62,603 nucleotides of DNA from Oceanobacter sp. (GTDB lineage Bacteria; Pseudomonadota; Gammaproteobacteria; Pseudomonadales; Oceanobacteraceae): contig NVWL01000021.1 of the NCBI GenBank assembly GCA_002733645.1, positions 1 through 62,603 of the forward strand, given 5' to 3'. Positions 1 through 62,603 of this stretch are shown piece by piece (the stretch's first letter is position 1; each line of letters opens with the position of its first letter). The translations under genes were made by a program, and so were the position numbers. The notes under the pieces were generated by a model. That model saw only the letters and a program-made list of their open reading frames with translations. It did not search any database and was not told the DNA's origin.

Positions 1-125
1 GCGGGTTAACACCCGCTGAAGCTGAGGCAAGATATAAACTTGCCTCTTAACTTGTGACCAGATTTAGTTGACCACTACAAGGTACATACGATAGAGAAGA
101 AGAACACTTAACAGATAAACATAAT
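1..125. other. Left edge of the window inside integron cassette 1, with two hairpins
   Basis: Two perfect inverted repeats lie here: GCGGGT/ACCCGC around TAAC at 1-16, and GAGGCAAG/CTTGCCTC around a 7-base loop at 24-46. No core site complementary to the end of cassette 1 (which would read GTTAAGC) is present, so the left boundary of that cassette lies outside the window. The hairpins could be a terminator or attC-like relics; which one is not decidable here. Confidence 0.5.
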
Positions 126-1997
126 GTGTTCGTTAGAATTCGTGATGGGAAATGGATTTTAGCAAATTTAAATCACAGTGAAGCTACCAAGAAAGCATAT
201 TACACGCACTTAGAAAGGTACACCGACTTCTTAAAGGATTTAGATAAAGGTAGTAGAATTAAGACAAGTGAAAACATATCTCATCCATCGGTTTATGTGT
301 TTTTGCAGCAGCAAGTAGAAAATAGAGAGAAAGACAAGCATCTTACTAAAACGGTCGCTGATAGCTTAATTTTATGGGCATTAAATGATACTGACCCTGA
401 TCAAGATCGCTTTATGAACCAAGCTGAAATTTTGGAGTCAATCAAAACAAATATTCCCTGGGCAAAGAATATAGTTGGAGGTATCTTAACTTCTAGGCTC
501 AAAGAGTTGGTAAGCAAAGGCGGCGTCGGTGGGAAAAAGATAAATTATCATAAAAAAGGTGATAAATATTGCTTGCCTTTTGAAACAAGAAAGATCATCG
601 CCAATGAAAAGGGTGAAGATGAGAGTGTGCAGATAGATGTTATTAATGAAATTTGCACCTTTCAAATTCTTGACGAAATAGAGCCGGATAAAAAAACACT
701 AATTGCTCATGTAGCAATTAGATCGGCGCAGATGTTTTTTGAGAAAGAAGGTTTGAATTGTTCATTTTTTCTAAGTGGAAGAGATTTAGAGCACAATAGC
801 CTAATTGAAAATACTGTTTACGACCGTGTTTCTGACGCGCTAGATGAGCTAATAGATTCAGATGAGAAAAAGGAACAATTCAATCCGTTAGTTTGTGAAA
901 TCGTACGGAAGATGTTTTATCAAAGCAGTGAGTCACAAAGAACGCTACTAACGAAATTTTCTAGAACATATGTCTTACTGTTTACATTACAAGCTGAGCC
1001 TAGGGTTGTTGAATATTTCCAAAAAGCCACAGCCAACTTTAGGCTTCTTGTTGGTACGGATTTGATTATTAGGGCAATGACCGAACGGTTTTTATCAAAA
1101 GAAAACCAAATGACAAGAAACTTGTTCGAAATAGCAAAATCTGCGGGAATAAAGCTTTACTTAACGGAGCCGGCACTAGACGGAATAATAAAGCACCTTA
1201 TCGTAACCGACAATGAATATAAAAACCATATTCAGCCAAGAGAAGCATATATTACTGCTGATGTGATTAGAGAGTCATCACAAATACTTATTAGAACTTA
1301 CTATCATGCGAAGACGGAGGGTTATACAAAGTCATGGTCTAGCTTTATTGGCGAGTTTATAACTTATAGCCAACTGCATAATGCGCCAGGAAGAGAAGAG
1401 TTTAAAACCTATATAACACAGCAGTTTGGAATGGATTATATTTCATCTGAAGAGTTATATTCTCAAACTTCTATAAATGATGTTAATACTCTAGCAGAAG
1501 ACATTCTTGAACTTAAAAAAGGCAATCAATCGCTAGCTGACGCTGTATCTCTAACAATCAATTCGGTATATGGTCAGCGACGAGCAAACAAAGAATATTC
1601 TACCTTTCCAGAATATGGTTACCAAACTTGGTGGCTTACCCAAGAATCAAAAGTTCAAAGGCACACCGTTGATATCGTGAAGAAGAACGGGGCAAAATTT
1701 ATAATGAGACCAGAGTTTTTACTTAATTTCTTTTCGTTGTCGCCGAGCGTTAGGGATATTCGGGAATCTTATAAAACAATATTTCCGTCTGTCATGGGTA
1801 TTCAAATGGGCAATAGATTGCCAGATGAGCTATTTCATAAGGTGTTGGAGCAAGTTGATATATGGAAAAATCAGGAAGACGGTAGGGTTGCTGCAAAAAC
1901 GAGAGCCCTATGCGATCGACTTAAAGCTGAGCATTATGATGAAAACTCTAATTACAATTCTATCGATCATGTTATTAAGGAAGTTGAGAGCGCTTAA
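126..1997 (+). CDS. Hypothetical protein, 623 aa, first integron cassette gene
   Basis: I do not recognise this family. The product has no signal peptide and no membrane segment. Residues 70-165 are lysine-rich and end in a YCLPFETRK stretch, which looks like a winged-helix DNA-binding fold of the kind seen at the N-terminus of some accessory-genome proteins; this is inference. The rest is mostly helical with no catalytic motif I can name. The start is uncertain: the frame is open back to a stop at 69-71, but its only common start codon is GTG at 126, without a good ribosome site. The stop codon lies inside the core site of the following attC, typical for cassette genes. The gene is very AT-rich compared with the chromosome to the right. 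Confidence 0.75.
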   Translation: MFVRIRDGKWILANLNHSEATKKAYYTHLERYTDFLKDLDKGSRIKTSENISHPSVYVFLQQQVENREKDKHLTKTVADSLILWALNDTDPDQDRFMNQAEILESIKTNIPWAKNIVGGILTSRLKELVSKGGVGGKKINYHKKGDKYCLPFETRKIIANEKGEDESVQIDVINEICTFQILDEIEPDKKTLIAHVAIRSAQMFFEKEGLNCSFFLSGRDLEHNSLIENTVYDRVSDALDELIDSDEKKEQFNPLVCEIVRKMFYQSSESQRTLLTKFSRTYVLLFTLQAEPRVVEYFQKATANFRLLVGTDLIIRAMTERFLSKENQMTRNLFEIAKSAGIKLYLTEPALDGIIKHLIVTDNEYKNHIQPREAYITADVIRESSQILIRTYYHAKTEGYTKSWSSFIGEFITYSQLHNAPGREEFKTYITQQFGMDYISSEELYSQTSINDVNTLAEDILELKKGNQSLADAVSLTINSVYGQRRANKEYSTFPEYGYQTWWLTQESKVQRHTVDIVKKNGAKFIMRPEFLLNFFSLSPSVRDIRESYKTIFPSVMGIQMGNRLPDELFHKVLEQVDIWKNQEDGRVAAKTRALCDRLKAEHYDENSNYNSIDHVIKEVESA

Positions 1998-2063
1998 CAA
2001 AGTGCTGCACACGGATAAATTTTCCGCTACGCTCCAAATTTACCGGTGACCACGGCGTTAAGC
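1992..2063 (+). repeat. attC recombination site 1 (end of cassette 1)
   Basis: A 72-bp site starts with GCTTAAC (1992-1998, consensus RYYYAAC) and ends with GTTAAGC (2057-2063, consensus GTTRRRY). The outer ten bases AGCGCTTAAC and GTTAAGCGCT are perfectly complementary. The interior has an imperfect palindrome around two AAATTT blocks, as expected for a folded integron site. It overlaps the stop codon of the preceding gene. Confidence 0.85.
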
Positions 2064-2074
2064 GCTAGCAAATA

Positions 2075-2644
2075 TTGAGAAATGGAAGAATATTGAAAAT
2101 TAGAACGAGAGATCAACTTGTAGATTTCGTAAACCACGGTCACAAAGTGAAATACGTCTTTTTCTGGGGGCATCAAGAAAAAGGAAGTCAAGTCTCAAAG
2201 AGTAGCTTTAGCCAGTGGTATGACTGCACATTTGAAGATGACGGGAATAAGTTTATTTCTGCTGAGCACTACATGATGTACCACAAAGCTAAGCTATTTG
2301 GTGATGGTAAGGCATGTGAGAAAGTACTCCTTGCAAGTAATCCGGGTGAAGCAAAAGCAATCGGAAGAGAAGTTCTTGGTTTTAACCAAAAAATCTGGGA
2401 TGAGAAGCGATTTGAAATTGTGGTGAATGCCAATTTCGCTAAGTTTTCACAAAATTCAGAACTCCAAGAGTTCTTGCTCAATACTGGAAACCGAGTCTTA
2501 GTCGAGGCCAGTCCAGTAGATAAAATATGGGGTATTGGACTGGCGCAAGATAATCCAGCATCAGAGAATCCAAATGCATGGAAAGGTCTCAATCTGTTGG
2601 GTTTTGCACTCATGGAGGTCAGAGATCAACTTTCAAATCAATGA
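2075..2644 (+). CDS. NADAR family protein (DUF1768, RibX/YbiA-like), cassette 2
   Basis: The NADAR fold covers the whole protein: the YVFFWGH opening, FSQWY, an AEHYMMYHKA helix, W-D-E-K-R, the FSQN turn, and the closing block with EASPVDKIWGIGL and NAWKGLNLLGFALMEVRD. Family members such as E. coli YbiA and RibX act on early riboflavin intermediates as N-glycosidases; others are predicted or shown to act on ADP-ribose and NAD-derived compounds, including in phage conflicts. Which substrate applies here cannot be told from sequence. No ATG precedes the domain; TTG at 2075 or, with GGAAG in front, TTG at 2093 must be the start. It is a single-gene cassette between attC 1 and attC 2. Confidence 0.9.
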   Translation: MRNGRILKIRTRDQLVDFVNHGHKVKYVFFWGHQEKGSQVSKSSFSQWYDCTFEDDGNKFISAEHYMMYHKAKLFGDGKACEKVLLASNPGEAKAIGREVLGFNQKIWDEKRFEIVVNANFAKFSQNSELQEFLLNTGNRVLVEASPVDKIWGIGLAQDNPASENPNAWKGLNLLGFALMEVRDQLSNQ

Positions 2645-2647
2645 GGC

Positions 2648-2752
2648 GCTTAACAAGTGCCAGCAACCGGACTTGGGTAAACTGTCACCATTCTTGCAGA
2701 AAGAGGCAAAAATGCCGCCAATTCACCCAATCCGTTGTGGCAGGCGTTAGGC
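2648..2752 (+). repeat. attC recombination site 2 (end of cassette 2)
   Basis: The 105-bp site runs from GCTTAAC (2648-2654) to GTTAGGC (2746-2752). The inner arms TGCCAGCAACCGGACTTGG and CCAATCCGTTGTGGCA pair almost completely, with a few unpaired bases, the pattern that sets strand choice by the integrase. The first core is the exact complement of GTTAAGC that opens this cassette at 2057, as required if the cassette can circularise. Confidence 0.92.
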
Positions 2753-2783
2753 TGTCGTAGCCGACTTACTCAAAGGTTAAGAA

Positions 2784-3269
2784 ATGGATTTCAAAATTGA
2801 AGCAACAAACTGTTTAGGTTTTCCTGATTCTGAATTATCAGAATTACTAAATGATGTTTATGTGGGCGAAGGCTACACAGAAGCTGAATTAGCAGAATCG
2901 CTATTTGATGCTGCTGCTATTCGTTCAAGGGGACGAATTATCACAGCCTCTAATACTGAAAATCAGCGCTTAGCGGGATTAGTTATCATGGTTCCACCAA
3001 CATCTAACGCAAGAAAGCTAGCAAAAGAAGATGAGGTAGAAGTTCACCTTCTTGCTGTTAAGAAAGAGTTTAGAAATAATAACTTAGGTAGTAAATTAGT
3101 TAGTAAACTAATTCTTCAAGCACAGGACGAGGGCTATAAAAGAATAATTCTTTGGACGCAAGACTCCATGAAAGCGGCTCAAAATCTATATGAAAAATTA
3201 GGGTTTATCCATGAGTCAAATTTTATAGCTAATGGGCGTGATTTCTATCTGTACCATCGAACATTATAA
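2784..3269 (+). CDS. GNAT family N-acetyltransferase, cassette 3
   Basis: At 161 residues this has the length of a single GNAT domain. The acetyl-CoA-binding motif A is seen as VEVHLLAVKKEFRNNNLGSK (about residues 90-109), followed by the helix of motif B with AAQNLYEKLGF near 130-141. Such enzymes move acetyl from acetyl-CoA to an amine; the substrate cannot be predicted. GNAT genes are among the commonest cargo in chromosomal integrons. ATG at 2784 follows AAGGTTAAGAA, a modest ribosome site, and the gene lies 32 bases inside its cassette, with attC 3 immediately after its stop codon. Confidence 0.88.
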   Translation: MDFKIEATNCLGFPDSELSELLNDVYVGEGYTEAELAESLFDAAAIRSRGRIITASNTENQRLAGLVIMVPPTSNARKLAKEDEVEVHLLAVKKEFRNNNLGSKLVSKLILQAQDEGYKRIILWTQDSMKAAQNLYEKLGFIHESNFIANGRDFYLYHRTL

Positions 3270-3368
3270 GCCTAACAAACAGTTGGTGAACGCCCCTGCG
3301 GGGCTGGGACGGTTAAACTTCGCTCGTTCCTCACTACGTTTCACCGCCCCACAACAAAAGCGTTATAT
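3270..3368 (+). repeat. attC recombination site 3 (end of cassette 3)
   Basis: The 99-bp site starts with GCCTAAC (3270-3276), the exact complement of GTTAGGC that opens cassette 3 at 2746. It ends with GTTATAT (3362-3368), one position off the GTTRRRY consensus. The inner arms GGGGC/GCCCC and GGTTAAAC/GTTTCACC can form the folded stem. Confidence 0.87.
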
Positions 3369-3378
3369 TTTCTAGCCA

Positions 3379-4059
3379 CTACCTGCTCTCTGGCGGGATA
3401 AGCTGCGATATATAACTATCACGATTTATTAAAAACTGGATCAAAAGGGCTGAGTAATCTTCTGAAACCGCTTGCTGAACAGATTTGCGTTGGCTCAATG
3501 CTTTACGCCACAAATCACACTTAGGTAAATGTGCAAATGTGTTCAATTCAGTAAAGCTGTCAAATACCTCAAAATATCTAAAAATGGGTCCGTACACAGC
3601 ATCGATCAGATGAAATTTGTATCCTGAGAAAAATGGTATACCAGAGAGTTCTTTTTCAATAAATTGAAATTTCCTTTGGATTTCAGTATGAAAATTTTGA
3701 AAGCTAACCTTGTCTTTTGCACTGTACAGGTTGGATATGTTGTTCAGTATGGCGGAACCCAGCTCAATCAATGCTCGATGATGCGCTTTCTCAAAACTGT
3801 CTGTTGGGTGCAAGGAATCTGCTGTCTCTTCATCCAAATACTCGCAAATGACAGACGACTCAAACAGGGCGCGGTTATCATCAACAATTAGAACCGGAAC
3901 CTTACCCAACGGTGATTTTTTTTCAAACCATCCCGGTTTATTGGCAAGATCAATATCGGTTCTAGTGTAGTAAATACTCTTTTCTTTCAAAGTGATAATT
4001 GAACGCTGTACATAGGGACACAATGCGTGGCTAACGAGATGAAAATTTTGTGGTTTCAT
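3379..4059 (-). CDS. Glutathione S-transferase family protein, cassette 4
   Basis: The N-terminal half is a thioredoxin-like GST domain: HALCPYVQRS at residues 10-19 supplies the likely active-site cysteine, then GKVPVLIVDD and ESSVICEYLDE (about 52-77), the glutathione-binding segment with its cis-proline and Glu-Ser pair. The second half is the all-helical GST domain. Omega-class or SspA-like bacterial members with a cysteine in this place do thiol transfer or reductive chemistry rather than classical conjugation. It is read in one unit with the DoxX gene upstream (15 bases between them), opposite to the array direction and away from the LysR gene. Its stop is 11 bases inside the cassette. 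Confidence 0.87.
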   Translation of the reverse strand: MKPQNFHLVSHALCPYVQRSIITLKEKSIYYTRTDIDLANKPGWFEKKSPLGKVPVLIVDDNRALFESSVICEYLDEETADSLHPTDSFEKAHHRALIELGSAILNNISNLYSAKDKVSFQNFHTEIQRKFQFIEKELSGIPFFSGYKFHLIDAVYGPIFRYFEVFDSFTELNTFAHLPKCDLWRKALSQRKSVQQAVSEDYSALLIQFLINRDSYISQLIPPESR

Positions 4060-4074
4060 TGCATGGATCTCCTA

Positions 4075-4497
4075 TTAACTGAGTCGTGACTGTTTTGATG
4101 AAACGTAAGTACTAATGGCGTATTTTCCATCTCCCATACCCAGCTGTGCCACTGCCATTATGGTAAGCAGTAGTGGGTATTCCCAGCCTCCTCCTGCGTT
4201 AGTGAAAAGCCATCCGTTTGCAGAGTGGGCCCAGGTAGCGCCGAGTAAAATGGGTATAACGAGTGCAGAAAAAAGTCTTGTTTTGAAACCCAGTAAAAGC
4301 GCCACACCAGCGACGGCTTCAACGGAAAAAACAATATAGGCGAGTGTCTCCGGCAACCCGATTGAACCGAAAAACTGTGCGGTACCAGCCAGGGTAAATA
4401 CGATCAATTTAAGATAAAGGCTATGTGCCACAAGTACGATGCCCAGCGCAGATCTTGAGATAAAGGTGCTGATATCGGGATTGAGTATGCGGTTCAT
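4075..4497 (-). CDS. DoxX family membrane protein, cassette 4
   Basis: The 140-residue protein has four hydrophobic segments (about residues 14-36, 50-70, 75-93 and 105-122) and the DoxX pattern RSALGIVLVAHSLYLKL near the N-terminus, AVEAVAGVALLLGFKTR in the middle, and GGGWEYPLLL. DoxX proteins sit in the inner membrane and are often paired with redox enzymes or detoxification genes; the biochemical role is unsettled. Here it is the first gene of a DoxX-GST unit under a divergent LysR gene, an arrangement common for quinone, aldehyde or electrophile stress responses. The ATG follows GGAGATCACCACC. Confidence 0.88.
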   Translation of the reverse strand: MNRILNPDISTFISRSALGIVLVAHSLYLKLIVFTLAGTAQFFGSIGLPETLAYIVFSVEAVAGVALLLGFKTRLFSALVIPILLGATWAHSANGWLFTNAGGGWEYPLLLTIMAVAQLGMGDGKYAISTYVSSKQSRLS

Positions 4498-4612
4498 GGT
4501 GGTGATCTCCGTTTAGGTTAGTGTCCGTATAGTATGCAATTTGCATTAATGATGGTAAATTGGCAAAATTTGCAAAGCAATATTGCAAATATGCAATATT
4601 TAGGGGGAGCGT
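4498..4612. promoter_or_regulatory. Divergent LysR/DoxX control region with two palindromes
   Basis: Two dyads fit LysR-type operators. ATGCAA-T-TTGCAT lies at 4534-4546, closer to the doxX start. AATATTGC-N6-GCAATATT lies at 4579-4600, just before the LysR ribosome site (AGGGGGAG at 4602-4609). A LysR protein would be expected to bind here, repress its own gene and activate doxX-GST when a ligand is present; that is family knowledge, not shown here. Confidence 0.6.
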
Positions 4613-5482
4613 ATGAATTGGGATTCATTGAAGGTATTTCTGTCGATTGCTCGTTGTGGCTCTTTATCTGGGGCAGCCACGGACCTTGAGGTGAATCACT
4701 CAACCATTTTCAGGCGCTTGAATGCCTTTGAGACAGAAATAGGTGGGCAGCTGTTTGAGCGTGTAAATAATCGCTACGAATTGACAACATTGGGGCATGA
4801 ACTGCTTGACCTTGCACAAAACATTGAGAATTCTTTTGATGGCATAAATCGCCATATTGTTGGTAAAGATATTCAACCCAAAGGGCTAGTCAAGATCACT
4901 GCCCCGAATAATATCGCTTATCGTTACTTGCCTCGTTATATCACCAATTTTAATCTCCATTACCCCGACATTCAGATTGAGTTATTAGTCAGTAATCAAG
5001 AATTCAATATGTCTAATCGTCAAGCTGATATCGCGGTACGATCGACCTCTTCACCAGCAGAGCATTTGATTGGAAGGCAAGTTTGTACTCTCAATTGGAG
5101 CGTATTTGCAAGTAAAGCTTATGAAGATAAGTTTGGCTTGCCTAACAATATAGATGAGTTAGCAAAGCATGTTTTAATTGGTGCTACAGGTGGCATGTGT
5201 CGGTTACCTGCATTCATCTGGCAAGACAAACACTTTGCTGATCAAGTTATAACTCGTTGTGATGATTTAACCGCAATGTCTTACTTTGTCGAGTCGGGTC
5301 AAGGGTTGGCATTTTTACCTGATGATCAATCTCGGCCCGAACTAATAAAACTATTTGCTATCCAAGATAGTCAACCGAGTAATATATGGTTGTTAACACA
5401 TCCTGACTTACGTAATGTAGAAAGAATCAAATTGGTCATGCAATATTTAACAAAGGCCTTTTCGGATGAATGGGCATGCTGA
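4613..5482 (+). CDS. LysR family transcriptional regulator, cassette 4
   Basis: The N-terminal helix-turn-helix covers residues about 15-45, with SGAATDLEVNHSTIFRRLNAFE as the recognition part. It is followed by a linker and a type-2 periplasmic-binding fold that senses the ligand, with the usual VESGQGLAFLPDD near residue 230. The 289-residue length is normal. The ATG is set by the strong AGGGGGAG. It is divergent from doxX-GST and most likely controls it. The whole divergent unit is enclosed by two integron recombination sites, so this cassette carries its own promoters and regulator and would be expressed wherever it inserts. Confidence 0.92.
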   Translation: MNWDSLKVFLSIARCGSLSGAATDLEVNHSTIFRRLNAFETEIGGQLFERVNNRYELTTLGHELLDLAQNIENSFDGINRHIVGKDIQPKGLVKITAPNNIAYRYLPRYITNFNLHYPDIQIELLVSNQEFNMSNRQADIAVRSTSSPAEHLIGRQVCTLNWSVFASKAYEDKFGLPNNIDELAKHVLIGATGGMCRLPAFIWQDKHFADQVITRCDDLTAMSYFVESGQGLAFLPDDQSRPELIKLFAIQDSQPSNIWLLTHPDLRNVERIKLVMQYLTKAFSDEWAC

Positions 5483-5507
5483 ACCATAAGGTAAGTATCG
5501 GAATAAA

Positions 5508-5577
5508 ATATAACAAGGTGCTGCTACGGAAAATTTACTCGCTGGCGCTCCCAAATTTCCGCTGAGCAAAGCAAAAA
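5508..5577 (+). repeat. Decayed attC site 4 (end of cassette 4, end of the array)
   Basis: The left core ATATAAC (5508-5514) is the exact complement of GTTATAT that opens cassette 4 at 3362, and the match extends to AAAATATAAC. The interior closely follows attC 1 (AACAA-GTGCTGC, then CGGA.AAATTT, CGCTCC, AAATTT.CCG). The right core GCGTTA is missing: the sequence runs into GCAAAAAACAAAG. The site has lost its crossover point, so the array ends here and the last cassette should be fixed in place. Confidence 0.72.
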
Positions 5578-5825
5578 ACAAAGACAGTCTTGTTAATAAG
5601 TCTGGTCTAGATAAAATGTAATAAACAATGTAATAAACAAGACAGTCTAGATAAAAAATTACTTCGTTTTTTTCGCATTAAATTTCACCGTTAATATTTT
5701 CCATAGGGGAGTTGGTTCAAGATGTAGGAACCCGCTTGTTTTTGTACGAATAGGCAGTTTTTAGGCGAGGTGGTATCTCAGAGGTTTCTGATGTGAGTTG
5801 TTGCTTTGTAATTGTGTCGGTAAGA
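5578..5825. other. Gene-free junction between integron and chromosome with short repeats
   Basis: GTAATAAACAA occurs twice in tandem around 5618-5640, GTCTAGATAAAA occurs twice (about 5626 and 5645 starts, one copy preceded by GGTCTAG), and AGACAGTCT occurs at about 5582 and 5640. These look like debris of insertion or slippage at the array border. I see no open frame or RNA gene. The region also holds the downstream side of the transposase gene. Confidence 0.5.
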
Positions 5826-6833
5826 TTAAGAAAGCCGTAGTTTACAGGCTTGAATTCCAGCGGTTCGCCTTCGTTCTCGTTGATCATCCCAGAATAGCGA
5901 TATTTTAGATTTTACTTCATCAACGGCACCGACGATGCCTTTAAATTCAGATTCAAAGTTTTGAGTAATGTAGAGCCAGTGCTCAGCGTCTATGCCTAAG
6001 CGATCCATTATTGCGGGTTCGCTTTCTGAAATGGCTCCGCGTTTATTCTCTCTAATTTGACGCCCCGTCCAGTAAACTAAATCTAAGTAGTCAGTAAGCC
6101 TCATAGGAATGCCATCCGGCATATTTTGCTTTGGATTGCCGGCAAAATTGAGCAGCTCAGGCACTTGCTGTTGTGGGTGATTAGGCGAGTAGGCGTCTTT
6201 TGCTTTTTTAGCTCGTTTCTGTATTGAGGTGTGAGCTGAATCTTCAGGTGTTTTGGCCATTGCTGCACGTACAGGGTTTAAATCAACATAAGCCATGCAA
6301 GCGGCGAGCGCTTTCTCGTCGAGTAATGCTTGGGACTTGAAGCGGCCTTCCCAGAAGTGTCCTGTGCAGTTGTCTTCGTCGTTAGCTAATCTTGCAACGG
6401 TTTCGTTGAGGCGGCGCATGTACCAGCTAATGCTTATTAAGCGATCACGCCATAGTTTAATTATGTCTTCCAACATGGCTACTTGAGCTTCAGAAAGCTT
6501 TTCTCCGCGCTCAAATTTTTGAGTGATAAGGCTGCCTTTATAAAGCTGATGCCAGCGCTGAACGACGTCTAAGTCTGTTAATTCACGGGCTTTAGATTGG
6601 TTGACGTGAAGTACGATGTGGAAGTGATTAGACATCACGGCATAGGCGGCAATATCAATACAAAAGACTTTGGCTTGCTCTATGAGTAGATGCTCAATCC
6701 AGCCTCGTCGGTGTTCAAAACTTCTACCTTCTGAATCGCGCCCGCATAAAAAAGCTCGACGTACGCAGCGAGAGACGCAGTGGTAGTAGGGCGTCGCTTC
6801 GAGCGAGATCAGTTCCTTCCTTGGTTTAGGCAT
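5826..6833 (-). CDS. REP-associated tyrosine (Y1, IS200-type) transposase, RAYT-like
   Basis: The 335-residue protein opens with the PYYHCVSRCVRRAFLCG motif of Y1 transposases and has the metal-binding HUH motif as SNHFHIVLHV (about residues 68-77). HFWEGRFKSQALLDEKALAACMAYVDLNPVRAAM (about 160-193) contains the tyrosine region. This subgroup is single copy, lacks IS ends, and is linked in other genomes to REP palindromes, which it cuts and joins as single strands. Six REP-like palindromes occur in this window, which is consistent but not proof. ATG at 6833 is the start of the conserved domain. It lies directly beside the integron end. Confidence 0.9.
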   Translation of the reverse strand: MPKPRKELISLEATPYYHCVSRCVRRAFLCGRDSEGRSFEHRRGWIEHLLIEQAKVFCIDIAAYAVMSNHFHIVLHVNQSKARELTDLDVVQRWHQLYKGSLITQKFERGEKLSEAQVAMLEDIIKLWRDRLISISWYMRRLNETVARLANDEDNCTGHFWEGRFKSQALLDEKALAACMAYVDLNPVRAAMAKTPEDSAHTSIQKRAKKAKDAYSPNHPQQQVPELLNFAGNPKQNMPDGIPMRLTDYLDLVYWTGRQIRENKRGAISESEPAIMDRLGIDAEHWLYITQNFESEFKGIVGAVDEVKSKISLFWDDQRERRRTAGIQACKLRLS

Positions 6834-6901
6834 ATGTGCCTCCTGATACTTGTTTCTTGGTATTACCGTACAGGAATTGACCTCACTTTAAAATCAGGCA
6901 T

Positions 6902-6947
6902 TATTATTAGAATGATTGTCCTGATATTATTAGAATGACTGTCCTGA
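6902..6947. repeat. Two tandem 23-bp direct repeats
   Basis: Two adjacent copies (6902-6924 and 6925-6947) of a unit starting TATTATTAGAATGA and ending TGTCCTGA differ at one base (ATTG against ACTG). They sit between the divergent transposase and the secreted protein gene at 6990, so they may be a transposase-related relic or a tandem regulator site for either gene. Confidence 0.8.
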
Positions 6948-6989
6948 GATTTCTGAGATTTCCCGAGCTTATTATACAAAGGAAAGTGT

Positions 6990-7724
6990 ATGTCTCGATT
7001 ATTGATGAAAGTTTTAACTGTAATGTTATCTTTGATGCTAGTGCCAAATGTAATGGCAGAGAATAAAGTTGAAGTGCCCTATGAAAAGTTTGATCAAGAC
7101 AAGTTCAGGTCATTCTTGCGTGAGTATCTTTTCAGAAGTTATACGGATGAAAACGGTGTTCATATCGAATCTGTTCTATCTGCGCTGGGTGCTTTATCAG
7201 GTTTTTCGTTACAACAAGGCATTCGGGAAGACTTGATCATTAAAGGTGGCAATGAAGAGGGTAAGGTTTTTACCATTATTGAAACTAAAGATGGTAATAA
7301 ATATTTCTTTGGTTCTATATTTGATGAGCCGTTATACGATACGAGAGAGGGCCAGATTTCGGTATGGTCTCTTGTTGGTGGTGGTGCTCAAAAAGCTGGT
7401 GCTTCAAGTTTACCCGACGTATCTGCTCTAGCTAAAGCAAATGCAAGTGCAATTGGTAATGAAGATTATGGTAATTTAACCGTTCCGCTTATGAATCAAC
7501 CTATAGATCACCCAATAGATGCAATTAAAAAGCATTGGGACTTCACAAAAAAAACTCTCCAAGCTAAGGGGGCAGAGCCTTTGTTTTGGAGCTGGGAAAT
7601 TGCTTTAGTCGCACAAAATATTATTATTGCGGGTAAAAGTGTAATCGACCCTAAGTTAGCCGCTCAAATTGTTATGGAACCTGCTATTTCAATGTCAAAA
7701 ATTGATCCTTCTAAAATAAACTGA
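6990..7724 (+). CDS. Hypothetical secreted protein, 244 aa
   Basis: I recognise no family. A clear signal peptide ends at about residue 23 (hydrophobic VLTVMLSLMLVPNVMA followed by E). The mature part has a segment rich in glycine and alanine (about 130-155) and ends in a hydrophobic helix near residues 198-230. There are no cysteines in the mature part and no catalytic motif I can name. ATG at 6990 follows AAAGGAAAGTGT, a good ribosome site. No operon partner is apparent: the next gene is 197 bases away. Confidence 0.75.
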   Translation: MSRLLMKVLTVMLSLMLVPNVMAENKVEVPYEKFDQDKFRSFLREYLFRSYTDENGVHIESVLSALGALSGFSLQQGIREDLIIKGGNEEGKVFTIIETKDGNKYFFGSIFDEPLYDTREGQISVWSLVGGGAQKAGASSLPDVSALAKANASAIGNEDYGNLTVPLMNQPIDHPIDAIKKHWDFTKKTLQAKGAEPLFWSWEIALVAQNIIIAGKSVIDPKLAAQIVMEPAISMSKIDPSKIN

Positions 7725-7820
7725 TTAGCTATGCGATCTCCTGGTTGAATCTAGTCGGTCGTGTTTAAAAACGAGCCTTTGTATAGATAGACTGAGGCGG
7801 CTATAACTTCTCCTGAGTAT

Positions 7821-7838
7821 TAGTGACTTTAGTCACTA
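7821..7838. promoter_or_regulatory. 18-bp palindrome, copy 1
   Basis: TAGTGACTTTAGTCACTA is a perfect dyad with 7-base arms. It lies 83 bases before the lipoprotein hydrolase start, a position that fits an operator for a TetR- or MarR-like dimer. Its exact reverse complement recurs at 10467-10484. Confidence 0.55.
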
Positions 7839-7921
7839 GTTCGGCACGTGTTCCTTATGCATTATTATTTTTTCTGTGTTAATTCTGGCGTTTTTTAGCT
7901 ATCTGAAATTGACGAGGTCGT

Positions 7922-10063
7922 ATGAATAAAATAATAACAATATCTGCTCTTTCTCTCGCTTTATGTGGCTGCTATTCCAACCCTGAGATGGTTCTAGAGT
8001 TGAATGGTGGTGACGGTGAGTGGCGCTTCTATGATCAAGGTTTTCCTACTAACTTACGCCTGACGGATGATGGCCGACCTGATTTTTCTGGGTTTCCCCA
8101 TCGTTTGTTTTCGCCTTTGGTGTCTCAGTTTTCACGAGAGGCGGAGCGTTATGAGCATATGACGGGGTATGCACCGGATACTTCTGTGTATATTCGGTTT
8201 TCTGGGTCATTTGAGCCTGATGAATTCCCTTTACCGCAATCGCCTGATTATTTTGCCAATACATCTTCACCTATTCAGTTAATTGATATCGATCCTGATT
8301 CTGCATTGCGCGGTACACGTTATCCTATTGATGTGAATTTCCGTTATGAGGAGGATGAGTACCGTCCTGGGTCTTTGTTTGAGGCGGTTCCTGTTGGGCG
8401 TGTGCAGCAAGAAAATACGACGTATGCGCTGATTATTACTCGTGACATTGTTAGTGATTATATTGGTGAATATGCGCCTGACCTTGAAGCTAACCCTGTG
8501 TTAACAGCGTTATTGAAGGGTGAAAATCCGCGCTTTAAAGATTTATTTATCACGTCTAAGAATGCTGAAAAGGCGTTGCAGGTTTACGCGCCTTTGAAAG
8601 CGCAATTAGAACTTGAGGGTATTGATCCTGAGGATCTGATTGCTGCGGTTGTTTGGACGACGGGAGAGGCTTCGAATAAGGCTTTCCAATTGGGGGAGGT
8701 GATGTCTCAATGGGATGTACCGCCTTTGCTGTCTGATTGGGTAATGACTCAAGATATGCCAGAGTTTTGTGTTTTTGAGGCTCAATGGCGTGTACCTGGG
8801 TTTCAAAAAGGGTTATTTCCTTATCCAGCACCAATATTTGGCGGTGATTTTGAATACGACTTAAATGGTGAGCCGATTAGGCAATATTGGCGAGAAACTC
8901 CAGTGGTATTAACGATTCCTAAAACGCCTATGCCGGCTACTGGTTATCCTATGTTGTTATTTCATCATGGAACACATGGGTTGGCTGAGCATGTTTGGTC
9001 TAGAGGCAAGGAGCCTGTTGCTGGTGAAATTAGCACGTACGGCTCGCCCGGACATATTTCTGCTTTGCGAGGCTGGGCCGCTGCTGGTATGGGAGGGCAC
9101 TTTGGTCATGATCAACAAATCGATATCGGGTTATACGATGCCATTTCTGAAATGGTCGGTATCCCAATGAACTTACTGCAATATAATCTTTATAACCCGC
9201 AGGGTTTTAGAGACAACATGCTACAGCAAGTCTCGGAGCGAATTCTATTTCGTCGATTGATTGAGCAGGTGAATATAGATACTTCAGCCTGTGTAGGCAG
9301 CCATCAGGGGGGCTCTTTTTTTAATGGTGATCAAATGGCTCTTATGGGGCAGTCATTGGGGGCATTTACTGCTGCTGCTCAGGTTTCTGTCGACCCTGCG
9401 CCGTTAACGGCGTTTATCGGCACTGGGCCTGGCACTTATAATATGCCTTTTATTTTTCAAAATAAGCAGGACGCTGAAGGTGCTGCTATTGGCAATATTC
9501 TCGAACCTCTTTTCTTTTATACTGAGGTAGACGATATCGTTGAAGATCGTTTTCACCCGGTGTACGCACTGAGCGAACAGCCGAGCGGGCCTTCTAATAC
9601 TTCTTTTATGTTATCTCAGCGAGATCAACAGAACCAAGCAGGCAGGGCACCTTTTCATAGTTTGTTAATTTTTGGCCATGAAGATTATTCGGTGCCTTTT
9701 AGCTCTCAGAAAACGTTAGTGCGTGCGTTAGGTAGTGATATGGCAGGGTCTGAACTAGATGTACCGTCTGAGTTTAGCTTGCTTGATGCAGCAATGGCAG
9801 CAGGAGGAACTGCTATTGATTATCCGGTGAGTGGTAATGGTCAGTTCGGGGAGACGAACGTTTTTGTTCGATATGATGAGGATGATATTAAAACTGGGCA
9901 CCACGTTATGATTCAGTATGAAGCTCCCAAGCATCAGATTGGTTGTATGCTCCAAGATATATCTGCCGGACTAACGCCTGTGATTGTGGAAGGTGTCGCG
10001 ATTGATGGTGATTGTGCGAGTGGCCCGTCATTGATGAAAACCGTTCAACAGGAGCCTTTTTAA
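7922..10063 (+). CDS. Large alpha/beta-hydrolase lipoprotein (esterase or lipase), 713 aa
   Basis: Residues 1-16 are a lipoprotein signal with the lipobox LCGC, so the protein should be lipidated and anchored, probably to the outer membrane. The nucleophile elbow is seen as MGQSLGAF near residue 480, and an HHGTHG block near residue 350 resembles an oxyanion-loop segment. A His-containing FGHEDYSVPF stretch near residue 580 could supply the catalytic histidine or acid region. Fatty-ester hydrolysis outside the cytoplasm is likely; the substrate is unknown. The family resembles uncharacterised Vibrio or Pseudomonas VolA-type lipoproteins, but I am not sure. ATG at 7922 is preceded by GACGAGGTCGT. 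It stands alone, upstream of a deletion scar. Confidence 0.8.
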   Translation: MNKIITISALSLALCGCYSNPEMVLELNGGDGEWRFYDQGFPTNLRLTDDGRPDFSGFPHRLFSPLVSQFSREAERYEHMTGYAPDTSVYIRFSGSFEPDEFPLPQSPDYFANTSSPIQLIDIDPDSALRGTRYPIDVNFRYEEDEYRPGSLFEAVPVGRVQQENTTYALIITRDIVSDYIGEYAPDLEANPVLTALLKGENPRFKDLFITSKNAEKALQVYAPLKAQLELEGIDPEDLIAAVVWTTGEASNKAFQLGEVMSQWDVPPLLSDWVMTQDMPEFCVFEAQWRVPGFQKGLFPYPAPIFGGDFEYDLNGEPIRQYWRETPVVLTIPKTPMPATGYPMLLFHHGTHGLAEHVWSRGKEPVAGEISTYGSPGHISALRGWAAAGMGGHFGHDQQIDIGLYDAISEMVGIPMNLLQYNLYNPQGFRDNMLQQVSERILFRRLIEQVNIDTSACVGSHQGGSFFNGDQMALMGQSLGAFTAAAQVSVDPAPLTAFIGTGPGTYNMPFIFQNKQDAEGAAIGNILEPLFFYTEVDDIVEDRFHPVYALSEQPSGPSNTSFMLSQRDQQNQAGRAPFHSLLIFGHEDYSVPFSSQKTLVRALGSDMAGSELDVPSEFSLLDAAMAAGGTAIDYPVSGNGQFGETNVFVRYDEDDIKTGHHVMIQYEAPKHQIGCMLQDISAGLTPVIVEGVAIDGDCASGPSLMKTVQQEPF

Positions 10064-10125
10064 CTCTGATGGCTATTAAGTAGTCGTGTGATTTATTTAA
10101 TGTAACGGGGAAGCATGTGTTCCTC

Positions 10126-10320
10126 TTAACCAATCAGTGCATCGGAGAAATAGGTTTTAAATGCGCTGTGTTTATTACTCTGGTAATGGTTGTTATTCCA
10201 GAGTAATGAAATAGGTTGAGCTGGAAAATTACTATCCGGAAAAATCTGTATTAACTCTCCCTTGATTATTTTATCTTTTGTCATGAGGTCTAACATCATG
10301 GCAATTCCGCTGCCACATAC
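10126..10320 (-). pseudogene. 3' remnant of a LysR family regulator gene
   Basis: About 60 codons encode the end of a LysR ligand-binding domain: GSGIAMML, then a KGELIQIFPD turn, PISLLWNNN and the terminal helix with SAFKTYFSDAL. The N-terminal DNA-binding domain and most of the sensor domain are gone. Homology stops at about 10320, where the remnant on the other strand begins, so both were cut by one deletion. It is not expected to make a working protein. Confidence 0.75.
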
Positions 10321-10459
10321 TCGTTGGGGCTTTGACAATAACGTTATTCCGGGCTGGTCCGAAAGTGCAACACAAGCGCGGGTGAGCCTTGAAGCGCTTC
10401 GTAAGTTTAGTGAATTATCTCCTGATGTTCGTGTGATATATGGGCATGAGCAATAAAGT
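10320..10459 (+). pseudogene. 3' remnant of a metallo-beta-lactamase-fold hydrolase gene
   Basis: Roughly 45 codons encode the C-terminal tail of an MBL-fold hydrolase: WGFDNNVIPGW, ATQARVSLEALRKF and the closing DVRVIYGHEQ, where the last histidine is typically a metal ligand. The zinc-binding HxHxDH part is absent. An in-frame ATG exists upstream at 10298 but lies within the LysR remnant, so this is a fragment. It was probably the divergent neighbour and target of the LysR gene before a deletion took both 5' parts. Confidence 0.68.
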
Positions 10460-10466
10460 CATAAAT

Positions 10467-10484
10467 TAGTGACTAAAGTCACTA
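10467..10484. promoter_or_regulatory. 18-bp palindrome, copy 2 (inverted)
   Basis: TAGTGACTAAAGTCACTA is the exact reverse complement of the element at 7821-7838. It lies 66 bases before the TfoX-C gene. Either a shared operator or the two ends of a transferred segment would explain the pair. Confidence 0.55.
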
Positions 10485-10550
10485 TTGTTTTATTTGCGAA
10501 TTGTAGATGATGGCCGGTTGTTGGCTGTTTTTGTATATTAGGTGTATGTC

Positions 10551-10841
10551 ATGGATAGAATTAAAGACTTACCAGGACTAGCGAAGAAGAGTGAAGATGC
10601 TCTTGCGCTGGTAGAAATTTATACGGTTGATGATCTGCGCGCTATTGGGCCTGTTATGGCTTTTTATCGGTTGCGTTTGCTGGCGCGAGAGAGTGAGAAG
10701 TCGGGGCCGAGTTTGAATTTCTTGTATGCGCTTGTGGGCGCTGTGAACAATATGAATTGGCTTGAGGTGGCGCGAACTCAAAGAGAGCAATTACTGGCCG
10801 AGTTGGATAGTTTGGAGCAAATGGAGCGTTTATTTGCGTAA
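10551..10841 (+). CDS. TfoX C-terminal domain protein
   Basis: The 96-residue product matches the C-terminal domain of TfoX (Sxy): LPGLAKKSEDAL at the start, then the helix-hairpin-helix-like turn VDDLRAIGPVMAFYRLR, and SLNFLYALVGAVNNMNWLEVA. In Haemophilus and Vibrio, full TfoX activates natural competence with CRP; stand-alone C-domain proteins are common in gammaproteobacteria and have no settled role. I chose ATG at 10551 over an in-frame GTG at 10542 because AGG at 10540-10542 is correctly spaced from it. The gene converges on cobB. Confidence 0.82.
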   Translation: MDRIKDLPGLAKKSEDALALVEIYTVDDLRAIGPVMAFYRLRLLARESEKSGPSLNFLYALVGAVNNMNWLEVARTQREQLLAELDSLEQMERLFA

Positions 10842-10863
10842 GAAGGTTTATATTAACGCCGAG

Positions 10864-11562
10864 CTAAAGGCTTGATAAAAATGCGGACACTTCTATCGAA
10901 GCTGGCCCATGGATCGCTTCTTTAAACGCAGCCGCACCGTTGGATGGTTCTAAGTTAATTTCGATGGTTCGTGCGCCTACTGAGTTGGCGACCTCCACAA
11001 ACCCTGCTGCGGGGTAGACGTTTCCGGAGGTTCCTATGCTGATAAATAGATCGCAATTTTCTAACGCTTGATAGATTTCATCCATAAATAATGGCATTTC
11101 ACCAAACCATACGATATGCGGACGCAGTCCAGGTTGTTGGCAGCATTCGCAGTGGCTATGTTCTGTGATGTCAGACGTTTGCGAATGTATTTTATCGGTA
11201 TGGATACAGCGTGATTTAAGCAGTTCTCCGTGCATATGTATCAGTTTGTTGGAGCCAGCCAGGCTGTGCAGGTGATCGACATTTTGGGTGACCAGTAAAA
11301 ACTCGCCCGCAAACGCGGCTTCAAATTCGGCCAATGCGATATGAGCAGGGTTGGGCTTTACATCGTTGAGTTGTGCTCGGCGAGCATTGTAAAAACGCTG
11401 TACCAGTTCTGGGTTGCGTTCAAACGCTTCTGGTGTGGCGACATCTTCGAGGCGATGGTTTTCCCATAAACCGCCGCTGTCGCGAAAGGTGTTGATGCCT
11501 GACTCTGCTGAGATGCCGGCTCCGGTGAGCACTACGATGCGTTGGTGCTTGGTGTTTTGCAT
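10864..11562 (-). CDS. cobB: Sirtuin NAD-dependent protein deacylase CobB
   Basis: Sir2 family motifs are all present: [20 protein letters not shown] near the N-terminus binds [11 protein letters not shown] carries the catalytic histidine, and zinc ligands come from SRC and the HCECC cluster. Y and R in RFYNARR match the class III (SIRT5-type) substrate pair, suggesting removal of succinyl as well as acetyl groups from lysines. [13 protein letters not shown] and [13 protein letters not shown] closely follow E. coli CobB. I place the start at 11562 rather than 11577 because GGAGAG lies seven bases before that ATG. The gene follows the patatin gene directly and is likely cotranscribed. Confidence 0.92.
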
Positions 11563-11577
11563 AGCAGTACTCTCCAT

Positions 11578-12744
11578 TTATTTTTTGATTGGCTGCTCTT
11601 CAAAATGGTCTGAGAAAAAGGCGCGAATTTCATCGCGACGAGCCATGCCATCGCTATAGCCTAAATCAATCAACGCTTTGCAGAAACCCTTAGAGAACAG
11701 CAAATAACTGAGAATCCCGGAGCCGTTCTGGCCTGCGTTTCCGCTGCCACCGAGGGCCATTTTTAGCGCGCGGGGTATTTCATGAGCGTGTTCCCCGGCG
11801 ATTTGGTCAATGGAACGACTCGGGTTAATTTCGAGCAGGTCGATGGTTTTTAATTCCATACCTTGTGCTTTGCGAATCTCTTCAGGGATTTTCTCAACGG
11901 TGCGATTAATGCGACTAAGGCGTTCCACGTCGGCTTCCATACTGTCGAGGAAGGCGGCGTTTAGCATGTGCCCCATAATTTTTGCTGGGCTAGGGTAGGA
12001 GGGATTTTCTCGTATGTGCTCTTTGCGTTTGTGGGCAATACCGCTCACACCGATAACCATTACTTTTTCGGCACCTAAGTGCAGTGCCGGGCTGATTGGA
12101 GCCAGCTGACGAACGGCCCCATCAGCGTAGTATTCACCGTGAAGTTTTACCGAAGGAAAAATCATGGGGATGGCAGAGGAGGCCATGAGATGATCAAGGG
12201 TAACGCGAGTACGTTTTCCTATTCGGCGATGACGATCCCAGTTGGTGATGCTGTAGTGGCCTTGAAAAAAGGCGACGGATTCTCCACTGTCTAAGCCTGA
12301 ACAGTTTACGGCAAGTGCGTGTAAAGCGCCGTTGTCGATAGCGCTTTGTATTTGATCAAATTTAATGGCTTCGTCCAGTAAGTCGCGCAATGGTTGGTTA
12401 TTGAGCAAAGAGACTGGGTCGTTTTTAAAGCGACGACCAATGATCAATGAACGCATGATTTTCATGAGACCGTGAGAGATGCCCATAAAATCCGTGCGAT
12501 AAATCTGCTCTGGTGTGAAGTGCATCCAGATGCGTTCGAGGTGTTTAATGCCTATGCGGTAGTTTTCTGCATAGCTTGCCAACGCGACACCGTTGATGGC
12601 TCCAGCGGATGTTCCAGAAATTATGTCAAAAGGGTTGTAGTGGCCCTTTGGGAGAATCTTATGTATCGCTTTCAGAACACCTACTTGGTAGGCCGCTCGT
12701 GCACCACCACCGGATAGTATGAGTCCTGTCTTTTTTACTTCCAA
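11578..12744 (-). CDS. Patatin-like phospholipase, 388 aa
   Basis: The patatin domain starts at once with LSGGGARAAYQVGVL (glycine-rich oxyanion loop). GTSAG near residue 44 carries the nucleophile serine, and DGAVRQ near residue 208 gives the catalytic aspartate; together they form the Ser-Asp dyad. No signal peptide or membrane segment is visible, so it is a cytoplasmic or membrane-associated lipid acyl hydrolase. Such proteins release fatty acids from phospholipids or storage lipid. The start codon is TTG at 12744. Its stop TAA abuts the ATGGAGAG leader of cobB, so the two form an operon. Confidence 0.88.
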   Translation of the reverse strand: MEVKKTGLILSGGGARAAYQVGVLKAIHKILPKGHYNPFDIISGTSAGAINGVALASYAENYRIGIKHLERIWMHFTPEQIYRTDFMGISHGLMKIMRSLIIGRRFKNDPVSLLNNQPLRDLLDEAIKFDQIQSAIDNGALHALAVNCSGLDSGESVAFFQGHYSITNWDRHRRIGKRTRVTLDHLMASSAIPMIFPSVKLHGEYYADGAVRQLAPISPALHLGAEKVMVIGVSGIAHKRKEHIRENPSYPSPAKIMGHMLNAAFLDSMEADVERLSRINRTVEKIPEEIRKAQGMELKTIDLLEINPSRSIDQIAGEHAHEIPRALKMALGGSGNAGQNGSGILSYLLFSKGFCKALIDLGYSDGMARRDEIRAFFSDHFEEQPIKK

Positions 12745-12835
12745 TTCTTCTACTCTGCTAGGGCCTGCGTCATCTGCGAGTATAGTGCATAATGACTTAG
12801 ATTGTGATGATCTGGTTATTAGAGGCGCGTTTTAT

Positions 12836-13480
12836 ATGTTCACTGGTATTGTTCAGGCCCGTTTGGCGGTGAGTGAAATTCTTAAGAAAGAAGATTTCGC
12901 TTCCTTTGTTTTTGATTTTTCTCCGGCATTAATTGAAGGTTTACAAATTGGTGCGTCGGTCGCCATTAATGGTACGTGTTTAACGGCACGAACGATCGAT
13001 GGTTTGCGGGTTAGTTTTGATGCCATCGGCCAAACTTTGAAGGTCACTAATCTTGGTACTTTAAATGCGGGCGATATTGTGAATATTGAACGCGCAGCAA
13101 AGTTTGGTGATGAAATTGGTGGTCATGCGTTATCTGGTCATGTGATGGATCAGATTAAGGTGCTTGAGATTATCGAGACGACCAATAATCTTGTGGTGTG
13201 GATGGAACGCCCGGATCACCTTGCGCCGTATTTGTTGAACAAAGGGTACGTGGCTCTAAATGGGTGTAGTTTGACGATTGCGGAAGTAGAAGGCGGTCGT
13301 TTTTCTGTGCATTTAATTCCTGAGACCCGCGATGTCACGACGTTTGGGCTGATTCAGCCGGGGGATGCGATCAACGTGGAAGTTGATCCGCAAACTCAGG
13401 CGGTTGTGGATACCGTGAAGCAATTGATCACATCGCCTGAGTTGTTGGAGTCGTTAGTTGGGTCATTGAAGGCCAACTAA
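12836..13480 (+). CDS. ribE: Riboflavin synthase alpha chain
   Basis: The enzyme dismutates two 6,7-dimethyl-8-ribityllumazine molecules to riboflavin, the last step of the pathway. The protein begins MFTGIVQ, the universal opening, and contains two lumazine-binding barrels in tandem. In the first are SVAINGTCLT and the HALSGHV turn; in the second are VALNGCSLTI and HLIPET. Its 214 residues are the normal length. ATG at 12836 is chosen because the conserved domain begins exactly there, although the frame is open further back over the 5' end of the patatin gene. It stands apart from other rib genes and next to a convergent glutaredoxin gene. Confidence 0.95.
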   Translation: MFTGIVQARLAVSEILKKEDFASFVFDFSPALIEGLQIGASVAINGTCLTARTIDGLRVSFDAIGQTLKVTNLGTLNAGDIVNIERAAKFGDEIGGHALSGHVMDQIKVLEIIETTNNLVVWMERPDHLAPYLLNKGYVALNGCSLTIAEVEGGRFSVHLIPETRDVTTFGLIQPGDAINVEVDPQTQAVVDTVKQLITSPELLESLVGSLKAN

Positions 13481-13504
13481 CCGCTTTTTGATTTTGGCGC
13501 TACG

Positions 13505-13747
13505 TTAAGCGACGGACTTCAAGTAACGAACGATGTCGCCTGATTCAAACATCCATTCTTCGTGGTCGCCATCTTTGATGAGTAAACAAGGAACGGTGGT
13601 GCGTTTGGTCGCATCGATCTGCTGCTGACGAAATTCCGGATTTTTCATCACATTGCGTTTTTCAACATTGACGTTAAGGCTTTGCATGGCCATCAGTACA
13701 CGCTGGCAAAATGGGCATGAGTCGTAGTAGTAAAGTGCGTATTGCAT
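13505..13747 (-). CDS. Glutaredoxin
   Basis: An 80-residue protein with the dithiol active site CPFC at residues 11-14, the TVPCLLI cis-proline segment and the ESGDIVRYL glutathione-binding helix. It reduces disulfides or mixed glutathione disulfides in the cytoplasm. It resembles GrxC-type small glutaredoxins; the exact class is not clear. The ATG lies 28 bases from that of the divergent TauE/SafE gene, so both promoters must overlap the coding starts or lie very close together. Confidence 0.92.
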   Translation of the reverse strand: MQYALYYYDSCPFCQRVLMAMQSLNVNVEKRNVMKNPEFRQQQIDATKRTTVPCLLIKDGDHEEWMFESGDIVRYLKSVA

Positions 13748-13774
13748 ATTCTTTCCGAAGTTCTGAGAGTTCTA

Positions 13775-14533
13775 ATGCCTGAGTATATCGAACAAATCGC
13801 CTTGTTTGCGATTGCTGTGATCGCCAATTGGTTTTCTGCCCTGGCCGGTGGCGGTGCTGGCTTGATTCAATTGCCGATCTTGATCTTTATGGGCTTACCC
13901 TTTCCGCTGGCTTTGGCTACGCACAAAATCGCGACAGTGGCCTTGGGAGTGGGTGCGACGGCACGTCATTTAAGAGAAGGGCACCTAGATAAGTTAATTC
14001 TGCTGCTGATTTTCTTGGCAGGTGTGCCGGGAGTGATTCTTGGTGCTTTGTTTATTTTAGATGTACCGGCACGGTCGGCAGAAATTGCACTGGGTATATT
14101 AACCCTGCTCTTGGCTCTGTATTCGATGGTGAAACCTGAACTTGGCTTAACCACTCAGGATAAACACCGTGATCTCGCCGGGTATGTTGTTGGTGGGGCA
14201 GTTTTGTTTTGTATTGGGTTTGCTAATGGTGCGTTATCCGCTGGTTCAGGTTTGTTTGTAACTTTGTGGTTGGTGTATTGGTTTGGGTTGGAATACAAAC
14301 TGGCCGTTGCACAAACCTTAGTGGCGGTTGGTTTAGGTTGGAATGGAGCAGGAGCGATAACGATGGGCGCTGTCGCTGAGGTGCAATGGAGTTGGATTCC
14401 AGCTTTGGTACTTGGCTCTTTACTGGGCGGCTATTTGGGCGCTCAAACCTCAATACAGTCGGGTAATCAGATGATTAAGCGACTGTTTGAGGTGATCACG
14501 TTTGTGGTGGCCATCAAGTTACTGTGGGGATAG
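13775..14533 (+). CDS. TauE/SafE (TSUP) family membrane transporter
   Basis: The 252-residue protein has about eight hydrophobic segments and the family pattern twice: NWFSALAGGGAGLIQLPILIF near the N-terminus and FANGALSAGSGLFVTLWLV in the second half, a two-repeat fold. Members export sulfite, sulfoacetate or other small anions; the substrate here is unknown. I chose ATG at 13775 over TTG at 13742. The last 15 bases overlap the end of the convergent metalloprotease gene. Confidence 0.88.
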   Translation: MPEYIEQIALFAIAVIANWFSALAGGGAGLIQLPILIFMGLPFPLALATHKIATVALGVGATARHLREGHLDKLILLLIFLAGVPGVILGALFILDVPARSAEIALGILTLLLALYSMVKPELGLTTQDKHRDLAGYVVGGAVLFCIGFANGALSAGSGLFVTLWLVYWFGLEYKLAVAQTLVAVGLGWNGAGAITMGAVAEVQWSWIPALVLGSLLGGYLGAQTSIQSGNQMIKRLFEVITFVVAIKLLWG

Positions 14534-17485
14534 TGGCCTTCTCATTGTTGGGATAAGTACCAAGCTCAGCAGTAGCAGCCATAACGCATTACCCGCGCCG
14601 CTGTCTGTGCTGCTGTCACTAACGAGTGTTAGGTTGATGTTTTCTTCCTCAAACGCTGGGTTCAGCGCTATATCAACATCGACGACTTCACTGTGGCTAA
14701 CGGAGAGTGATTCAGGAAGACTGCTGCTGAGTGACGATTCCCATGTGTAGCTCACTTGCGTGTTGCTGATCTTTTCAACGACTGGAGTGGTAGTTGTACC
14801 GTCGTTCAAATGAATCTCAAGCGCGGGTAACTCTGAGTCGAAATCAAATCCTCTGGCATTTATTTGCCCTGCAAGTTGGTACTCGGTGCTGGCTGCAGAC
14901 ATGACGGCGTTAACATCGGTGCCCGTGGCGCTTAAAGTTAAGCTTGTATCATCATAAAGTGTGGCTGACACATTTACTGTTAAAGCTAACTCGGGCACAT
15001 CGAAGGTAATGCTGCCGTCACTGGCGCTGGTGAACTCTGTGGCTAATCCCCACTCAATCATACGGTCATCATCGATAGTGACATCGGCGTCGGCAATGGG
15101 GTTGCCTGATTCATCTTTGATCATCAGAGTAACGCTACGGCGAGCAACATACACCAAATCTAGTGTGGAATCTGGGATGTTGGCTGCACTGGCGGTGATG
15201 GTCGTTGCGGTAGAATCGTTACTGATCAATACCGCCGTTGCCGGGTTGTAGGCTGTTTCTTCATTATTTGCGCTATCGGAAGCATCCACACTGGCAATAG
15301 TTACGCCTTCAGCATTGCTAAAGCTGAGGGACGAGTCGCTACTGAGAAGGATCTCTGTACTCGCTGGTGCGCCTTCAATGATGAGACGTGCGGTGTCGCT
15401 GCCTTCTAGTATCGGGGTAACTGACGTACTAAGGCGCAGAGGACGCTCGACATAGAAGCTCGCACTAGTGCTTAAACCATCCGTTACTACGACGGTGTAG
15501 GTACCAGCAAACGCTCCGTCATCAGGCAGGTTTAAAGCCACACTTGAGCCACTGGCTGTAAGTAAGTCTGATACATCGCTGCCATTAAATTCGGCGGTTA
15601 AGGTGTAATCTCCATCGCCTCCAGTGGGTATTAATGTGATGGTGCTTAATGCGCCTGAGGCGGTATCCCCGTCTGAAATTGAGCTTCCTGCGATGGTAAG
15701 CGTGATTGGATCGACGGTAGCCGGGTCGGTTAAATCTACGGTAAAGGTGGTATTGGCTGTGGCATTTCCGTCATTCACGGTGACGGTAATGCTGGTAGAA
15801 GCAATTGCACTCGTGGTCGATGTGAGCGTTAGCTGGTTGCCGCTAACGCTGGTGGTTACTATGCCTGTGTCTGCTGAAACTGCACTGTAAGTTAGAGAGT
15901 CGCCGTCAATATCGTTACCTGCGAGTGTTATGGTTGTGCTGCTATCGTAGTCAAATTCAACATCGCTAATCGCTGAGATACTTGGGGCATCATTGCTGTT
16001 CTGTACGGTCACACTGAAGGTTTCAGAGTCTGACAGAGAGGCATCCGCCACTTGTACAGTCACCGAGCCGCTGCCGTTGTAATTAGCCGCTGGGGTGAGT
16101 GTGAGCACTGCACCAGAGATGGATGCATTTAGTTGGGCGCTGGCTGAGGTTAGGCTGTAGGTCAGCGAGTCGCTCTCGATATCCGTCGCATTGAGTGTAA
16201 TGTTGACGCTAGTGTCTTCGAGCATAGTTTGTGTGCCGACACCAGTGAGAACTGGGGCATCGTTCACCGCTGTCACAGTGACGGTAAATGTAACGGTGTC
16301 AGTATCAGTACCGTCGCTGACTTGAGCCGTTATTGAGCCGGAGCCATTGTAGTTTGCACTTGGCGCGATAGTGATCGTAGCGCCTGAAATGTTAGCGCCT
16401 AATGATGAGTCTGCACTGGTAATTGAATACGTTAACGGATCACTATTGGCGTCGGTGGCCGATAAGCTTACTGTGGTGGATGCGTCTTCATTGACGGTGA
16501 CATTAGAGATAGCCCCCATTACCGGGGCCGAGTTAGGTATGTTAGCGGCATTATAGTCCCAACCAATATCTTTAAGCAGTTGTTCGGCTAACCCTGGAGT
16601 ATCTAAAAACTCAGTGTATTGAGGTTCCATTAATTCATTAGGTGATAGGGCTGTATCAAAGTGGGAAGCGGTTGATCCGCTTTCATAACTGCTTGGTGCA
16701 TATAACCGGACTTCGCCATTATTAATGCCACTGCTGTAGTTGCTTGCTTCGCCGTTTACTTCACTGCCTCCCCATACTAGGTTGCCATTGCTAGTCATGA
16801 CGCTCGCGCGGGTAGAAATAGCTTGTGCTGTTAAAAATTGGCCACTGCTCGCGTCTTTCATTAGACGGGTGTAGGGATCAAACGCTTCTTCAAATCCATT
16901 AACCGTATTCCAGCCAGCTCCGCTTTGTCCGTTCGATTGTAAGTAGGTAAGAAATCCCATACCGTGCAAAATTTCGTGCAACACCACCGAAAGCAGCGAT
17001 TTACCATTGCCGCTTGGCGCATCAAATCCGTAATACCAGTTAGTGTTGAAGAGGCAGTTATCGTTGTTATCAATGGCGGAATTAAATTGCGCGTTAATCT
17101 CTGCCACACCGGCATCGGCATCAGCGTTGACGGTTTGATTGTAAAGCGCGTGAGGTGTCAGGCTATGTGTAGAGTAATCAAACTCAACCGCAGCAGGGCC
17201 TGCTTGGCCAAGAACGGCGCTGCTGGAGCTACAACTTAATGGATCAAAGGTTGAAGCGACTTTAACAACCGCAGTAATGTCGTAAGTGGCGTTGAGAATA
17301 TCCGCCGCTTCTTGGAATACCGCTAAGCGCTGAGCACCTAACGTGGTCGCGGTGTTACCACCAACGGCACTGACACTGGTGGTGTCGTTAAAGCCTTCAC
17401 CGCCCGAGTCGTTATTTACAATGACAACATCAGCGAATGCGTGACTAGCAGCCGTAAGTAAAAGCACCGAGAATAGGTGTTTCAT
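14519..17485 (-). CDS. Secreted metalloprotease-like protein with cadherin-like repeats and GlyGly-CTERM, copy A
   Basis: Residues 1-19 are a signal peptide. The first 330 residues form a protease-like domain with HEILHGMGF at 170-178 (HExxH zinc site) and SHFDTALSPNELMEP near 290, whose histidine is a candidate third ligand. Two cysteines before the motif (near 85 and 144) may form a disulfide. Then come repeated Ig/cadherin-like modules of about 90 residues with the NDAPVL linker, followed by degenerate beta modules. The tail SGAGNALW, a hydrophobic stretch and arginines matches GlyGly-CTERM, the signal for type II secretion and rhombosortase cleavage. The start ATG overlaps the stop of the upstream gene in TAATG, so translation is coupled. 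A paralogous pair lies upstream. Confidence 0.87.
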   Translation of the reverse strand: MKHLFSVLLLTAASHAFADVVIVNNDSGGEGFNDTTSVSAVGGNTATTLGAQRLAVFQEAADILNATYDITAVVKVASTFDPLSCSSSSAVLGQAGPAAVEFDYSTHSLTPHALYNQTVNADADAGVAEINAQFNSAIDNNDNCLFNTNWYYGFDAPSGNGKSLLSVVLHEILHGMGFLTYLQSNGQSGAGWNTVNGFEEAFDPYTRLMKDASSGQFLTAQAISTRASVMTSNGNLVWGGSEVNGEASNYSSGINNGEVRLYAPSSYESGSTASHFDTALSPNELMEPQYTEFLDTPGLAEQLLKDIGWDYNAANIPNSAPVMGAISNVTVNEDASTTVSLSATDANSDPLTYSITSADSSLGANISGATITIAPSANYNGSGSITAQVSDGTDTDTVTFTVTVTAVNDAPVLTGVGTQTMLEDTSVNITLNATDIESDSLTYSLTSASAQLNASISGAVLTLTPAANYNGSGSVTVQVADASLSDSETFSVTVQNSNDAPSISAISDVEFDYDSSTTITLAGNDIDGDSLTYSAVSADTGIVTTSVSGNQLTLTSTTSAIASTSITVTVNDGNATANTTFTVDLTDPATVDPITLTIAGSSISDGDTASGALSTITLIPTGGDGDYTLTAEFNGSDVSDLLTASGSSVALNLPDDGAFAGTYTVVVTDGLSTSASFYVERPLRLSTSVTPILEGSDTARLIIEGAPASTEILLSSDSSLSFSNAEGVTIASVDASDSANNEETAYNPATAVLISNDSTATTITASAANIPDSTLDLVYVARRSVTLMIKDESGNPIADADVTIDDDRMIEWGLATEFTSASDGSITFDVPELALTVNVSATLYDDTSLTLSATGTDVNAVMSAASTEYQLAGQINARGFDFDSELPALEIHLNDGTTTTPVVEKISNTQVSYTWESSLSSSLPESLSVSHSEVVDVDIALNPAFEEENINLTLVSDSSTDSGAGNALWLLLLSLVLIPTMRRPLSPQ

Positions 17486-17973
17486 TATTTGATCTCCTGA
17501 GTCGGTGTTTTACTCGCCAGAGCTTTGCTGGTTGGAATGTCGAGGGTTCCGATAGGCAGCACTTTACGTTCGACGGTACGATGGCTCCCATCATCATCAA
17601 TCACGGCCATCACAACCGTTGACCACTGATTGCCTGTGTAGGCGGTTGCGTTGCCATTACCGTGAATAACCAAAGGGATATCTGAAGCAGGGATACGCTG
17701 AGACTCAACGTATTGCTCTAATTCGTGTGGGAGCGAATCATCATTATCTTGGTTTGACCTGTGAGCTGAATGATCATGTGCTTGGCTCTGAGTAACCATC
17801 TGAGACGATGATGTTGATAAGGCTTCAGTTTCTTCAACGGGGAGCTGGCTCTGACTATCCGATGTAACAAAACCGTTGCGAGGCGATTCGGGGGCAGGAT
17901 TCGGCCCGGCAATCCATAAGCCGACATAGATGAGGAGTGCAACAGTGACGAGAGTGCTGGCGAGTCGTTTCAA
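17485..17973 (-). CDS. Small membrane-anchored partner protein, copy A (unknown family)
   Basis: One transmembrane helix (about residues 5-25) anchors the 162-residue protein with the rest outside. A low-complexity linker with several histidines is followed by a conserved domain starting at ELEQYVESQRIPASDI. It continues through HGNGNATAYTGNQWSTVVM and a DDDGSHRTVERK stretch, and shares this order with the paralog at 22028. The function is unknown; an inner-membrane chaperone, inhibitor or secretion partner for the coupled protease is a reasonable guess. I prefer TTG at 17973 over GTG at 18030 because it gives the same N-terminal layout as the paralog and follows TTAGGTACG. Confidence 0.75.
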   Translation of the reverse strand: MKRLASTLVTVALLIYVGLWIAGPNPAPESPRNGFVTSDSQSQLPVEETEALSTSSSQMVTQSQAHDHSAHRSNQDNDDSLPHELEQYVESQRIPASDIPLVIHGNGNATAYTGNQWSTVVMAVIDDDGSHRTVERKVLPIGTLDIPTSKALASKTPTQEIK

Positions 17974-18137
17974 GGTTTCGTACCTAACAAAAAATTCTGT
18001 TATTACAGAGTAGCCCTCGTAAAAATGCACACCAGTGCCTTTGCGTTACCTCGTGTTAAGTTAGCCGGTGACTTTGTGTAAATGCTGTTCCATCGGCGGG
18101 GATGTCATTGGGTAATAGATACAATTGGGGGGTAGAA

Positions 18138-18169
18138 GCAACAAAACCCGCCTAAGCGGGTTTTGTTGC
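18138..18169 (-). terminator. Rho-independent terminator after protease copy B
   Basis: A perfect 14-bp stem GCAACAAAACCCGC / GCGGGTTTTGTTGC with loop CTAA and flanking A and T runs. It lies 26 bases beyond the protease copy B stop and separates the two copies of the module into two transcripts. Confidence 0.9.
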
Positions 18170-18194
18170 AAAGCTAAATTTGAATTTAGCAGAG

Positions 18195-21100
18195 TTAGGC
18201 GCGTTTTACCTTGAGGCGCTTTCTACGAAGTAAGGCAATTGCTGTGATAAGTAACCAAGCTGCGTTACCGCCGCCGCTTGAGCCTGAACCGTTGTCGGTG
18301 CCTGTATCCGTACCAGAATCACCATTATCAGGTGCTTCTTCCACCACAGTTTTGATCAGCTCAGCGTCGATTGATTCAGAGCCCAGGCTGCTATCCAGAG
18401 TAATGGTTAAATCATCCGCGGCACTGTGGCTGAATGTGATTGAAGTTGGCGAAGCGGCGCTTAATTCTGTTAACCAACGGAAGGTTAATACCCCAGAGGA
18501 ATCCAACTCACTTGAATCCGGGGTGGTGGTATTACCGTTCGAAAGATTTAATGTGATTTCAGGAGCCTCACTACCAAACTCGAAGTCACTCGCTGTGACA
18601 GAGCCATTTAACTGGTAGAAGCCATCGGCTAACTCTAATACCACACTGCGTTCAGTTTCTAGAGCATCAGATTCAATGACTTGGGAGTTAAAGCCAGTGG
18701 CGTCGATTCTTAACTCAAGAGCGGTGCTAGGTAGCTGCAGCTCATAGTTACCATTGATAAATGAATCCGAATTGCCATCGTAGTTTGCATTAATACCCCA
18801 AGCAGCAATACGTTCGTCATTAATGGTTACAGAGGAGTCTTCAACTACTTCGCCATCGTTATCCACGATGTTTAACACTAGTTCACGAAGGGAGACCACG
18901 GTCACATCTAACTGGTTTGGCGAAGCGCCCAGCAAACTTGTGTTGATACTGAAAGTGCCCTCATTTAAAGCATCAATAAATGCGAGCGCAGAAGTAAAGC
19001 TTCCTTCCTCAGTACCTTCTAGCGAGCTAACCGTCGTTGTGGCGTTGCCGTTGTTATCAACAAACGCAATGTCTGACTCTGACAAAGAAATATCGCTACC
19101 CACAGGCGCGCCTTCTATGGTGAGCTGGGCTAGGCGAGTATTGGCCAAAATCGGCGAAACACTCGTTGTTAAGAGAACGGGGCGCTGCACCGTAAACTGA
19201 AATGATTCCGTATTGCTGTGAGTATCATCCAAGGTGAAGAAATAACTGCCAGCAAACGCACCACTTGCAGGAACGGTCAGAGAGCGCTCACTTCCTGTGC
19301 CTAGTAATAGATCACTGCGGCTTGAGCCGTTGTAATTCACGCTGAAGTCATACGTGAAATCTCCGCCAGCGGCAGCGAGATCAAGGTTCTCTAAATGGGT
19401 AAGTACTAAGGTATCACCATTAGAAATAGCATTGCCGTTGATGTTAACACTTAGAGGGACGAGGTCATCACCTCCAGTAACCGTAGCCGTGAAACTGGTG
19501 CTATCTGATAGTTCACCGTCTGTTGCAGTCACGGTAATGAGCGCAGAACCATTGAAAGTATCCGAGGCTGTTAAAATCAGAGTCGACCCTGTGGCTGTGG
19601 CGATCATTAAAGATTCATCATCACTGGTCGCAGCGAAAGTAATGTCATCGCCGTCGACGTCGGAGGCCGTCAGGTTGACGCTTAGACCTGACGCGATATC
19701 AAAGGTTGTGCTGCCGATGGCGCTTATTTCTGGCGCATCGTTAATAGGTGTAATGATGAGCTCTAAGTTGGCAGTATCGGTCAGTGCACCATCCGATACG
19801 GTCACAGTAATGGTGTGTGTGTCATTATTATCGGCATTAGGAGTAACAATTAACAACGGACCAACCAAGGCGATCTGTAGCTCACTACTGTCTGAAACCG
19901 CACTGTAGGTTAAATCGCTGTTATCGATATCCGTAGCCGAGAGAGCGAAGCGAAGGGTGGTGTCTTCGTTAAACGTTGCGCTATTAGGAATATCAAGGAT
20001 AGGTGCATCATTTACCCCGTTCACCGTGAATACAAAGGTATCCGTTGCGGTGGTTGTACCGTCATTGACAGTGACGCTGATATTGGCGGCTCCGGAGAAA
20101 TTATTTGCTGGTGTTAGAGTGAGTTGATTCCCAGTGACGGCAACGTTTATGTCTGTTGTAGAGCTTGTGGCTGAGTAAGTTAAAACATCTTCATCTACGT
20201 CTGCAGCAATTAATGATAAATTCAGTGTTGTGTCTTCATTTATCGTTTGGTTGGCGATACTCTCGATGGTTGGGGCGTCATTTTGTCCAATGACATTAAC
20301 GTTCAAGGTTTCAGAATCTGACAGTAAAGCGTCGCTGACTGATATCACTATCTCACCGACGCCGTTGTAGTTCGCGTCTGGTGTAATTGTCAGTAAACTC
20401 CCGTCAATGACGGCGTTTAACTCAGTATTAGTGGTTTCGAGTGTGAACGTTAATTCGTCGTTATCGGCATCACTGGCACTGAGTGTAACCTGCAAGGACG
20501 CATCTTCATTCAAGGTTAGGTTGTTAATGGCATTGAGAACAGGCGCGTCGCCTACGTTAATTACCGTGACGGTAATGGTTTCACTGTCTGAAAACTCACC
20601 ATCACTAACATGGATCGTGATGTCGCCATTACCGTAAAAATTAGCGGCAGGTGTGAAGGTTAGCTCGCTGCCATTAATACTCGCCCCGATCTCCGCAGAA
20701 GCGTTATTAATTGAGTACGTTAGGTTAGTAGTATCTATATCCGTGGCGTTAAGTGTAATCGTTTTCGAGGTATCTTCCGGTAGAACTTGATTGCCGATTG
20801 CGCTCAATGTGGGAGCGTCATTAACTGGATTTACAGTGACTGTCACTACTTCATTATCGACTGACTCACCGTCAGAGACTTGAACTGTAATCGTTCCTTC
20901 GCCGTTGAAGTTACTAATAGGCGTTAGTGTAAGTCTGGTGCCGTCGAGAACCGCGCCGATGTTGCTGTCGACATTAGCTAGCGAATATACAAGTGGGTCG
21001 CCATTGAGGTCGCTGCCAGAAAGATCGACTGCTAGCGATGAATCCTCATCAAGGGCGAGTGTGCCGATAGCGTCGAGTACCGGGGCGTAATTCGGAAGGT

Positions 21101-22031
21101 TGTCGGGGTTTGGTTGCCAGCCAATGTCGAGTAAAACTTCAAGCGCTAAACCCAACTCCACACCTGCATTAGAAGAAAATGGTTCCATGATTTCATCAGG
21201 TGATAATGATGTACTAAAATGTGATGTTGAAGAACCTGCTTCAAAGGGCGATGGTGCGTAGAATTGTACTTTCCCGTTTTTTGTTCCCTCAGAATAATTA
21301 GAAGCTTTAGAGTTGACGAGCTCTCCACTCCAAACTAAATCTGTTTCAGAATTAAGTGTTAAAAGGCGTTGACCTCTTGTCATTTCATTTAGGGTTTTTC
21401 CTGTGATCGCATTACTTAGCTGTTTAGAATATGGAGTAAAGCCTTCGGTGCCATCGTTCTATTCATAAGGTGCAAAAGCTTGTCTGCCGAGATAAGACGT
21501 GAAGCCCATGCCATGTATAATTTCATGCAAAGCGGTTGAGAGAAATGATTCATCACTGCCTGATTCATTATCAAATCCGTAATACCAGTTTTTATTATTT
21601 AAACAGGAATTATTGTTGTCGATGCTGCTATTAAACTGTGTGATTATTTCTGATCCATTCCCATTGTCATCATAGCCTTGGAGTTGATTTTGTAGTGCAT
21701 AAGGAATAATAGACTGTGAGTCGTGATCAAGAAATGAAGCTGAGGGTGAGGCTTGTCCTAATACTGCAGAATTACTTGTGCATGTTAGTGGATCAAAGGT
21801 TGTGGAAACATGGACTGTTTGTTGAATATCGAAAGAACTATTAATTATTTCTGCAGCTTTGTTAAGTACATTTAGGCGCTGTTCCCCTAAAGTGGTTCCT
21901 AGATTTCCAGCAATGGGGGCTACAGGAGTAGTATCATTTAAGCCTTCATTCGGATCGTCATCATTCACAATGGTGATATTTGCATTAGAGCTACTTGCTA
22001 CGAATAGTAGTAAAGAAATTATTTTTTTCAT
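18195..22031 (-). pseudogene. Secreted metalloprotease-like protein with cadherin-like repeats and GlyGly-CTERM, copy B, interrupted by one in-frame stop
   Basis: This is the paralog of copy A. Residues 1-190 (start 22031) include a signal peptide and HEIIHGMGF at 169-177, then a TAG stops translation at 21459-21461. The same frame stays open with no shift and continues NDGTEGFTPYSKQL, later SHFSTSLSPDEIMEP, about eight NDAP-type cadherin-like repeats and the GlyGly-CTERM tail GGGNAAWLL plus basic end. Read through, it would be about 1278 residues. Either a recent nonsense mutation, a sequencing error, or readthrough explains it. The uninterrupted downstream 1050 codons show that decay, if real, is recent. 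The start overlaps the upstream gene by ATGA. Confidence 0.82.
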
Positions 22032-22459
22032 TTTTTAATTACCAATGTCCCTTTAGGTGTGATTTGGCGCTCAACCCTTCGACTTGTGCCGTCTTCATCT
22101 ATGACCATCATCATAACGGTTGACCACTGGTCGCCGTGGTAGGCAGTGGCTGTGCCTTCACCATGATTAACGACTTTAATTTCGCTGGCTGGTTTGCGTC
22201 TTGATTCTATGTACTCTTCTAATTCTGGAGGTAGCTCGTTGTCATGATCATTGTGATGATCGTGCGAGTGCGCTGTTGATGTGCCTTTGTTCAGAACCGT
22301 ATCGTAGTGATGAACACTTGGCTGATTCGCGGGCACTGCTTTGGATTCTGTGACTCCAGGGGAGTTAAGAGGAATAGAAATAAGTTGATTCTTATTCAGC
22401 GTCCAAACGGCTCCTAGTACGATCACTGTTATCACAGTGACAGGGATTATTTTACGCAA
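22028..22459 (-). CDS. Small membrane-anchored partner protein, copy B, with His-rich linker
   Basis: The 143-residue protein has one N-terminal transmembrane helix (residues 5-22) and an exposed linker with a dense histidine-aspartate run (HSHDHHNDHDNE, about 75-86) likely to bind metal. A domain shared with copy A follows: ELEEYIESRRKPASEI, HGEGTATAYHGDQWSTVMM, then DEDGTSRRVERQ. The start is TTG at 22459 with an ideal GGAGGA seven bases ahead. Its stop overlaps the protease ATG as ATGA. A metal-binding linker coupled to a zinc-protease-like gene suggests a metal-delivery or holding role; this is inference. Confidence 0.78.
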   Translation of the reverse strand: MRKIIPVTVITVIVLGAVWTLNKNQLISIPLNSPGVTESKAVPANQPSVHHYDTVLNKGTSTAHSHDHHNDHDNELPPELEEYIESRRKPASEIKVVNHGEGTATAYHGDQWSTVMMMVIDEDGTSRRVERQITPKGTLVIKK

Positions 22460-22575
22460 AGGGCTTCCTCCGGATGTCCATATTCAGAATTGAATGGCGT
22501 TTTTTTATAGTTGTACGTTTGTTCAATGTAACGAATTGTATCGTGTTTTGGCTGCTTTTGGCCAGCGACAAAGCC

Positions 22576-25041
22576 TTAGTTTTGGCGCTTTTTTGTAAAC
22601 CGAGTGGCCTCATGCGACAGCGGGTCTTCGGGCCATGGGTGCTTTGGGTAGCGTCCGCGCATGTCTTTTCTGACGTCGGCGTAGCTGTTGCGCCAAAAGT
22701 GGGGCAGATCTTGTGTGACTTGCAATGGACGGCGCGCAGGAGAGAGTAAGTGGATCAACAGGGGCAGCTGGCCATTCATCACACTAGGCTGACCTTCATA
22801 GCCGAACATCTCTTGGAGTTTTACCGCGAGCACCGGAGGGTTTTGCGAATAGTCGATACGAACATTCGAGCCGCTGGCGACTTTAATATGGGTTGGCGCT
22901 AAGCGGTTTAATGCTTGCTGTTGCTCCCACGTAAGTAGGGATAAAAGAGCTTCGTTAAGGTTTAGTTTTTTTAATGCCTTGGTGTTTCGAACGCCTGTTA
23001 GAAACGGGTCAAGCCATTCTGATAGTGATGCAAGCAGGGCATCATCCGAAACATCCGGCCAGTCATTAGGTTGGTGTTGATGGGCAAGGGCTAAACGGGC
23101 ACGTAAACCAATGGCGCTGTCATCCCAGTTAAGCAAGGCTAAGCCATGTTTCTCGAATTGTTCATGCCATGCCAGTAACCAATCATCATCTGTTAGATTG
23201 ATAATTTTTTGGGATTTTACGACTAATGCTCCGAGGCGTTGTTGCTCTTCTGCCAGTAACTGTCCGCTCTCTAACCAACGAATATCGACATGGCGTTGGC
23301 TCATGTTGGGGTGCAAGGTTATGAGCTGTTCGAGTGAATCGGTGGATAGTTTGCTTGCTTGGCGTATGCGGTTAGGTTGACCGCCTGAAATTTCAGCACA
23401 GGCTAACCAAGTTGTACCGATTAACGCTGCTTTTTGATCCAATTCAGCACCACTGCCAGACGCTAACTGATAGCGTTGCGGTTGCTCGTTACTACGCAGT
23501 TTGGCAATTCGGTCAGGAAAGGCACAGCCCAGTAATAATCCAAGGTCGGCGTATGCAGTCTCGTTATTTTTTGAAACCCAGCGTTTGGCTTGCGGCTGTA
23601 TGCGTTGTTTCCATACGGGTTTGTTTTTTAAGACGTGAACGGCTTGTTCTATGTCAGCAAAGGGACGCAACAGCGTGGGTTCTTGTAGCAAAGCTGCCAA
23701 CTCTGTAGCAGCTTGTTCCATGCCTAGCTCTCGGCCGCGAATAATCATATTGGCTAAGCGTGTATCTAACCCTAAATCTAAGCATTGTTGGCCGTGTGCT
23801 GTTACCTGTCCATTCTTCAGTATGCCTAGGATGGTGAGTAAATCTTCGGCTTGGTTGAGGTGCCCTTGAGGCGGAGGAGTGAGCCAATCCAGCTCATCAG
23901 CACTGGCGCCCCAGCTCAGCAAATCACCAAGTAGCGAGGTTAAATCCGTGCTGAGTATTTCAGCTTTAATATGATCTTGCCGTTGTTGTAGGCTGGTTTC
24001 GCTGTATAAGCGATAACACTGACCCGGCGATTGTCGGCCTGCACGGCCTTGGCGTTGTGTGGCGCTGGCGCGTGAAATATTTTCTGTAGCCAATTCGCTT
24101 AAGCCTAGATTTGGCCGAAAGGTAACGCGCTTTTCTAAACCTGAATCAATAACAATACTGACGCCATCAATGGTCAGTGAGCTTTCTGCGATATTGGTAG
24201 CAAGGATAATTTTTCTTTGGTTACTTGGATCAGGTTGCAATACTTGCTTCTGTTCTTTATCCGATAGCTGACCATGGAGCGGCAATATAATTGTTTCATC
24301 CAGAGTCGAGCCTAATTGCTCTTGCACACGATTGATTTCACCCACACCGGGCAGAAAAGCCAAGATATCGCCTGCAGGATTTTCTCTTACCGCTTCGCTG
24401 ATCACGCGGCTCATTTGACGCGGCAGATATTCATTAGTATCGCGAGCAGGGCGGTAATGCGTTTCGACTGGGTAGCTTCGCCCTTCGGATTGAATGACGG
24501 GGGCATTGAGTAAGGTGCTCAATGTATCGCTGTCCAATGTGGCGGACATCACCAATAATTTAAGATCAGGGTTAAATACCTGCTGACATTGAAGGCTCAG
24601 TGATAACCCCAAATCGGATGCTAAATGACGCTCGTGGAATTCATCAAAAATAATTAAGCCGACGTCGCTAAGTTCAGGGTCGCTCTGTAATAAACGGGTC
24701 AGAATGCCTTCTGTAACCACCTCTATACGCGTATTTTTACTGACCTTGCTGTCACGCCGCATACGATAGCCAACGGTCTGACCGCAAGACTCAGATAGCT
24801 GCGAGGCCATAAACGTCGCGGCATTTCGGGCAGCGACTCGACGAGGCTCCAGCATTAAGATTTTCTTACCTTCCAGCCAGGCTTCATTAAGAAGCGCCAA
24901 TGGTACGCGGGTGGTTTTACCGGCACCGGGGGCGGCAATCAGAATGAGGTTACTTGACTGCGTGAGTGTATCTTTGATGTCATCAATGACATCATCAATG
25001 GGCAACTCAGAAGGCAAGCAATTGGGTGAAACAAAGGTCAT
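22576..25041 (-). CDS. hrpB: ATP-dependent helicase HrpB
   Basis: A DEAH-box type helicase of 821 residues. Walker A is APGAGKTTRVP near residue 37. Motif II reads DEFHER, the HrpB variant. SAT is seen in VMSATLDS, then motif V LATNIAESSLTIDGV and motif VI QRQGRAGRQSPGQCYRL. The ends match the HrpB-specific C-terminal domain (ARRPLQVTQDLPHFW and the RGRYPKHPWPEDPL finish). E. coli HrpB has no firm role beyond RNA-helicase homology. It lies 117 bases upstream of the protease module on the same strand but is probably a separate unit. Confidence 0.95.
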   Translation of the reverse strand: MTFVSPNCLPSELPIDDVIDDIKDTLTQSSNLILIAAPGAGKTTRVPLALLNEAWLEGKKILMLEPRRVAARNAATFMASQLSESCGQTVGYRMRRDSKVSKNTRIEVVTEGILTRLLQSDPELSDVGLIIFDEFHERHLASDLGLSLSLQCQQVFNPDLKLLVMSATLDSDTLSTLLNAPVIQSEGRSYPVETHYRPARDTNEYLPRQMSRVISEAVRENPAGDILAFLPGVGEINRVQEQLGSTLDETIILPLHGQLSDKEQKQVLQPDPSNQRKIILATNIAESSLTIDGVSIVIDSGLEKRVTFRPNLGLSELATENISRASATQRQGRAGRQSPGQCYRLYSETSLQQRQDHIKAEILSTDLTSLLGDLLSWGASADELDWLTPPPQGHLNQAEDLLTILGILKNGQVTAHGQQCLDLGLDTRLANMIIRGRELGMEQAATELAALLQEPTLLRPFADIEQAVHVLKNKPVWKQRIQPQAKRWVSKNNETAYADLGLLLGCAFPDRIAKLRSNEQPQRYQLASGSGAELDQKAALIGTTWLACAEISGGQPNRIRQASKLSTDSLEQLITLHPNMSQRHVDIRWLESGQLLAEEQQRLGALVVKSQKIINLTDDDWLLAWHEQFEKHGLALLNWDDSAIGLRARLALAHQHQPNDWPDVSDDALLASLSEWLDPFLTGVRNTKALKKLNLNEALLSLLTWEQQQALNRLAPTHIKVASGSNVRIDYSQNPPVLAVKLQEMFGYEGQPSVMNGQLPLLIHLLSPARRPLQVTQDLPHFWRNSYADVRKDMRGRYPKHPWPEDPLSHEATRFTKKRQN

Positions 25042-25137
25042 ACAGGTCAGTTCTGGCTGGTCGTTGGCTGAAATGGGATGATAGCATGAGGGTTATCAAG
25101 TCATGACGATTCATCGAAAGGTAGGACTCGAAGCTAT

Positions 25138-25326
25138 ATGTCTGATTCAAATAATAAGGTGGTCGATTTCACCAAAGCCGGTGAAAAGCATCGCGCAGAG
25201 AAATCGCACCGTAAAAAAGAAGAAAAAGTCGATGAAATGCGTAAGCGATTTGAAGGTGCATTACCAGCAAAAAAGACCCCGGTAAAAGACTTTCTGCGTA
25301 AGAAAAAAGCAAAGAAAAAACGCTGA
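25138..25326 (+). CDS. Small lysine-rich hypothetical protein, 62 aa
   Basis: The product is almost all charged, with the pattern KAGEKHRAEKSHRKKEEK, MRKRFEGAL and a C-terminal polybasic DFLRKKKAKKKR. No known family comes to mind; it may bind nucleic acid or ribosomes by charge. ATG at 25138 has only a weak ribosome site (GGACTCGAAG). The 3' end and the following 65 bases are repeated in degraded form at about 25476-25568. Confidence 0.6.
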   Translation: MSDSNNKVVDFTKAGEKHRAEKSHRKKEEKVDEMRKRFEGALPAKKTPVKDFLRKKKAKKKR

Positions 25327-25357
25327 GGACTGTCCCTGTGAATAGCTCTTTAAGGTG

Positions 25358-25446
25358 GTAGATTGTAGTTAGCGCGAAGCGCGTAACCAACAAACTTATG
25401 CTGATGTCGAGTGTTGGGTTACGCTGTCGCTAACCGCAACCTACGG
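25358..25446. repeat. REP-like palindromes 1 and 2 (inverted pair)
   Basis: 25358-25392 holds GTAG.TTG.AGTTAGCGCGAAGCGCGTAACCAAC and 25413-25446 holds the opposite orientation with a changed centre. Both share the TTAGCGCGAAGCGCGTAAC core family seen four more times in the window, giving a BIME-like pair in front of the convergent fabG end. Confidence 0.75.
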
Positions 25447-25531
25447 TAATCAAATATTAAAGGCGCACATAGCTAAAGAAAAAGCGAATAAAAACGTTGA
25501 GTAATATCTCAGTGAATAGTTCTTTAATATA

Positions 25532-25566
25532 GTAGGTTGTGGTTAGCGCGAAGCGCGTAACCCAAC
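25532..25566. repeat. REP-like palindrome 3
   Basis: A copy with GTAGGTTGTGG followed by the TTAGCGCGAAGCGCGTAAC core and CCAAC. The flank GTGAATAG.TCTTTAA is shared with copy 1, so this is part of a duplicated block of about 90 bases. Confidence 0.8.
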
Positions 25567-25600
25567 AAGGTTATATCGAAATTAAATAATTAAAGGCACA

Positions 25601-25628
25601 AAAAAGCCGGCATGTAAGCCGGCTTTTT
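25601..25628 (-). terminator. Rho-independent terminator after HMW-fabG
   Basis: AAAAAGCCGGC / GCCGGCTTTTT with loop ATGTAA. Located 25 bases past the fabG stop; symmetric A and T runs mean it can also stop transcripts from the left. Confidence 0.9.
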
Positions 25629-25652
25629 ATTCAGTTCAAAAGAGGGCGTTAA

Positions 25653-27071
25653 TTATGCACCCACTAGAGACTGACCACATACACGTACTACGTTACCGCT
25701 CACACCGCTAGATGCTGGGTTACCGAAGAAAGCGATGGTTTCTGCAACGTCTACTGGCTTACCGCCTTGAGACAATGAGTTCAAACGACGACCAACTTCA
25801 CGAGTCATGAATGGAATCGCGTCTGTCATCTGAGTTTCGATAAAGCCAGGGGCAACGGCGTTGATGCTGATGTTTTGCTTAGCAAGTACAGGCGCCATGT
25901 ATTGAACGTAACCAATTACACCTGCTTTAGAAGCGGCGTAGTTAGTTTGACCCACCTGACCAGCAATACCATTCATAGAAGATACGCAGATGATGCTCGC
26001 GCCTTTGTTGATGGTTTTGTTAGCGATTAGCGCATCGTTGATGTGCTCTTCAGCCAGTAAGTTGATGTCGATGGTCATGTTCCACCAGTGCTCAGGCATG
26101 TTCGCAAGCATTTTATCGCGGGTAACACCGGCGTTGTGAACGATCACGTCACCGCCACCTAGTTCTTTCAGCTTATCTGAAATTTGCTGTGGTGCTTCAG
26201 CAGATGAGATATCAGCCAGCAGTACTTCGCCGCCAATTTCTGCCATAACACGGCTTAAGTCGCCTTCTGCTGGTGGAATATCCAAACCAACCACTTTAGC
26301 GCCATCGCGAGCCAAAGTACGGGCGATTGCTTCACCGATACCACGAGCAGCACCAGTAACAAGCGCGACTTTACCAGCCAGCGGCTTGTGCCAGTCTGGG
26401 TAAGCTACAACGTCACCTTTAGAAACAGTCACGATCTGACCGTCCATGTAACAAGACTTAGCAGAGATCACAAAACGGAAAGCTGAGTCCATGTTCGCTT
26501 CTGCGCCATCTTCAACATACACAGACGTGGCTGTTGCTGATTTTTTACCAATTTCTTTCGCTACTGAACGAGTGAAACCTTCAAGTGCACGCATGGCAGC
26601 AGCTTGTTCGCCTGTTTTTGCTTTCATGTGTGGGCGACCCAGAACAATCACGCGACCATTGCTGGTTAGCTGACGCATTACTGGGTTAAAGAAGTAGTAC
26701 AACTGATTAAGGTCAGCACCGCTTTCGAAGCCAGAAGCATCAAAAACCAAAGCATCAAACTTCTCAGTCATGCCTTTTTTGGTTTCAACGCCGATAGCGC
26801 GAACGCCAGCTTTGTCGGCAGCGGCCAGGATATTTGCAGCAGTCTTAGACGCGGCTGGAAAGTAAACAGTCGCTTTTGAATCTTTCAGGTTACGCATGAT
26901 GTCAGCGAGTAGACCTGCATTTTTGCACGCACCGATAAGAACCTTACCTTCGAAGTAAGTTTCTTGATTAGGGTTGTAGCGCTTTAGGCCGATAGGCGTA
27001 GGCAAACCTACATTCTTAAGCAGGCTGCGGCCCAGATTGTTATTCAACAGAGTTTCGTAAAAGTTGCTCAT
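25653..27071 (-). CDS. fabG: High-molecular-weight 3-oxoacyl-ACP (or CoA) reductase, FabG4-like
   Basis: This NADP(H)-dependent short-chain dehydrogenase of 472 residues is twice the normal FabG size. Residues 1-225 form a degenerate flavodoxin-like Rossmann domain, and 230-472 the catalytic domain with TGAARGIG (239-246), HNAG, Ser365, Tyr378 and Lys382. HMW-FabG proteins such as mycobacterial FabG4 reduce long 3-ketoacyl thioesters and are often placed by thiolase and hydratase genes. Here a thiolase gene is divergent across a 323-base control region, which points to fatty-acid breakdown or elongation rather than primary synthesis. The ATG is followed by a normal domain start. Confidence 0.9.
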   Translation of the reverse strand: MSNFYETLLNNNLGRSLLKNVGLPTPIGLKRYNPNQETYFEGKVLIGACKNAGLLADIMRNLKDSKATVYFPAASKTAANILAAADKAGVRAIGVETKKGMTEKFDALVFDASGFESGADLNQLYYFFNPVMRQLTSNGRVIVLGRPHMKAKTGEQAAAMRALEGFTRSVAKEIGKKSATATSVYVEDGAEANMDSAFRFVISAKSCYMDGQIVTVSKGDVVAYPDWHKPLAGKVALVTGAARGIGEAIARTLARDGAKVVGLDIPPAEGDLSRVMAEIGGEVLLADISSAEAPQQISDKLKELGGGDVIVHNAGVTRDKMLANMPEHWWNMTIDINLLAEEHINDALIANKTINKGASIICVSSMNGIAGQVGQTNYAASKAGVIGYVQYMAPVLAKQNISINAVAPGFIETQMTDAIPFMTREVGRRLNSLSQGGKPVDVAETIAFFGNPASSGVSGNVVRVCGQSLVGA

Positions 27072-27394
27072 GGTCCGTTCCGTTTATATATGATTTGCGG
27101 GATTTGATACGTGAATCGCATCGGCACGATGTACAGCGCCGGAAGGTAACAGATTACAACAGCATTATTAAGGCCTGAAATTGACCTTAGGCTAGTAGTG
27201 GACTGTCACTTCAGCCAATGCTGCTTACTATAGGTTCGTTAGACTGCAGCGCACTGGGTGGAATATTGTGATATTTTGCGTTCTGCCATTTATATAGCAA
27301 CTGCTTTATCGATTTCGATAGTTTCGAGAGTAACGAACCATAGCAACGAACGATAGTAACGTTCCTTCAATTTGCATACCGACAGGATAGAAAC
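27072..27394. promoter_or_regulatory. Divergent fabG/thiolase control region with a tandem motif
   Basis: No gene fits in these 323 bases. At 27328-27364 the sequence has TAACGAACCATAG, then CAACGAACGATAG, then TAACGTTCC, three related units spaced 14 bases, immediately before the thiolase leader. They may be a tandem regulator site. A FadR- or PsrA-type regulator would make sense but I do not see a clear match to either consensus. Confidence 0.45.
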
Positions 27395-28690
27395 ATGACA
27401 CAGACTGTTCGCAGAGTCGCCATTATTGGCGCTAACCGTATTCCTTTCGCACGTTCAAACAGTGCGTACTCTTACGCTTCAAACCAGGACATGCTGACTG
27501 CAGCACTGAATGGTCTGGTTAACCGTTACAACCTTCAAGGTCAGCGTATCGGTGAATTTGTTGCTGGTGCCGTTATTAAGCACAGCCGCGACTTCAACCT
27601 TGCTCGTGAAACAGTTCTGAGCACTGCACTTGATGCACAAACGCCAGCGACTGACATCCAACAAGCATGTGGTACTGGTTTGCAGGCACTGATGATTGCT
27701 GCCAACAAAATTGCACTGGGTCAGATTGATTCAGCCATCGCCGGTGGTTCTGATACGACTTCTGATGCGCCAATCGGTGTGAGTGAAGGTCTGCGTAAAA
27801 TCTTGCTTGAAGCAAACCGCAAAAAGACAACGAAAGACAAATTAAAGCAACTGGCTAAAATTCGTCCTAAGCACCTTGCTCCGCTTATTCCACGTAATGG
27901 CGAGCCGCGCACCAACATGTCTATGGGTGAGCACACAGAAATTACTGTGAAAGAATGGGGCGTAACCCGTGAAGAGCAGGATGAAATCGCATTCAACAGC
28001 CACAAGAATCTTCTTGCTGCCTACGAGCGCGGTTTTTTCGATGACCTAATCACACCTTTCCAAGGCGTTGAAAAAGACAACCTAGCACGTACTCCAGATC
28101 TAGAAAAACTGGCTAGCCTGAAGCCAGCATTCGATCGTAAATCTGGCAAAGGTACACTGACTGCGGGCAACTCATCAGCACTGACTGACGGCGCATCTGT
28201 GGTATTGCTAGCGTCTGAAGAGTGGGCGAAAGAGCATAACCTGCCAGTACAAGCTTACTTGTCATTCTACGAAACAGCGTCTGTTGATTTCTTCGGTAAA
28301 GATGGCAACAAAAACAAAGAAGGCCTGCTGATGGCTCCGGCTTACGCCGTACCACGCATGCTTGATCGTGCTGGCATCACTTTACAAGACTTCGATTTCT
28401 ATGAAATCCACGAAGCCTTCGCAGGTGTTGTTTGCTCAACGCTGAAAGCGTGGGAAGATCCTAAGTTCTGTAAAGAGCGTCTAGGTCTGGATAAGCCACT
28501 AGGCAGCATCGACCGCAGCAAGTTGAACGTTAATGGTTCTTCTATTGCAACAGGTCACCCATTCGCAGCGACCGGTGGTCGTGTAGTGGGTACGCTAGCT
28601 AAAATGATCAATGAAAAAGGTTCAGGTCGTGGTTTGATTTCGATCTGTGCTGCAGGTGGTCAGGGTGTTGTAGCTATTATTGAAAAATAA
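27395..28690 (+). CDS. Acetyl-CoA C-acyltransferase (thiolase, FadI-like)
   Basis: The thiolase fold with the nucleophilic cysteine at Cys92 (QQACGTGLQ), histidine in GHPFAATGGR and the second cysteine in ICAAGGQGV near the C-terminus. At 431 residues it is longer than FadA and similar to FadI and PhaA-like long-chain thiolases. It cleaves 3-ketoacyl-CoA to acetyl-CoA and a shortened acyl-CoA, the last step of beta-oxidation. Its partner across the divergent promoter is a 3-ketoacyl reductase. ATG at 27395 follows ACAGGATAGAAAC. Confidence 0.92.
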   Translation: MTQTVRRVAIIGANRIPFARSNSAYSYASNQDMLTAALNGLVNRYNLQGQRIGEFVAGAVIKHSRDFNLARETVLSTALDAQTPATDIQQACGTGLQALMIAANKIALGQIDSAIAGGSDTTSDAPIGVSEGLRKILLEANRKKTTKDKLKQLAKIRPKHLAPLIPRNGEPRTNMSMGEHTEITVKEWGVTREEQDEIAFNSHKNLLAAYERGFFDDLITPFQGVEKDNLARTPDLEKLASLKPAFDRKSGKGTLTAGNSSALTDGASVVLLASEEWAKEHNLPVQAYLSFYETASVDFFGKDGNKNKEGLLMAPAYAVPRMLDRAGITLQDFDFYEIHEAFAGVVCSTLKAWEDPKFCKERLGLDKPLGSIDRSKLNVNGSSIATGHPFAATGGRVVGTLAKMINEKGSGRGLISICAAGGQGVVAIIEK

Positions 28691-28703
28691 AACTACCTGC
28701 ATT

Positions 28704-28788
28704 GTCAGAGCTGTGTTGATCGCTGTCGAAAATTACTCACGTACAGCAGTACGCTCCGTATTTTCTTCAGCGCTCGCCTACCTCTGAC
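28704..28788. repeat. Nested imperfect inverted repeat downstream of the thiolase gene
   Basis: Four paired blocks nest around one centre: GTCAGAG/CTCTGAC (28704/28782), CGCTG/CAGCG, GAAAAT/ATTTTC (28728/28760) and CGTAC/GTACG (28740/28749) around AGCA. The whole 85 bases could fold as one long stem, either a mobile repeat or a transcript-stabilising structure. Confidence 0.6.
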
Positions 28789-28833
28789 TGCTTCGGTTAC
28801 GTTTTATTCCGTGACGCTTAATGTGTTGCGATG

Positions 28834-28857
28834 AAAACCCCGCTTCGGCGGGGTTTT
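28834..28857. terminator. Bidirectional rho-independent terminator
   Basis: AAAACCCCGC / GCGGGGTTTT around a TTCG tetraloop. It serves the thiolase on the + strand (144 bases after its stop) and rlmF on the - strand (117 bases after its stop). Confidence 0.9.
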
Positions 28858-28973
28858 CTGCGTTTAGGGGAAAGGATTTACATTGTTGGAATTTTTTTAC
28901 TTAGGTGAAATACTATTTTTGTAGGAGGGATTACGACGCGAAGCGGCGTATCTGCAACAACGGTCTCAGCTTA

Positions 28974-29918
28974 TCAAGCAAACCGCCAAGCCAGCATTCG
29001 GGTGATTTTATTGCCTTGCGTCATTTCTATTTCTCGAGCTTCAATCGCACCAGATTTATTGATCAATTTCATCAAGGGTTTTACGTTCTCGCCTTTGGAG
29101 ACCAAGCTGGTAAACCAACCCACTTGATTGGCGAATTGCTTACTCTCTTTAATCATCTTTTTTAAGAATAAAGCTTCACCACCTTTGCACCAAAGCTCTG
29201 CTTCCATGCCACCAAAATTAAGCGGTGCGTTTTTGGTTTGCGCATTATCACCACGATTGCGAGCTAGGTTATTTACTTTACGTCGGCTGCCTTTAAGAGC
29301 ATCTTCTTCAGAGGCATGAAATGGCGGATTGCAAACCATGACATCAAAGTATTCGTTGGGCTGAATGATGCCTTTAAAAAACTGGTTTTTGTCAGCTTGA
29401 TGACGAAGAGTAAATTGATCTTTTAAATCAGTATTGTGTTCTATGATCGCGGATACATTCTCCAACGACTGAGCATTGATATCACTGCCGACACATTGCC
29501 AGCCATAGGTTTTGCAAGCGAGCAGGGGATAAATGCCATTGGCCCCAGTGCCTATATCGAGCAGTTTTGTGTCTGCCACACTACCGGGTTGATTATGTAA
29601 AGTTTCATTTATTAAATCCGCCACATAGTGAATATAATCCACACGCCCCGGAATAGGTGGACATAACGCCCCCTCAGGAATATCCCATCCTTTTACACCA
29701 TAGTGATGCTCAAGAAGCGCTGCGTTCAGAGCTTTAACCGCTTCAGGATTTGCAAAGTCGATAGAGAGGTTGCCGTGCGAATTCTTGTCAACGTATTGGT
29801 TTAGTCGCGGGCAGCTTTTGATGAGTAATGGAAAGTCGTAGCCATTTTTGTGGATATTAAGCGGGTGAAGATTTTTAGATTTTACAGATCCCTTTTTGCC
29901 GCGGTGTGTGTTGTTCAT
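28974..29918 (-). CDS. rlmF: 23S rRNA (adenine(1618)-N6)-methyltransferase RlmF
   Basis: It methylates N6 of A1618 in 23S rRNA using SAM. Motif I DIGTGANGIYPL is at residues 121-132 and the catalytic NPPF of N6-adenine enzymes is at 197-200, followed by HASEEDALKGSRRK. The N-terminal HPLNIHKNGYDFPLLIK is specific to the family. The 314-residue length is normal. It is divergent from the MFS carrier gene with 125 bases between. Confidence 0.95.
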   Translation of the reverse strand: MNNTHRGKKGSVKSKNLHPLNIHKNGYDFPLLIKSCPRLNQYVDKNSHGNLSIDFANPEAVKALNAALLEHHYGVKGWDIPEGALCPPIPGRVDYIHYVADLINETLHNQPGSVADTKLLDIGTGANGIYPLLACKTYGWQCVGSDINAQSLENVSAIIEHNTDLKDQFTLRHQADKNQFFKGIIQPNEYFDVMVCNPPFHASEEDALKGSRRKVNNLARNRGDNAQTKNAPLNFGGMEAELWCKGGEALFLKKMIKESKQFANQVGWFTSLVSKGENVKPLMKLINKSGAIEAREIEMTQGNKITRMLAWRFA

Positions 29919-30043
29919 TGTGTGTGCCGAGGTTGAAGGGTTAAAAGTGTTTGGTTATGGCCGACAGTATAACCGAATCCTTGCTTTGTTATCTTTCACA
30001 AACCCTCTAGACTCCACTCACCGTTATTACTTTTTAATTATTT

Positions 30044-31249
30044 ATGACCAATAAAATGAAATGGCTAGCGCTGATCAGTCTCTACATGGTTCAAGGTTTG
30101 CCCCACGGCTTCTTTGGGCAGGCAATGCCGGTGATGTTGCGAGAGCAGGGTGTGGATCTGCGTTCTATTGGTTTGATGTCGTTGGTGGCGCTGCCATGGG
30201 CGCTAAAGTTCATCTGGGCACCTGTGCTTGACCGATTTACCTTAATTCCAGGCGAATATCGCCGCAGTTGGATTTTGGCGATGAATCATACGGCGGTTTT
30301 GGCTTTGGTGGTTTTGTCATTTGTTCCCCTCCCTTGGTTGATTGGCGACGGTATTCTTACTATTGCCATTGCGCTGCTTTTGGTGAATTTACTCACCGCG
30401 ACCCAAGATATTGCCACTGATGCAGTGGCGGTAGAAAATTTATCAATCAAAGAGCGCGGCATCGGCAATGGTATTCAGGTGGGTGGTTACCGTATTGGTA
30501 TGGTGCTGGCCGGTGGGGCGTTGCTGTCATTTTATAGTTATATCGGTTGGCAGGCGGCGTTGCTGTCAGTCGCTGGTTTGATGCTCATCGGCAGCTTGCC
30601 CCTGTATTTCTGGAAACCACGGAAACACACCGCAGAACCTTCCACTATGTGGTCACAGTGGCAGGGTTTCTTTCGTTTGGATGGCGCGTTGATCTGGTTA
30701 CTACTGATCGGCGTTTATAAATTTGGTGATGCGTTCGGCACGCAAATGATCCGTCCGTATTTATCCGATTTAGGTTTGGGTCTAGATCAAATGGGTACCT
30801 TGCTAGGGTTAGGGGGTTTTGCTGCGGGTTTATTTGGGGCTTTATTAGGTGGACTGTTAGTGAGTCGCATGGGTCGAGCAACGGCCTTGTTGGGGTTCTT
30901 AGCCCTAGAAGGTCTAGCGATAATGGCCTACGCTTTGGTCTCGGTGGAAGTGCCGTTAACGTACTGGGGCGCGGTGGTGTTTGAACATATCGCCGGTGGT
31001 ATGGCGACGGCGGGTTTATTTACCGTGATGATGGATCGCTGCCGTGAACATAACGAAGGCGCAGATTACGCGCTCCAGAGCTGCTTAGTCATTATCACCG
31101 GGATGATTGCTGGTGCATTGTCAGGATATAGCGCCAGTCAGTTTGGCTACGACTCGCACTTTGTGATTGCGGGTGTCGCGTGTTTTGCCGCGATAGGCGT
31201 GGTAATAATGGCAGCCCGTCGTGGTTTGTTTGTTAAAATCGCACATTAA
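30044..31249 (+). CDS. MFS transporter, AmpG / RhtX-FptX type
   Basis: The 401-residue protein has about twelve hydrophobic segments and the early motif QGLPHGFFGQAMPVMLREQG, followed by ALPWALKFIWAPVLDRF. This pattern is shared by AmpG (muropeptide import) and the RhtX/FptX siderophore carriers; the length and single-domain form fit FptX-like proteins slightly better. The substrate stays open because no siderophore or cell-wall recycling gene is close by. It is followed 34 bases later by tusA and may share its transcript. Confidence 0.82.
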   Translation: MTNKMKWLALISLYMVQGLPHGFFGQAMPVMLREQGVDLRSIGLMSLVALPWALKFIWAPVLDRFTLIPGEYRRSWILAMNHTAVLALVVLSFVPLPWLIGDGILTIAIALLLVNLLTATQDIATDAVAVENLSIKERGIGNGIQVGGYRIGMVLAGGALLSFYSYIGWQAALLSVAGLMLIGSLPLYFWKPRKHTAEPSTMWSQWQGFFRLDGALIWLLLIGVYKFGDAFGTQMIRPYLSDLGLGLDQMGTLLGLGGFAAGLFGALLGGLLVSRMGRATALLGFLALEGLAIMAYALVSVEVPLTYWGAVVFEHIAGGMATAGLFTVMMDRCREHNEGADYALQSCLVIITGMIAGALSGYSASQFGYDSHFVIAGVACFAAIGVVIMAARRGLFVKIAH

Positions 31250-31283
31250 TTACAGATTTGGCTGCATGTAGGAGTAATGAAAA

Positions 31284-31535
31284 GTGAGTAATCCAAGCCC
31301 GACCCAAACACTGGATGCCCGTGGTTTGTTCTGTCCTGAGCCGGTCATGATGTTGCACAAAGTGATCAACGAAGTGTCAGTGGGGGGCGTAATAGAAATT
31401 TTGGCGACTGATCCTTCAACGGTTCGAGACTTTACTAAGTTTTGCGCCTTCCTTGCCCATGAATTAGTCGTGCATGAAGAAGTGGGTGGTGAATTTCGTT
31501 TTCTCATTCGTAAAGGCGAAGAAGAAGAGGAGTGA
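31284..31535 (+). CDS. tusA: Sulfurtransferase TusA
   Basis: The 83-residue TusA fold carries LDARGLFCPEPVMMLHKVI, with the conserved CPxP cysteine that holds the persulfide. It passes sulfur from IscS to TusBCD for 2-thiouridine at the wobble position of tRNA. The start is GTG at 31284, set by GGAG at 31271-31274; the nearby ATG at 31277 opens only a four-codon frame. A bidirectional terminator follows. Confidence 0.93.
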   Translation: MSNPSPTQTLDARGLFCPEPVMMLHKVINEVSVGGVIEILATDPSTVRDFTKFCAFLAHELVVHEEVGGEFRFLIRKGEEEEE

Positions 31536-31580
31536 GTTTTAGCTCGTTACTAGATTAAATCTCATACGTGAAGTTGTTAT

Positions 31581-31617
31581 AAAAAAAGCGCAGCTCATTA
31601 GTGAGGTGCGCTTTTTT
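31581..31617. terminator. Bidirectional terminator between tusA and the DUF349 gene
   Basis: A-run, then GCGCAgCTCA / TGAGgTGCGC around TTAG, then T-run. It lies between convergent genes and suits both. Confidence 0.88.
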
Positions 31618-31659
31618 GTTTTACCTATATGGTGCAGGAGTAACTGTTTAAATGAGTAT

Positions 31660-34290
31660 TTAAATAGTTACTAACAGTGCTTTTACAAAGCGATCAGCCA
31701 GTGCCTTATCGGCATCTGCTGTTAGCCACTGCTTAACCAATTCTGAACGCTCTTCGTCTTTGCTGCGGCCTTTGCCTAGGCCTTCCGCTAAACGTTTTAC
31801 TTGCACAGACATGCGTGCTTGTTTATCGCTTTCGGGTGATTCAACGTTGGCAAGAATCTCCATAGCAATGCACAACTCACTGGCGCTAACATCAGCCGAC
31901 TTGTCTTGGGTAAACCAAGACAAGTCGATGCCATTCGGTAAGTCACCTTGTTGCGGTGCTTCGCTGCCTTCAGATACTGAGTTAAGCAGCGCTGCTTGCA
32001 AAGTGTCCCAACGCCCTTTGGCTTTTGCTTCAACGGCGGCATGTTTACGCGCCTGTATTTGCTGCTCGAACTCACCCAGAGCACGAGTAAGACGAATGTG
32101 GGCACCTTTCGGTAACTCCATCGCGTCAATGTCGGTGCGCGCTTGTTTGATTAGTGTCATATCGTCGTTTGCAACGGCTGCTTCTGCGTTGCTTACAAGC
32201 GCTTCTGCTTTGCTAACGGTTTCGTCTATTTCTGATTTGCGCGCGTCACGAGCTTCGCTCATACGAGCAAAGACTGAATCTGCGTATTTACGAAGATCCT
32301 GCCATAAACGCTGATCTGGGCCTCGCGGCGTAGGGCCAATGGCTTTCCAATCTTGCTGAAGTTTTTTCACTACGTCGGCGGCTGCGCTAATGTCTTCGGC
32401 GGTAGATGCTTCTTTTGCCGCTTCAACCAGAGCACGCTTGGCTTCAAGGTTACGGTCGTATTCCGCTTTAATATGCGCATAAATCGCATCACACACGGCG
32501 CGGAATTCTTTTTGAGTACGCTGGTGAGAATGTCGATCCACCGGCGAGTAAGTATTGAACGCATCACGGGCAGCATTCAAAGTATTTTGTACGACCTTCC
32601 AGTCGGCGTTTTCCCAATCCATTTCTTTTTCGTAGCGAACCAGCTCTTCGGTCAAGGCTTTGCGCATAGCAACGAGTTTCGCACGATGCTCTGCTTGCTC
32701 GGCAAAGTACACTTTGCAAGGCTCAAAGGCTTTGTCAGAGGCGGTTTGGAAGCGCTGCCACAAATCACGGTCATTGGAATGCCCTAGCGCTTTCCATTCG
32801 TCTTGCAGTTCTTTAATACGGTCAGCCACAACATCCGGCGTTTGTTCGCTGTCGATTAGCCCTTCCATTTGTTCGCAAAGTGCTTCTTTCTTTGGTGTGA
32901 CGGCAAAGCCCTGCCAGTCACGAAGTTCATTCAAGCGATTCATTAACAAGCGCAGTGGGCCGTTAATTTTATGGGCGTTACCACGGTTAAGGTCGTTTGT
33001 TACTTTATTAAGCTGCTTCAATGCTTGAGCAGCATCGCTAGCATGACCTTCATCTAATGCGGCTTCCATCTCAGCAAGCAGCTTTTCGGCTTTCTCGAAA
33101 GCCGCACTGTCGTCGTGCTGTTTTTTCTCTGCCGCTTTGCTGGCTTGCTTCTTTTCACCAGCAATTTTCATTATCTGAGTTAACCAAACCGGCGCAGTGA
33201 CGCTATTAGGCCAAGCCATGTGTTCCAACCATTCGCGAGCTTTTTCTTGAGTAGGCTCTCCTGACAATAGCTCAGAACTGATGCTTTGATGAAACTGGAG
33301 GGTCGTTAATACGGTGGTGATGTTTTTAACGGTATTATCAAAGTATTTTTGGTTTTCTGCGCTGGCGCTATGTTTGGCCGTTGCATCGGCCCAGTTACGC
33401 TCTTCATTTAACAGGGATGCTTGCAATGATTCGCTGTCTGGAGCGTCGTGGGTGCAGGCCGTGAGTAAAGCATCAAGGCGTGTTAGTGCCTCTTTTTGAT
33501 CACGCTTCGCGTTGGTGATCTCAGCTTTAATTGCAGCTTGGCGTTCTTCTTCGGCGCGGTGCTCTGTTAATACCGCTTCCGCTGAAGCAAGAAGATTGGG
33601 GATGTCTGACGTATCAAAGTCACTCACCTTGCTCTCAAGTTCATTCCAACGTTGTTGGATAACTTGTAGTTTGCCGACAAATTCCGGCCCTAAGCCATGG
33701 CGAATCAGTTGTTCAGCATTGGAGCGTATGTAGTCGATTTGAGTTTGCAGGGCTTGACGGGCATCGTCTGCTTTTTGTAGCTCAGCAAGTTTGTCTTTGC
33801 TGTAACGGTATACAGCTTTGTCGCTACCTTGGGCGTGATTCAGCAGTTCAGTCAGTAACTCGGCTGACTGTAATGTGCTTGCTGCAGCAAGGCGAGTCTT
33901 GGCGACACTGTGCTCTTTAGCCAGCTTGAAACGCGCTTGCTCGTCGCCAATTTGCTCAATAGCCGTTCGGCTGAGGTCAGCATCTTTCGATAATGAAGCA
34001 ATACGCGTGAGCGTCGCCTCATCAGCACTCGGGGGGATAACTCCTTGTGGGGCAAGGCGCGACAGCCAGACATCTTTTACTTGATCCGTCACCTCGCGAT
34101 TGTTTTCTTTTAATAAAGCTTCATACAGGCCTTCATCGTTTGAGGCTTGAATGAGCGCCAACCGAGCTGCTGCATCTTTCTCTGCCATTACTTTGGCAAC
34201 AGGAGAGTCAATGGGCTTAGCAGGGCGGGCCGGTGCTGCCTTGAGGCTTTTATCTTTGTTCTTACCAAACAACTTTTTAAGGAAAACCAT
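31660..34290 (-). CDS. DUF349 domain-containing protein, 876 aa
   Basis: A soluble, highly charged and almost wholly helical protein. Several DUF349 modules of about 75 residues are visible, each with the W-K-x-x-G core: LQDEWKALGHSNDRDLWQRFQTASDKAFEPC near residue 490 and LQQDWKAIGPTPRGPDQRLWQDLRKYADSVF near 650 are the clearest. The N-terminus MVFLKKLFGKNKDKS is basic. The family is widespread in gammaproteobacteria without an agreed function. It is divergent from the following lipoprotein gene. Confidence 0.88.
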   Translation of the reverse strand: MVFLKKLFGKNKDKSLKAAPARPAKPIDSPVAKVMAEKDAAARLALIQASNDEGLYEALLKENNREVTDQVKDVWLSRLAPQGVIPPSADEATLTRIASLSKDADLSRTAIEQIGDEQARFKLAKEHSVAKTRLAAASTLQSAELLTELLNHAQGSDKAVYRYSKDKLAELQKADDARQALQTQIDYIRSNAEQLIRHGLGPEFVGKLQVIQQRWNELESKVSDFDTSDIPNLLASAEAVLTEHRAEEERQAAIKAEITNAKRDQKEALTRLDALLTACTHDAPDSESLQASLLNEERNWADATAKHSASAENQKYFDNTVKNITTVLTTLQFHQSISSELLSGEPTQEKAREWLEHMAWPNSVTAPVWLTQIMKIAGEKKQASKAAEKKQHDDSAAFEKAEKLLAEMEAALDEGHASDAAQALKQLNKVTNDLNRGNAHKINGPLRLLMNRLNELRDWQGFAVTPKKEALCEQMEGLIDSEQTPDVVADRIKELQDEWKALGHSNDRDLWQRFQTASDKAFEPCKVYFAEQAEHRAKLVAMRKALTEELVRYEKEMDWENADWKVVQNTLNAARDAFNTYSPVDRHSHQRTQKEFRAVCDAIYAHIKAEYDRNLEAKRALVEAAKEASTAEDISAAADVVKKLQQDWKAIGPTPRGPDQRLWQDLRKYADSVFARMSEARDARKSEIDETVSKAEALVSNAEAAVANDDMTLIKQARTDIDAMELPKGAHIRLTRALGEFEQQIQARKHAAVEAKAKGRWDTLQAALLNSVSEGSEAPQQGDLPNGIDLSWFTQDKSADVSASELCIAMEILANVESPESDKQARMSVQVKRLAEGLGKGRSKDEERSELVKQWLTADADKALADRFVKALLVTI

Positions 34291-34542
34291 GAAATCGCTT
34301 CAACATCATGTTGCTAATCAGGGCGACCATTTTAACCACCAAAACGAGTTTAGGAAGCACCTTCTTATGTTTCCTTGTGATTCATTTAGATAAACCTTAA
34401 TTTGAAGCCGCCTTGATCGATAAAACGAGCTGCAAATTGAGCTACAAATTAATTACAACAGGAGACGAGCAGATTGAGCTGTGTTAGAGTAAAACGACGT
34501 GTAAACTTAACAACAATAAAATAATAAGACCCGGGGATCACG

Positions 34543-35547
34543 ATGAAACTCACCAAGCTTTTGCTGGTAGTCAGCATGATTGCAATGTCTGGCTGCGCTT
34601 ACTTTGGTCTGGGCTCCCGACCGCTTTCAGAGTTAACAGAAAAATATACCGACGAATCGTCTAAATTTGTGGCCGTTGATAGCGTGGTTATGCACTATCA
34701 AGACGAAGGTTTCGGCGACCCAATACTTATGCTTCATGGTGAACACTCGTCGCTGCACGTGTGGGACGCATGGGCTGATCGTATGAAAAACGACTTTCGC
34801 GTTATTCGCTTGGATCTTCCCGGTCATGGCCTAACCGGCCCAGATGAATCCACAGACACTTACGACCTTGAATACATGACGGCTAAAGTAGAAGCCTTCA
34901 TGGATAAGCTAGGCCTAGATGACGTTCAACTAGTGGGTGCCTCTTACGGTGGCTTTATCGCTTGGAATTTCGCGAAAGAAAATCCTGACCGTGTTACTAG
35001 CATGGTATTGGTTGACTCGACGGGCTTCGATCAAGACGTACACCCAGTATTAGGTTACAACACCATTCCTTTGCTTGCGGGTTTAAACTCGTGGACGCTA
35101 CCGCGTTACAAAGTGAAAGATCGCCTAGAGACGATGTTTGCTGATGATGAAAAAATCACCAAAGACATCGTGCGTCGCAACCAAGATATGATGCTGCGCA
35201 AAGGCAATCGCTCTGCGTTTATTAAAGTGGCTCGCAGTATGGAAGATCAGCTTGAAGAAGGTAACAATGAAAGCGATCGTATTAAGTACATTCAAACCCC
35301 AACACTGGTTATGTGGGGTGAGCAAGACGAATGGACGCCAGAGCGCATCATGAAAGAATTCAAAGTGAACCTACCAAACGCCACCTTTGTGTCGTATGAA
35401 GTAGTAGGTCACTTACCGATGGAAGAATTACCTCGTCAATCGGCACGTGATGCTTATAACTACCTATTAAATGGTGAGTTAGGTGCATTACCGGGTGAAC
35501 AAGAACAAGGCTGGATTGTTCCAGGTAATCCTCGCAAAGGCTGGTAA
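34543..35547 (+). CDS. Alpha/beta-hydrolase lipoprotein, 334 aa
   Basis: A lipobox MSGC at residues 15-18 predicts lipid anchoring. The alpha/beta-hydrolase fold has HGEHSSLHVWDAW (oxyanion region), LVGASYGGF with the nucleophile serine near residue 127, an aspartate in WGEQDEW near 260, and the histidine in GHLPMEELP near 290. It probably hydrolyses an ester or related substrate in the periplasm. ATG at 34543 follows CCGGGGATCACG. It ends before a strong terminator. Confidence 0.9.
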   Translation: MKLTKLLLVVSMIAMSGCAYFGLGSRPLSELTEKYTDESSKFVAVDSVVMHYQDEGFGDPILMLHGEHSSLHVWDAWADRMKNDFRVIRLDLPGHGLTGPDESTDTYDLEYMTAKVEAFMDKLGLDDVQLVGASYGGFIAWNFAKENPDRVTSMVLVDSTGFDQDVHPVLGYNTIPLLAGLNSWTLPRYKVKDRLETMFADDEKITKDIVRRNQDMMLRKGNRSAFIKVARSMEDQLEEGNNESDRIKYIQTPTLVMWGEQDEWTPERIMKEFKVNLPNATFVSYEVVGHLPMEELPRQSARDAYNYLLNGELGALPGEQEQGWIVPGNPRKGW

Positions 35548-35568
35548 GCAGTTAGCTTTTGGTATTTT

Positions 35569-35604
35569 AAAACCCCTCAGGTGCTTTTGCTCTGAGGGGT
35601 TTTT
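35569..35604 (+). terminator. Rho-independent terminator after the hydrolase gene
   Basis: AAAACCCCTCAG / CTGAGGGGTTTTT with an 11-base loop, 21 bases after the stop codon. Confidence 0.9.
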
Positions 35605-35725
35605 CATTTTATGGACAATTAATACGTGATTCTCTTAGTAGCATTAGGTCACGACTGGAAGCGGCGTATCCCTTGCTGTAATCTGCAAACAATCACAAAA
35701 AACGATCAGATTAAAAGGAGATGGG

Positions 35726-37189
35726 GTGAATACCATCGTCTGGTACGACTACGAAACATTTGGTGCTAACCCTGCTTGGGATCGTCCGGCGCAGTTTGCA
35801 TCCATCCGCACCGATGAAGACCTCAACGAAATCGAAGCGCCGGTAGAGCTTTTTTGTCGCTTATCAGACGACTACTTACCGCATCCCCAAGCCGTTTTGA
35901 TCACAGGTATTACGCCGCAAGATTGTCAAAGCAGGGGTATTCCAGAGACTGAATTCATCGGTCGTATTAACGAAGTATTTAGCCAACCGGGCACCTGCTC
36001 GGCGGGATACAACAGCATTCGTTTTGACGACGAAGTGACTCGCTATACCTTGTATCGTAATTTTTACGATCCTTACGCGCGAGAATGGCAAAATGGCAAC
36101 TCGCGTTGGGACATTCTTGATGTTGCCCGCTGCGCCTATGCACTTCGCCCAGAAGGCATTGAGTGGCCAAAAAACGAAGATGGCCGTGTGAGTTTTAAGC
36201 TTGAACACTTAACCGCCGCCAATGGCCTAGATCATGGTAAAGCTCACGATGCGGTATCGGATGTGCGCGCAACCATTGCCTTGGCGCGACTGATTAAAGA
36301 GAAACAACCAAAGTTATACCGTTATCTATATCAACATCGTAGTAAGCATGCGTTGGGTGATCTTGTGGATGCGACGAATCACAAGCCGTTGATGCATGTG
36401 AGTGGAATGTATCCGGTGGAGCGGGGCTGCATGACGGTGATTGCACCTTTGTGTTGGCACCCCACTAATAAAAACAGCTTTATTGCTTGGGATTTAACGG
36501 TAGACCCAACGCCATTGTTTGAACTGACCCCAGAAGAAATCCAGCAGCGCGTATTTACCCGTGCCGCCGATATGCCAGAAGGCATGGAGCGTTTGCCGTT
36601 AAAAGAAATACACATCAACAAAGCGCCGGTGCTGGCACCTGCCAAAACCCTCACACCAGATCAAGCAGAACGCTGGAATATAAGTGGTGAAGTGCTGCGC
36701 ACGCATCTAGGCGTGCTCCGTAGTGGCGCTCTTCGTAATGGTGAGACTTTAGCTGAGAAACTCGGCGCGGTATTTTCTGGTCGGGACTTTGGTGAAGTCA
36801 GTGATGTGGATGGTCGTTTATACGATGCATTCTTCTCCAACAGCGACAAGCATGTGATGGACGAACTGCACCAAATGAGCGATTGGGATTTAGCCGATTG
36901 GGCAGCACCGTTTCAAGATTCACGCGGTGAAGAAATGCTGTTCCGCTATCGTGCTCGTAATTACCCGGACACACTCAACGAAGACGAACGAGAGCGCTGG
37001 GAACTGCACCGAGCCTCACGCTTAATGAATGGCGTGGCAGGCAAGCCTGTACTCACCTTTGCTGAGTTCGCGCCGTTATTAGAACAGGCTGCCATGAGTG
37101 TGGCGAATGACCCCAATCCGAATAAATTACAGTGGATTCACGAGCTGCAGCTATATGCTGAGTCGATTTTTCCAGTGACGGATTACTAA
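35726..37189 (+). CDS. sbcB: Exodeoxyribonuclease I
   Basis: A 3'-to-5' single-strand DNA exonuclease of the DEDDh type, used in recombination and mismatch repair. The first acidic pair is in WYDYETFG at residues 5-12. YNSIRFDDEVTRYTLYRNFYDPY and KAHDAVSDVRATIALA (the HxxxxD of Exo III motif) complete the active site. The SH3-like and C-terminal exonuclease I domains follow, with normal total length 487. The start is GTG, set by AAAAGGAGAT. The PaaI-type gene starts four bases after its stop and is probably cotranscribed. Confidence 0.95.
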   Translation: MNTIVWYDYETFGANPAWDRPAQFASIRTDEDLNEIEAPVELFCRLSDDYLPHPQAVLITGITPQDCQSRGIPETEFIGRINEVFSQPGTCSAGYNSIRFDDEVTRYTLYRNFYDPYAREWQNGNSRWDILDVARCAYALRPEGIEWPKNEDGRVSFKLEHLTAANGLDHGKAHDAVSDVRATIALARLIKEKQPKLYRYLYQHRSKHALGDLVDATNHKPLMHVSGMYPVERGCMTVIAPLCWHPTNKNSFIAWDLTVDPTPLFELTPEEIQQRVFTRAADMPEGMERLPLKEIHINKAPVLAPAKTLTPDQAERWNISGEVLRTHLGVLRSGALRNGETLAEKLGAVFSGRDFGEVSDVDGRLYDAFFSNSDKHVMDELHQMSDWDLADWAAPFQDSRGEEMLFRYRARNYPDTLNEDERERWELHRASRLMNGVAGKPVLTFAEFAPLLEQAAMSVANDPNPNKLQWIHELQLYAESIFPVTDY

Positions 37190-37193
37190 CCCT

Positions 37194-37583
37194 ATGGACG
37201 CTCGTCTGCAGAAAGTCGTTGATCATCCGCTGCATCAATTTCTTGGTGTCATGGATATCGTCTCTCACGAAGGTTGCGGTGAACTGACCATTACCGTGAC
37301 GGATAATTTAGTGAACCCGGCTGGATTGTTTCATGGCGGAGTGGTTTACGTGTTAAGTGACGTGTGTGCGTATGCCGGTTTATTGAGTTTGCTTAAGGAC
37401 ACAGAGGAAGCCGTGACACACGATCTGCATATCTCAGTCATGCGCTCAGCAAAGATGGGTGACAAAGTAGTGTTTAAATCGGAAGTCGTTAAACAGGGCC
37501 GCCAAGTATGCTTTTTAAACGTAACGGCCACCGTCAATGATAAAACGATTGCTACCGCGCGGGTGACAAAGAGTATTATTTAG
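37194..37583 (+). CDS. PaaI-family hotdog thioesterase
   Basis: The 129-residue hotdog protein has NPAGLFHGGVVYVLSDVCAYAG (about residues 41-62), the PaaI signature with HGG and the Asp/Ser pair, and a typical second half (DLHISVMRSAKMGDKVVF). It hydrolyses acyl-CoA thioesters, substrate unknown. Its end overlaps the convergent toxin remnant by eight bases. Confidence 0.9.
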   Translation: MDARLQKVVDHPLHQFLGVMDIVSHEGCGELTITVTDNLVNPAGLFHGGVVYVLSDVCAYAGLLSLLKDTEEAVTHDLHISVMRSAKMGDKVVFKSEVVKQGRQVCFLNVTATVNDKTIATARVTKSII

Positions 37584-37891
37584 TCCTATTGATCCAGTAG
37601 TTTGGCTGCCGATGATGGTGCGCAACGGCTAGAATGATGATTTCATTGCTTCTAGGTAACACGATCAACGAAAAAGGAAATCTATGCAGGATAAGGCGTT
37701 TCGCGCCTTTTACGCCAGCGCTGCCATAGATGGGAACAAGCGGAGGAGAGTCTTCTTTTAGTAACTGCAAGGCACTGTCAACTGAGTTGTAGAGTTTAGT
37801 GCCGAGACCTCTGCATTCGGTCTCATACCAATTAACCGCATGCTTGAACTCTTCAGCAGCTTCCTTGCTAAATCGAATTCTTTATATTCAG
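37576..37891 (-). pseudogene. RelE/ParE family toxin, broken at its 5' end
   Basis: Translation of the whole stretch gives a complete ParE-type body: IRFSKEAAEEFKHAVNWYE, then LGTKLYNSVDSALQLL, FPFSLIVL and the end IILAVAHHHRQPNYW. Directly before IRF the frame meets TAA at 37882-37884, and no ATG, GTG or TTG lies between that stop and the conserved N-terminus; the first usable codon is a TTG at 37770 that would drop the first third. Removing one A in AAAGAATTCG would restore an opening NIKIRFSKEA after the antitoxin. A single frameshift has therefore probably silenced the toxin. Confidence 0.8.
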
Positions 37892-37898
37892 AAATGTC

Positions 37899-38132
37899 CT
37901 AGATATTTAGGCCTTTTTTTACATCGGTCATCACGTCACCAGCATTAAGTAATTGAGCCTCGCCGGATTCAATTTCGTTGATTCTTCTGCAGATTTCAAT
38001 ATCCCAAGCTTTGCTAACGTCCAGCTTTTCATCGCCATCAAGGCTATCAAGAAGGTCTTTAGCAAGCTTGGCGCGATCACGCTCAGGCAGTGCAAGCGCA
38101 TCATATTTTATGTTTGCCAGTTCATTAGGCAT
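37899..38132 (-). CDS. Addiction-module antitoxin (Unstab_antitox, TIGR02574 type)
   Basis: The 77-residue protein has the family layout: ALALPERDRAKLAKDLLDSL, then VSKAWDIEICRRINEIESGEAQ and a short tail. Members neutralise ParE/RelE toxins encoded just downstream, here nine bases on. ATG at 38132 is set by TTGAGGT upstream, rather than the in-frame TTG at 38147. It is intact while its toxin is broken, so it may persist as a relic or protect against a related toxin elsewhere. Confidence 0.88.
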   Translation of the reverse strand: MPNELANIKYDALALPERDRAKLAKDLLDSLDGDEKLDVSKAWDIEICRRINEIESGEAQLLNAGDVMTDVKKGLNI

Positions 38133-38234
38133 GGTTATATACCTCAAATAGGATTGTATGATTTTCGTTCAATCAGCGTTTCATAGCAAGTTCAATGCGA
38201 TGGGGCAATTCACTCAGTAAAGCCTTGTTGGTTG

Positions 38235-38918
38235 TTAACCGTGCTCGCGTGGTCCCACCGACCACGCCAATATCTGGCTGAGTTCGCTTAAGCTAAAGCC
38301 CGTTTCATCGCGCCAGCGGTCGGTCGCTTCTTGCAGTTTTTTCCAGCTCGCTTTTGAGCTCGGTACACCGTCGATCACGCCCATACTGGTTAACGCCAAA
38401 ATCATATCGCCGCTGAACATCAAGGTATCCACCCCCATGCGACGTAAAAATACTTGTCCGGTACGACCACCGCCACGGGTACTACGGCGACGAAACTCAG
38501 CTAAATTCGTGGCGTAGTCTTCAGGTTTCCATGTTGCAAACCAAGCCGCCGCGCTGCCATGTTCATGCTGGAGGTCAGTAAAGAATAGGGCGTTTTCATA
38601 CACCGCATTGATCTTCGCCATATGGCGTATGATGGACGCATCCTGCATAAACTTTTCGTACTGCTCCTGCGGCCACATCACCAAAACATCAGGGCGGAAA
38701 TTGCAGAACACCTCTTCAAAACGCGGCCATTTGTTCTCTACCACCGTCCAATTAAAACCCGCCTGAAACACACACTGAGAAAGCACCGACAACCAGCGGT
38801 CGTCAGGAATTTTCGCCAACTTAGCCGCAGGCAAAGGCTTACTGATATGCGCTAACCTCAACTTAAAGTCAGGATGTTTGGCTTCGGCTTGTTCAAGGTA
38901 ATGGCTAAAAGAGAGCAC
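38235..38918 (-). CDS. DNA-3-methyladenine glycosylase I family protein (Tag-like)
   Basis: The 227-residue protein shows the adenine glycosylase I fold: DDRWLSVLSQCVFQAGFNWTVVENKWPRFEEVFCNF near residues 39-74, then IIRHMAKINAVYENA and the C-terminal helix-hairpin region with GVDTLMFSGDMILALTSMGVID. The E. coli Tag zinc ligands at the ends are not evident, so this belongs to the shorter Tag-like group common in Pseudomonas relatives. A role in removing alkylated adenine is likely but not certain. Confidence 0.83.
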   Translation of the reverse strand: MLSFSHYLEQAEAKHPDFKLRLAHISKPLPAAKLAKIPDDRWLSVLSQCVFQAGFNWTVVENKWPRFEEVFCNFRPDVLVMWPQEQYEKFMQDASIIRHMAKINAVYENALFFTDLQHEHGSAAAWFATWKPEDYATNLAEFRRRSTRGGGRTGQVFLRRMGVDTLMFSGDMILALTSMGVIDGVPSSKASWKKLQEATDRWRDETGFSLSELSQILAWSVGPREHG

Positions 38919-38980
38919 TGTGGTGTCCGCTATTGGAATCGGGAAGCCAGTTTATCAAGCTGCGGCTTAGGAGCAAGGCG

Positions 38981-39697
38981 CTAGCTGTTTTTTAAATGAT
39001 GCGCATGGCGACATACTTCTTTGGCGGGTAATGGCCCGCCGTGGCCCATATAAAAAGTGGTATGCCCAGAGTCAGCCAACTTGAGTAAAGCATTCCCAAC
39101 AGCCTGAGGATCATCTTCAAAAGGTGGTTGTTTTGCTCGCCCGGTAAACATAATGCCACCGAGTAAAATACCCGAGGCAATCAAATCACCGACAAGGGCC
39201 GACTTATTATCCAGCAATACAGAGAGCGAGCCTTGAGTATGGCCGGGGGTGTGAACGACAGACCCGTTAAAACCATAAGATGAAAGATCCAACGTTTCAC
39301 CATGCGTTAGCAAAATATCCGGTTCAAACGGCGTGTACGGCTCAAACATTAACCCCGTTTTAATAAACAACTTACCAAACCAACCCGTTGCACAAAACGT
39401 CATCGGCTTTTCGCGGCGGTAATAAGGCAAGTCATCAGCATGCGCAACAATAGGTGCCCCAGATAAGGTTTTAAGTGTGGCGGCATTCCCTGCGTGATCA
39501 ACATGCGCATGAGTAATAACAATCAGCTTTATATCGTTATAATTTAAACCAATATCACTCAACGCTTTCGCGACATGGCGCTCGGAGCCGGGTAATCCGG
39601 CATCCACCAAAATCGCTTTTTTAGAATCATGAATTAAATGAGCATTCACCAGCCCCAGTGGTAATATCGACACACGCTTAATTTGAATGTCATGCAT
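38981..39697 (-). CDS. MBL-fold metallo-hydrolase
   Basis: The zinc-binding motif is THAHVDHAGN (HxHxDH, about residues 57-66), with further ligands in HTPGHTQGS and the aspartate in LVGDLIASG, and a final histidine in YMGHGGPLP. The 238-residue form is typical for glyoxalase-II-like hydrolases. Start at 39697 is preferred over 39757 because the conserved domain begins at once with MHDIQIKRVSILPLG. It lies divergent from an HxlR regulator, a common arrangement for electrophile or thiol stress. Confidence 0.88.
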   Translation of the reverse strand: MHDIQIKRVSILPLGLVNAHLIHDSKKAILVDAGLPGSERHVAKALSDIGLNYNDIKLIVITHAHVDHAGNAATLKTLSGAPIVAHADDLPYYRREKPMTFCATGWFGKLFIKTGLMFEPYTPFEPDILLTHGETLDLSSYGFNGSVVHTPGHTQGSLSVLLDNKSALVGDLIASGILLGGIMFTGRAKQPPFEDDPQAVGNALLKLADSGHTTFYMGHGGPLPAKEVCRHAHHLKNS

Positions 39698-39822
39698 AAC
39701 GAATTCCGTATTCGATTGAATAACCGACATCATTACTGCATAAAAGAAAGGCCACAAGACGGCACTTTTTGGTGCCCCTAGTTGAGTAGGTCTAGAAAAG
39801 TAGGTCTAGAAAGGAGGGCGCA

Positions 39823-40158
39823 ATGACTAAGGAAGTGATCAGGCCGTGGCACATCGACAATCCACAATCTTGCCCTATGGTCGTGACGGTTAACGTCATT
39901 GGCGGCAAATGGAAACCCATCATCCTGCACATGCTCTCTACTGGAATAATGCGACACAGCAAGCTGAAACGAAATATTCCCCCAATCAGCCAAAAAGTAC
40001 TCACCCAACAACTACGTGAATTAGAAGACGACGGCGTTGTTGTGCGTACTGTCTATCCGGAAGTGCCGCCTAAAGTAGATTATGGATTGACCGAGAAAGG
40101 GCAGAAGCTAGTGCCGGTATTGAATGCGCTGTATGAGTGGGGGGAGGCGAATCAGTGA
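39823..40158 (+). CDS. HxlR family transcriptional regulator
   Basis: A winged-helix protein of 111 residues. The family signature CPMVVTVNVIGGKWKPIILHML starts at residue 14, with the redox-active cysteine position typical of HxlR, followed by FSKLK-like HSKLKRNIPPISQKVLTQQLRELEDDGVV and YGLTEKGQ. It probably controls the divergent MBL hydrolase across 125 bases. ATG at 39823 follows AAAGGAGGGCGCA, an ideal ribosome site. Confidence 0.92.
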   Translation: MTKEVIRPWHIDNPQSCPMVVTVNVIGGKWKPIILHMLSTGIMRHSKLKRNIPPISQKVLTQQLRELEDDGVVVRTVYPEVPPKVDYGLTEKGQKLVPVLNALYEWGEANQ

Positions 40159-40174
40159 CTAATCACTCTCCCAA

Positions 40175-40209
40175 GTAGGTTGTGGTTAGCGCGAAGCGCG
40201 TAACCCAAC
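40175..40209. repeat. REP-like palindrome 4
   Basis: GTAGGTTGTGG then the TTAGCGCGAAGCGCGTAAC core then CCAAC, nearly identical to copy 3 at 25532, although 14.6 kb away. It lies just after the HxlR gene. Confidence 0.85.
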
Positions 40210-40427
40210 ATTTATGACTAGGGCGCTAAGCGCAACTATTTGTATATTTAAAAAAACAAGGCACGCTTTGTATTCATGCTTGCGCGTTATGCCAGAGGGT
40301 AGTAGCTTAAACATCAAACGAATCATGGGCTTGCGCTCAGAGTTACAAAGAGGGGTTTGCAAGTTTACATGCAAGCATTCGCCGAAATAACAGGCTTGCG
40401 CGTTTTTCTAGAAGGGAGTTTTGAGTT

Positions 40428-40871
40428 ATGGATATGAAAAACCGCTCTCTGACAATAAATTTTTCTGCTGTTTTAAGTATTATATTACTCACGCCTTCTT
40501 TTTTGGCTTTCGTTGATATTTACTATTCAATCTATGAGATTTTTTGGCCTGTAATTGAAACAAAATCTGGAAATGCTATAAATATATCCCAAGCCATAGC
40601 CGTTGCCCTTACAAACCAGCTAATTTTTTTAATCATGATCATTCCAGCATTGGTAGCTATATCAGTGATAGTCTTGAAGGTTGGTTTTAATGAGAGGTGG
40701 TATGCTAATTTTTTAAAAATCATGTCGTGGCTAATGATTTTTACATTACCATTCTTTCTGATATGCGGTCTTTTGGTGTTGTTCTTAGCTAAAAGAACTA
40801 AAAAAGTGCATAACAATACGTTGGTGTATAGCTCTGATCTTGCCCCGATAAAACGGATATCAAAGTCATAG
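40428..40871 (+). CDS. Small four-helix membrane protein of unknown function
   Basis: The 147-residue product has hydrophobic segments at about residues 12-33, 56-84 and 100-125, so three or four membrane passes. I recognise no motif. The gene is AT-rich relative to its neighbours, suggesting foreign origin. ATG at 40428 follows GGGAGTTTTGAGTT. A 55-codon gene starts 12 bases after it. Confidence 0.6.
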   Translation: MDMKNRSLTINFSAVLSIILLTPSFLAFVDIYYSIYEIFWPVIETKSGNAINISQAIAVALTNQLIFLIMIIPALVAISVIVLKVGFNERWYANFLKIMSWLMIFTLPFFLICGLLVLFLAKRTKKVHNNTLVYSSDLAPIKRISKS

Positions 40872-40883
40872 GGTTGAGGGATA

Positions 40884-41051
40884 ATGGACGAAAGCCCCAA
40901 TTATTATAAGGCAGTCGAGACGGCTAAGAAGCGTGCTAAAGCACTCTTCGATGATGTCCCTGAGGATGTTCGAAAAGCGCTTGAGAATGAGGTTGTTTTG
41001 GGTACCCCTGAAAATGTAAAAGATCGTAGTGATGAGACAGAGTCGCGCTAA
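40884..41051 (+). CDS. Short acidic hypothetical protein, 55 aa
   Basis: It encodes a charged, helical peptide with NYYKAVETAKKRAKALFDDV and EDVRKALENEVVLGTPENV. The ribosome site GAGGG lies seven bases before ATG at 40884. Its position, 12 bases after the membrane-protein gene, supports a two-gene unit. I do not recognise the family. Confidence 0.5.
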   Translation: MDESPNYYKAVETAKKRAKALFDDVPEDVRKALENEVVLGTPENVKDRSDETESR

Positions 41052-41075
41052 TACTGAAACGCTACTCTTTCGTTC

Positions 41076-42506
41076 TCACCACACCAACCACGCATACCCA
41101 GTTATCACCGCAATACACCCTAAGTTAATCCAAATACCCACGCGCATCATGTCGCTTTGTTGAATAAACCCTGAGCCAAACACGATGGCATTTGGTGGTG
41201 TGGCAACGGGCAGCATAAAGGCACACGACGCCGATATCGCAATTACTGAGGTTAATACTAATGGTGGGATGCCTAAGCTTTCTGCGATGCCTGCAAACAC
41301 GGGAATAAGTAATGCGGCACTGGCGGTGTTGCTGGCGAATTCGGTTAAGAAGACCACAAACGTCACTATGCTTAGCAGTATTAATAGTATGTGGCTGCCC
41401 TGTAAAAAATCGCCAATGGTGTTGGCTAAAAATACGCTGGTGCCGGTGGCTTTAAGTACGGCGCTTAAACATAGGCCGCCGCCAAACAGGAGTAATACGC
41501 TCCAGTCGGTTGTGCGTTCTATATCTTTCCATTTTACGACGCCAAAAAATGTCAGCAGTATGATGGCGTTAATCGCGACCAAGCTATCAAATTTAGATAG
41601 TCCACCGAGTAGTGCATTGATCGGCCCGCTGAATATCCAGCAGAACACGGTAAAAGCAAAAATCAGTAGGGTGATGATTTTTGCCGGTGTCCATTCAAGG
41701 GCGTCATGTTCGACCGAGAATCTATGTTTTAAATCCGGGCGTACCACGATAAAAAGCACAGCGATGGCTAAAGGTAATAGCAGTAATGTGAGTGGTGCGG
41801 CGAGTGTCATCCATTCAACGAAGTTTAAATGGCTCTGCGCGGCGGCAATGGCATTGGGTGGGCTACCGACGATGGTGGCTATGCCGCCAATACTGGCGCA
41901 GTAGGCAATGCCGAGTAATACGAATACATAGGTCGGGCGCTGTTTTATGGGGTCGAGCTGGTGCAGTATGCCCAGTACGAGGGGCAGCATCATGGCGGTG
42001 GTGGCGGTATTACTGATCCACATGGATAGACCTGCCGACACCGCAAACATGAGCAGTACGGCAACACTTAATCGGCCTTTGGCAATATCGAGTACATTAT
42101 TGGCAATCGCGGTATCGAGTTGTTGTGTGTGCAGCGCCGCCGCTAAGGCAAAGCCGCCTAAAAACAGAAATATAATGGGGTTGGCAAAACTACTTAATGC
42201 CTCTGTGGTATCAAATACACCAAACACCACAGCCAGTATGGGCACGAGTAGGGCGGTAATGCTTACGTGCAGTGCTTCGGTCAGCCAAAGAATAGCGATA
42301 AACACTAGAATGCTAAGGCCGGTAACAATTTGAGGCTCAAACGGTAAAAACGCGAGCATTGAGGCGAATAGAAGCAGGTCGCCTAAAACGATGAGGTGTT
42401 TGTGGTTGAATAGGGTAGCTGGTGTTTGTGATTGTTCAGGCTGTGATGACATAACTGATCCGAGTTGTTCTTTTTCTTGTCGATGCCCAAGAATATGGGA
42501 ATTCAT
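41076..42506 (-). CDS. DASS (SLC13) family sodium:dicarboxylate symporter
   Basis: The 476-residue integral membrane protein carries both SNT motifs that bind sodium and substrate in VcINDY-type carriers: [13 protein letters not shown] near residue 165 and [15 protein letters not shown] near 390. About eleven hydrophobic segments are seen. Likely substrates are succinate, malate or other dicarboxylates, maybe sulfate. The N-terminus could also start at 42452. REP palindromes 5 and 6 sit just upstream. Confidence 0.9.
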
Positions 42507-42555
42507 GCGATTAAGAAATGCCTCGGATCAAGTGTATATTGATTTAGGTTTTTAA

Positions 42556-42654
42556 GTTGGGTTACGCGCTTCGCGCTAACCCAACCTACGGGTTCGGATA
42601 ATTTAATATTTAAAATCGGGGTAGGTTGGGTTAGCGCGAAGCGCGTAACCCAAC
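42556..42654. repeat. REP-like palindromes 5 and 6, inverted pair (BIME-like)
   Basis: 42556-42589 reads GTTGGGTTACGCGC.. and 42621-42654 is the same unit reversed (GTAGGTTGGG, TTAGCGCGAAGCGCGTAAC, CCAAC). Each unit is itself palindromic. The pair lies between the DASS and dbpA genes, a typical intergenic REP position. Confidence 0.9.
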
Positions 42655-42680
42655 AAACTCAAACTCGATGTAGGTATTTT

Positions 42681-44066
42681 TTAAAGACGACGCACCTTAA
42701 TCGACTTGCCTTTAATGCGGCTCTTTTCTAGCAAGCGCAACGCATCGTTTGCTACATCACGCTCTACCGCTGCGTACGCAGAAAAATCGAGTACGGTGAT
42801 GTTGCCAATGGCACTGCCGGGAATGGCGCCTTTTGCGGTGATGGCACCCACAATATCCCCCGGACGTAATTTGCTCTTACGGCCTTCGCCAAAACAAATT
42901 GTGACGTACGGTGGCTTTTCGATTTTCATTTGTGGGTTGGTGAGTTCGTCGCTCGACATCATAGGCACGTCGTGTCCCATTTGTTCGATTACGGCTTCGC
43001 GTTTGTAGTCTTCGCGGTCGCCAACCAAGCTAATGGCTAACCCTTCTTTTCCGGCACGGCCGGTTCGGCCTACGCGGTGAACATATACTTCTGGGTCGCG
43101 TGGCAGTTCGTAGTTAATTACGGCTTGTAGGTCGTCAACGTCTAAGCCTCGTGCTGCGACGTCAGTCGCGACTAAGCAATGGGCGCTGTTTTGTTTGAAG
43201 CGTATATATACTTGATCACGGTCACGCTGTTCCAGGTCGCCATGTAGGGCAAGGGCAAGGTAGCCTTGATCACGTAATGCGTAGGTCACATCTTCAACGT
43301 CATTTTTGGTATTACAAAACACCACGGCTTGTTGAATGCCAAAATGGCCCATGGCTTTAATCAGCGTTTCTTGGCGATTATTGCGTGTGCACATGATCAT
43401 GGTTTGTTCGATGGTGCTGACTTGGTGCACGCTTTCGACTTTTACTGACTCAGGATTACGCTGAAAATCGCGGCTGAGTTTATTGATGTTGTCTGGGTAG
43501 GTTGCCGAGAATAATAATGTCTGGCGCGATGCTGGTGTGTGGCTGACGATGTCTTGAATATCGTCGCTGAAGCCCATGTCGAGCATGCGGTCGGCTTCAT
43601 CTAATACCAGTGTTTCGAGCTGGTCTACTTTTAGTGTGTTTTTACGCAGGTGATCTTTAATGCGCCCAGGTGTACCCACTACCACATGCGCGCCGTGTTC
43701 TAATGAGCCGATTTGCGGGCCAATAGATACACCACCACATAACACTACGACTTTAATGTTTTGCTGAAAGCGTGCGAGCTTGCGCAGTTCATCGGCCACC
43801 TGCGTTGATAGTTCGCGTGTTGGGCACATCACTAAGGCTTGCACGCCAAAGAAGCGTGGGTTCAGCTTTTGCAGCAACGGAATACCAAACGCGGCGGTTT
43901 TGCCGCTGCCGGTTTTTGCTTGGGCGATGACGTCTTTGCCATCCAGTGCGAGCGGTAGGGCTTGCTGCTGAATGGGGGTCATTTCTGTGTAGCCGAGACG
44001 AGTTAGGTTCTCGATTTGTTCTTTTGGTAGGCCCTTTAAGGAGGCGAAGCTGGTGTTATCTGTCAT
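42681..44066 (-). CDS. dbpA: ATP-dependent RNA helicase DbpA
   Basis: A DEAD-box helicase for 50S ribosome assembly. The Q motif is GYTEMTPIQQQALP, Walker A AKTGSGKTAAFG, motif II LDEADRML, motif III FSATYP, and motif VI YVHRVGRTGRAGKEG. The C-terminal domain matches the DbpA module that binds 23S rRNA hairpin 92 (KIEKPPYVTICFGEGRKSKLRPGDIVGAIT). ATG at 44066 is chosen over 44087, which overlaps the trmA stop, since AAAGGCGA precedes it. It forms a unit with trmA upstream. Confidence 0.94.
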   Translation of the reverse strand: MTDNTSFASLKGLPKEQIENLTRLGYTEMTPIQQQALPLALDGKDVIAQAKTGSGKTAAFGIPLLQKLNPRFFGVQALVMCPTRELSTQVADELRKLARFQQNIKVVVLCGGVSIGPQIGSLEHGAHVVVGTPGRIKDHLRKNTLKVDQLETLVLDEADRMLDMGFSDDIQDIVSHTPASRQTLLFSATYPDNINKLSRDFQRNPESVKVESVHQVSTIEQTMIMCTRNNRQETLIKAMGHFGIQQAVVFCNTKNDVEDVTYALRDQGYLALALHGDLEQRDRDQVYIRFKQNSAHCLVATDVAARGLDVDDLQAVINYELPRDPEVYVHRVGRTGRAGKEGLAISLVGDREDYKREAVIEQMGHDVPMMSSDELTNPQMKIEKPPYVTICFGEGRKSKLRPGDIVGAITAKGAIPGSAIGNITVLDFSAYAAVERDVANDALRLLEKSRIKGKSIKVRRL

Positions 44067-44076
44067 GGGTTCGCCT

Positions 44077-45219
44077 TTATTGTGCATTCTGTTGGGTTAT
44101 TTCTGTGCTTACGTTTTTTCGTCTTTTGAGAGTCACGCCAGTCTCGATGTGATGTGTATACGGGAACTGATCGAACATGGCAAAGCGTGTGATCTCATGA
44201 GTTTTGCACAGTTCCATTAAATTGGCGTGCAGTGTTTCTGGATTGCATGAAACATAGATGATGTTGTCGTATTCGCTGATCTGCTGCACGGATTCGTCGT
44301 CGAGGCCTGCACGCGGAGGATCAACCAGCACGGTGCGGAAATTGTAGCTGCTGAGATCAATGTCTTGGCTTTTAAGTCGGTGAAACTCGCGCTCGCCACG
44401 CAGTGCTTGTACAAACTCTTCTGACGATAAGCGCGCGATAATCAGGTTGTCGAGGTTGTTATCTGTAATATTTACTTGGGCAGCGTTGACGGAGGTTTTA
44501 GAAATTTCGGTGCCAAGTACGCGATCAAATTTTTCGGCCAAGGCCACTGAGAAATTACCGTTACCGCAATACAGCTCAACTAAATCGCCACCGATGCCTT
44601 CTGAGGCAGAACGCGCCCAGCTCAGCATTTTTTGGTTTACGTCGCCATTTGGCTGGGTGAAGCCACCTTCAATTTGGCGGTAGTGAAACTGCTTGCCGTC
44701 AACGGTGAGGGTTTCGGTGACGTAATCACGCTCAAGTACGATTTTCTGTTTGCGGGAGCGGCCAATCACAGGGAAGCCCAAGCGCGCTTGCATGGCACGA
44801 GCTTCAGTTTCCCATGCTTCATCCAACTTCTTGTGATAGATGATGGTGATGAGTGCATCGCCGCTGAGTGTGGTGAGAAACTCCACTTGAAACAGGCTAC
44901 GACGCAGTAATTCGCTGGCGTGAATCTCAGCAAGCAGGCGTCCCATTAAGTCATTGATCAAGGTTGATGCAATATTGAATTCACGAACTTCGTAGGCCTT
45001 GGAACGATTGCCCGGCTCAAACATGGCGTAGAAGCAACGCTCGCCTTCGTGCCACAGGCGAAACTCAGCACGCAGTCGATAATGGCTGCGTGGGCTGTCA
45101 TAAACCTCAAGCGTAGGCGGTGCGAATTCCGCGAACAGAGTGTTTAGCCGGTCTTTTTTCTCAGTGAGTTGTGTATCGTAATCCGCTGGATTGATCGGAT
45201 CTGGAAAGATTTCTGACAT
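44077..45219 (-). CDS. trmA: tRNA (uracil-5-)-methyltransferase TrmA
   Basis: It makes ribothymidine 54 in tRNA, and can act on tmRNA. SPRSHYRLRAEFRLWHEG near the N-terminus, the SAM site VELYCGNGNFSVALA, VDPPRAG and the catalytic YVSCNPETL cysteine are all present. No TRAM or iron-sulfur domain, as in TrmA rather than RlmD. I start at 45219 (MSEIFPDPINPADYD), aligning with E. coli TrmA, instead of 45270. Confidence 0.94.
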   Translation of the reverse strand: MSEIFPDPINPADYDTQLTEKKDRLNTLFAEFAPPTLEVYDSPRSHYRLRAEFRLWHEGERCFYAMFEPGNRSKAYEVREFNIASTLINDLMGRLLAEIHASELLRRSLFQVEFLTTLSGDALITIIYHKKLDEAWETEARAMQARLGFPVIGRSRKQKIVLERDYVTETLTVDGKQFHYRQIEGGFTQPNGDVNQKMLSWARSASEGIGGDLVELYCGNGNFSVALAEKFDRVLGTEISKTSVNAAQVNITDNNLDNLIIARLSSEEFVQALRGEREFHRLKSQDIDLSSYNFRTVLVDPPRAGLDDESVQQISEYDNIIYVSCNPETLHANLMELCKTHEITRFAMFDQFPYTHHIETGVTLKRRKNVSTEITQQNAQ

Positions 45220-45428
45220 GAGATAACCGGGGGCTTTGACGTTGGGGCGAGTATTATACGCATCCTTCAATAAGGTGCACGCAAAGCGGTCGTCGGAATC
45301 TGGCGTGCGGAATGCACCCAGTCAGTGAAGCTCTTTGGCGCATAATGTCACTTCGGCCAATGATCGACTGAAATAATCAGATATTGTGCCATTATTGGTA
45401 GTAATTAGACGAAAATAAGGGTTTTACT

Positions 45429-46304
45429 ATGAGTGAAGTACTGCAGGAATTAACAGCACTGCTGCGCACGGAAGCTATGGATGAAAACCGTTTTCGTGGT
45501 GAGACCCAAGATTTAGGCTTTCGAGCGCTATTTGGTGGTCAGGTGATGGGGCAAAGTTTATCGGCAGCGATGCAAACATTGCCTGAAGGTGACTGGCAGG
45601 CGCATTCTTTTCATGTGTATTTTATGTTGGCTGGTACCGTCACAGATCATCTTGAGTTTGAGGTGGATCGTCTGCGTGATGGTCGCAGTTTTGCCACACG
45701 CCAAGTAAAAGCAATGCAGAATGGCCGTACAATTTTAACCATGATTTGCTCCTTCCAGCACCCAGAAGAGGGGTTAGAGCATCAGGCCCCCATGCCCGAT
45801 ATTAAAGGCCCTGAAGGTATTCATTCGCAGCTTGAGTTAGCACGTATGTTCCGTGATTACTTTCCGGAGAAAGTACGTGATATATACACGGCGGATAAGC
45901 CCATTGAAATTCGCGTGCTTGATCCTGTGAACATTTTTGCACCGACAAAAAAAGAACCTATTAAGTATTTATGGATGCGTGCTGATGGCGAGCTACCGGC
46001 GGATTACGATTTAAACGCGATGTTGCTGGCGTATGCGTCCGATTTTAATTTGCTGCCTACGTCGTTGCATCCGCACGCTAAATCGTACGGGCAAAAAGGT
46101 ATGCAAATGGCTAGCCTAGATCATAGTGTGTGGTTCCATCGTCCGTTCCGTATGGATGAATGGTTGTTGTACGCAATAGACAGCCCGAATGCGGGTGGTG
46201 GGCGTGGTTTTTGTCGTGGACAAATTTTTAATCAGAAAGGCGAGCTTGTGGCCTCCGTTGCTCAGGAAGGCCTGATCCGCTATCGCGAACCGGAAAACAA
46301 CTAA
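45429..46304 (+). CDS. tesB: Acyl-CoA thioesterase II
   Basis: Double-hotdog enzyme of 291 residues that hydrolyses medium and long acyl-CoA. It shows the TesB opening with FRGETQDLGFRALFGGQVMGQSL, VYFMLAGTVTDHLEFEVDRLRDGRSFATRQVKA, and the C-terminal SLDHSVWFHRPFRMDEWLLYAIDSPNAGGGRG, which holds the catalytic Thr/Gln region. Its stop overlaps the next thioesterase start as TAATG, so the two are translationally coupled. Confidence 0.94.
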   Translation: MSEVLQELTALLRTEAMDENRFRGETQDLGFRALFGGQVMGQSLSAAMQTLPEGDWQAHSFHVYFMLAGTVTDHLEFEVDRLRDGRSFATRQVKAMQNGRTILTMICSFQHPEEGLEHQAPMPDIKGPEGIHSQLELARMFRDYFPEKVRDIYTADKPIEIRVLDPVNIFAPTKKEPIKYLWMRADGELPADYDLNAMLLAYASDFNLLPTSLHPHAKSYGQKGMQMASLDHSVWFHRPFRMDEWLLYAIDSPNAGGGRGFCRGQIFNQKGELVASVAQEGLIRYREPENN

Positions 46305-46897
46305 TGATGCTACTTCGTTTTCTCTTTATTTTTTTCCGCCAAAAGTGGAACGACAATAAAGATCCTCTGGCATTGACCAGTTATAAGTTCAGGGTGATGC
46401 CATGGGATATGGACCTGAACATGCACCTAACTAATACTCGGTATCCTTCATTTATTGATGTGGGCAGGGTGCAGTGGTTTGCTGAAATTGGTTTATTGCC
46501 TCTGATCTTTAAAGAAGGTTGGCGTACCGTGGTTGCAAGCCAGACGGTGACCTTTGTTCGTGAAATTAAACCATTTACAGAAGTAAATATTGAAAGCCGG
46601 GTGCTCTACTGGGATCGTAAATACATGTACTCAGAGCATCGTTTTCTGGTGGATGGAAAACTGCATTGCAAAGCGCTGGGTCGTATTGCCTTGGTGCGTG
46701 GTGGTCGTGTTCGCAGCTTCAGTGCGTTGTTGCAGTCGCTGGATAAACATCATCAGCGTGAAGTTTTAGAATATAGTGCGCCAGAACCTAACCCTGAGGT
46801 TCAGGCGAAGATTGATCTTCTGATGTTGAAGCGGGATGCTGAGTTGGCTCGTGCTCAGGCTGAAGCGGATGCTGAGAAAGACGCGGCTGTTCAGTAG
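46304..46897 (+). CDS. 4HBT-type acyl-CoA thioesterase (YbgC/THEM-like)
   Basis: A single hotdog domain with YKFRVMPWDMDLNMHLTNTRYPSFIDVGRVQWF, the 4-hydroxybenzoyl-CoA-thioesterase-type active-site region (D and H near residue 38). A hydrophobic N-terminus may touch the membrane. The C-terminus is a charged helical tail rich in Ala, Glu and Asp that overlaps a gene on the other strand by about 110 bases. It is coupled to tesB. Confidence 0.88.
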   Translation: MMLLRFLFIFFRQKWNDNKDPLALTSYKFRVMPWDMDLNMHLTNTRYPSFIDVGRVQWFAEIGLLPLIFKEGWRTVVASQTVTFVREIKPFTEVNIESRVLYWDRKYMYSEHRFLVDGKLHCKALGRIALVRGGRVRSFSALLQSLDKHHQREVLEYSAPEPNPEVQAKIDLLMLKRDAELARAQAEADAEKDAAVQ

Positions 46898-47048
46898 CGT
46901 CTTCTGAGAGTTTTTTTTCCTGCAGTAGCTCGGCTGCTGCAGAGAAATCAAACCCTTCTGAATGTTCCATTTTTTCAATATCAGGACGAATGCCACAGCC
47001 GCTGCCTCTTACCGGCATTAAACCGGATGTTCCGGGGCTTCTCTTCAT
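46788..47048 (-). CDS. Small proline/serine-rich hypothetical protein, 86 aa
   Basis: The start ATG overlaps the M23 peptidase stop as ATGA, so it is positioned as a coupled third gene after xseA and the peptidase. Residues 1-55 (SGLMPVRGSGCGIRPDI, then an amphipathic FDFSAAAELLQEKKL helix) lie outside other genes; the rest is low-complexity and antisense to the thioesterase tail. The N-terminal part with its two-residue GC pattern is the most credible; the length of the tail is doubtful. Confidence 0.5.
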   Translation of the reverse strand: MKRSPGTSGLMPVRGSGCGIRPDIEKMEHSEGFDFSAAAELLQEKKLSEDATEQPRLSQHPLQPEHEPTQHPASTSEDQSSPEPQG

Positions 47049-47878
47049 TTTAGCTGATCATCTTTTTTAAGCAGTAATTTCGGATTCACACGAGCGTTAT
47101 TTAGGCTTACCGTCCAGTGTAAATGCGGGCCGGTGGCGCGGCCTGTTTTACCGACTGCGCCAATTAAATCACCTTGTTTTATAACATCTCCTTCTTTGAC
47201 ATCAATTCGGCTGAGATGACACATCATGCTGATTAAGCCTTGGCCATGATCGATAAAAACGCTGTTGCCGTTAAAAAAGAAATCGCCGGTTAATGCAATG
47301 GTGCCATCGGCGGGCGCTTTAATTGGTGCGCCTTCTGGTGCGGCGATGTCGATACCACTGTGAGGTTTACGTGCTTGGTCATTAAAAAAACGCTTTAATC
47401 CAAAGGCGCTGCTGTAAGGGCCGTCAACAGGTTTCAACATGGAATTCCAATTATTGGCCAGGCCGTCGTTGAAGCTTTTGTACACGGGCGTCATTTGATT
47501 GTATTCATGACTGATGCGAGTCATGTCATTTTTTTGCGGATTTACTTTACGCTTTTCTTTAATTTCGATGTGCTGTTCTTCGTACGGAAAATCATTAATG
47601 GGTAGGCTGATTTTTTTATCATTGACCGCGAGTTCAATCGGACTGCTTTGATCCAAAGGTACGCCGATCACTGCAATCCATTCGCCTTGTGCGTTTTGTA
47701 TCGTCATCGCGGATTTATTTTGAAATAAAACAGTCGGTGCTGTCGCGCCAGATTGATCTAGTGTAATGCTGACTATGCCACCGGGAATAGCGTGGTGGGG
47801 CAGGTCGGCTTCTGCATAAACAGCCAAAGCAGAAAGAGAAAATAATAGGGTGGTGAAAAACGCTTTCATATTAATCAT
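47045..47878 (-). CDS. M23 (LytM/NlpD-type) peptidase
   Basis: A signal peptide (residues 4-21) leads to a periplasmic protein with a beta-rich N-terminal domain and a C-terminal M23 domain. Zinc ligands are in HSGIDIAAPEG (H and D), and the pair HLHW near residue 255; the fold supports cleavage of peptidoglycan peptide bridges or regulation of amidases. The gene overlaps the end of xseA; starts at 47878 and 47869 are both possible. A translationally coupled small gene follows. Confidence 0.9.
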   Translation of the reverse strand: MINMKAFFTTLLFSLSALAVYAEADLPHHAIPGGIVSITLDQSGATAPTVLFQNKSAMTIQNAQGEWIAVIGVPLDQSSPIELAVNDKKISLPINDFPYEEQHIEIKEKRKVNPQKNDMTRISHEYNQMTPVYKSFNDGLANNWNSMLKPVDGPYSSAFGLKRFFNDQARKPHSGIDIAAPEGAPIKAPADGTIALTGDFFFNGNSVFIDHGQGLISMMCHLSRIDVKEGDVIKQGDLIGAVGKTGRATGPHLHWTVSLNNARVNPKLLLKKDDQLK

Positions 47879-49256
47879 GGTGTATGTCGGTCACTTTGCT
47901 GATGACTTTGCCTGAATGTAATCGGGTTTCTAAGGTGTCGCCAGTCTTCACATCCTGAGTACTGTGAACGACCTTGCCATTCTCGGTTTGTGTTATCGAA
48001 TACCCTCGGCTTAATACTTCTAACGGGCTGACCGAATTTAGTAAACGAACACCGCTGATGAGTTCCTTCTTTTTTGTTTCTAGGCCTAGATTCATTGCAC
48101 GCTTAATTCTTTCAGAAAGCTGAGTGAGCTGGCGCTGATGTTGATCCAACCCTTTCTGCGGGTGCATGTGCTCTAGCGCTTGTTTTAAGCGTAAGAGCTT
48201 TTCTGATGGCTCGTGAGTGCGTAATTGCATTGCGCGCTGTAGGCGAATTTCTAATTGATCCAAACGCTGTGCTTGGGTTTGCAGTAATTGTTGTGGGCTG
48301 CGCAAGCGGCTTGTTAATTGATTTAATTGGCGGCGCTGATGGGTGAGTACGTCTCGTTGAGTTCTTACTAGGCGTTGTTGATAATCACGAACGTGTTTTA
48401 GCAGCTGCGATCCGTCTGGACTGATGATTTCAGCGGCGGCGGAGGGCGTTGGTGCACGAACATCCGCAACAAAGTCGGCAATGGTGAAGTCCACCTCGTG
48501 GCCAACTGCACTGATGACTGGAAGAGTCGAGGCAACAATGGCACGAGCCACGGCTTCGTCGTTAAAGCTCCAAAGATCTTCTAAAGAGCCACCGCCACGC
48601 CCAACAATGACTACATCGGCGGCTTGGTCTGGGTTATTCGCTGCGTCACGGTTGGCGCGTGCCAATGCGTTGATAATTTGTTGAGGTGCGTCTTTGCCTT
48701 GCACGGCGGTTGGGTAGACATTCACTTCGATCATGGGCCAGCGACGTTTTAATACTGTGATCATGTCATGAATTGCCGCGCCGGTCGGGGAAGTGACGAT
48801 GGCAATGCGTTTCACTGATTGAGCAGGCGGAAGAGGGCGTTTACGTTCTTGCTCAAACAGACCTTCGGCAGTCAGTTTGCGTTTAAGCTGTTCAAACGCC
48901 AATAGCAGAGCACCTTCACCGGCGGGCTTCATATTATCAACGATTAGCTGATAGTCGCCGCGGTTTTCGTACAAGCTAACCTTGGCACGCAGCTCCACCT
49001 GATCGCCTTCTTTAGGCTGAAACTTTAATCCGGCTGTACGTGAACGAAACATGGCGCAACGAACCTGAGCGCCAGCGTCTTTGAGTGTGAAGTACCAGTG
49101 ACCTGACGATGGGCGTGATAGATTCGAGATTTCACCTTCAACACGCACGGACGAAAATGTAATTTCGAGCAGCTGTTTAGCGCGTTTATTGAGGTCAGAG
49201 ACGGTGAAAACACTGCTGTCTCTGGGGTTGTCTGTTTGATACATATTTTCGTTCAT
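47871..49256 (-). CDS. xseA: Exodeoxyribonuclease VII large subunit
   Basis: The N-terminal OB fold (FTVSDLNKRAKQLLEITFSSVRVEGEISNLSRPSSGHWYFTLKD) binds single-strand DNA. The catalytic core contains RIAIVTSPTGAAIHDMI, VIVGRGGGSLEDLWSFNDE and SAVGHEVDFTIADFVADVRAPTPSAAAE. A long coiled coil for XseB binding and the C-terminal SRGYSI segment follow. The 461-residue length is normal. Both the core and end are complete. Confidence 0.96.
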   Translation of the reverse strand: MNENMYQTDNPRDSSVFTVSDLNKRAKQLLEITFSSVRVEGEISNLSRPSSGHWYFTLKDAGAQVRCAMFRSRTAGLKFQPKEGDQVELRAKVSLYENRGDYQLIVDNMKPAGEGALLLAFEQLKRKLTAEGLFEQERKRPLPPAQSVKRIAIVTSPTGAAIHDMITVLKRRWPMIEVNVYPTAVQGKDAPQQIINALARANRDAANNPDQAADVVIVGRGGGSLEDLWSFNDEAVARAIVASTLPVISAVGHEVDFTIADFVADVRAPTPSAAAEIISPDGSQLLKHVRDYQQRLVRTQRDVLTHQRRQLNQLTSRLRSPQQLLQTQAQRLDQLEIRLQRAMQLRTHEPSEKLLRLKQALEHMHPQKGLDQHQRQLTQLSERIKRAMNLGLETKKKELISGVRLLNSVSPLEVLSRGYSITQTENGKVVHSTQDVKTGDTLETRLHSGKVISKVTDIHHD

Positions 49257-49477
49257 TCAGTATTTGCACAGAGGCTGACATAAGGTAGCCAGTTTGACCA
49301 GTGGTAAGGCTCTCTGCTTTTCACTTTTCGGGGCTGGACATCATTCTCAAAGAGGCTTAGGTTAGTCAGGTCGGTCTTGAAAGACACTCTAATGAGTTGG
49401 GCCGCTGCATAATCAAAGAAAGAATGATCAATATTAATACGATCAAACCTATGTCAAACAGAACAAGGAATAAGTCC

Positions 49478-49948
49478 ATGAAAAAACTGATTGCTGCTGC
49501 AATGCTAGTCTCTGCTTCTTCAGTCTCTTTCGCTAACGGCCCTGCTGGTTGTGGCTTGGGAACTGCGGTTGTTTTCCCGGATGCAAACGAATGGTACGAG
49601 CACGTATTGGCTGCAACGACTAACGGTACTTCTGGTAACCAAACCTTTGGTATGACCTCTGGTACTTTGGGTTGTGAAGCGGCTAATGGCCCTTTGAAAA
49701 TGGCTCAAACGTTTATGAATGACAATATGGACCAACTGGCGGTTGATGCGGCTCGTGGTCAAGGTGAAACTTTGGATGCGCTTGCTCAGGTAATGGGTAT
49801 TGAAGCTACTGACAAGGCAGCCTTTGGTGCGACTGTGCAGTCTAACTTCGACAGCATGTTTACTGCTGAGTCTACGGCGGCTGACGCGTATGAGTCTCTG
49901 ACTCAGGCGATGGCGCAAGATGCTTCTTTGCAGAAGTACGTAGGTTAA
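49478..49948 (+). CDS. DUF3015 family secreted protein
   Basis: The 156-residue product has a signal peptide (MKKLIAAAMLVSASSVSFA), then the DUF3015 pattern GPAGCGLGTAVVFP near the N-terminus with paired cysteines, a QTFGMTSGTLGCE block and a helical second half. The role is unknown; members are small periplasmic or secreted proteins of marine bacteria. I chose ATG at 49478 because of the signal peptide and AAGGAATAAGTCC; the longer frame from 49397 adds no plausible sequence. Confidence 0.9.
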   Translation: MKKLIAAAMLVSASSVSFANGPAGCGLGTAVVFPDANEWYEHVLAATTNGTSGNQTFGMTSGTLGCEAANGPLKMAQTFMNDNMDQLAVDAARGQGETLDALAQVMGIEATDKAAFGATVQSNFDSMFTAESTAADAYESLTQAMAQDASLQKYVG

Positions 49949-49981
49949 GTTTGTTCGGGTTGCCTCAATGGTAGCTAAAAG

Positions 49982-50007
49982 AAAACGCGCTGCGGCGCGT
50001 TTTTTTA
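49982..50007 (+). terminator. Rho-independent terminator after the DUF3015 gene
   Basis: AAAACGCGC / GCGCGTTTTTTT around TGCG, 33 bases beyond the stop. Confidence 0.88.
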
Positions 50008-50030
50008 TGTGTGATTACTAAGGATTATTT

Positions 50031-51998
50031 GTGGTGTTTTTGCGCAATGCATCAGCCGTGACTGTGCTGGTTTTGTTCGTGTGTTCGTCTTTAATTTATA
50101 CATCTTTAGTTCATGCAGATGTTGAATCAGTAGAACCTCAGTCAACGATTAACCAAACTCTATTGCCTAATAACGATGTATTGGAAATTGATCTGTTGGA
50201 AAGTTTGGCTGCAAAGCGTCAATGGAGCCACTTACTTCATTATCGATATCACCCATATACCTTTCGCACTTTAAGTCAAAACGATAGTCCGGATTTCTTT
50301 TTATCTGACAGTGGTCGAACGGACTTGGTCTCTGAACTTAAGGCTGATATTGCCGCTTTTTTGTTAGTGGAACAGGCCCCCGATGCTTCGGCTCAATGTC
50401 GTTTTCCTGCGCGTTATCAGTGGATCAAAAAACAATTACCAGACGTTGATTTTATTGATCAACCTTGCCCTGAATTTGAGCAGTGGCGTGATGAATTAGA
50501 TGCTCATCGTATTACGCTCATATTTCCTGCGTCTCATATTAACTCTCCGTCTTCCATGTATGGCCATACCTTGGTGCGTTTAGATCGTGAAGATCGAGAC
50601 AGTAGTAAGTTACTCGCTTACAGCGTGAACTTCGCCGCCAATGCTGACCCAACGGATAATGAATTGGTTTTTAGCTATAAAGGTTTAACGGGTGGGTATC
50701 CGGGTGTTGTGTCAGTGATGAATTATTACGTGAAAACGAATGATTATCAGCATATGGAGTATCGCGACATTTGGGAGTACGAATTGTCTTTCAGTAAATC
50801 GGAAGTTGATCAATTTGTACGTCATATTTGGGAAACTAAAGACACCTATTTTGATTATTTTTTCTTCGATGAAAATTGTTCATATCGTTTGATGGGTTTG
50901 CTGGATGCGGCGTCTGAACGGGCAGATTTAGCGGATGAATTTTCTACCAAGGCTGTGCCGGTCGATACTATCAGGGCATTGCAGAATAACCATTTTGTTC
51001 GTCGTGCTGATTTTAGGCCATCGGCTGCGAAAACCCTAGAATCGATGTCCGACCAAAGTACAGATGCTGAGAAAGTAGCGGCGCATCGTTTAGTCGAATC
51101 TAATGAAGATATGTCACTCATTCTTGAAGGGTTGCCGGCTGAATCACAAACCAAAGCATTAGAGTTGGCGCATGCTTATGCCCGTTATCTTTCTGTTAAA
51201 AAGAAACAGGCCAACCCGGTATTGCGTAAACGCACCATCGCGATTCTCTCTGCACGCAGTAAGTTGCCACAGGGTTCTCCGTTTAATGAACCTGAGCGCC
51301 CACGTTATCGTGATGATCAAGGTCATGGCAGCAGTCGTTTAACCATATCTGGAGGCTTTACTGATGAACAGTGGCATGGTGATTTAGGTTGGCGAATTGC
51401 GTATCACGATATTCTAGATCCGGCGATGGGGTTTACGCCGGGCGCTCAAATCGAAATGGGAGATTTCCGTTTTCGTTATGGTGAAGACGAAGGATTACAG
51501 CTGAGATCTTTGACCTTGGTGGATGTACTTTCATTGAGTCATAGAACGGATTTTCAACGTCCTGTGGCATGGACCGTCGCAGCTAAGTTAGATCGATTTG
51601 CACAACAAGAGAGTGAGCTGTTCTCTAGTTTGAATATTGGCTTTGGGCGTGCGTGGCACACTACGGTGCCTGATTTTCGCGGTGGTGTGTTTGGTGATGG
51701 ACGCTTTTTCATTTTAGGCGAGGTGACGGCGAGAGCCGATAATCAATTTGATGAAGGTCATCAAGTTTCTGTTGGCCCGCGCTTTGGTTGGTTGTGGCAA
51801 GGCGCGTATAACCAAGAGTTAATTGAATTTCAGTGGCAGCCCATTGCCTTAGGTGATCAAACCCCACGTCGTCGTTTTAGTATTCAAGAAGCGCTGGTGG
51901 GATATGGTGATGTACAGCTGCGCTTTGGGTTTGAGCGCGAGTGGGCTGGCTCGAAAGCGGTTAATGCTTGGGATGTAAGTTATGCTTGGTACTTCTAA
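50031..51998 (+). CDS. DUF4105 domain-containing protein, 655 aa
   Basis: A signal peptide ends near residue 30. The DUF4105 domain holds the HTLVRLDR segment (SSMYGHTLVRLDRED, about residues 180), GGYPGVVSVMNYYVKTNDYQHMEYRDIWEYELSFS, and YFDYFFFDENCSYRLMGLLDAA. The conserved His, Asp/Glu and NC resemble a papain-like or NlpC-like layout, so a hydrolase in the periplasm or envelope is possible. The end is beta-rich, possibly a barrel or adhesin-like domain. The start is GTG with AAGGATTATTT ahead. It overlaps the next gene by 17 bases. Confidence 0.85.
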   Translation: MVFLRNASAVTVLVLFVCSSLIYTSLVHADVESVEPQSTINQTLLPNNDVLEIDLLESLAAKRQWSHLLHYRYHPYTFRTLSQNDSPDFFLSDSGRTDLVSELKADIAAFLLVEQAPDASAQCRFPARYQWIKKQLPDVDFIDQPCPEFEQWRDELDAHRITLIFPASHINSPSSMYGHTLVRLDREDRDSSKLLAYSVNFAANADPTDNELVFSYKGLTGGYPGVVSVMNYYVKTNDYQHMEYRDIWEYELSFSKSEVDQFVRHIWETKDTYFDYFFFDENCSYRLMGLLDAASERADLADEFSTKAVPVDTIRALQNNHFVRRADFRPSAAKTLESMSDQSTDAEKVAAHRLVESNEDMSLILEGLPAESQTKALELAHAYARYLSVKKKQANPVLRKRTIAILSARSKLPQGSPFNEPERPRYRDDQGHGSSRLTISGGFTDEQWHGDLGWRIAYHDILDPAMGFTPGAQIEMGDFRFRYGEDEGLQLRSLTLVDVLSLSHRTDFQRPVAWTVAAKLDRFAQQESELFSSLNIGFGRAWHTTVPDFRGGVFGDGRFFILGEVTARADNQFDEGHQVSVGPRFGWLWQGAYNQELIEFQWQPIALGDQTPRRRFSIQEALVGYGDVQLRFGFEREWAGSKAVNAWDVSYAWYF

Positions 51999-52866
51999 GC
52001 GTTGGTTACTTATTGGATGTCTGCTGTCACTTGTTGTGGTGGGCATTACGGGGTGTAGCTCGTTAACACGTTTGTACTTTCAGCCTCGTACCTTGTGGCT
52101 TCAAACCCCCGAGGCTTACGCTGTTAAATACGAAGATGTATGGCTTGAGGCGTCAGACGGTGTAAAGCTTCATGCTTGGTGGCTTATACCGGAAGAAATC
52201 AAAACTGACAGCCCAGTAATTCTGTATTTGCATGGCAATGCGCAAAATATTTCCACTCATGCGCGCAGTATTTACTGGCTGGTGGAAGAGGGGTATCGAG
52301 TACTGGCTCTGGATTATCGAGGTTTTGGTGCGTCTGAGGGCGCAGCTGTGATGCCGGACGTATTACTGGATCTAGAGGCTGCGGCACGTTGGCTTGTGGA
52401 TGAGTCCCCAAACGATAATATCGCCGTATTAGGCCAATCCATGGGCTCCGCTTTGGCCATCAACTTTGTTGCTGAACACCAAGACGACTACCCGATTGAG
52501 GCTTTGGTGTTAGATTCTACGTTTACGGGATTTCCTAGTATTGCGCGAAATGCGTTAGGTCACGCTTGGATAGGTTGGTTGTTTATGCCGTTTACTTGGT
52601 TGGTGCCCAGTCGTTGGGACCCGGAAAACAAAGTAAAAGATATTCGAGTGGCTACCTTGGTATTACATAGCCCTATGGACAGTGTGTTGCCATATGAGGG
52701 TGGGCGAACGGTCTATTTCAACTTACCCGAATCTAACTGTTGGCTAGATAGCTTAGGCCCGCATATTGCCTCGTTTCGTTATGGGAGTCTGCGTGCAGCG
52801 GTGGCTGATTTTATTGATACCAAGGCGTGCCCTGTGCGTGGGAATGAAAAACCGTCGGAAAAATAA
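51982..52866 (+). CDS. Alpha/beta-hydrolase lipoprotein (BEM46/YfhR-like), 294 aa
   Basis: ITGC at about residues 21-24 is a lipobox. The Bem46/YfhR pattern is clear: ILYLHGNAQNIS, LALDYRGFGASEG, and LGQSMGSALAINF with nucleophile serine near residue 153, then DSVLPYEGG and a histidine in LGPHIASF. It could act on lipids or peptides in the periplasm. Overlap with the DUF4105 gene indicates cotranslation and maybe joint function at the envelope. Confidence 0.9.
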   Translation: MLGTSKRWLLIGCLLSLVVVGITGCSSLTRLYFQPRTLWLQTPEAYAVKYEDVWLEASDGVKLHAWWLIPEEIKTDSPVILYLHGNAQNISTHARSIYWLVEEGYRVLALDYRGFGASEGAAVMPDVLLDLEAAARWLVDESPNDNIAVLGQSMGSALAINFVAEHQDDYPIEALVLDSTFTGFPSIARNALGHAWIGWLFMPFTWLVPSRWDPENKVKDIRVATLVLHSPMDSVLPYEGGRTVYFNLPESNCWLDSLGPHIASFRYGSLRAAVADFIDTKACPVRGNEKPSEK

Positions 52867-52920
52867 TCAGATAAATAGACAATTTTTGATTAATCGCCGG
52901 TTTCTTTAGCTCACGGGCGT

Positions 52921-52949
52921 TTACCCAGCTCAGACCTTTCGATATAATG
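52921..52949 (+). promoter_or_regulatory. Sigma-70 promoter for guaB-guaA
   Basis: TTTACC at 52921-52926 and TATAAT at 52944-52949 with the ideal 17-base spacer. The guaB ATG is 41 bases beyond, preceded by a moderate ribosome site GGAAGG. I see no clear PurR box between them. Confidence 0.72.
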
Positions 52950-52989
52950 CGGCGCCTTTCCCATCACCTCATTTCGGAAGGCACTTCAT

Positions 52990-54474
52990 ATGTTGCGAAT
53001 CGCTCAAGATGCACTCACTTTTGATGACGTGCTGCTCGTCCCCGGTTATTCAGAGGTACTGCCTAATCAGGTAAGTCTGAAAACTCGTCTCACTAAGGGC
53101 ATCGAGCTTAACGTTCCGCTTATTTCTGCTGCGATGGATACCGTGACTGAAGCACGCTTGGCGATTGCCATTGCTCAGGAAGGTGGTTTGGGTATTGTTC
53201 ATAAAAACCTAACCATTGATGAACAAGCCGCTGAAGTTCGTAAAGTTAAAAAGTACGAAAGCGGTGTGGTTAAAGATCCAATCACCGTGCCGAGCACGAC
53301 CACAATTCGTGAAATTCTTGAGCTAACTCAGCTCCACAATATTTCTGGTATGCCCGTTGTAGATAACGGTGACCTTGTGGGTATTGTGACGAGTCGTGAT
53401 GTTCGCTTCGAGAAAAACCTTGATGCATTGGTTAGCAGCGTGATGACACCGCGTAAAAAGCTAGTGACCGTTGTTGAAGGGACTAGCCCACAAGACGTTC
53501 AAGATTTGCTGCACGAATACCGTATTGAAAAAGTCATGGTGCTTAACGACGCTGGTCAGCTCGTTGGCATGATGACCGTAAAAGATATTGAAAAAGCCAG
53601 AGCCTATCCAAATGCCGCTAAAGATGAGCAGGGCCGTTTATTGGTCGGTGCCGCTGTAGGTACTGGTATGGGCACTGAAGAACGCGTTGAGGCCCTAGTA
53701 AAAGCCGGTGTGGATGTCATCGTCGTCGATACAGCACATGGTCATACTTCAAACGAAGCAGGTACTGGTGTTATTGACCGTGTTCGTTGGGTCAAAGAAA
53801 ACTTCCCGTCTGTTCAGGTGGTTGGTGGCAACATTGCTACTGCAGCCGCGGCGGTTGCTCTTGCTGAAGCCGGAGCAGATGGCGTGAAAGTCGGAATCGG
53901 CCCTGGTTCTATTTGTACGACTCGTATTGTTGCAGGTGTCGGTGTGCCGCAGATTTCAGCGGTAGCGAATGTGGCAGAAGCGATGAAGAGCTATGGCGTA
54001 CCTGTGGTTGCTGATGGCGGTATTCGCTTCTCTGGCGATATTGCAAAAGCGATCGTTGCCGGTGCAAGCGTAGTGATGGTGGGTTCTATGTTGGCGGGTA
54101 CGGATGAAGCACCTGGCGAAGTAGAGCTGTTCCAAGGCCGTGCTTATAAGTCATACCGTGGTATGGGTTCACTCGGCGCAATGGGGCAAAGCCAAGGCTC
54201 TTCTGACCGTTACTTCCAAGATAAAAAAGCGGGCGTTGATAAGTTGGTTCCGGAAGGGATTGAAGGTCGTATCGCCGTTAAAGGCCCACTGTCGAACATC
54301 GTGCATCAGCTAATGGGTGGTGTTCGTGCTTCCATGGGTTACACAGGTTGCGGAACCATTGATGAGATGCGTGTTAAGCCTGAATTTGTACGTATCACGT
54401 CAGCGGGTATGTCTGAGTCTCATGTTCATGATGTTCAGATCACTAAAGAAGCTCCAAATTACCGTTTGGGCTAA
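52990..54474 (+). CDS. guaB: Inosine-5'-monophosphate dehydrogenase
   Basis: It oxidises IMP to XMP with NAD, the committed GMP step. The barrel contains the active-site Cys309 in GPGSICTTR and the flap with [12 protein letters not shown] pair of CBS domains spans residues about 95-205. It starts [21 protein letters not shown], as in the family, and the 494-residue length is normal. A hairpin separates it from guaA. Confidence 0.97.
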
Positions 54475-54492
54475 GAGCAAATCGCTTAATAC

Positions 54493-54515
54493 CGGGGATG
54501 ACATTGTCATCCCCG
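54493..54515 (+). terminator. Perfect hairpin between guaB and guaA
   Basis: CGGGGATGAC / GTCATCCCCG, ten base pairs with a three-base loop, followed by a weak T tract (ATTTAGTTT). It may partly terminate or process the message so that guaB and guaA levels differ. Confidence 0.65.
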
Positions 54516-54572
54516 ATTTAGTTTATAACCTTCTACAAGTTTTCCTGTTTTACGGGTTACGGAAAAAAGATT

Positions 54573-56150
54573 ATGTCTCAAGATATTCATGCTCAACGCA
54601 TTTTGATTCTGGATTTTGGTTCACAGTACACCCAGCTTATTGCTCGTCGTGTTCGTGAAATCGGTGTTTTCTCTGAGATTCGCGCCTGGGATATGGACGA
54701 ACCAGAGATTCGTGAATACAAGCCTACCGGGATTATTCTTGCGGGTGGCCCTGAGTCCGTGACTGAAGCGAATTCTCCTCTCGCGCCACAGGTGGTGTTT
54801 GAGCTGGGCTTACCTGTTTTAGGTATCTGCTATGGCATGCAAACCATGTCTGAGCAGTTGGGCGGCAAGGTTCAAGGTTCCGATGTACGTGAATTTGGTT
54901 ACGCCCAGATTCAAGTTGAGAACGAGAACGCTCTTTTAAAAGACATCAAAGATCACATCTCTGACAACGGCAAAGCCTTGTTGGATGTGTGGATGAGTCA
55001 CGGCGATAAAGTGGTGGCCATGCCGGAAGGCTTTGAATTGATGGTATCTACGCCGAGCTGTCCTATTGCCGGCATGTTTAACGCTGAGAAGAATTTTTAC
55101 GGTGTTCAGTTTCACCCAGAGGTGACTCACACGCTACAAGGTCAGCGTCTACTTGAGCACTTTGTGCTCGATATTTGTGGCTGTGAAGCACTGTGGACAC
55201 CGGCCAAAATTGCTGAAGATCAAATTGAACGTGTTCGCGCGCAAGTCGGCGACCAAAAAGTATTACTGGGTTTATCGGGTGGGGTGGATTCATCCGTGGT
55301 GGCTGCGCTGTTGCATAAGGCGATTGGTGATCAACTGACCTGCGTGTTTGTTGATAATGGTCTTTTGCGAAAAAACGAAGGCGATATGGTGATGGACATG
55401 TTCGCTAAGAACATGGGCGTTAAAGTGATTCGAGCGGATGCCGAGGCGTTATTCCTTGATGCATTGGCGGGCGTTTCTGATCCTGAAGCTAAGCGTAAAA
55501 TCATTGGTGGTAAGTTCATCGAAGTGTTTGATGAAGAAGCCACTAAGTTGAAAGACGTTAATTTCCTTGCACAGGGTACGATTTATCCTGATGTTATTGA
55601 GTCTGCCGCGTCCAAAACAGGCAAAGCGCATGTGATCAAATCTCACCATAACGTGGGCGGTTTGCCTGACGATATGAAAATGGAGTTGGTTGAGCCATTA
55701 CGCGAGTTGTTTAAAGACGAAGTACGTAAAATGGGTCTAGAGCTAGGCTTGCCTTACGACATGGTTTATCGCCATCCATTCCCTGGCCCAGGTTTGGGTG
55801 TCCGTATTTTGGGTGAGGTTAAAAAAGAATACGCTGAAATTCTGCGTGAAGCCGATGCGATCTTCCTTGAAGAACTGCATAACTTTGATTGGTATCACAA
55901 AACTTCTCAGGCTTTTGCTGTGTTTATTCCGCAGAAGTCGGTTGGTGTTGTGGGTGATGCTCGCCGTTACGAGTGGGTGATTGCCATTCGTGCGGTAGAA
56001 ACTATCGACTTTATGACCGCTCGTTGGGCGCACTTGCCCTATGATTTGCTGGAGAAAGTCTCCAATCGAATCATTAACGAAATCGAACATGTTTCCCGTG
56101 TGGCCTACGATGTATCAAGTAAGCCACCCGCGACGATCGAGTGGGAATAA
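54573..56150 (+). CDS. guaA: GMP synthase (glutamine-hydrolysing)
   Basis: The class I amidotransferase domain with Cys86 (LGICYGMQ) and the HPEVTH histidine occupies residues 1-205. The ATP pyrophosphatase loop [13 protein letters not shown] is near residue 235. The dimerisation domain ends [21 protein letters not shown], as in nearly all GuaA proteins. Length 525 is normal. It converts XMP to GMP, following guaB in the same operon; a strong terminator ends it. Confidence 0.97.
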
Positions 56151-56171
56151 GTCATCGTTGTTGTCTTTCTG

Positions 56172-56198
56172 AAAGCCACCTCCGGGTGGCTTTTTTTT
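56172..56198 (+). terminator. Rho-independent terminator of the guaBA operon
   Basis: AAAGCCACC / GGTGGCTTT around TCCG followed by a run of eight T, 21 bases beyond the guaA stop. Confidence 0.93.
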
Positions 56199-56308
56199 GT
56201 GGCGAATTATGTCTAGCCTCAGCTCGTGCGTGCTCGTTAGGGTAAGCTAAAATAAAAAGAATAAGGCAAGTAAACCATGCTTTTTAATGTCTGCCGTTGG
56301 GTGTTGTT

Positions 56309-57541
56309 ATGAGAATATTGATCTTCATGTGTTTTGCTTTTATTCAGGTGGCGTGGGCCGGTAAGCCAGTTGAGTTGAGGACAAGCCTTTGGCCTCCTTA
56401 TCAGGTGATGCTGAAGGGAGAGTTGTCGGGCGTTGCCATGACGGCGGTGAAATGCATCTTTGAAGGGCTTGATGAAGGGGTGAATGTCAAAGTTATGCCT
56501 TGGGGGCGTGCTATTAGTGATATGAAATCTCGCCAAGCAGACGGCTTGTTTACCTCGATCTATTCTGAAGAACTCAGTTCTAATGCGGTGATGTCTTCTC
56601 CGTTTGCACTCGAAAAATGGTACGTCTATTCAATGGGGAATGTTGGGTCCTTAGCCGAAGGCTTGCCCCTCGATACACGATTTGCTGCGGTTCGTTCAAG
56701 TAGCCAGTTTCAGTGGTTACGGAGTAATGGGTTTAACAATATAGAGGAGGTGAATGAAGGCGGGCAGCTTTTATTATTGTTGGCCTCTGGGCGAATTGAT
56801 GCGTTTATTGCAGATGATCGTTATTACAATGAGTTAGAAAAAGGTCATTACTCTGCATTCAGAGGATCTTTACCTACGTTTAATCGACGATTTTTACGTT
56901 ATACCCCTTTGGGGGTGTATTTCACCAACACCTTTGTTGATGAATATCCTGAGTTTATGGAGAAGTTTAACAATCAGATCACAGAGTGTGCTGGTACTCC
57001 AATTGCATTGAGTGCCTTGGAAGAAAAAACTATTCGCCGTATTTTTGAACGACGGTTGCGACCATTATTGAGTAATAGAGAAGTGTTTCGTGCTTTAACT
57101 CAACAAAATAGAATGAGTGCTGGGTTAGCACCATCGGTGAAGAATAAACTTGATGAAACTTGGCGCAGGGAGAGAGCTGGCGAAGATCAGCCATTTATTG
57201 ATGATCTGCTTGCTCGGCAAGTGTCAGTGATGTTTAAGGCAATACAAGACACGAGTGATGGTTTGTTTACCGAAATTTTTCTTGTTGACCGCTACGGCCT
57301 AAACACCGCCCAAAGTGTTGTGACCACAGACTATGATCAAAGTGACGAGCAAGCATATGCTGAAACTATCGCAAAAACGTCTGAGCGGTTATTTATAAGT
57401 GATATTCAGTTTGATGCGTCTTCAATGAAATTTCATGTTCAAGTATCAGTGGCCATTAAAGGCGAAGTTGATCGCTATGTTGGTATGTTAACGGTTGGTA
57501 TTGACGTTGAAGAAGCCTTGCGTCAGGGCTCTGGTTATTGA
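56309..57541 (+). CDS. Periplasmic amino-acid-type binding protein (SBP_bac_3) with a sensor-like C-terminal domain
   Basis: Signal peptide to residue 16 (VAWA|G). Residues about 20-245 are an extracellular solute-binding family 3 domain: LRTSLWPPYQVMLKGELSGVAM, then PWGRAISDMKSRQADGLFTSIY and a hinge region. After a helical linker, residues 290-405 are extra, with LVDRYGLNTAQSVVTTDYDQSDEQAY, which resembles the PDC/dCache sensor type (D-x-x-G-x-N-x-A, then D-x-x-Q-x-D-E). I see no membrane helix after it, so it is a secreted fusion. No ABC transporter genes are adjacent. ATG at 56309 gives a normal signal peptide, against GTG at 56297. Confidence 0.82.
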   Translation: MRILIFMCFAFIQVAWAGKPVELRTSLWPPYQVMLKGELSGVAMTAVKCIFEGLDEGVNVKVMPWGRAISDMKSRQADGLFTSIYSEELSSNAVMSSPFALEKWYVYSMGNVGSLAEGLPLDTRFAAVRSSSQFQWLRSNGFNNIEEVNEGGQLLLLLASGRIDAFIADDRYYNELEKGHYSAFRGSLPTFNRRFLRYTPLGVYFTNTFVDEYPEFMEKFNNQITECAGTPIALSALEEKTIRRIFERRLRPLLSNREVFRALTQQNRMSAGLAPSVKNKLDETWRRERAGEDQPFIDDLLARQVSVMFKAIQDTSDGLFTEIFLVDRYGLNTAQSVVTTDYDQSDEQAYAETIAKTSERLFISDIQFDASSMKFHVQVSVAIKGEVDRYVGMLTVGIDVEEALRQGSGY

Positions 57542-57552
57542 ATTGATAGCAG

Positions 57553-57581
57553 GCGTGATGCAACTTCGTGTCATGCTTTTT
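57553..57581. terminator. Weak hairpin between convergent genes
   Basis: GCgTGAtgCA / TGtcatGC with a short loop and a T run lies between the binding-protein gene and the nitroreductase end. The pairing is imperfect. Confidence 0.3.
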
Positions 57582-57591
57582 ACCGTAACGA

Positions 57592-58251
57592 CTAGCTCAG
57601 AAAAGTAACGGACTGAGTAATGTCTGCGCGGTCTGTCCGGCACTGATTCGCTGGTGATTCATCGGCGTAACCGAATGACATACCAAAAAGTACCCCATGC
57701 CCTTCAGGTAAGTTCAGCATACGATGAATCGGTTTCGGGAATTGGCCAAGCGCCCCTTGCATACAAGAATCTATACCATGTTCCTTTAATATTAATGCGA
57801 GTGTTTGAGCGTAAATACCTATATCAACTGCGCCCATGATGTTTAGGTATTTTTCCATTGTGAAGAAAACGACATGTGGCGCATCAAAGAATGTCCAATT
57901 TCGGAGCATGGCCATATTTCTTTTGGCTTTGTCGTCTCTGGCCACTGCCATTGCACTATAAAGAGCATTGGCGGCTCCAAACTGCCGCTCTCTATGAATA
58001 CCTTTATAGGCAATATTCCAATCAAAGTCAGGCTCGGGTGATTGTTGCTTCATCACCTCACTAATGAGCAGCTTACTGAGTTCATCTTTTTTCTCCCCAG
58101 ACACAACATAAGTCTGCCAAGGTTGAACATTGCAATTGGAGGGCGACTGCTGTGCTTTGCAAAAAACATCTTTCAGTAATGTTGAGTCTATAGGAGTGGC
58201 CTTGAAGCCTCGCACGGAGTGACGCTCTTGGAGTATGTCTGAAAGTAACAC
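57592..58251 (-). CDS. Nitroreductase family protein
   Basis: An FMN-dependent, dimeric oxidoreductase of 219 residues. The opening ERHSVRGFK and QSPSNCNVQPWQTYVVSG are FMN-contact motifs, and MGAVDIGIYAQTLALILKEHGIDSCMQGAL is the central dimer helix. GVLFGMSFGYADESP near the end completes the FMN site. It reduces nitroaromatics, quinones or related electron acceptors. Divergent from the giant repeat protein. Confidence 0.9.
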   Translation of the reverse strand: MLLSDILQERHSVRGFKATPIDSTLLKDVFCKAQQSPSNCNVQPWQTYVVSGEKKDELSKLLISEVMKQQSPEPDFDWNIAYKGIHRERQFGAANALYSAMAVARDDKAKRNMAMLRNWTFFDAPHVVFFTMEKYLNIMGAVDIGIYAQTLALILKEHGIDSCMQGALGQFPKPIHRMLNLPEGHGVLFGMSFGYADESPANQCRTDRADITQSVTFLS

Positions 58252-58562
58252 TTTTGATGCTCCGGAATAGTTATATAGGGTGAGGGACTCTGTAACCTTA
58301 CGTGTTTTTAAGCGTGATCTATGTCAGGAGAATGTAATTCCTTTGGTAACACCTTGTTACATGAACGACCGTTTATTATTCTGCAGTACCAAGGGTTTTG
58401 GCCTGTTTTGCGTTAAAGAGTGACATATTCTGCGTCATCGTTTTTACTTTATACGTATTGCGTCGACTTAACACAGGTATTAGAATCCAGCAAAATTTTG
58501 TAAATGGACTGTGAAGTAAGTCTCAAAATAGCTGAGATCTGCTTTCGAACGGAGCGAACATT
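58252..58562 (+). promoter_or_regulatory. Gene-free leader of the giant repeat protein with a candidate promoter
   Basis: TTGCGT at 58458-58463 and TAGAAT at 58481-58486 with a 17-base spacer make a reasonable sigma-70 promoter, leaving an 76-base leader. GGAGCG before ATG at 58563 is the ribosome site. I see no other gene or RNA in these 311 bases; the divergent nitroreductase promoter must also be here. Confidence 0.4.
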
Positions 58563-61500
58563 ATGAAGTTCATCAAAGGCGTTGCAATAAGTCTAGCCAC
58601 GGTAGCGGCATTTGCTAGTGGAGGTTATCAGCAAGCAAATGCTTCACCTGGTGGTGTGAATGATTCAGCTGTTTGGCTCAAGGCAGACGACGCCGGTACC
58701 ATTAACAACGCTTGGAAGGATAGCTCCGGTAACAATCGTGATATTGATGCACGAGGTTCTTGGTCATTAACTTCGGCGGATGCTAGTCACAACTTTCATC
58801 CTTACACTACTGGATATACAACTAGTCGCCACTTTAGAAATAATAGTACGGGAATCGTTCCAAGTGGTGAGCGTGAAACTCCATTATCAATTTTTACGGT
58901 TACCTTAACTTCGAGCTATGTACAAAATAACTCTGGTCGCATAACAGGACTGGATAGCACCAGCAATTACGCCGGTGAGCCTGGTTTCTCTCTCAACGGT
59001 GTTGATGCTGCCGGTGCCGGTAAATTATTACTACGACCAGAGCGTTCTTCGGGTGACGACATTAACGTATTTCACCCAACGGCCGTTCCGCTTTCTCAGT
59101 CTGTTTTAGGCTATGCGAATATCGGAGGCGCTGAGAATAAGACATTTGTTCTCGGTTTGAACGGCGAAGAATACACATATACTTCCCAGTACTCCTCCAT
59201 TACTCGCGGTGATAATTTACTCGTAGGGTATGGGCGTAAAGACAGTGGTGATGCTTTCCAAGGTGACATCATGGAGGTGATTTGGTACACCAAATCACTG
59301 ACGACTGCCGAACGCCTACAGGTAAGTTCTTACCTAAGCCTCAAATATGGTATCGATCTTGTTGGTAATTACACCGACAGTACGGGCGCAGTTATTTGGA
59401 ATGACTCGCTTGGTGTCAGTTCTAACCCAGGGGAAAACTATAAAAATGCGGTATTTGGTTTAGGTCGAGATGACACCAGCGGATTAAATCAAAAAGTTTC
59501 TCGTTCCGTTAAAAGCACGCGTTTAACACTAGCATTACAGTCTGACTTCACCTCTTCAAATGCGTCATCTTCACGTACCACGTCAATCAACGGTGATCGA
59601 CAGTTTTTCTTAGTTGGTAACAACAGTGGATCATACTCTCTTCAAACGACAGAAGTTGGTGCTCCATACTCACTGCGTATTGGCCGTGAGTGGCTAGTGC
59701 AAAAAACAGGCTTCAATCAGTCTGTATCTATGAAATTCGCTATTCCGGCTAATCTCCCGCTCAGCGCGAAGCTCTACTTAGTCCGTAAGAACACAAATTC
59801 TGATTTTAGTTCCGGTGCTGAGTCGATTGGTGAAATAAATAAAACCACAGGTGTTATTAACAACGTCACGTTGAACAATGGTGATTATTTTACCATCGCG
59901 GTGACGTTAGATAGCGATGGTGATGGTGTTCTAGATGCTAATGACGCATTTCCTAACGACCCTAACGAGTCGGTAGATACTGATGGCGATGGTATTGGTA
60001 ACAACGCAGATCCTGATGATGATAACGATGGCGTGTTGGATGGTGATGACGCGTTCCCACTTGATCCAAATGAAACAACTGATACCGATGGTGATGGCGT
60101 AGGAAATAATGCCGATACCGATGATGATAATGATGGCCTAACCGATAGCGAAGAAAATACGTTAGGAACCAATCCTCTATCCGCTGATACGGATAATGAT
60201 GGTAATGATGATGCGACAGAGGTTGGGGTCGTGACATCGCCTAATGATACTGATAATGACAACATTATTGATGCGCTTGAATCTGCTAATAACGATGCAG
60301 ATAGCGACGGTGTATCTGACCAGCTAGATGCCGAAAATAATAACCCTAACAACGACTCGGACGGTGATGGCATCGGTAACGCTGATGAAGTTGCTCTAGG
60401 CACAGATCCTCTTGATCCGAATGATACGCCACTAGACTCTGATGGTGATGGTACGCCTAATGCTTTTGATACCGATGATGATAACGATGGTGTATCAGAT
60501 GATGACGAAGCGACGAATGGTACTGACCCGTTAAATGTTGACACTGATGGCGACGGCGAAAACGACGGCGCAGAAGGGACTACTGATACAGATTCAGACG
60601 GCATCATTGATGCGCTTGAATCAAGCTTACTTGACGCTGATAACGACGGTGTATCTGACGAGCTAGACGCTGAAAACAACAATCCGAATAACGACTCGGA
60701 TGGTGATGGTATTGGTAACGCAACCGAAGTGGCTGCAGGGACTGATCCACTTGATCCAAACGATGCTGGAACAGATACAGATGGCGACGGCACTCCAGAT
60801 AACATCGACAATGACGACGACAATGACGGTTTAACCGATGTCCAAGAAAGCTCATTAGGCACTGACCCTCTATCTACGGATACGGACAGCGATGGTGAAC
60901 TGGATCTTTCCGAAGTAGGCGACGTTGCTGATCCTATAGATACTGATGAAGACGGCATTATTGATGCACTTGAATCTGCCGTACTTGATAGTGATAGCGA
61001 CGGTGTCGTTGACGAGCTAGACGCTGAGAACAACAATCCGAATAACGACTCGGATGGTGATGGTATTGGTAACGCAACCGAAGTGGCTGCAGGGACTGAC
61101 CCACTGAATCCGAACGATGCGGGCACCGATACTGACGGTGATGGTACCCCAGATAACATCGATACCGACGATGACAATGACGGTGTATCTGATACTGACG
61201 AAGCCACTAACGGTACCGATCCATTATTGGCCGATACCGACGGCGACGGCGAAAACGACGGCGCAGAAGGTACGACAGATACTGATTCAGACGGCATTAT
61301 TGATGCTCTAGAAAGCAGTACGACAGATACCGACAACGACGGTGTATCGGATGAATTGGATGCTGAGAACAACAATCCAAACAACGATACCGACGGTGAT
61401 GGCATTGGTAACGCGACCGAAGTGGCCGCAGGTACTGATCCGCTGAATCCAAACGATGCGGGCACCGACACTGACGGTGATGGCACCCCAGATAACATCG

Positions 61501-62603
61501 ACAACGATGATGATAACGACGGCGTCTCTGATACTGATGAAGCGACCAATGGCACCGATCCGCTAAATGCTGACACTGATGGCGATGGCGAAAACGACGG
61601 CGCTGAAGGTACAACAGATACTGATTCAGACGGCATAATTGATGCTGTAGAAAGCAGTACGACAGATACCGACAACGACGGTGTATCGGATGAATTGGAT
61701 GCTGAGAACAACAATCCGAACAATGACTCGGATGGCGACGGCATTGGTAACGCAACCGAAGTGGCGGCGGGTACTGATCCACTGAATCCGAACGATGCGG
61801 GTACCGATACTGATGGTGATGGAACTCCGAATAACCTGGACATCGACGACGATAACGATGGTATTGAAGACACGGATGAAACAGCTCTAGGTACAGATCC
61901 ACTCAATGCTGATAGCGATGGCGACGGCGAAGACGATGCTACTGAGATTGGTAATATCTTCGACGCTAACGACACTGACAGTGATGGAATTATTGATGCA
62001 TTAGAAAGCAGCATCATTGATACCGACAACGACGGTGTATCGGATGAATTGGATGCTGAAAACAACAATCCGAACAACGACTCGGATGGTGACGGCATTG
62101 GTAACGCAACCGAAGTGGCTGCAGGAACTGACCCGCTGAATCCAAACGATGCAGGTACCGACACCGACGGTGATGGCACCCCAGATAACATCGACAACGA
62201 TGATGATAACGACGGCGTTAGCGATACTGATGAAGCGACCAACGGTACCGATCCGCTAAGTGCTGACACTGATGGCGATGGCGAAAACGACGGCTCTGAA
62301 GGTATGACAGATACTGATTCAGACGGCATTATTGATGCTCTAGAAAGCAGTACGACAGATACCGACAACGACGGTGTATCGGATGAACTGGACGCTGAAA
62401 ACAACAATCCAAACAACGACTCGGACGGTGACGGCATTGGTAACGCAACCGAAGTGGCTGCAGGAACTGACCCGCTGAATCCAAACGATGCGGGTACGGA
62501 TACCGACGGTGACGGTACGCCAGACAATGTTGATACCGATGATGATAATGACGGCGTTGAAGATACTGACGAAACCACTAACGGCACCGATCCATTAAAC
62601 GCT
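58563..62603 (+). CDS. Giant secreted thrombospondin type 3 repeat protein, 5' part (runs off the window)
   Basis: The frame from ATG at 58563 stays open for 1347 codons to the edge of the window, with no stop, so the real gene is longer. Residues 1-27 are a signal peptide. Residues 35-440 are a lectin-like/DUF8202-type domain (VNDSAVWLKADDAG, WKDSSGNNRD, LSLKYGIDLVGNYTDS, VFGLGRDDTSGLNQKVS, REWLVQKTGF). From residue 448, D-x-D-x-D-G-x-x-D-x-x-D calcium-binding thrombospondin type 3 repeats continue to the edge, e.g. DTDGDGIGNNADPDDDNDG. Such proteins are surface or outer-membrane adhesins that need calcium to fold. The C-terminus, likely carrying the sorting or OmpA domain, is not in the window. 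Confidence 0.9.
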   Translation, partial: MKFIKGVAISLATVAAFASGGYQQANASPGGVNDSAVWLKADDAGTINNAWKDSSGNNRDIDARGSWSLTSADASHNFHPYTTGYTTSRHFRNNSTGIVPSGERETPLSIFTVTLTSSYVQNNSGRITGLDSTSNYAGEPGFSLNGVDAAGAGKLLLRPERSSGDDINVFHPTAVPLSQSVLGYANIGGAENKTFVLGLNGEEYTYTSQYSSITRGDNLLVGYGRKDSGDAFQGDIMEVIWYTKSLTTAERLQVSSYLSLKYGIDLVGNYTDSTGAVIWNDSLGVSSNPGENYKNAVFGLGRDDTSGLNQKVSRSVKSTRLTLALQSDFTSSNASSSRTTSINGDRQFFLVGNNSGSYSLQTTEVGAPYSLRIGREWLVQKTGFNQSVSMKFAIPANLPLSAKLYLVRKNTNSDFSSGAESIGEINKTTGVINNVTLNNGDYFTIAVTLDSDGDGVLDANDAFPNDPNESVDTDGDGIGNNADPDDDNDGVLDGDDAFPLDPNETTDTDGDGVGNNADTDDDNDGLTDSEENTLGTNPLSADTDNDGNDDATEVGVVTSPNDTDNDNIIDALESANNDADSDGVSDQLDAENNNPNNDSDGDGIGNADEVALGTDPLDPNDTPLDSDGDGTPNAFDTDDDNDGVSDDDEATNGTDPLNVDTDGDGENDGAEGTTDTDSDGIIDALESSLLDADNDGVSDELDAENNNPNNDSDGDGIGNATEVAAGTDPLDPNDAGTDTDGDGTPDNIDNDDDNDGLTDVQESSLGTDPLSTDTDSDGELDLSEVGDVADPIDTDEDGIIDALESAVLDSDSDGVVDELDAENNNPNNDSDGDGIGNATEVAAGTDPLNPNDAGTDTDGDGTPDNIDTDDDNDGVSDTDEATNGTDPLLADTDGDGENDGAEGTTDTDSDGIIDALESSTTDTDNDGVSDELDAENNNPNNDTDGDGIGNATEVAAGTDPLNPNDAGTDTDGDGTPDNIDNDDDNDGVSDTDEATNGTDPLNADTDGDGENDGAEGTTDTDSDGIIDAVESSTTDTDNDGVSDELDAENNNPNNDSDGDGIGNATEVAAGTDPLNPNDAGTDTDGDGTPNNLDIDDDNDGIEDTDETALGTDPLNADSDGDGEDDATEIGNIFDANDTDSDGIIDALESSIIDTDNDGVSDELDAENNNPNNDSDGDGIGNATEVAAGTDPLNPNDAGTDTDGDGTPDNIDNDDDNDGVSDTDEATNGTDPLSADTDGDGENDGSEGMTDTDSDGIIDALESSTTDTDNDGVSDELDAENNNPNNDSDGDGIGNATEVAAGTDPLNPNDAGTDTDGDGTPDNVDTDDDNDGVEDTDETTNGTDPLNA
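60330..62603 (+). repeat. Higher-order tandem repeat array, 339- or 354-bp units
   Basis: The landmark ENNNPNND (GCx GAx AAC AAC AAT) starts at 60330, 60669, 61023, 61362, 61701, 62055 and 62394, so spacings are 339, 354, 339, 339, 354 and 339 bases. Each unit has about 113 or 118 residues. The 15-base difference comes from a longer E-V-G/E-I-G segment in the 354-bp units. Nucleotide identity is highest in the ENNNPNND to GNATEVAAGTDPLNPNDAG part. Confidence 0.9.

Follow-up and report, generated by a model that had tools for sequence, protein, structure and literature searches.

On the minus strand of an Oceanobacter sp. contig, a gene for a small membrane-anchored protein (hereafter the partner) lies directly ahead of a gene for a secreted protease, and this pair occurs twice in the window, by which we mean the whole stretch of 62,603 nucleotides that was analysed (source assembly of 3.88 Mb in 86 contigs). 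The locus raises two questions, namely whether the two genes belong together beyond this contig, and what a small anchored protein could be doing for a protease that leaves the cell.

Two partner-protease pairs in the window

All features described here lie on the minus strand. Partner 2 (22028..22459, 143 aa) starts with a TTG codon that follows a GGAGG sequence, and has homologues in relatives. Its AF2 model contains a membrane helix at residues 8-25 (22385..22438), and its conserved core of 61 aa (22055..22237, alignment A5) is modelled as a helix and four strands. For partner 1 (17485..17973, with its 61-aa core at 17554..17736, alignment A5), the mechanical ORF opens at a GTG at 18030, and the TTG at 17973 is the best start by comparison with the partner starts of relatives. 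Each partner is made up of one N-terminal helix (predicted for partner 2), a linker and the 61-residue core.

Protease 1 is an open frame of 988 aa (14519..17485) with a signal peptide, a predicted metzincin-like catalytic domain, cadherin-like repeats and a tripartite-like tail. The HEILH motif is found at residues 170-174 (16964..16978), and H170, E171 and H174, together with H275 (16661..16663, in SHFD) and the M286 that follows, are invariant in the 22 rows of alignment A4, making them candidates for the HExxH, the third His and the Met-turn. His275 is thus a candidate third zinc ligand. In copy 2, the N-terminal piece (21459..22031) carries the signal peptide and an HEIIH motif (21513..21527) and ends in an in-frame TAG. 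A downstream ORF in the same frame (18195..21383) continues with the remainder of the catalytic domain, roughly six cadherin-like repeats and a Gly/Ser-rich, hydrophobic and basic tail.

The frames of partner and protease overlap in both pairs, by ATGA in copy 2 (22031-22028) and by TAATG in copy 1 (17487-17483). The two partners share 44% identity, and over 182 aa the N-terminal parts of the two proteases share 53% (E 6e-57), so the two pairs are the result of a duplication rather than of chance. The original prediction, which had proposed a tandemly duplicated two-gene order with translational overlaps, TTG-started partners with one membrane helix, and proteases with HExxH and cadherin-like repeats (matched by Big_9 and Cadherin_5), was borne out in all of these respects. 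It had, however, treated the copy-2 protease as one protein and overlooked the TAG (codon 21459-21461), which falls 13 residues after HEIIHGMGF. A profile search of the genomes counted a single TAG in this frame, and partner 2 is intact beside the interrupted protease.

The relatives in the same genus carry the names Thalassolituus and Oleibacter. A tree of the proteases puts protease 2 in one group with G030a, G031a and G032 (97/94), nested in a wider clade (100/97) to which protease 1, G034, G030b and G031b also belong. A tree of the partners unites partner 2 (97/94) with those of G030, G031, G032 and G027, which have a single partner each. Based on these groupings, the module was probably duplicated inside Thalassolituus. 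G030 and G031 would have kept the type 2 partner alone with both proteases, and the window both partners with protease 2 interrupted.

Elsewhere in the window, positions 1-8000 are AT-richer (GC 0.39-0.42, compared with 0.44-0.48 in the remainder), and a frame in that stretch (5826-6833) resembles a REP-associated transposase by eye.

Association of partner and protease in other genomes

Searching with the two window partners alone gave matches in 21 of 44 family genomes, including their own, and in all 20 further loci that were found in this way a protease followed directly after the partner. In one of these loci (G027) the contig stops within the protease gene, ahead of HExxH, and in another (G039) the protease is interrupted. 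The frames of the pair overlap in 11 of the 20 loci and are separated by 8-17 nt in five and by 148-153 nt in three, counted from mechanical starts. Ahead of the pair, 18 of the 20 loci have an HrpB-like helicase gene, and behind it 17 have a TauE/SafE-like gene, the other three being cut by contig ends (gene names by eye). The interrupted G039 protease (L170) also holds a TAG, located at another place than in protease 2 of the window. In 11 loci (L031-L041) a gene of about 800 aa with a receiver-like C-terminal domain, a hybrid histidine kinase by eye, lies between the protease and the TauE/SafE-like gene; these loci belong to genera g3, g7 and g8, and none to the genus of the window.

Beyond the family, a search of 369 class genomes with a profile built from 22 partners added two genomes, G405 and G529. 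In both, the protease is located directly after the partner, and the pair lies between rimI-like and prfC-like genes (by eye). The independently built NF047450 model, run over 185 class genomes at E 0.001, gave four matches, three of them above the cut-off, and all four were directly upstream of a protease; none of the 14 control genomes matched. These three counts (20/20, 2/2 and 4/4) are the ones that are free of circularity.

Starting from the other gene, a profile of 22 catalytic domains detected the protease in 31 of 44 family, 30 of 293 order and 17 of 369 class genomes, and when the neighbouring DNA was read, a small N-anchored protein adjoined most of the protease genes. Of 88 distinct protease genes tallied, a partner adjoins 67; by group, these are 31 of 38 from the family, 24 of 29 from the remainder of the order and 12 of 21 from the class. 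In 53 cases the partner has the core type of the window, and in 14 it has the DPxTG type described below. Of the remaining genes, four stand second in a tandem and have no separate partner, and four lie at contig ends. For the other 13 (G008, G060 C25, G075, G165, G201 C20, G280 at 613 kb, G363, two in G399, two in G602, G615 and G689), no partner was detected by profile within the stretch read. Several of these 13 are only remotely related, and a small frame ahead of the protease in G602 and G615 is partner-like by eye only.

The broad partner profile matched 29 of 293 order genomes, including two weak matches in long frames. With these two removed, the protease is beside the partner in 24 of 27 genomes, and in the other three (G180, G225 and G244) the contig breaks off at the partner, although in G244 the beginning of a protease can still be seen. 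As profile A5 was built from partners already beside proteases, most of its adjacent matches are so by construction; the informative result is that, besides the two weak ones, no match was found away from proteases or contig ends. Nine of the DPxTG-type partners are likewise members of profile A6, and five that were held out (L092, L103, L114, L118 and L131) match it at E 3.7e-5 or better.

The arrangement of the pair varies. The partner lies about 0.9 kb ahead of the protease in G012, and in G010 and G022 the order is flipped, so that the partner follows the protease and overlaps it. Two whole pairs in tandem, as in the window, are found in G006 and G009, a single partner between two proteases in G160, and one partner ahead of two proteases in G030 and G031. 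The sites differ as well, with the hrpB-TauE site in the family, the rimI-prfC site in G405 and G529, and znu loci in G010 and G022. In the latter two genomes, which represent two genera, the flipped pair (L218 and L219) adjoins znuB, znuC and znuA, and in G022 also zur (best NCBIfam matches, some below their cut-offs), which hints at zinc-dependent expression of the pair in this branch.

As the pairing recurs in many other bacteria, the partner is very probably a dedicated helper of an apparently unstudied protease family. The strict coupling from which the original prediction had concluded this was upheld by the 20 loci, by 24 of the 27 order genomes and by the four NF047450 matches. A partner found mostly away from proteases, or belonging to an unrelated family, which it had named as speaking against the claim, was also looked for, and the claim was not refuted.

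Relationships of the protease and the partner

Judged from its motifs, the protease is metzincin-like and near NF038122 (metallo_LGF). In metzincins, the consensus HExxHxxGxxH/D is contiguous. This contiguous form was not found in the protease, in which the third His comes about 100 residues after HExxH, a layout that we take to be leishmanolysin-like. By predicted fold, the protease is likened to matrixins among the metzincins. No Pfam peptidase model matched the protease family. The NF038122 model was matched by the five protease sequences tried (as a catalytic piece or a short protein) and by the N-terminal piece of copy 2, with scores of 24-45 bits (24.6 for the catalytic piece of copy 1 and 30.0 for the copy-2 piece) that fall below its cut-off of 80, so the protease is not a member; for the full-length copy 1 protease, NF038122 was not among the matches listed.

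The protease is also predicted to lack a cis propeptide, since, across the 22 rows of A4, the first invariant Gly already occurs at residue 30-44, and the earliest strand in the model (20-24) comes right after the signal peptide. The models of both proteins are of low to middling confidence (pLDDT 58.8 for partner 2 and 60 for the protease). In one genome (G608, L113:214-2556, minus strand), a copper P-type ATPase, represented by its C-terminal half, shares one frame of 781 aa with a catalytic protease domain; this is either a real fusion or an assembly error.

For the partner, the conserved part is the 61-residue core, which contains no conserved His or Cys in alignment A5. In addition to the helix at 8-25, the model of partner 2 contains a low-confidence stretch (22-66), another helix (78-86) and, within 95-133, four strands. 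Related partners have a hydrophobic N-terminus, and the distance from residue 29 to the core ranges from 40 to 94 aa across partners. The partners of distant pairs are shorter and have a DPxTGxF motif where the window partners have an LP..L..YIE..R.PAS region, and a similar end, GG..hDLxGRF. Some of them resemble lipoproteins or plain secreted proteins by eye, so anchoring in the inner membrane is not universal.

The window partners gave no meaningful Pfam or NCBIfam match, in line with the original description of an otherwise unknown domain. That description does not extend to the distant partners, which match NF047450 (post-PEP-CTERM-1): its cut-off of 28 bits is exceeded by L112 (32.2), L113 (32.0) and L126 (47.7), as well as by G468, G373 and G495, with G353 below it. 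Among 39 core sequences, 13 matched this model with an E of 1 or lower, 8.9e-6 being the best, and a profile comparison joins the core type and the DPxTG type with 95% probability (E 3.7e-8, 35 columns). As NF047450 matched neither window partner (the core of partner 1 was also tried), by the curated model the window partners are not members of this family, and their sequences place them as its divergent kin.

What the partner could do for the protease

The reading that we favour, and to which we would give about an even chance, is that the partner is a membrane-tethered periplasmic folding or holding chaperone, in effect a propeptide supplied in trans, for a secreted metzincin-like zinc metalloprotease. 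It is ranked first, and the inhibitor discussed below second, because the layout resembles that of Lif and CpaB, because the first two features that define chaperones of the type II secretion system (T2SS) are present, and because the host has GspD. The two overlapping genes would be translated together, and the partner would be held in the inner membrane by its one predicted helix. Through a flexible linker, the 61-residue core would then have access to the protease emerging from Sec, and in those family members whose linker is His-rich, the linker may also assist in loading zinc. The window would present this module in duplicated form, with its second protease interrupted.

The low to middling confidence of both models and the 13 of 88 proteases without a detected partner speak against the chaperone. 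The four tandem second copies lack a partner of their own, and one partner may serve two proteases. CpaB and Lif chains are present in the PDB, and when profiles A5 and A2 were compared with PDB sequences, no chain of either was among the matches with an E of 10 or less.

A less probable possibility, though one to be taken seriously, is that the partner is a membrane-bound inhibitor, which would shield the periplasm until the protease exits the cell and would give no help in folding. The missing cis propeptide would leave nothing in the enzyme itself to silence it, the partner gene usually comes first and often overlaps, and in G030 and G031 one partner precedes two proteases, all of which would suit an inhibitor. 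However, a chaperone and an inhibitor predict the identical gene arrangement, and no evidence separating the two was found: with an E of 0.24, the weak match of a single distant partner to PepSY does not count as evidence for an inhibitor, and the intact partner 2 beside the broken protease 2 is neutral, as partner 2 may serve protease 1.

It is unlikely that the partner is primarily a zinc donor loading the protease through a His-rich linker. At least three His within 12 linker residues were found in 20 of 45 partners, and the znu and zur genes beside the pair in G010 and G022 would fit such a role. The cluster is missing in the other 25 partners, including those of G405 and G529, and what is conserved is the core, with its lack of conserved His or Cys. 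The original prediction was right about the conserved domain, but the His-bearing linker belongs to only part of the family, and a metal donor as the general role did not hold; because of this distribution, zinc donation is at best an extra.

Still less likely is a sorting or anchoring factor acting on the C-terminal signal of the protease. The NCBIfam name post-PEP-CTERM, the tripartite-like and GlyGly-like tails of family proteases, and the presence of rhombosortase in relatives point in this direction. However, the GlyGly-CTERM model TIGR03501, which the original prediction would have led one to expect in both proteases, gave no match to the C-terminal 60 aa of protease 1 or protease 2 (cut-off 15.5 bits); it matches the second protease of a relative (L024) at 17.0 bits. 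Neither rhombosortase (TIGR03902) nor any other rhomboid was found in the assembly of the window (G000). Since between one and six rhomboids were found in each of the 41 further family genomes searched, this absence may stem from the assembly or from stretches withheld from the search. In the Thalassolituus relatives G031, G037 and G004, rhombosortase is present (128-139 bits, cut-off 84), in G031 beside a gene whose product has a GlyGly-like tail, and it is a separate gene at another place than the pair. Paired proteases elsewhere end in dockerin/TSP3-like segments (above the Pfam cut-offs in G683 and just below them in G405) or in RTX repeats (G353), which argues against GlyGly-CTERM sorting as part of the coupling. 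As the pairing is independent of the C-terminal segment, the partner is more likely to be coupled with the catalytic domain than with the tail. Thalassolituus relatives (L209 and L214, and L211 by eye) also encode a second rhomboid, a divergent rhombosortase-like form that scores 71 and 67 bits against the cut-off of 84; its gene lies beside one for a PAP2-like membrane protein (by eye).

Inherited synteny alone, with two unrelated genes staying together by chance, is very improbable: one site is mostly kept within the family, between the hrpB-like and TauE/SafE-like genes, but the pair is also found at different sites, the order can be flipped, whole pairs are found in tandem in other genera, and the partners are kin across families.

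A wider proposal is one that we put forward tentatively. The core and DPxTG proteins could form one superfamily of trans propeptides, membrane-tethered or lipidated, that fold, silence and perhaps zinc-load metzincin-like proteases across Gammaproteobacteria, whether the protease ends in a surface tail, a dockerin-like segment or an RTX segment and whatever its destination. The NF047450 family, so far only a domain model here, would gain a probable client and be tied to a protease family without a Pfam peptidase match. The idea of a secreted protease whose propeptide is a separate anchored protein could be tested in marine bacteria.

The original prediction had held that no described system has this pairing. 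A class of membrane-anchored T2SS chaperones, encoded adjacent to the gene of the client protease or lipase, has in fact been described (PMC4713064), and the NF047450 model already exists. As set out in the excerpts available from that source, such a chaperone is defined by four features: its gene adjoins that of the client, it has a transmembrane domain at its N-terminus, its C-terminal region faces the periplasm, and the client needs it for secretion. The gene lies beside that of a secreted client in both window pairs and in the 20 family loci. One N-terminal transmembrane helix is present in the model of partner 2 (8-25) and is matched by the hydrophobic N-termini of its relatives, and the C-terminal part would face the periplasm. 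GspD, the T2SS subunit that was searched for, is present in the host (TIGR02517, 511.8 bits, cut-off 351.35).

According to the available parts of PMC4713064 and PMC6299215, CpaB of Acinetobacter is the membrane-bound T2SS chaperone of the metallopeptidase CpaA. The partner resembles it in having an N-terminal transmembrane helix and a C-terminal domain (periplasmic in CpaB, predicted to be so in the partner), a gene beside that of a secreted metalloprotease, and one dedicated client. In contrast, CpaB is encoded downstream of its client and has a reported SRPBCC domain, whereas the core of the partner has 61 aa modelled as a helix and four strands. Our results suggest that, besides CpaB, there is a further protease-specific, membrane-tethered helper. 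With Lif, LipB and LipH, as portrayed in portions of PMC4713064 and PMC13381987, the partner shares a membrane helix, an unstructured linker (predicted) and an adjacent gene; Lif linkers are commonly 30-55 aa (PMC13381987). The clients of these proteins are exported by the T2SS, the system indicated by GspD in the host of the partner. They differ from the partner in that their clients are lipases and their chaperoning domain is alpha-helical, whereas beta strands dominate the model of the partner core.
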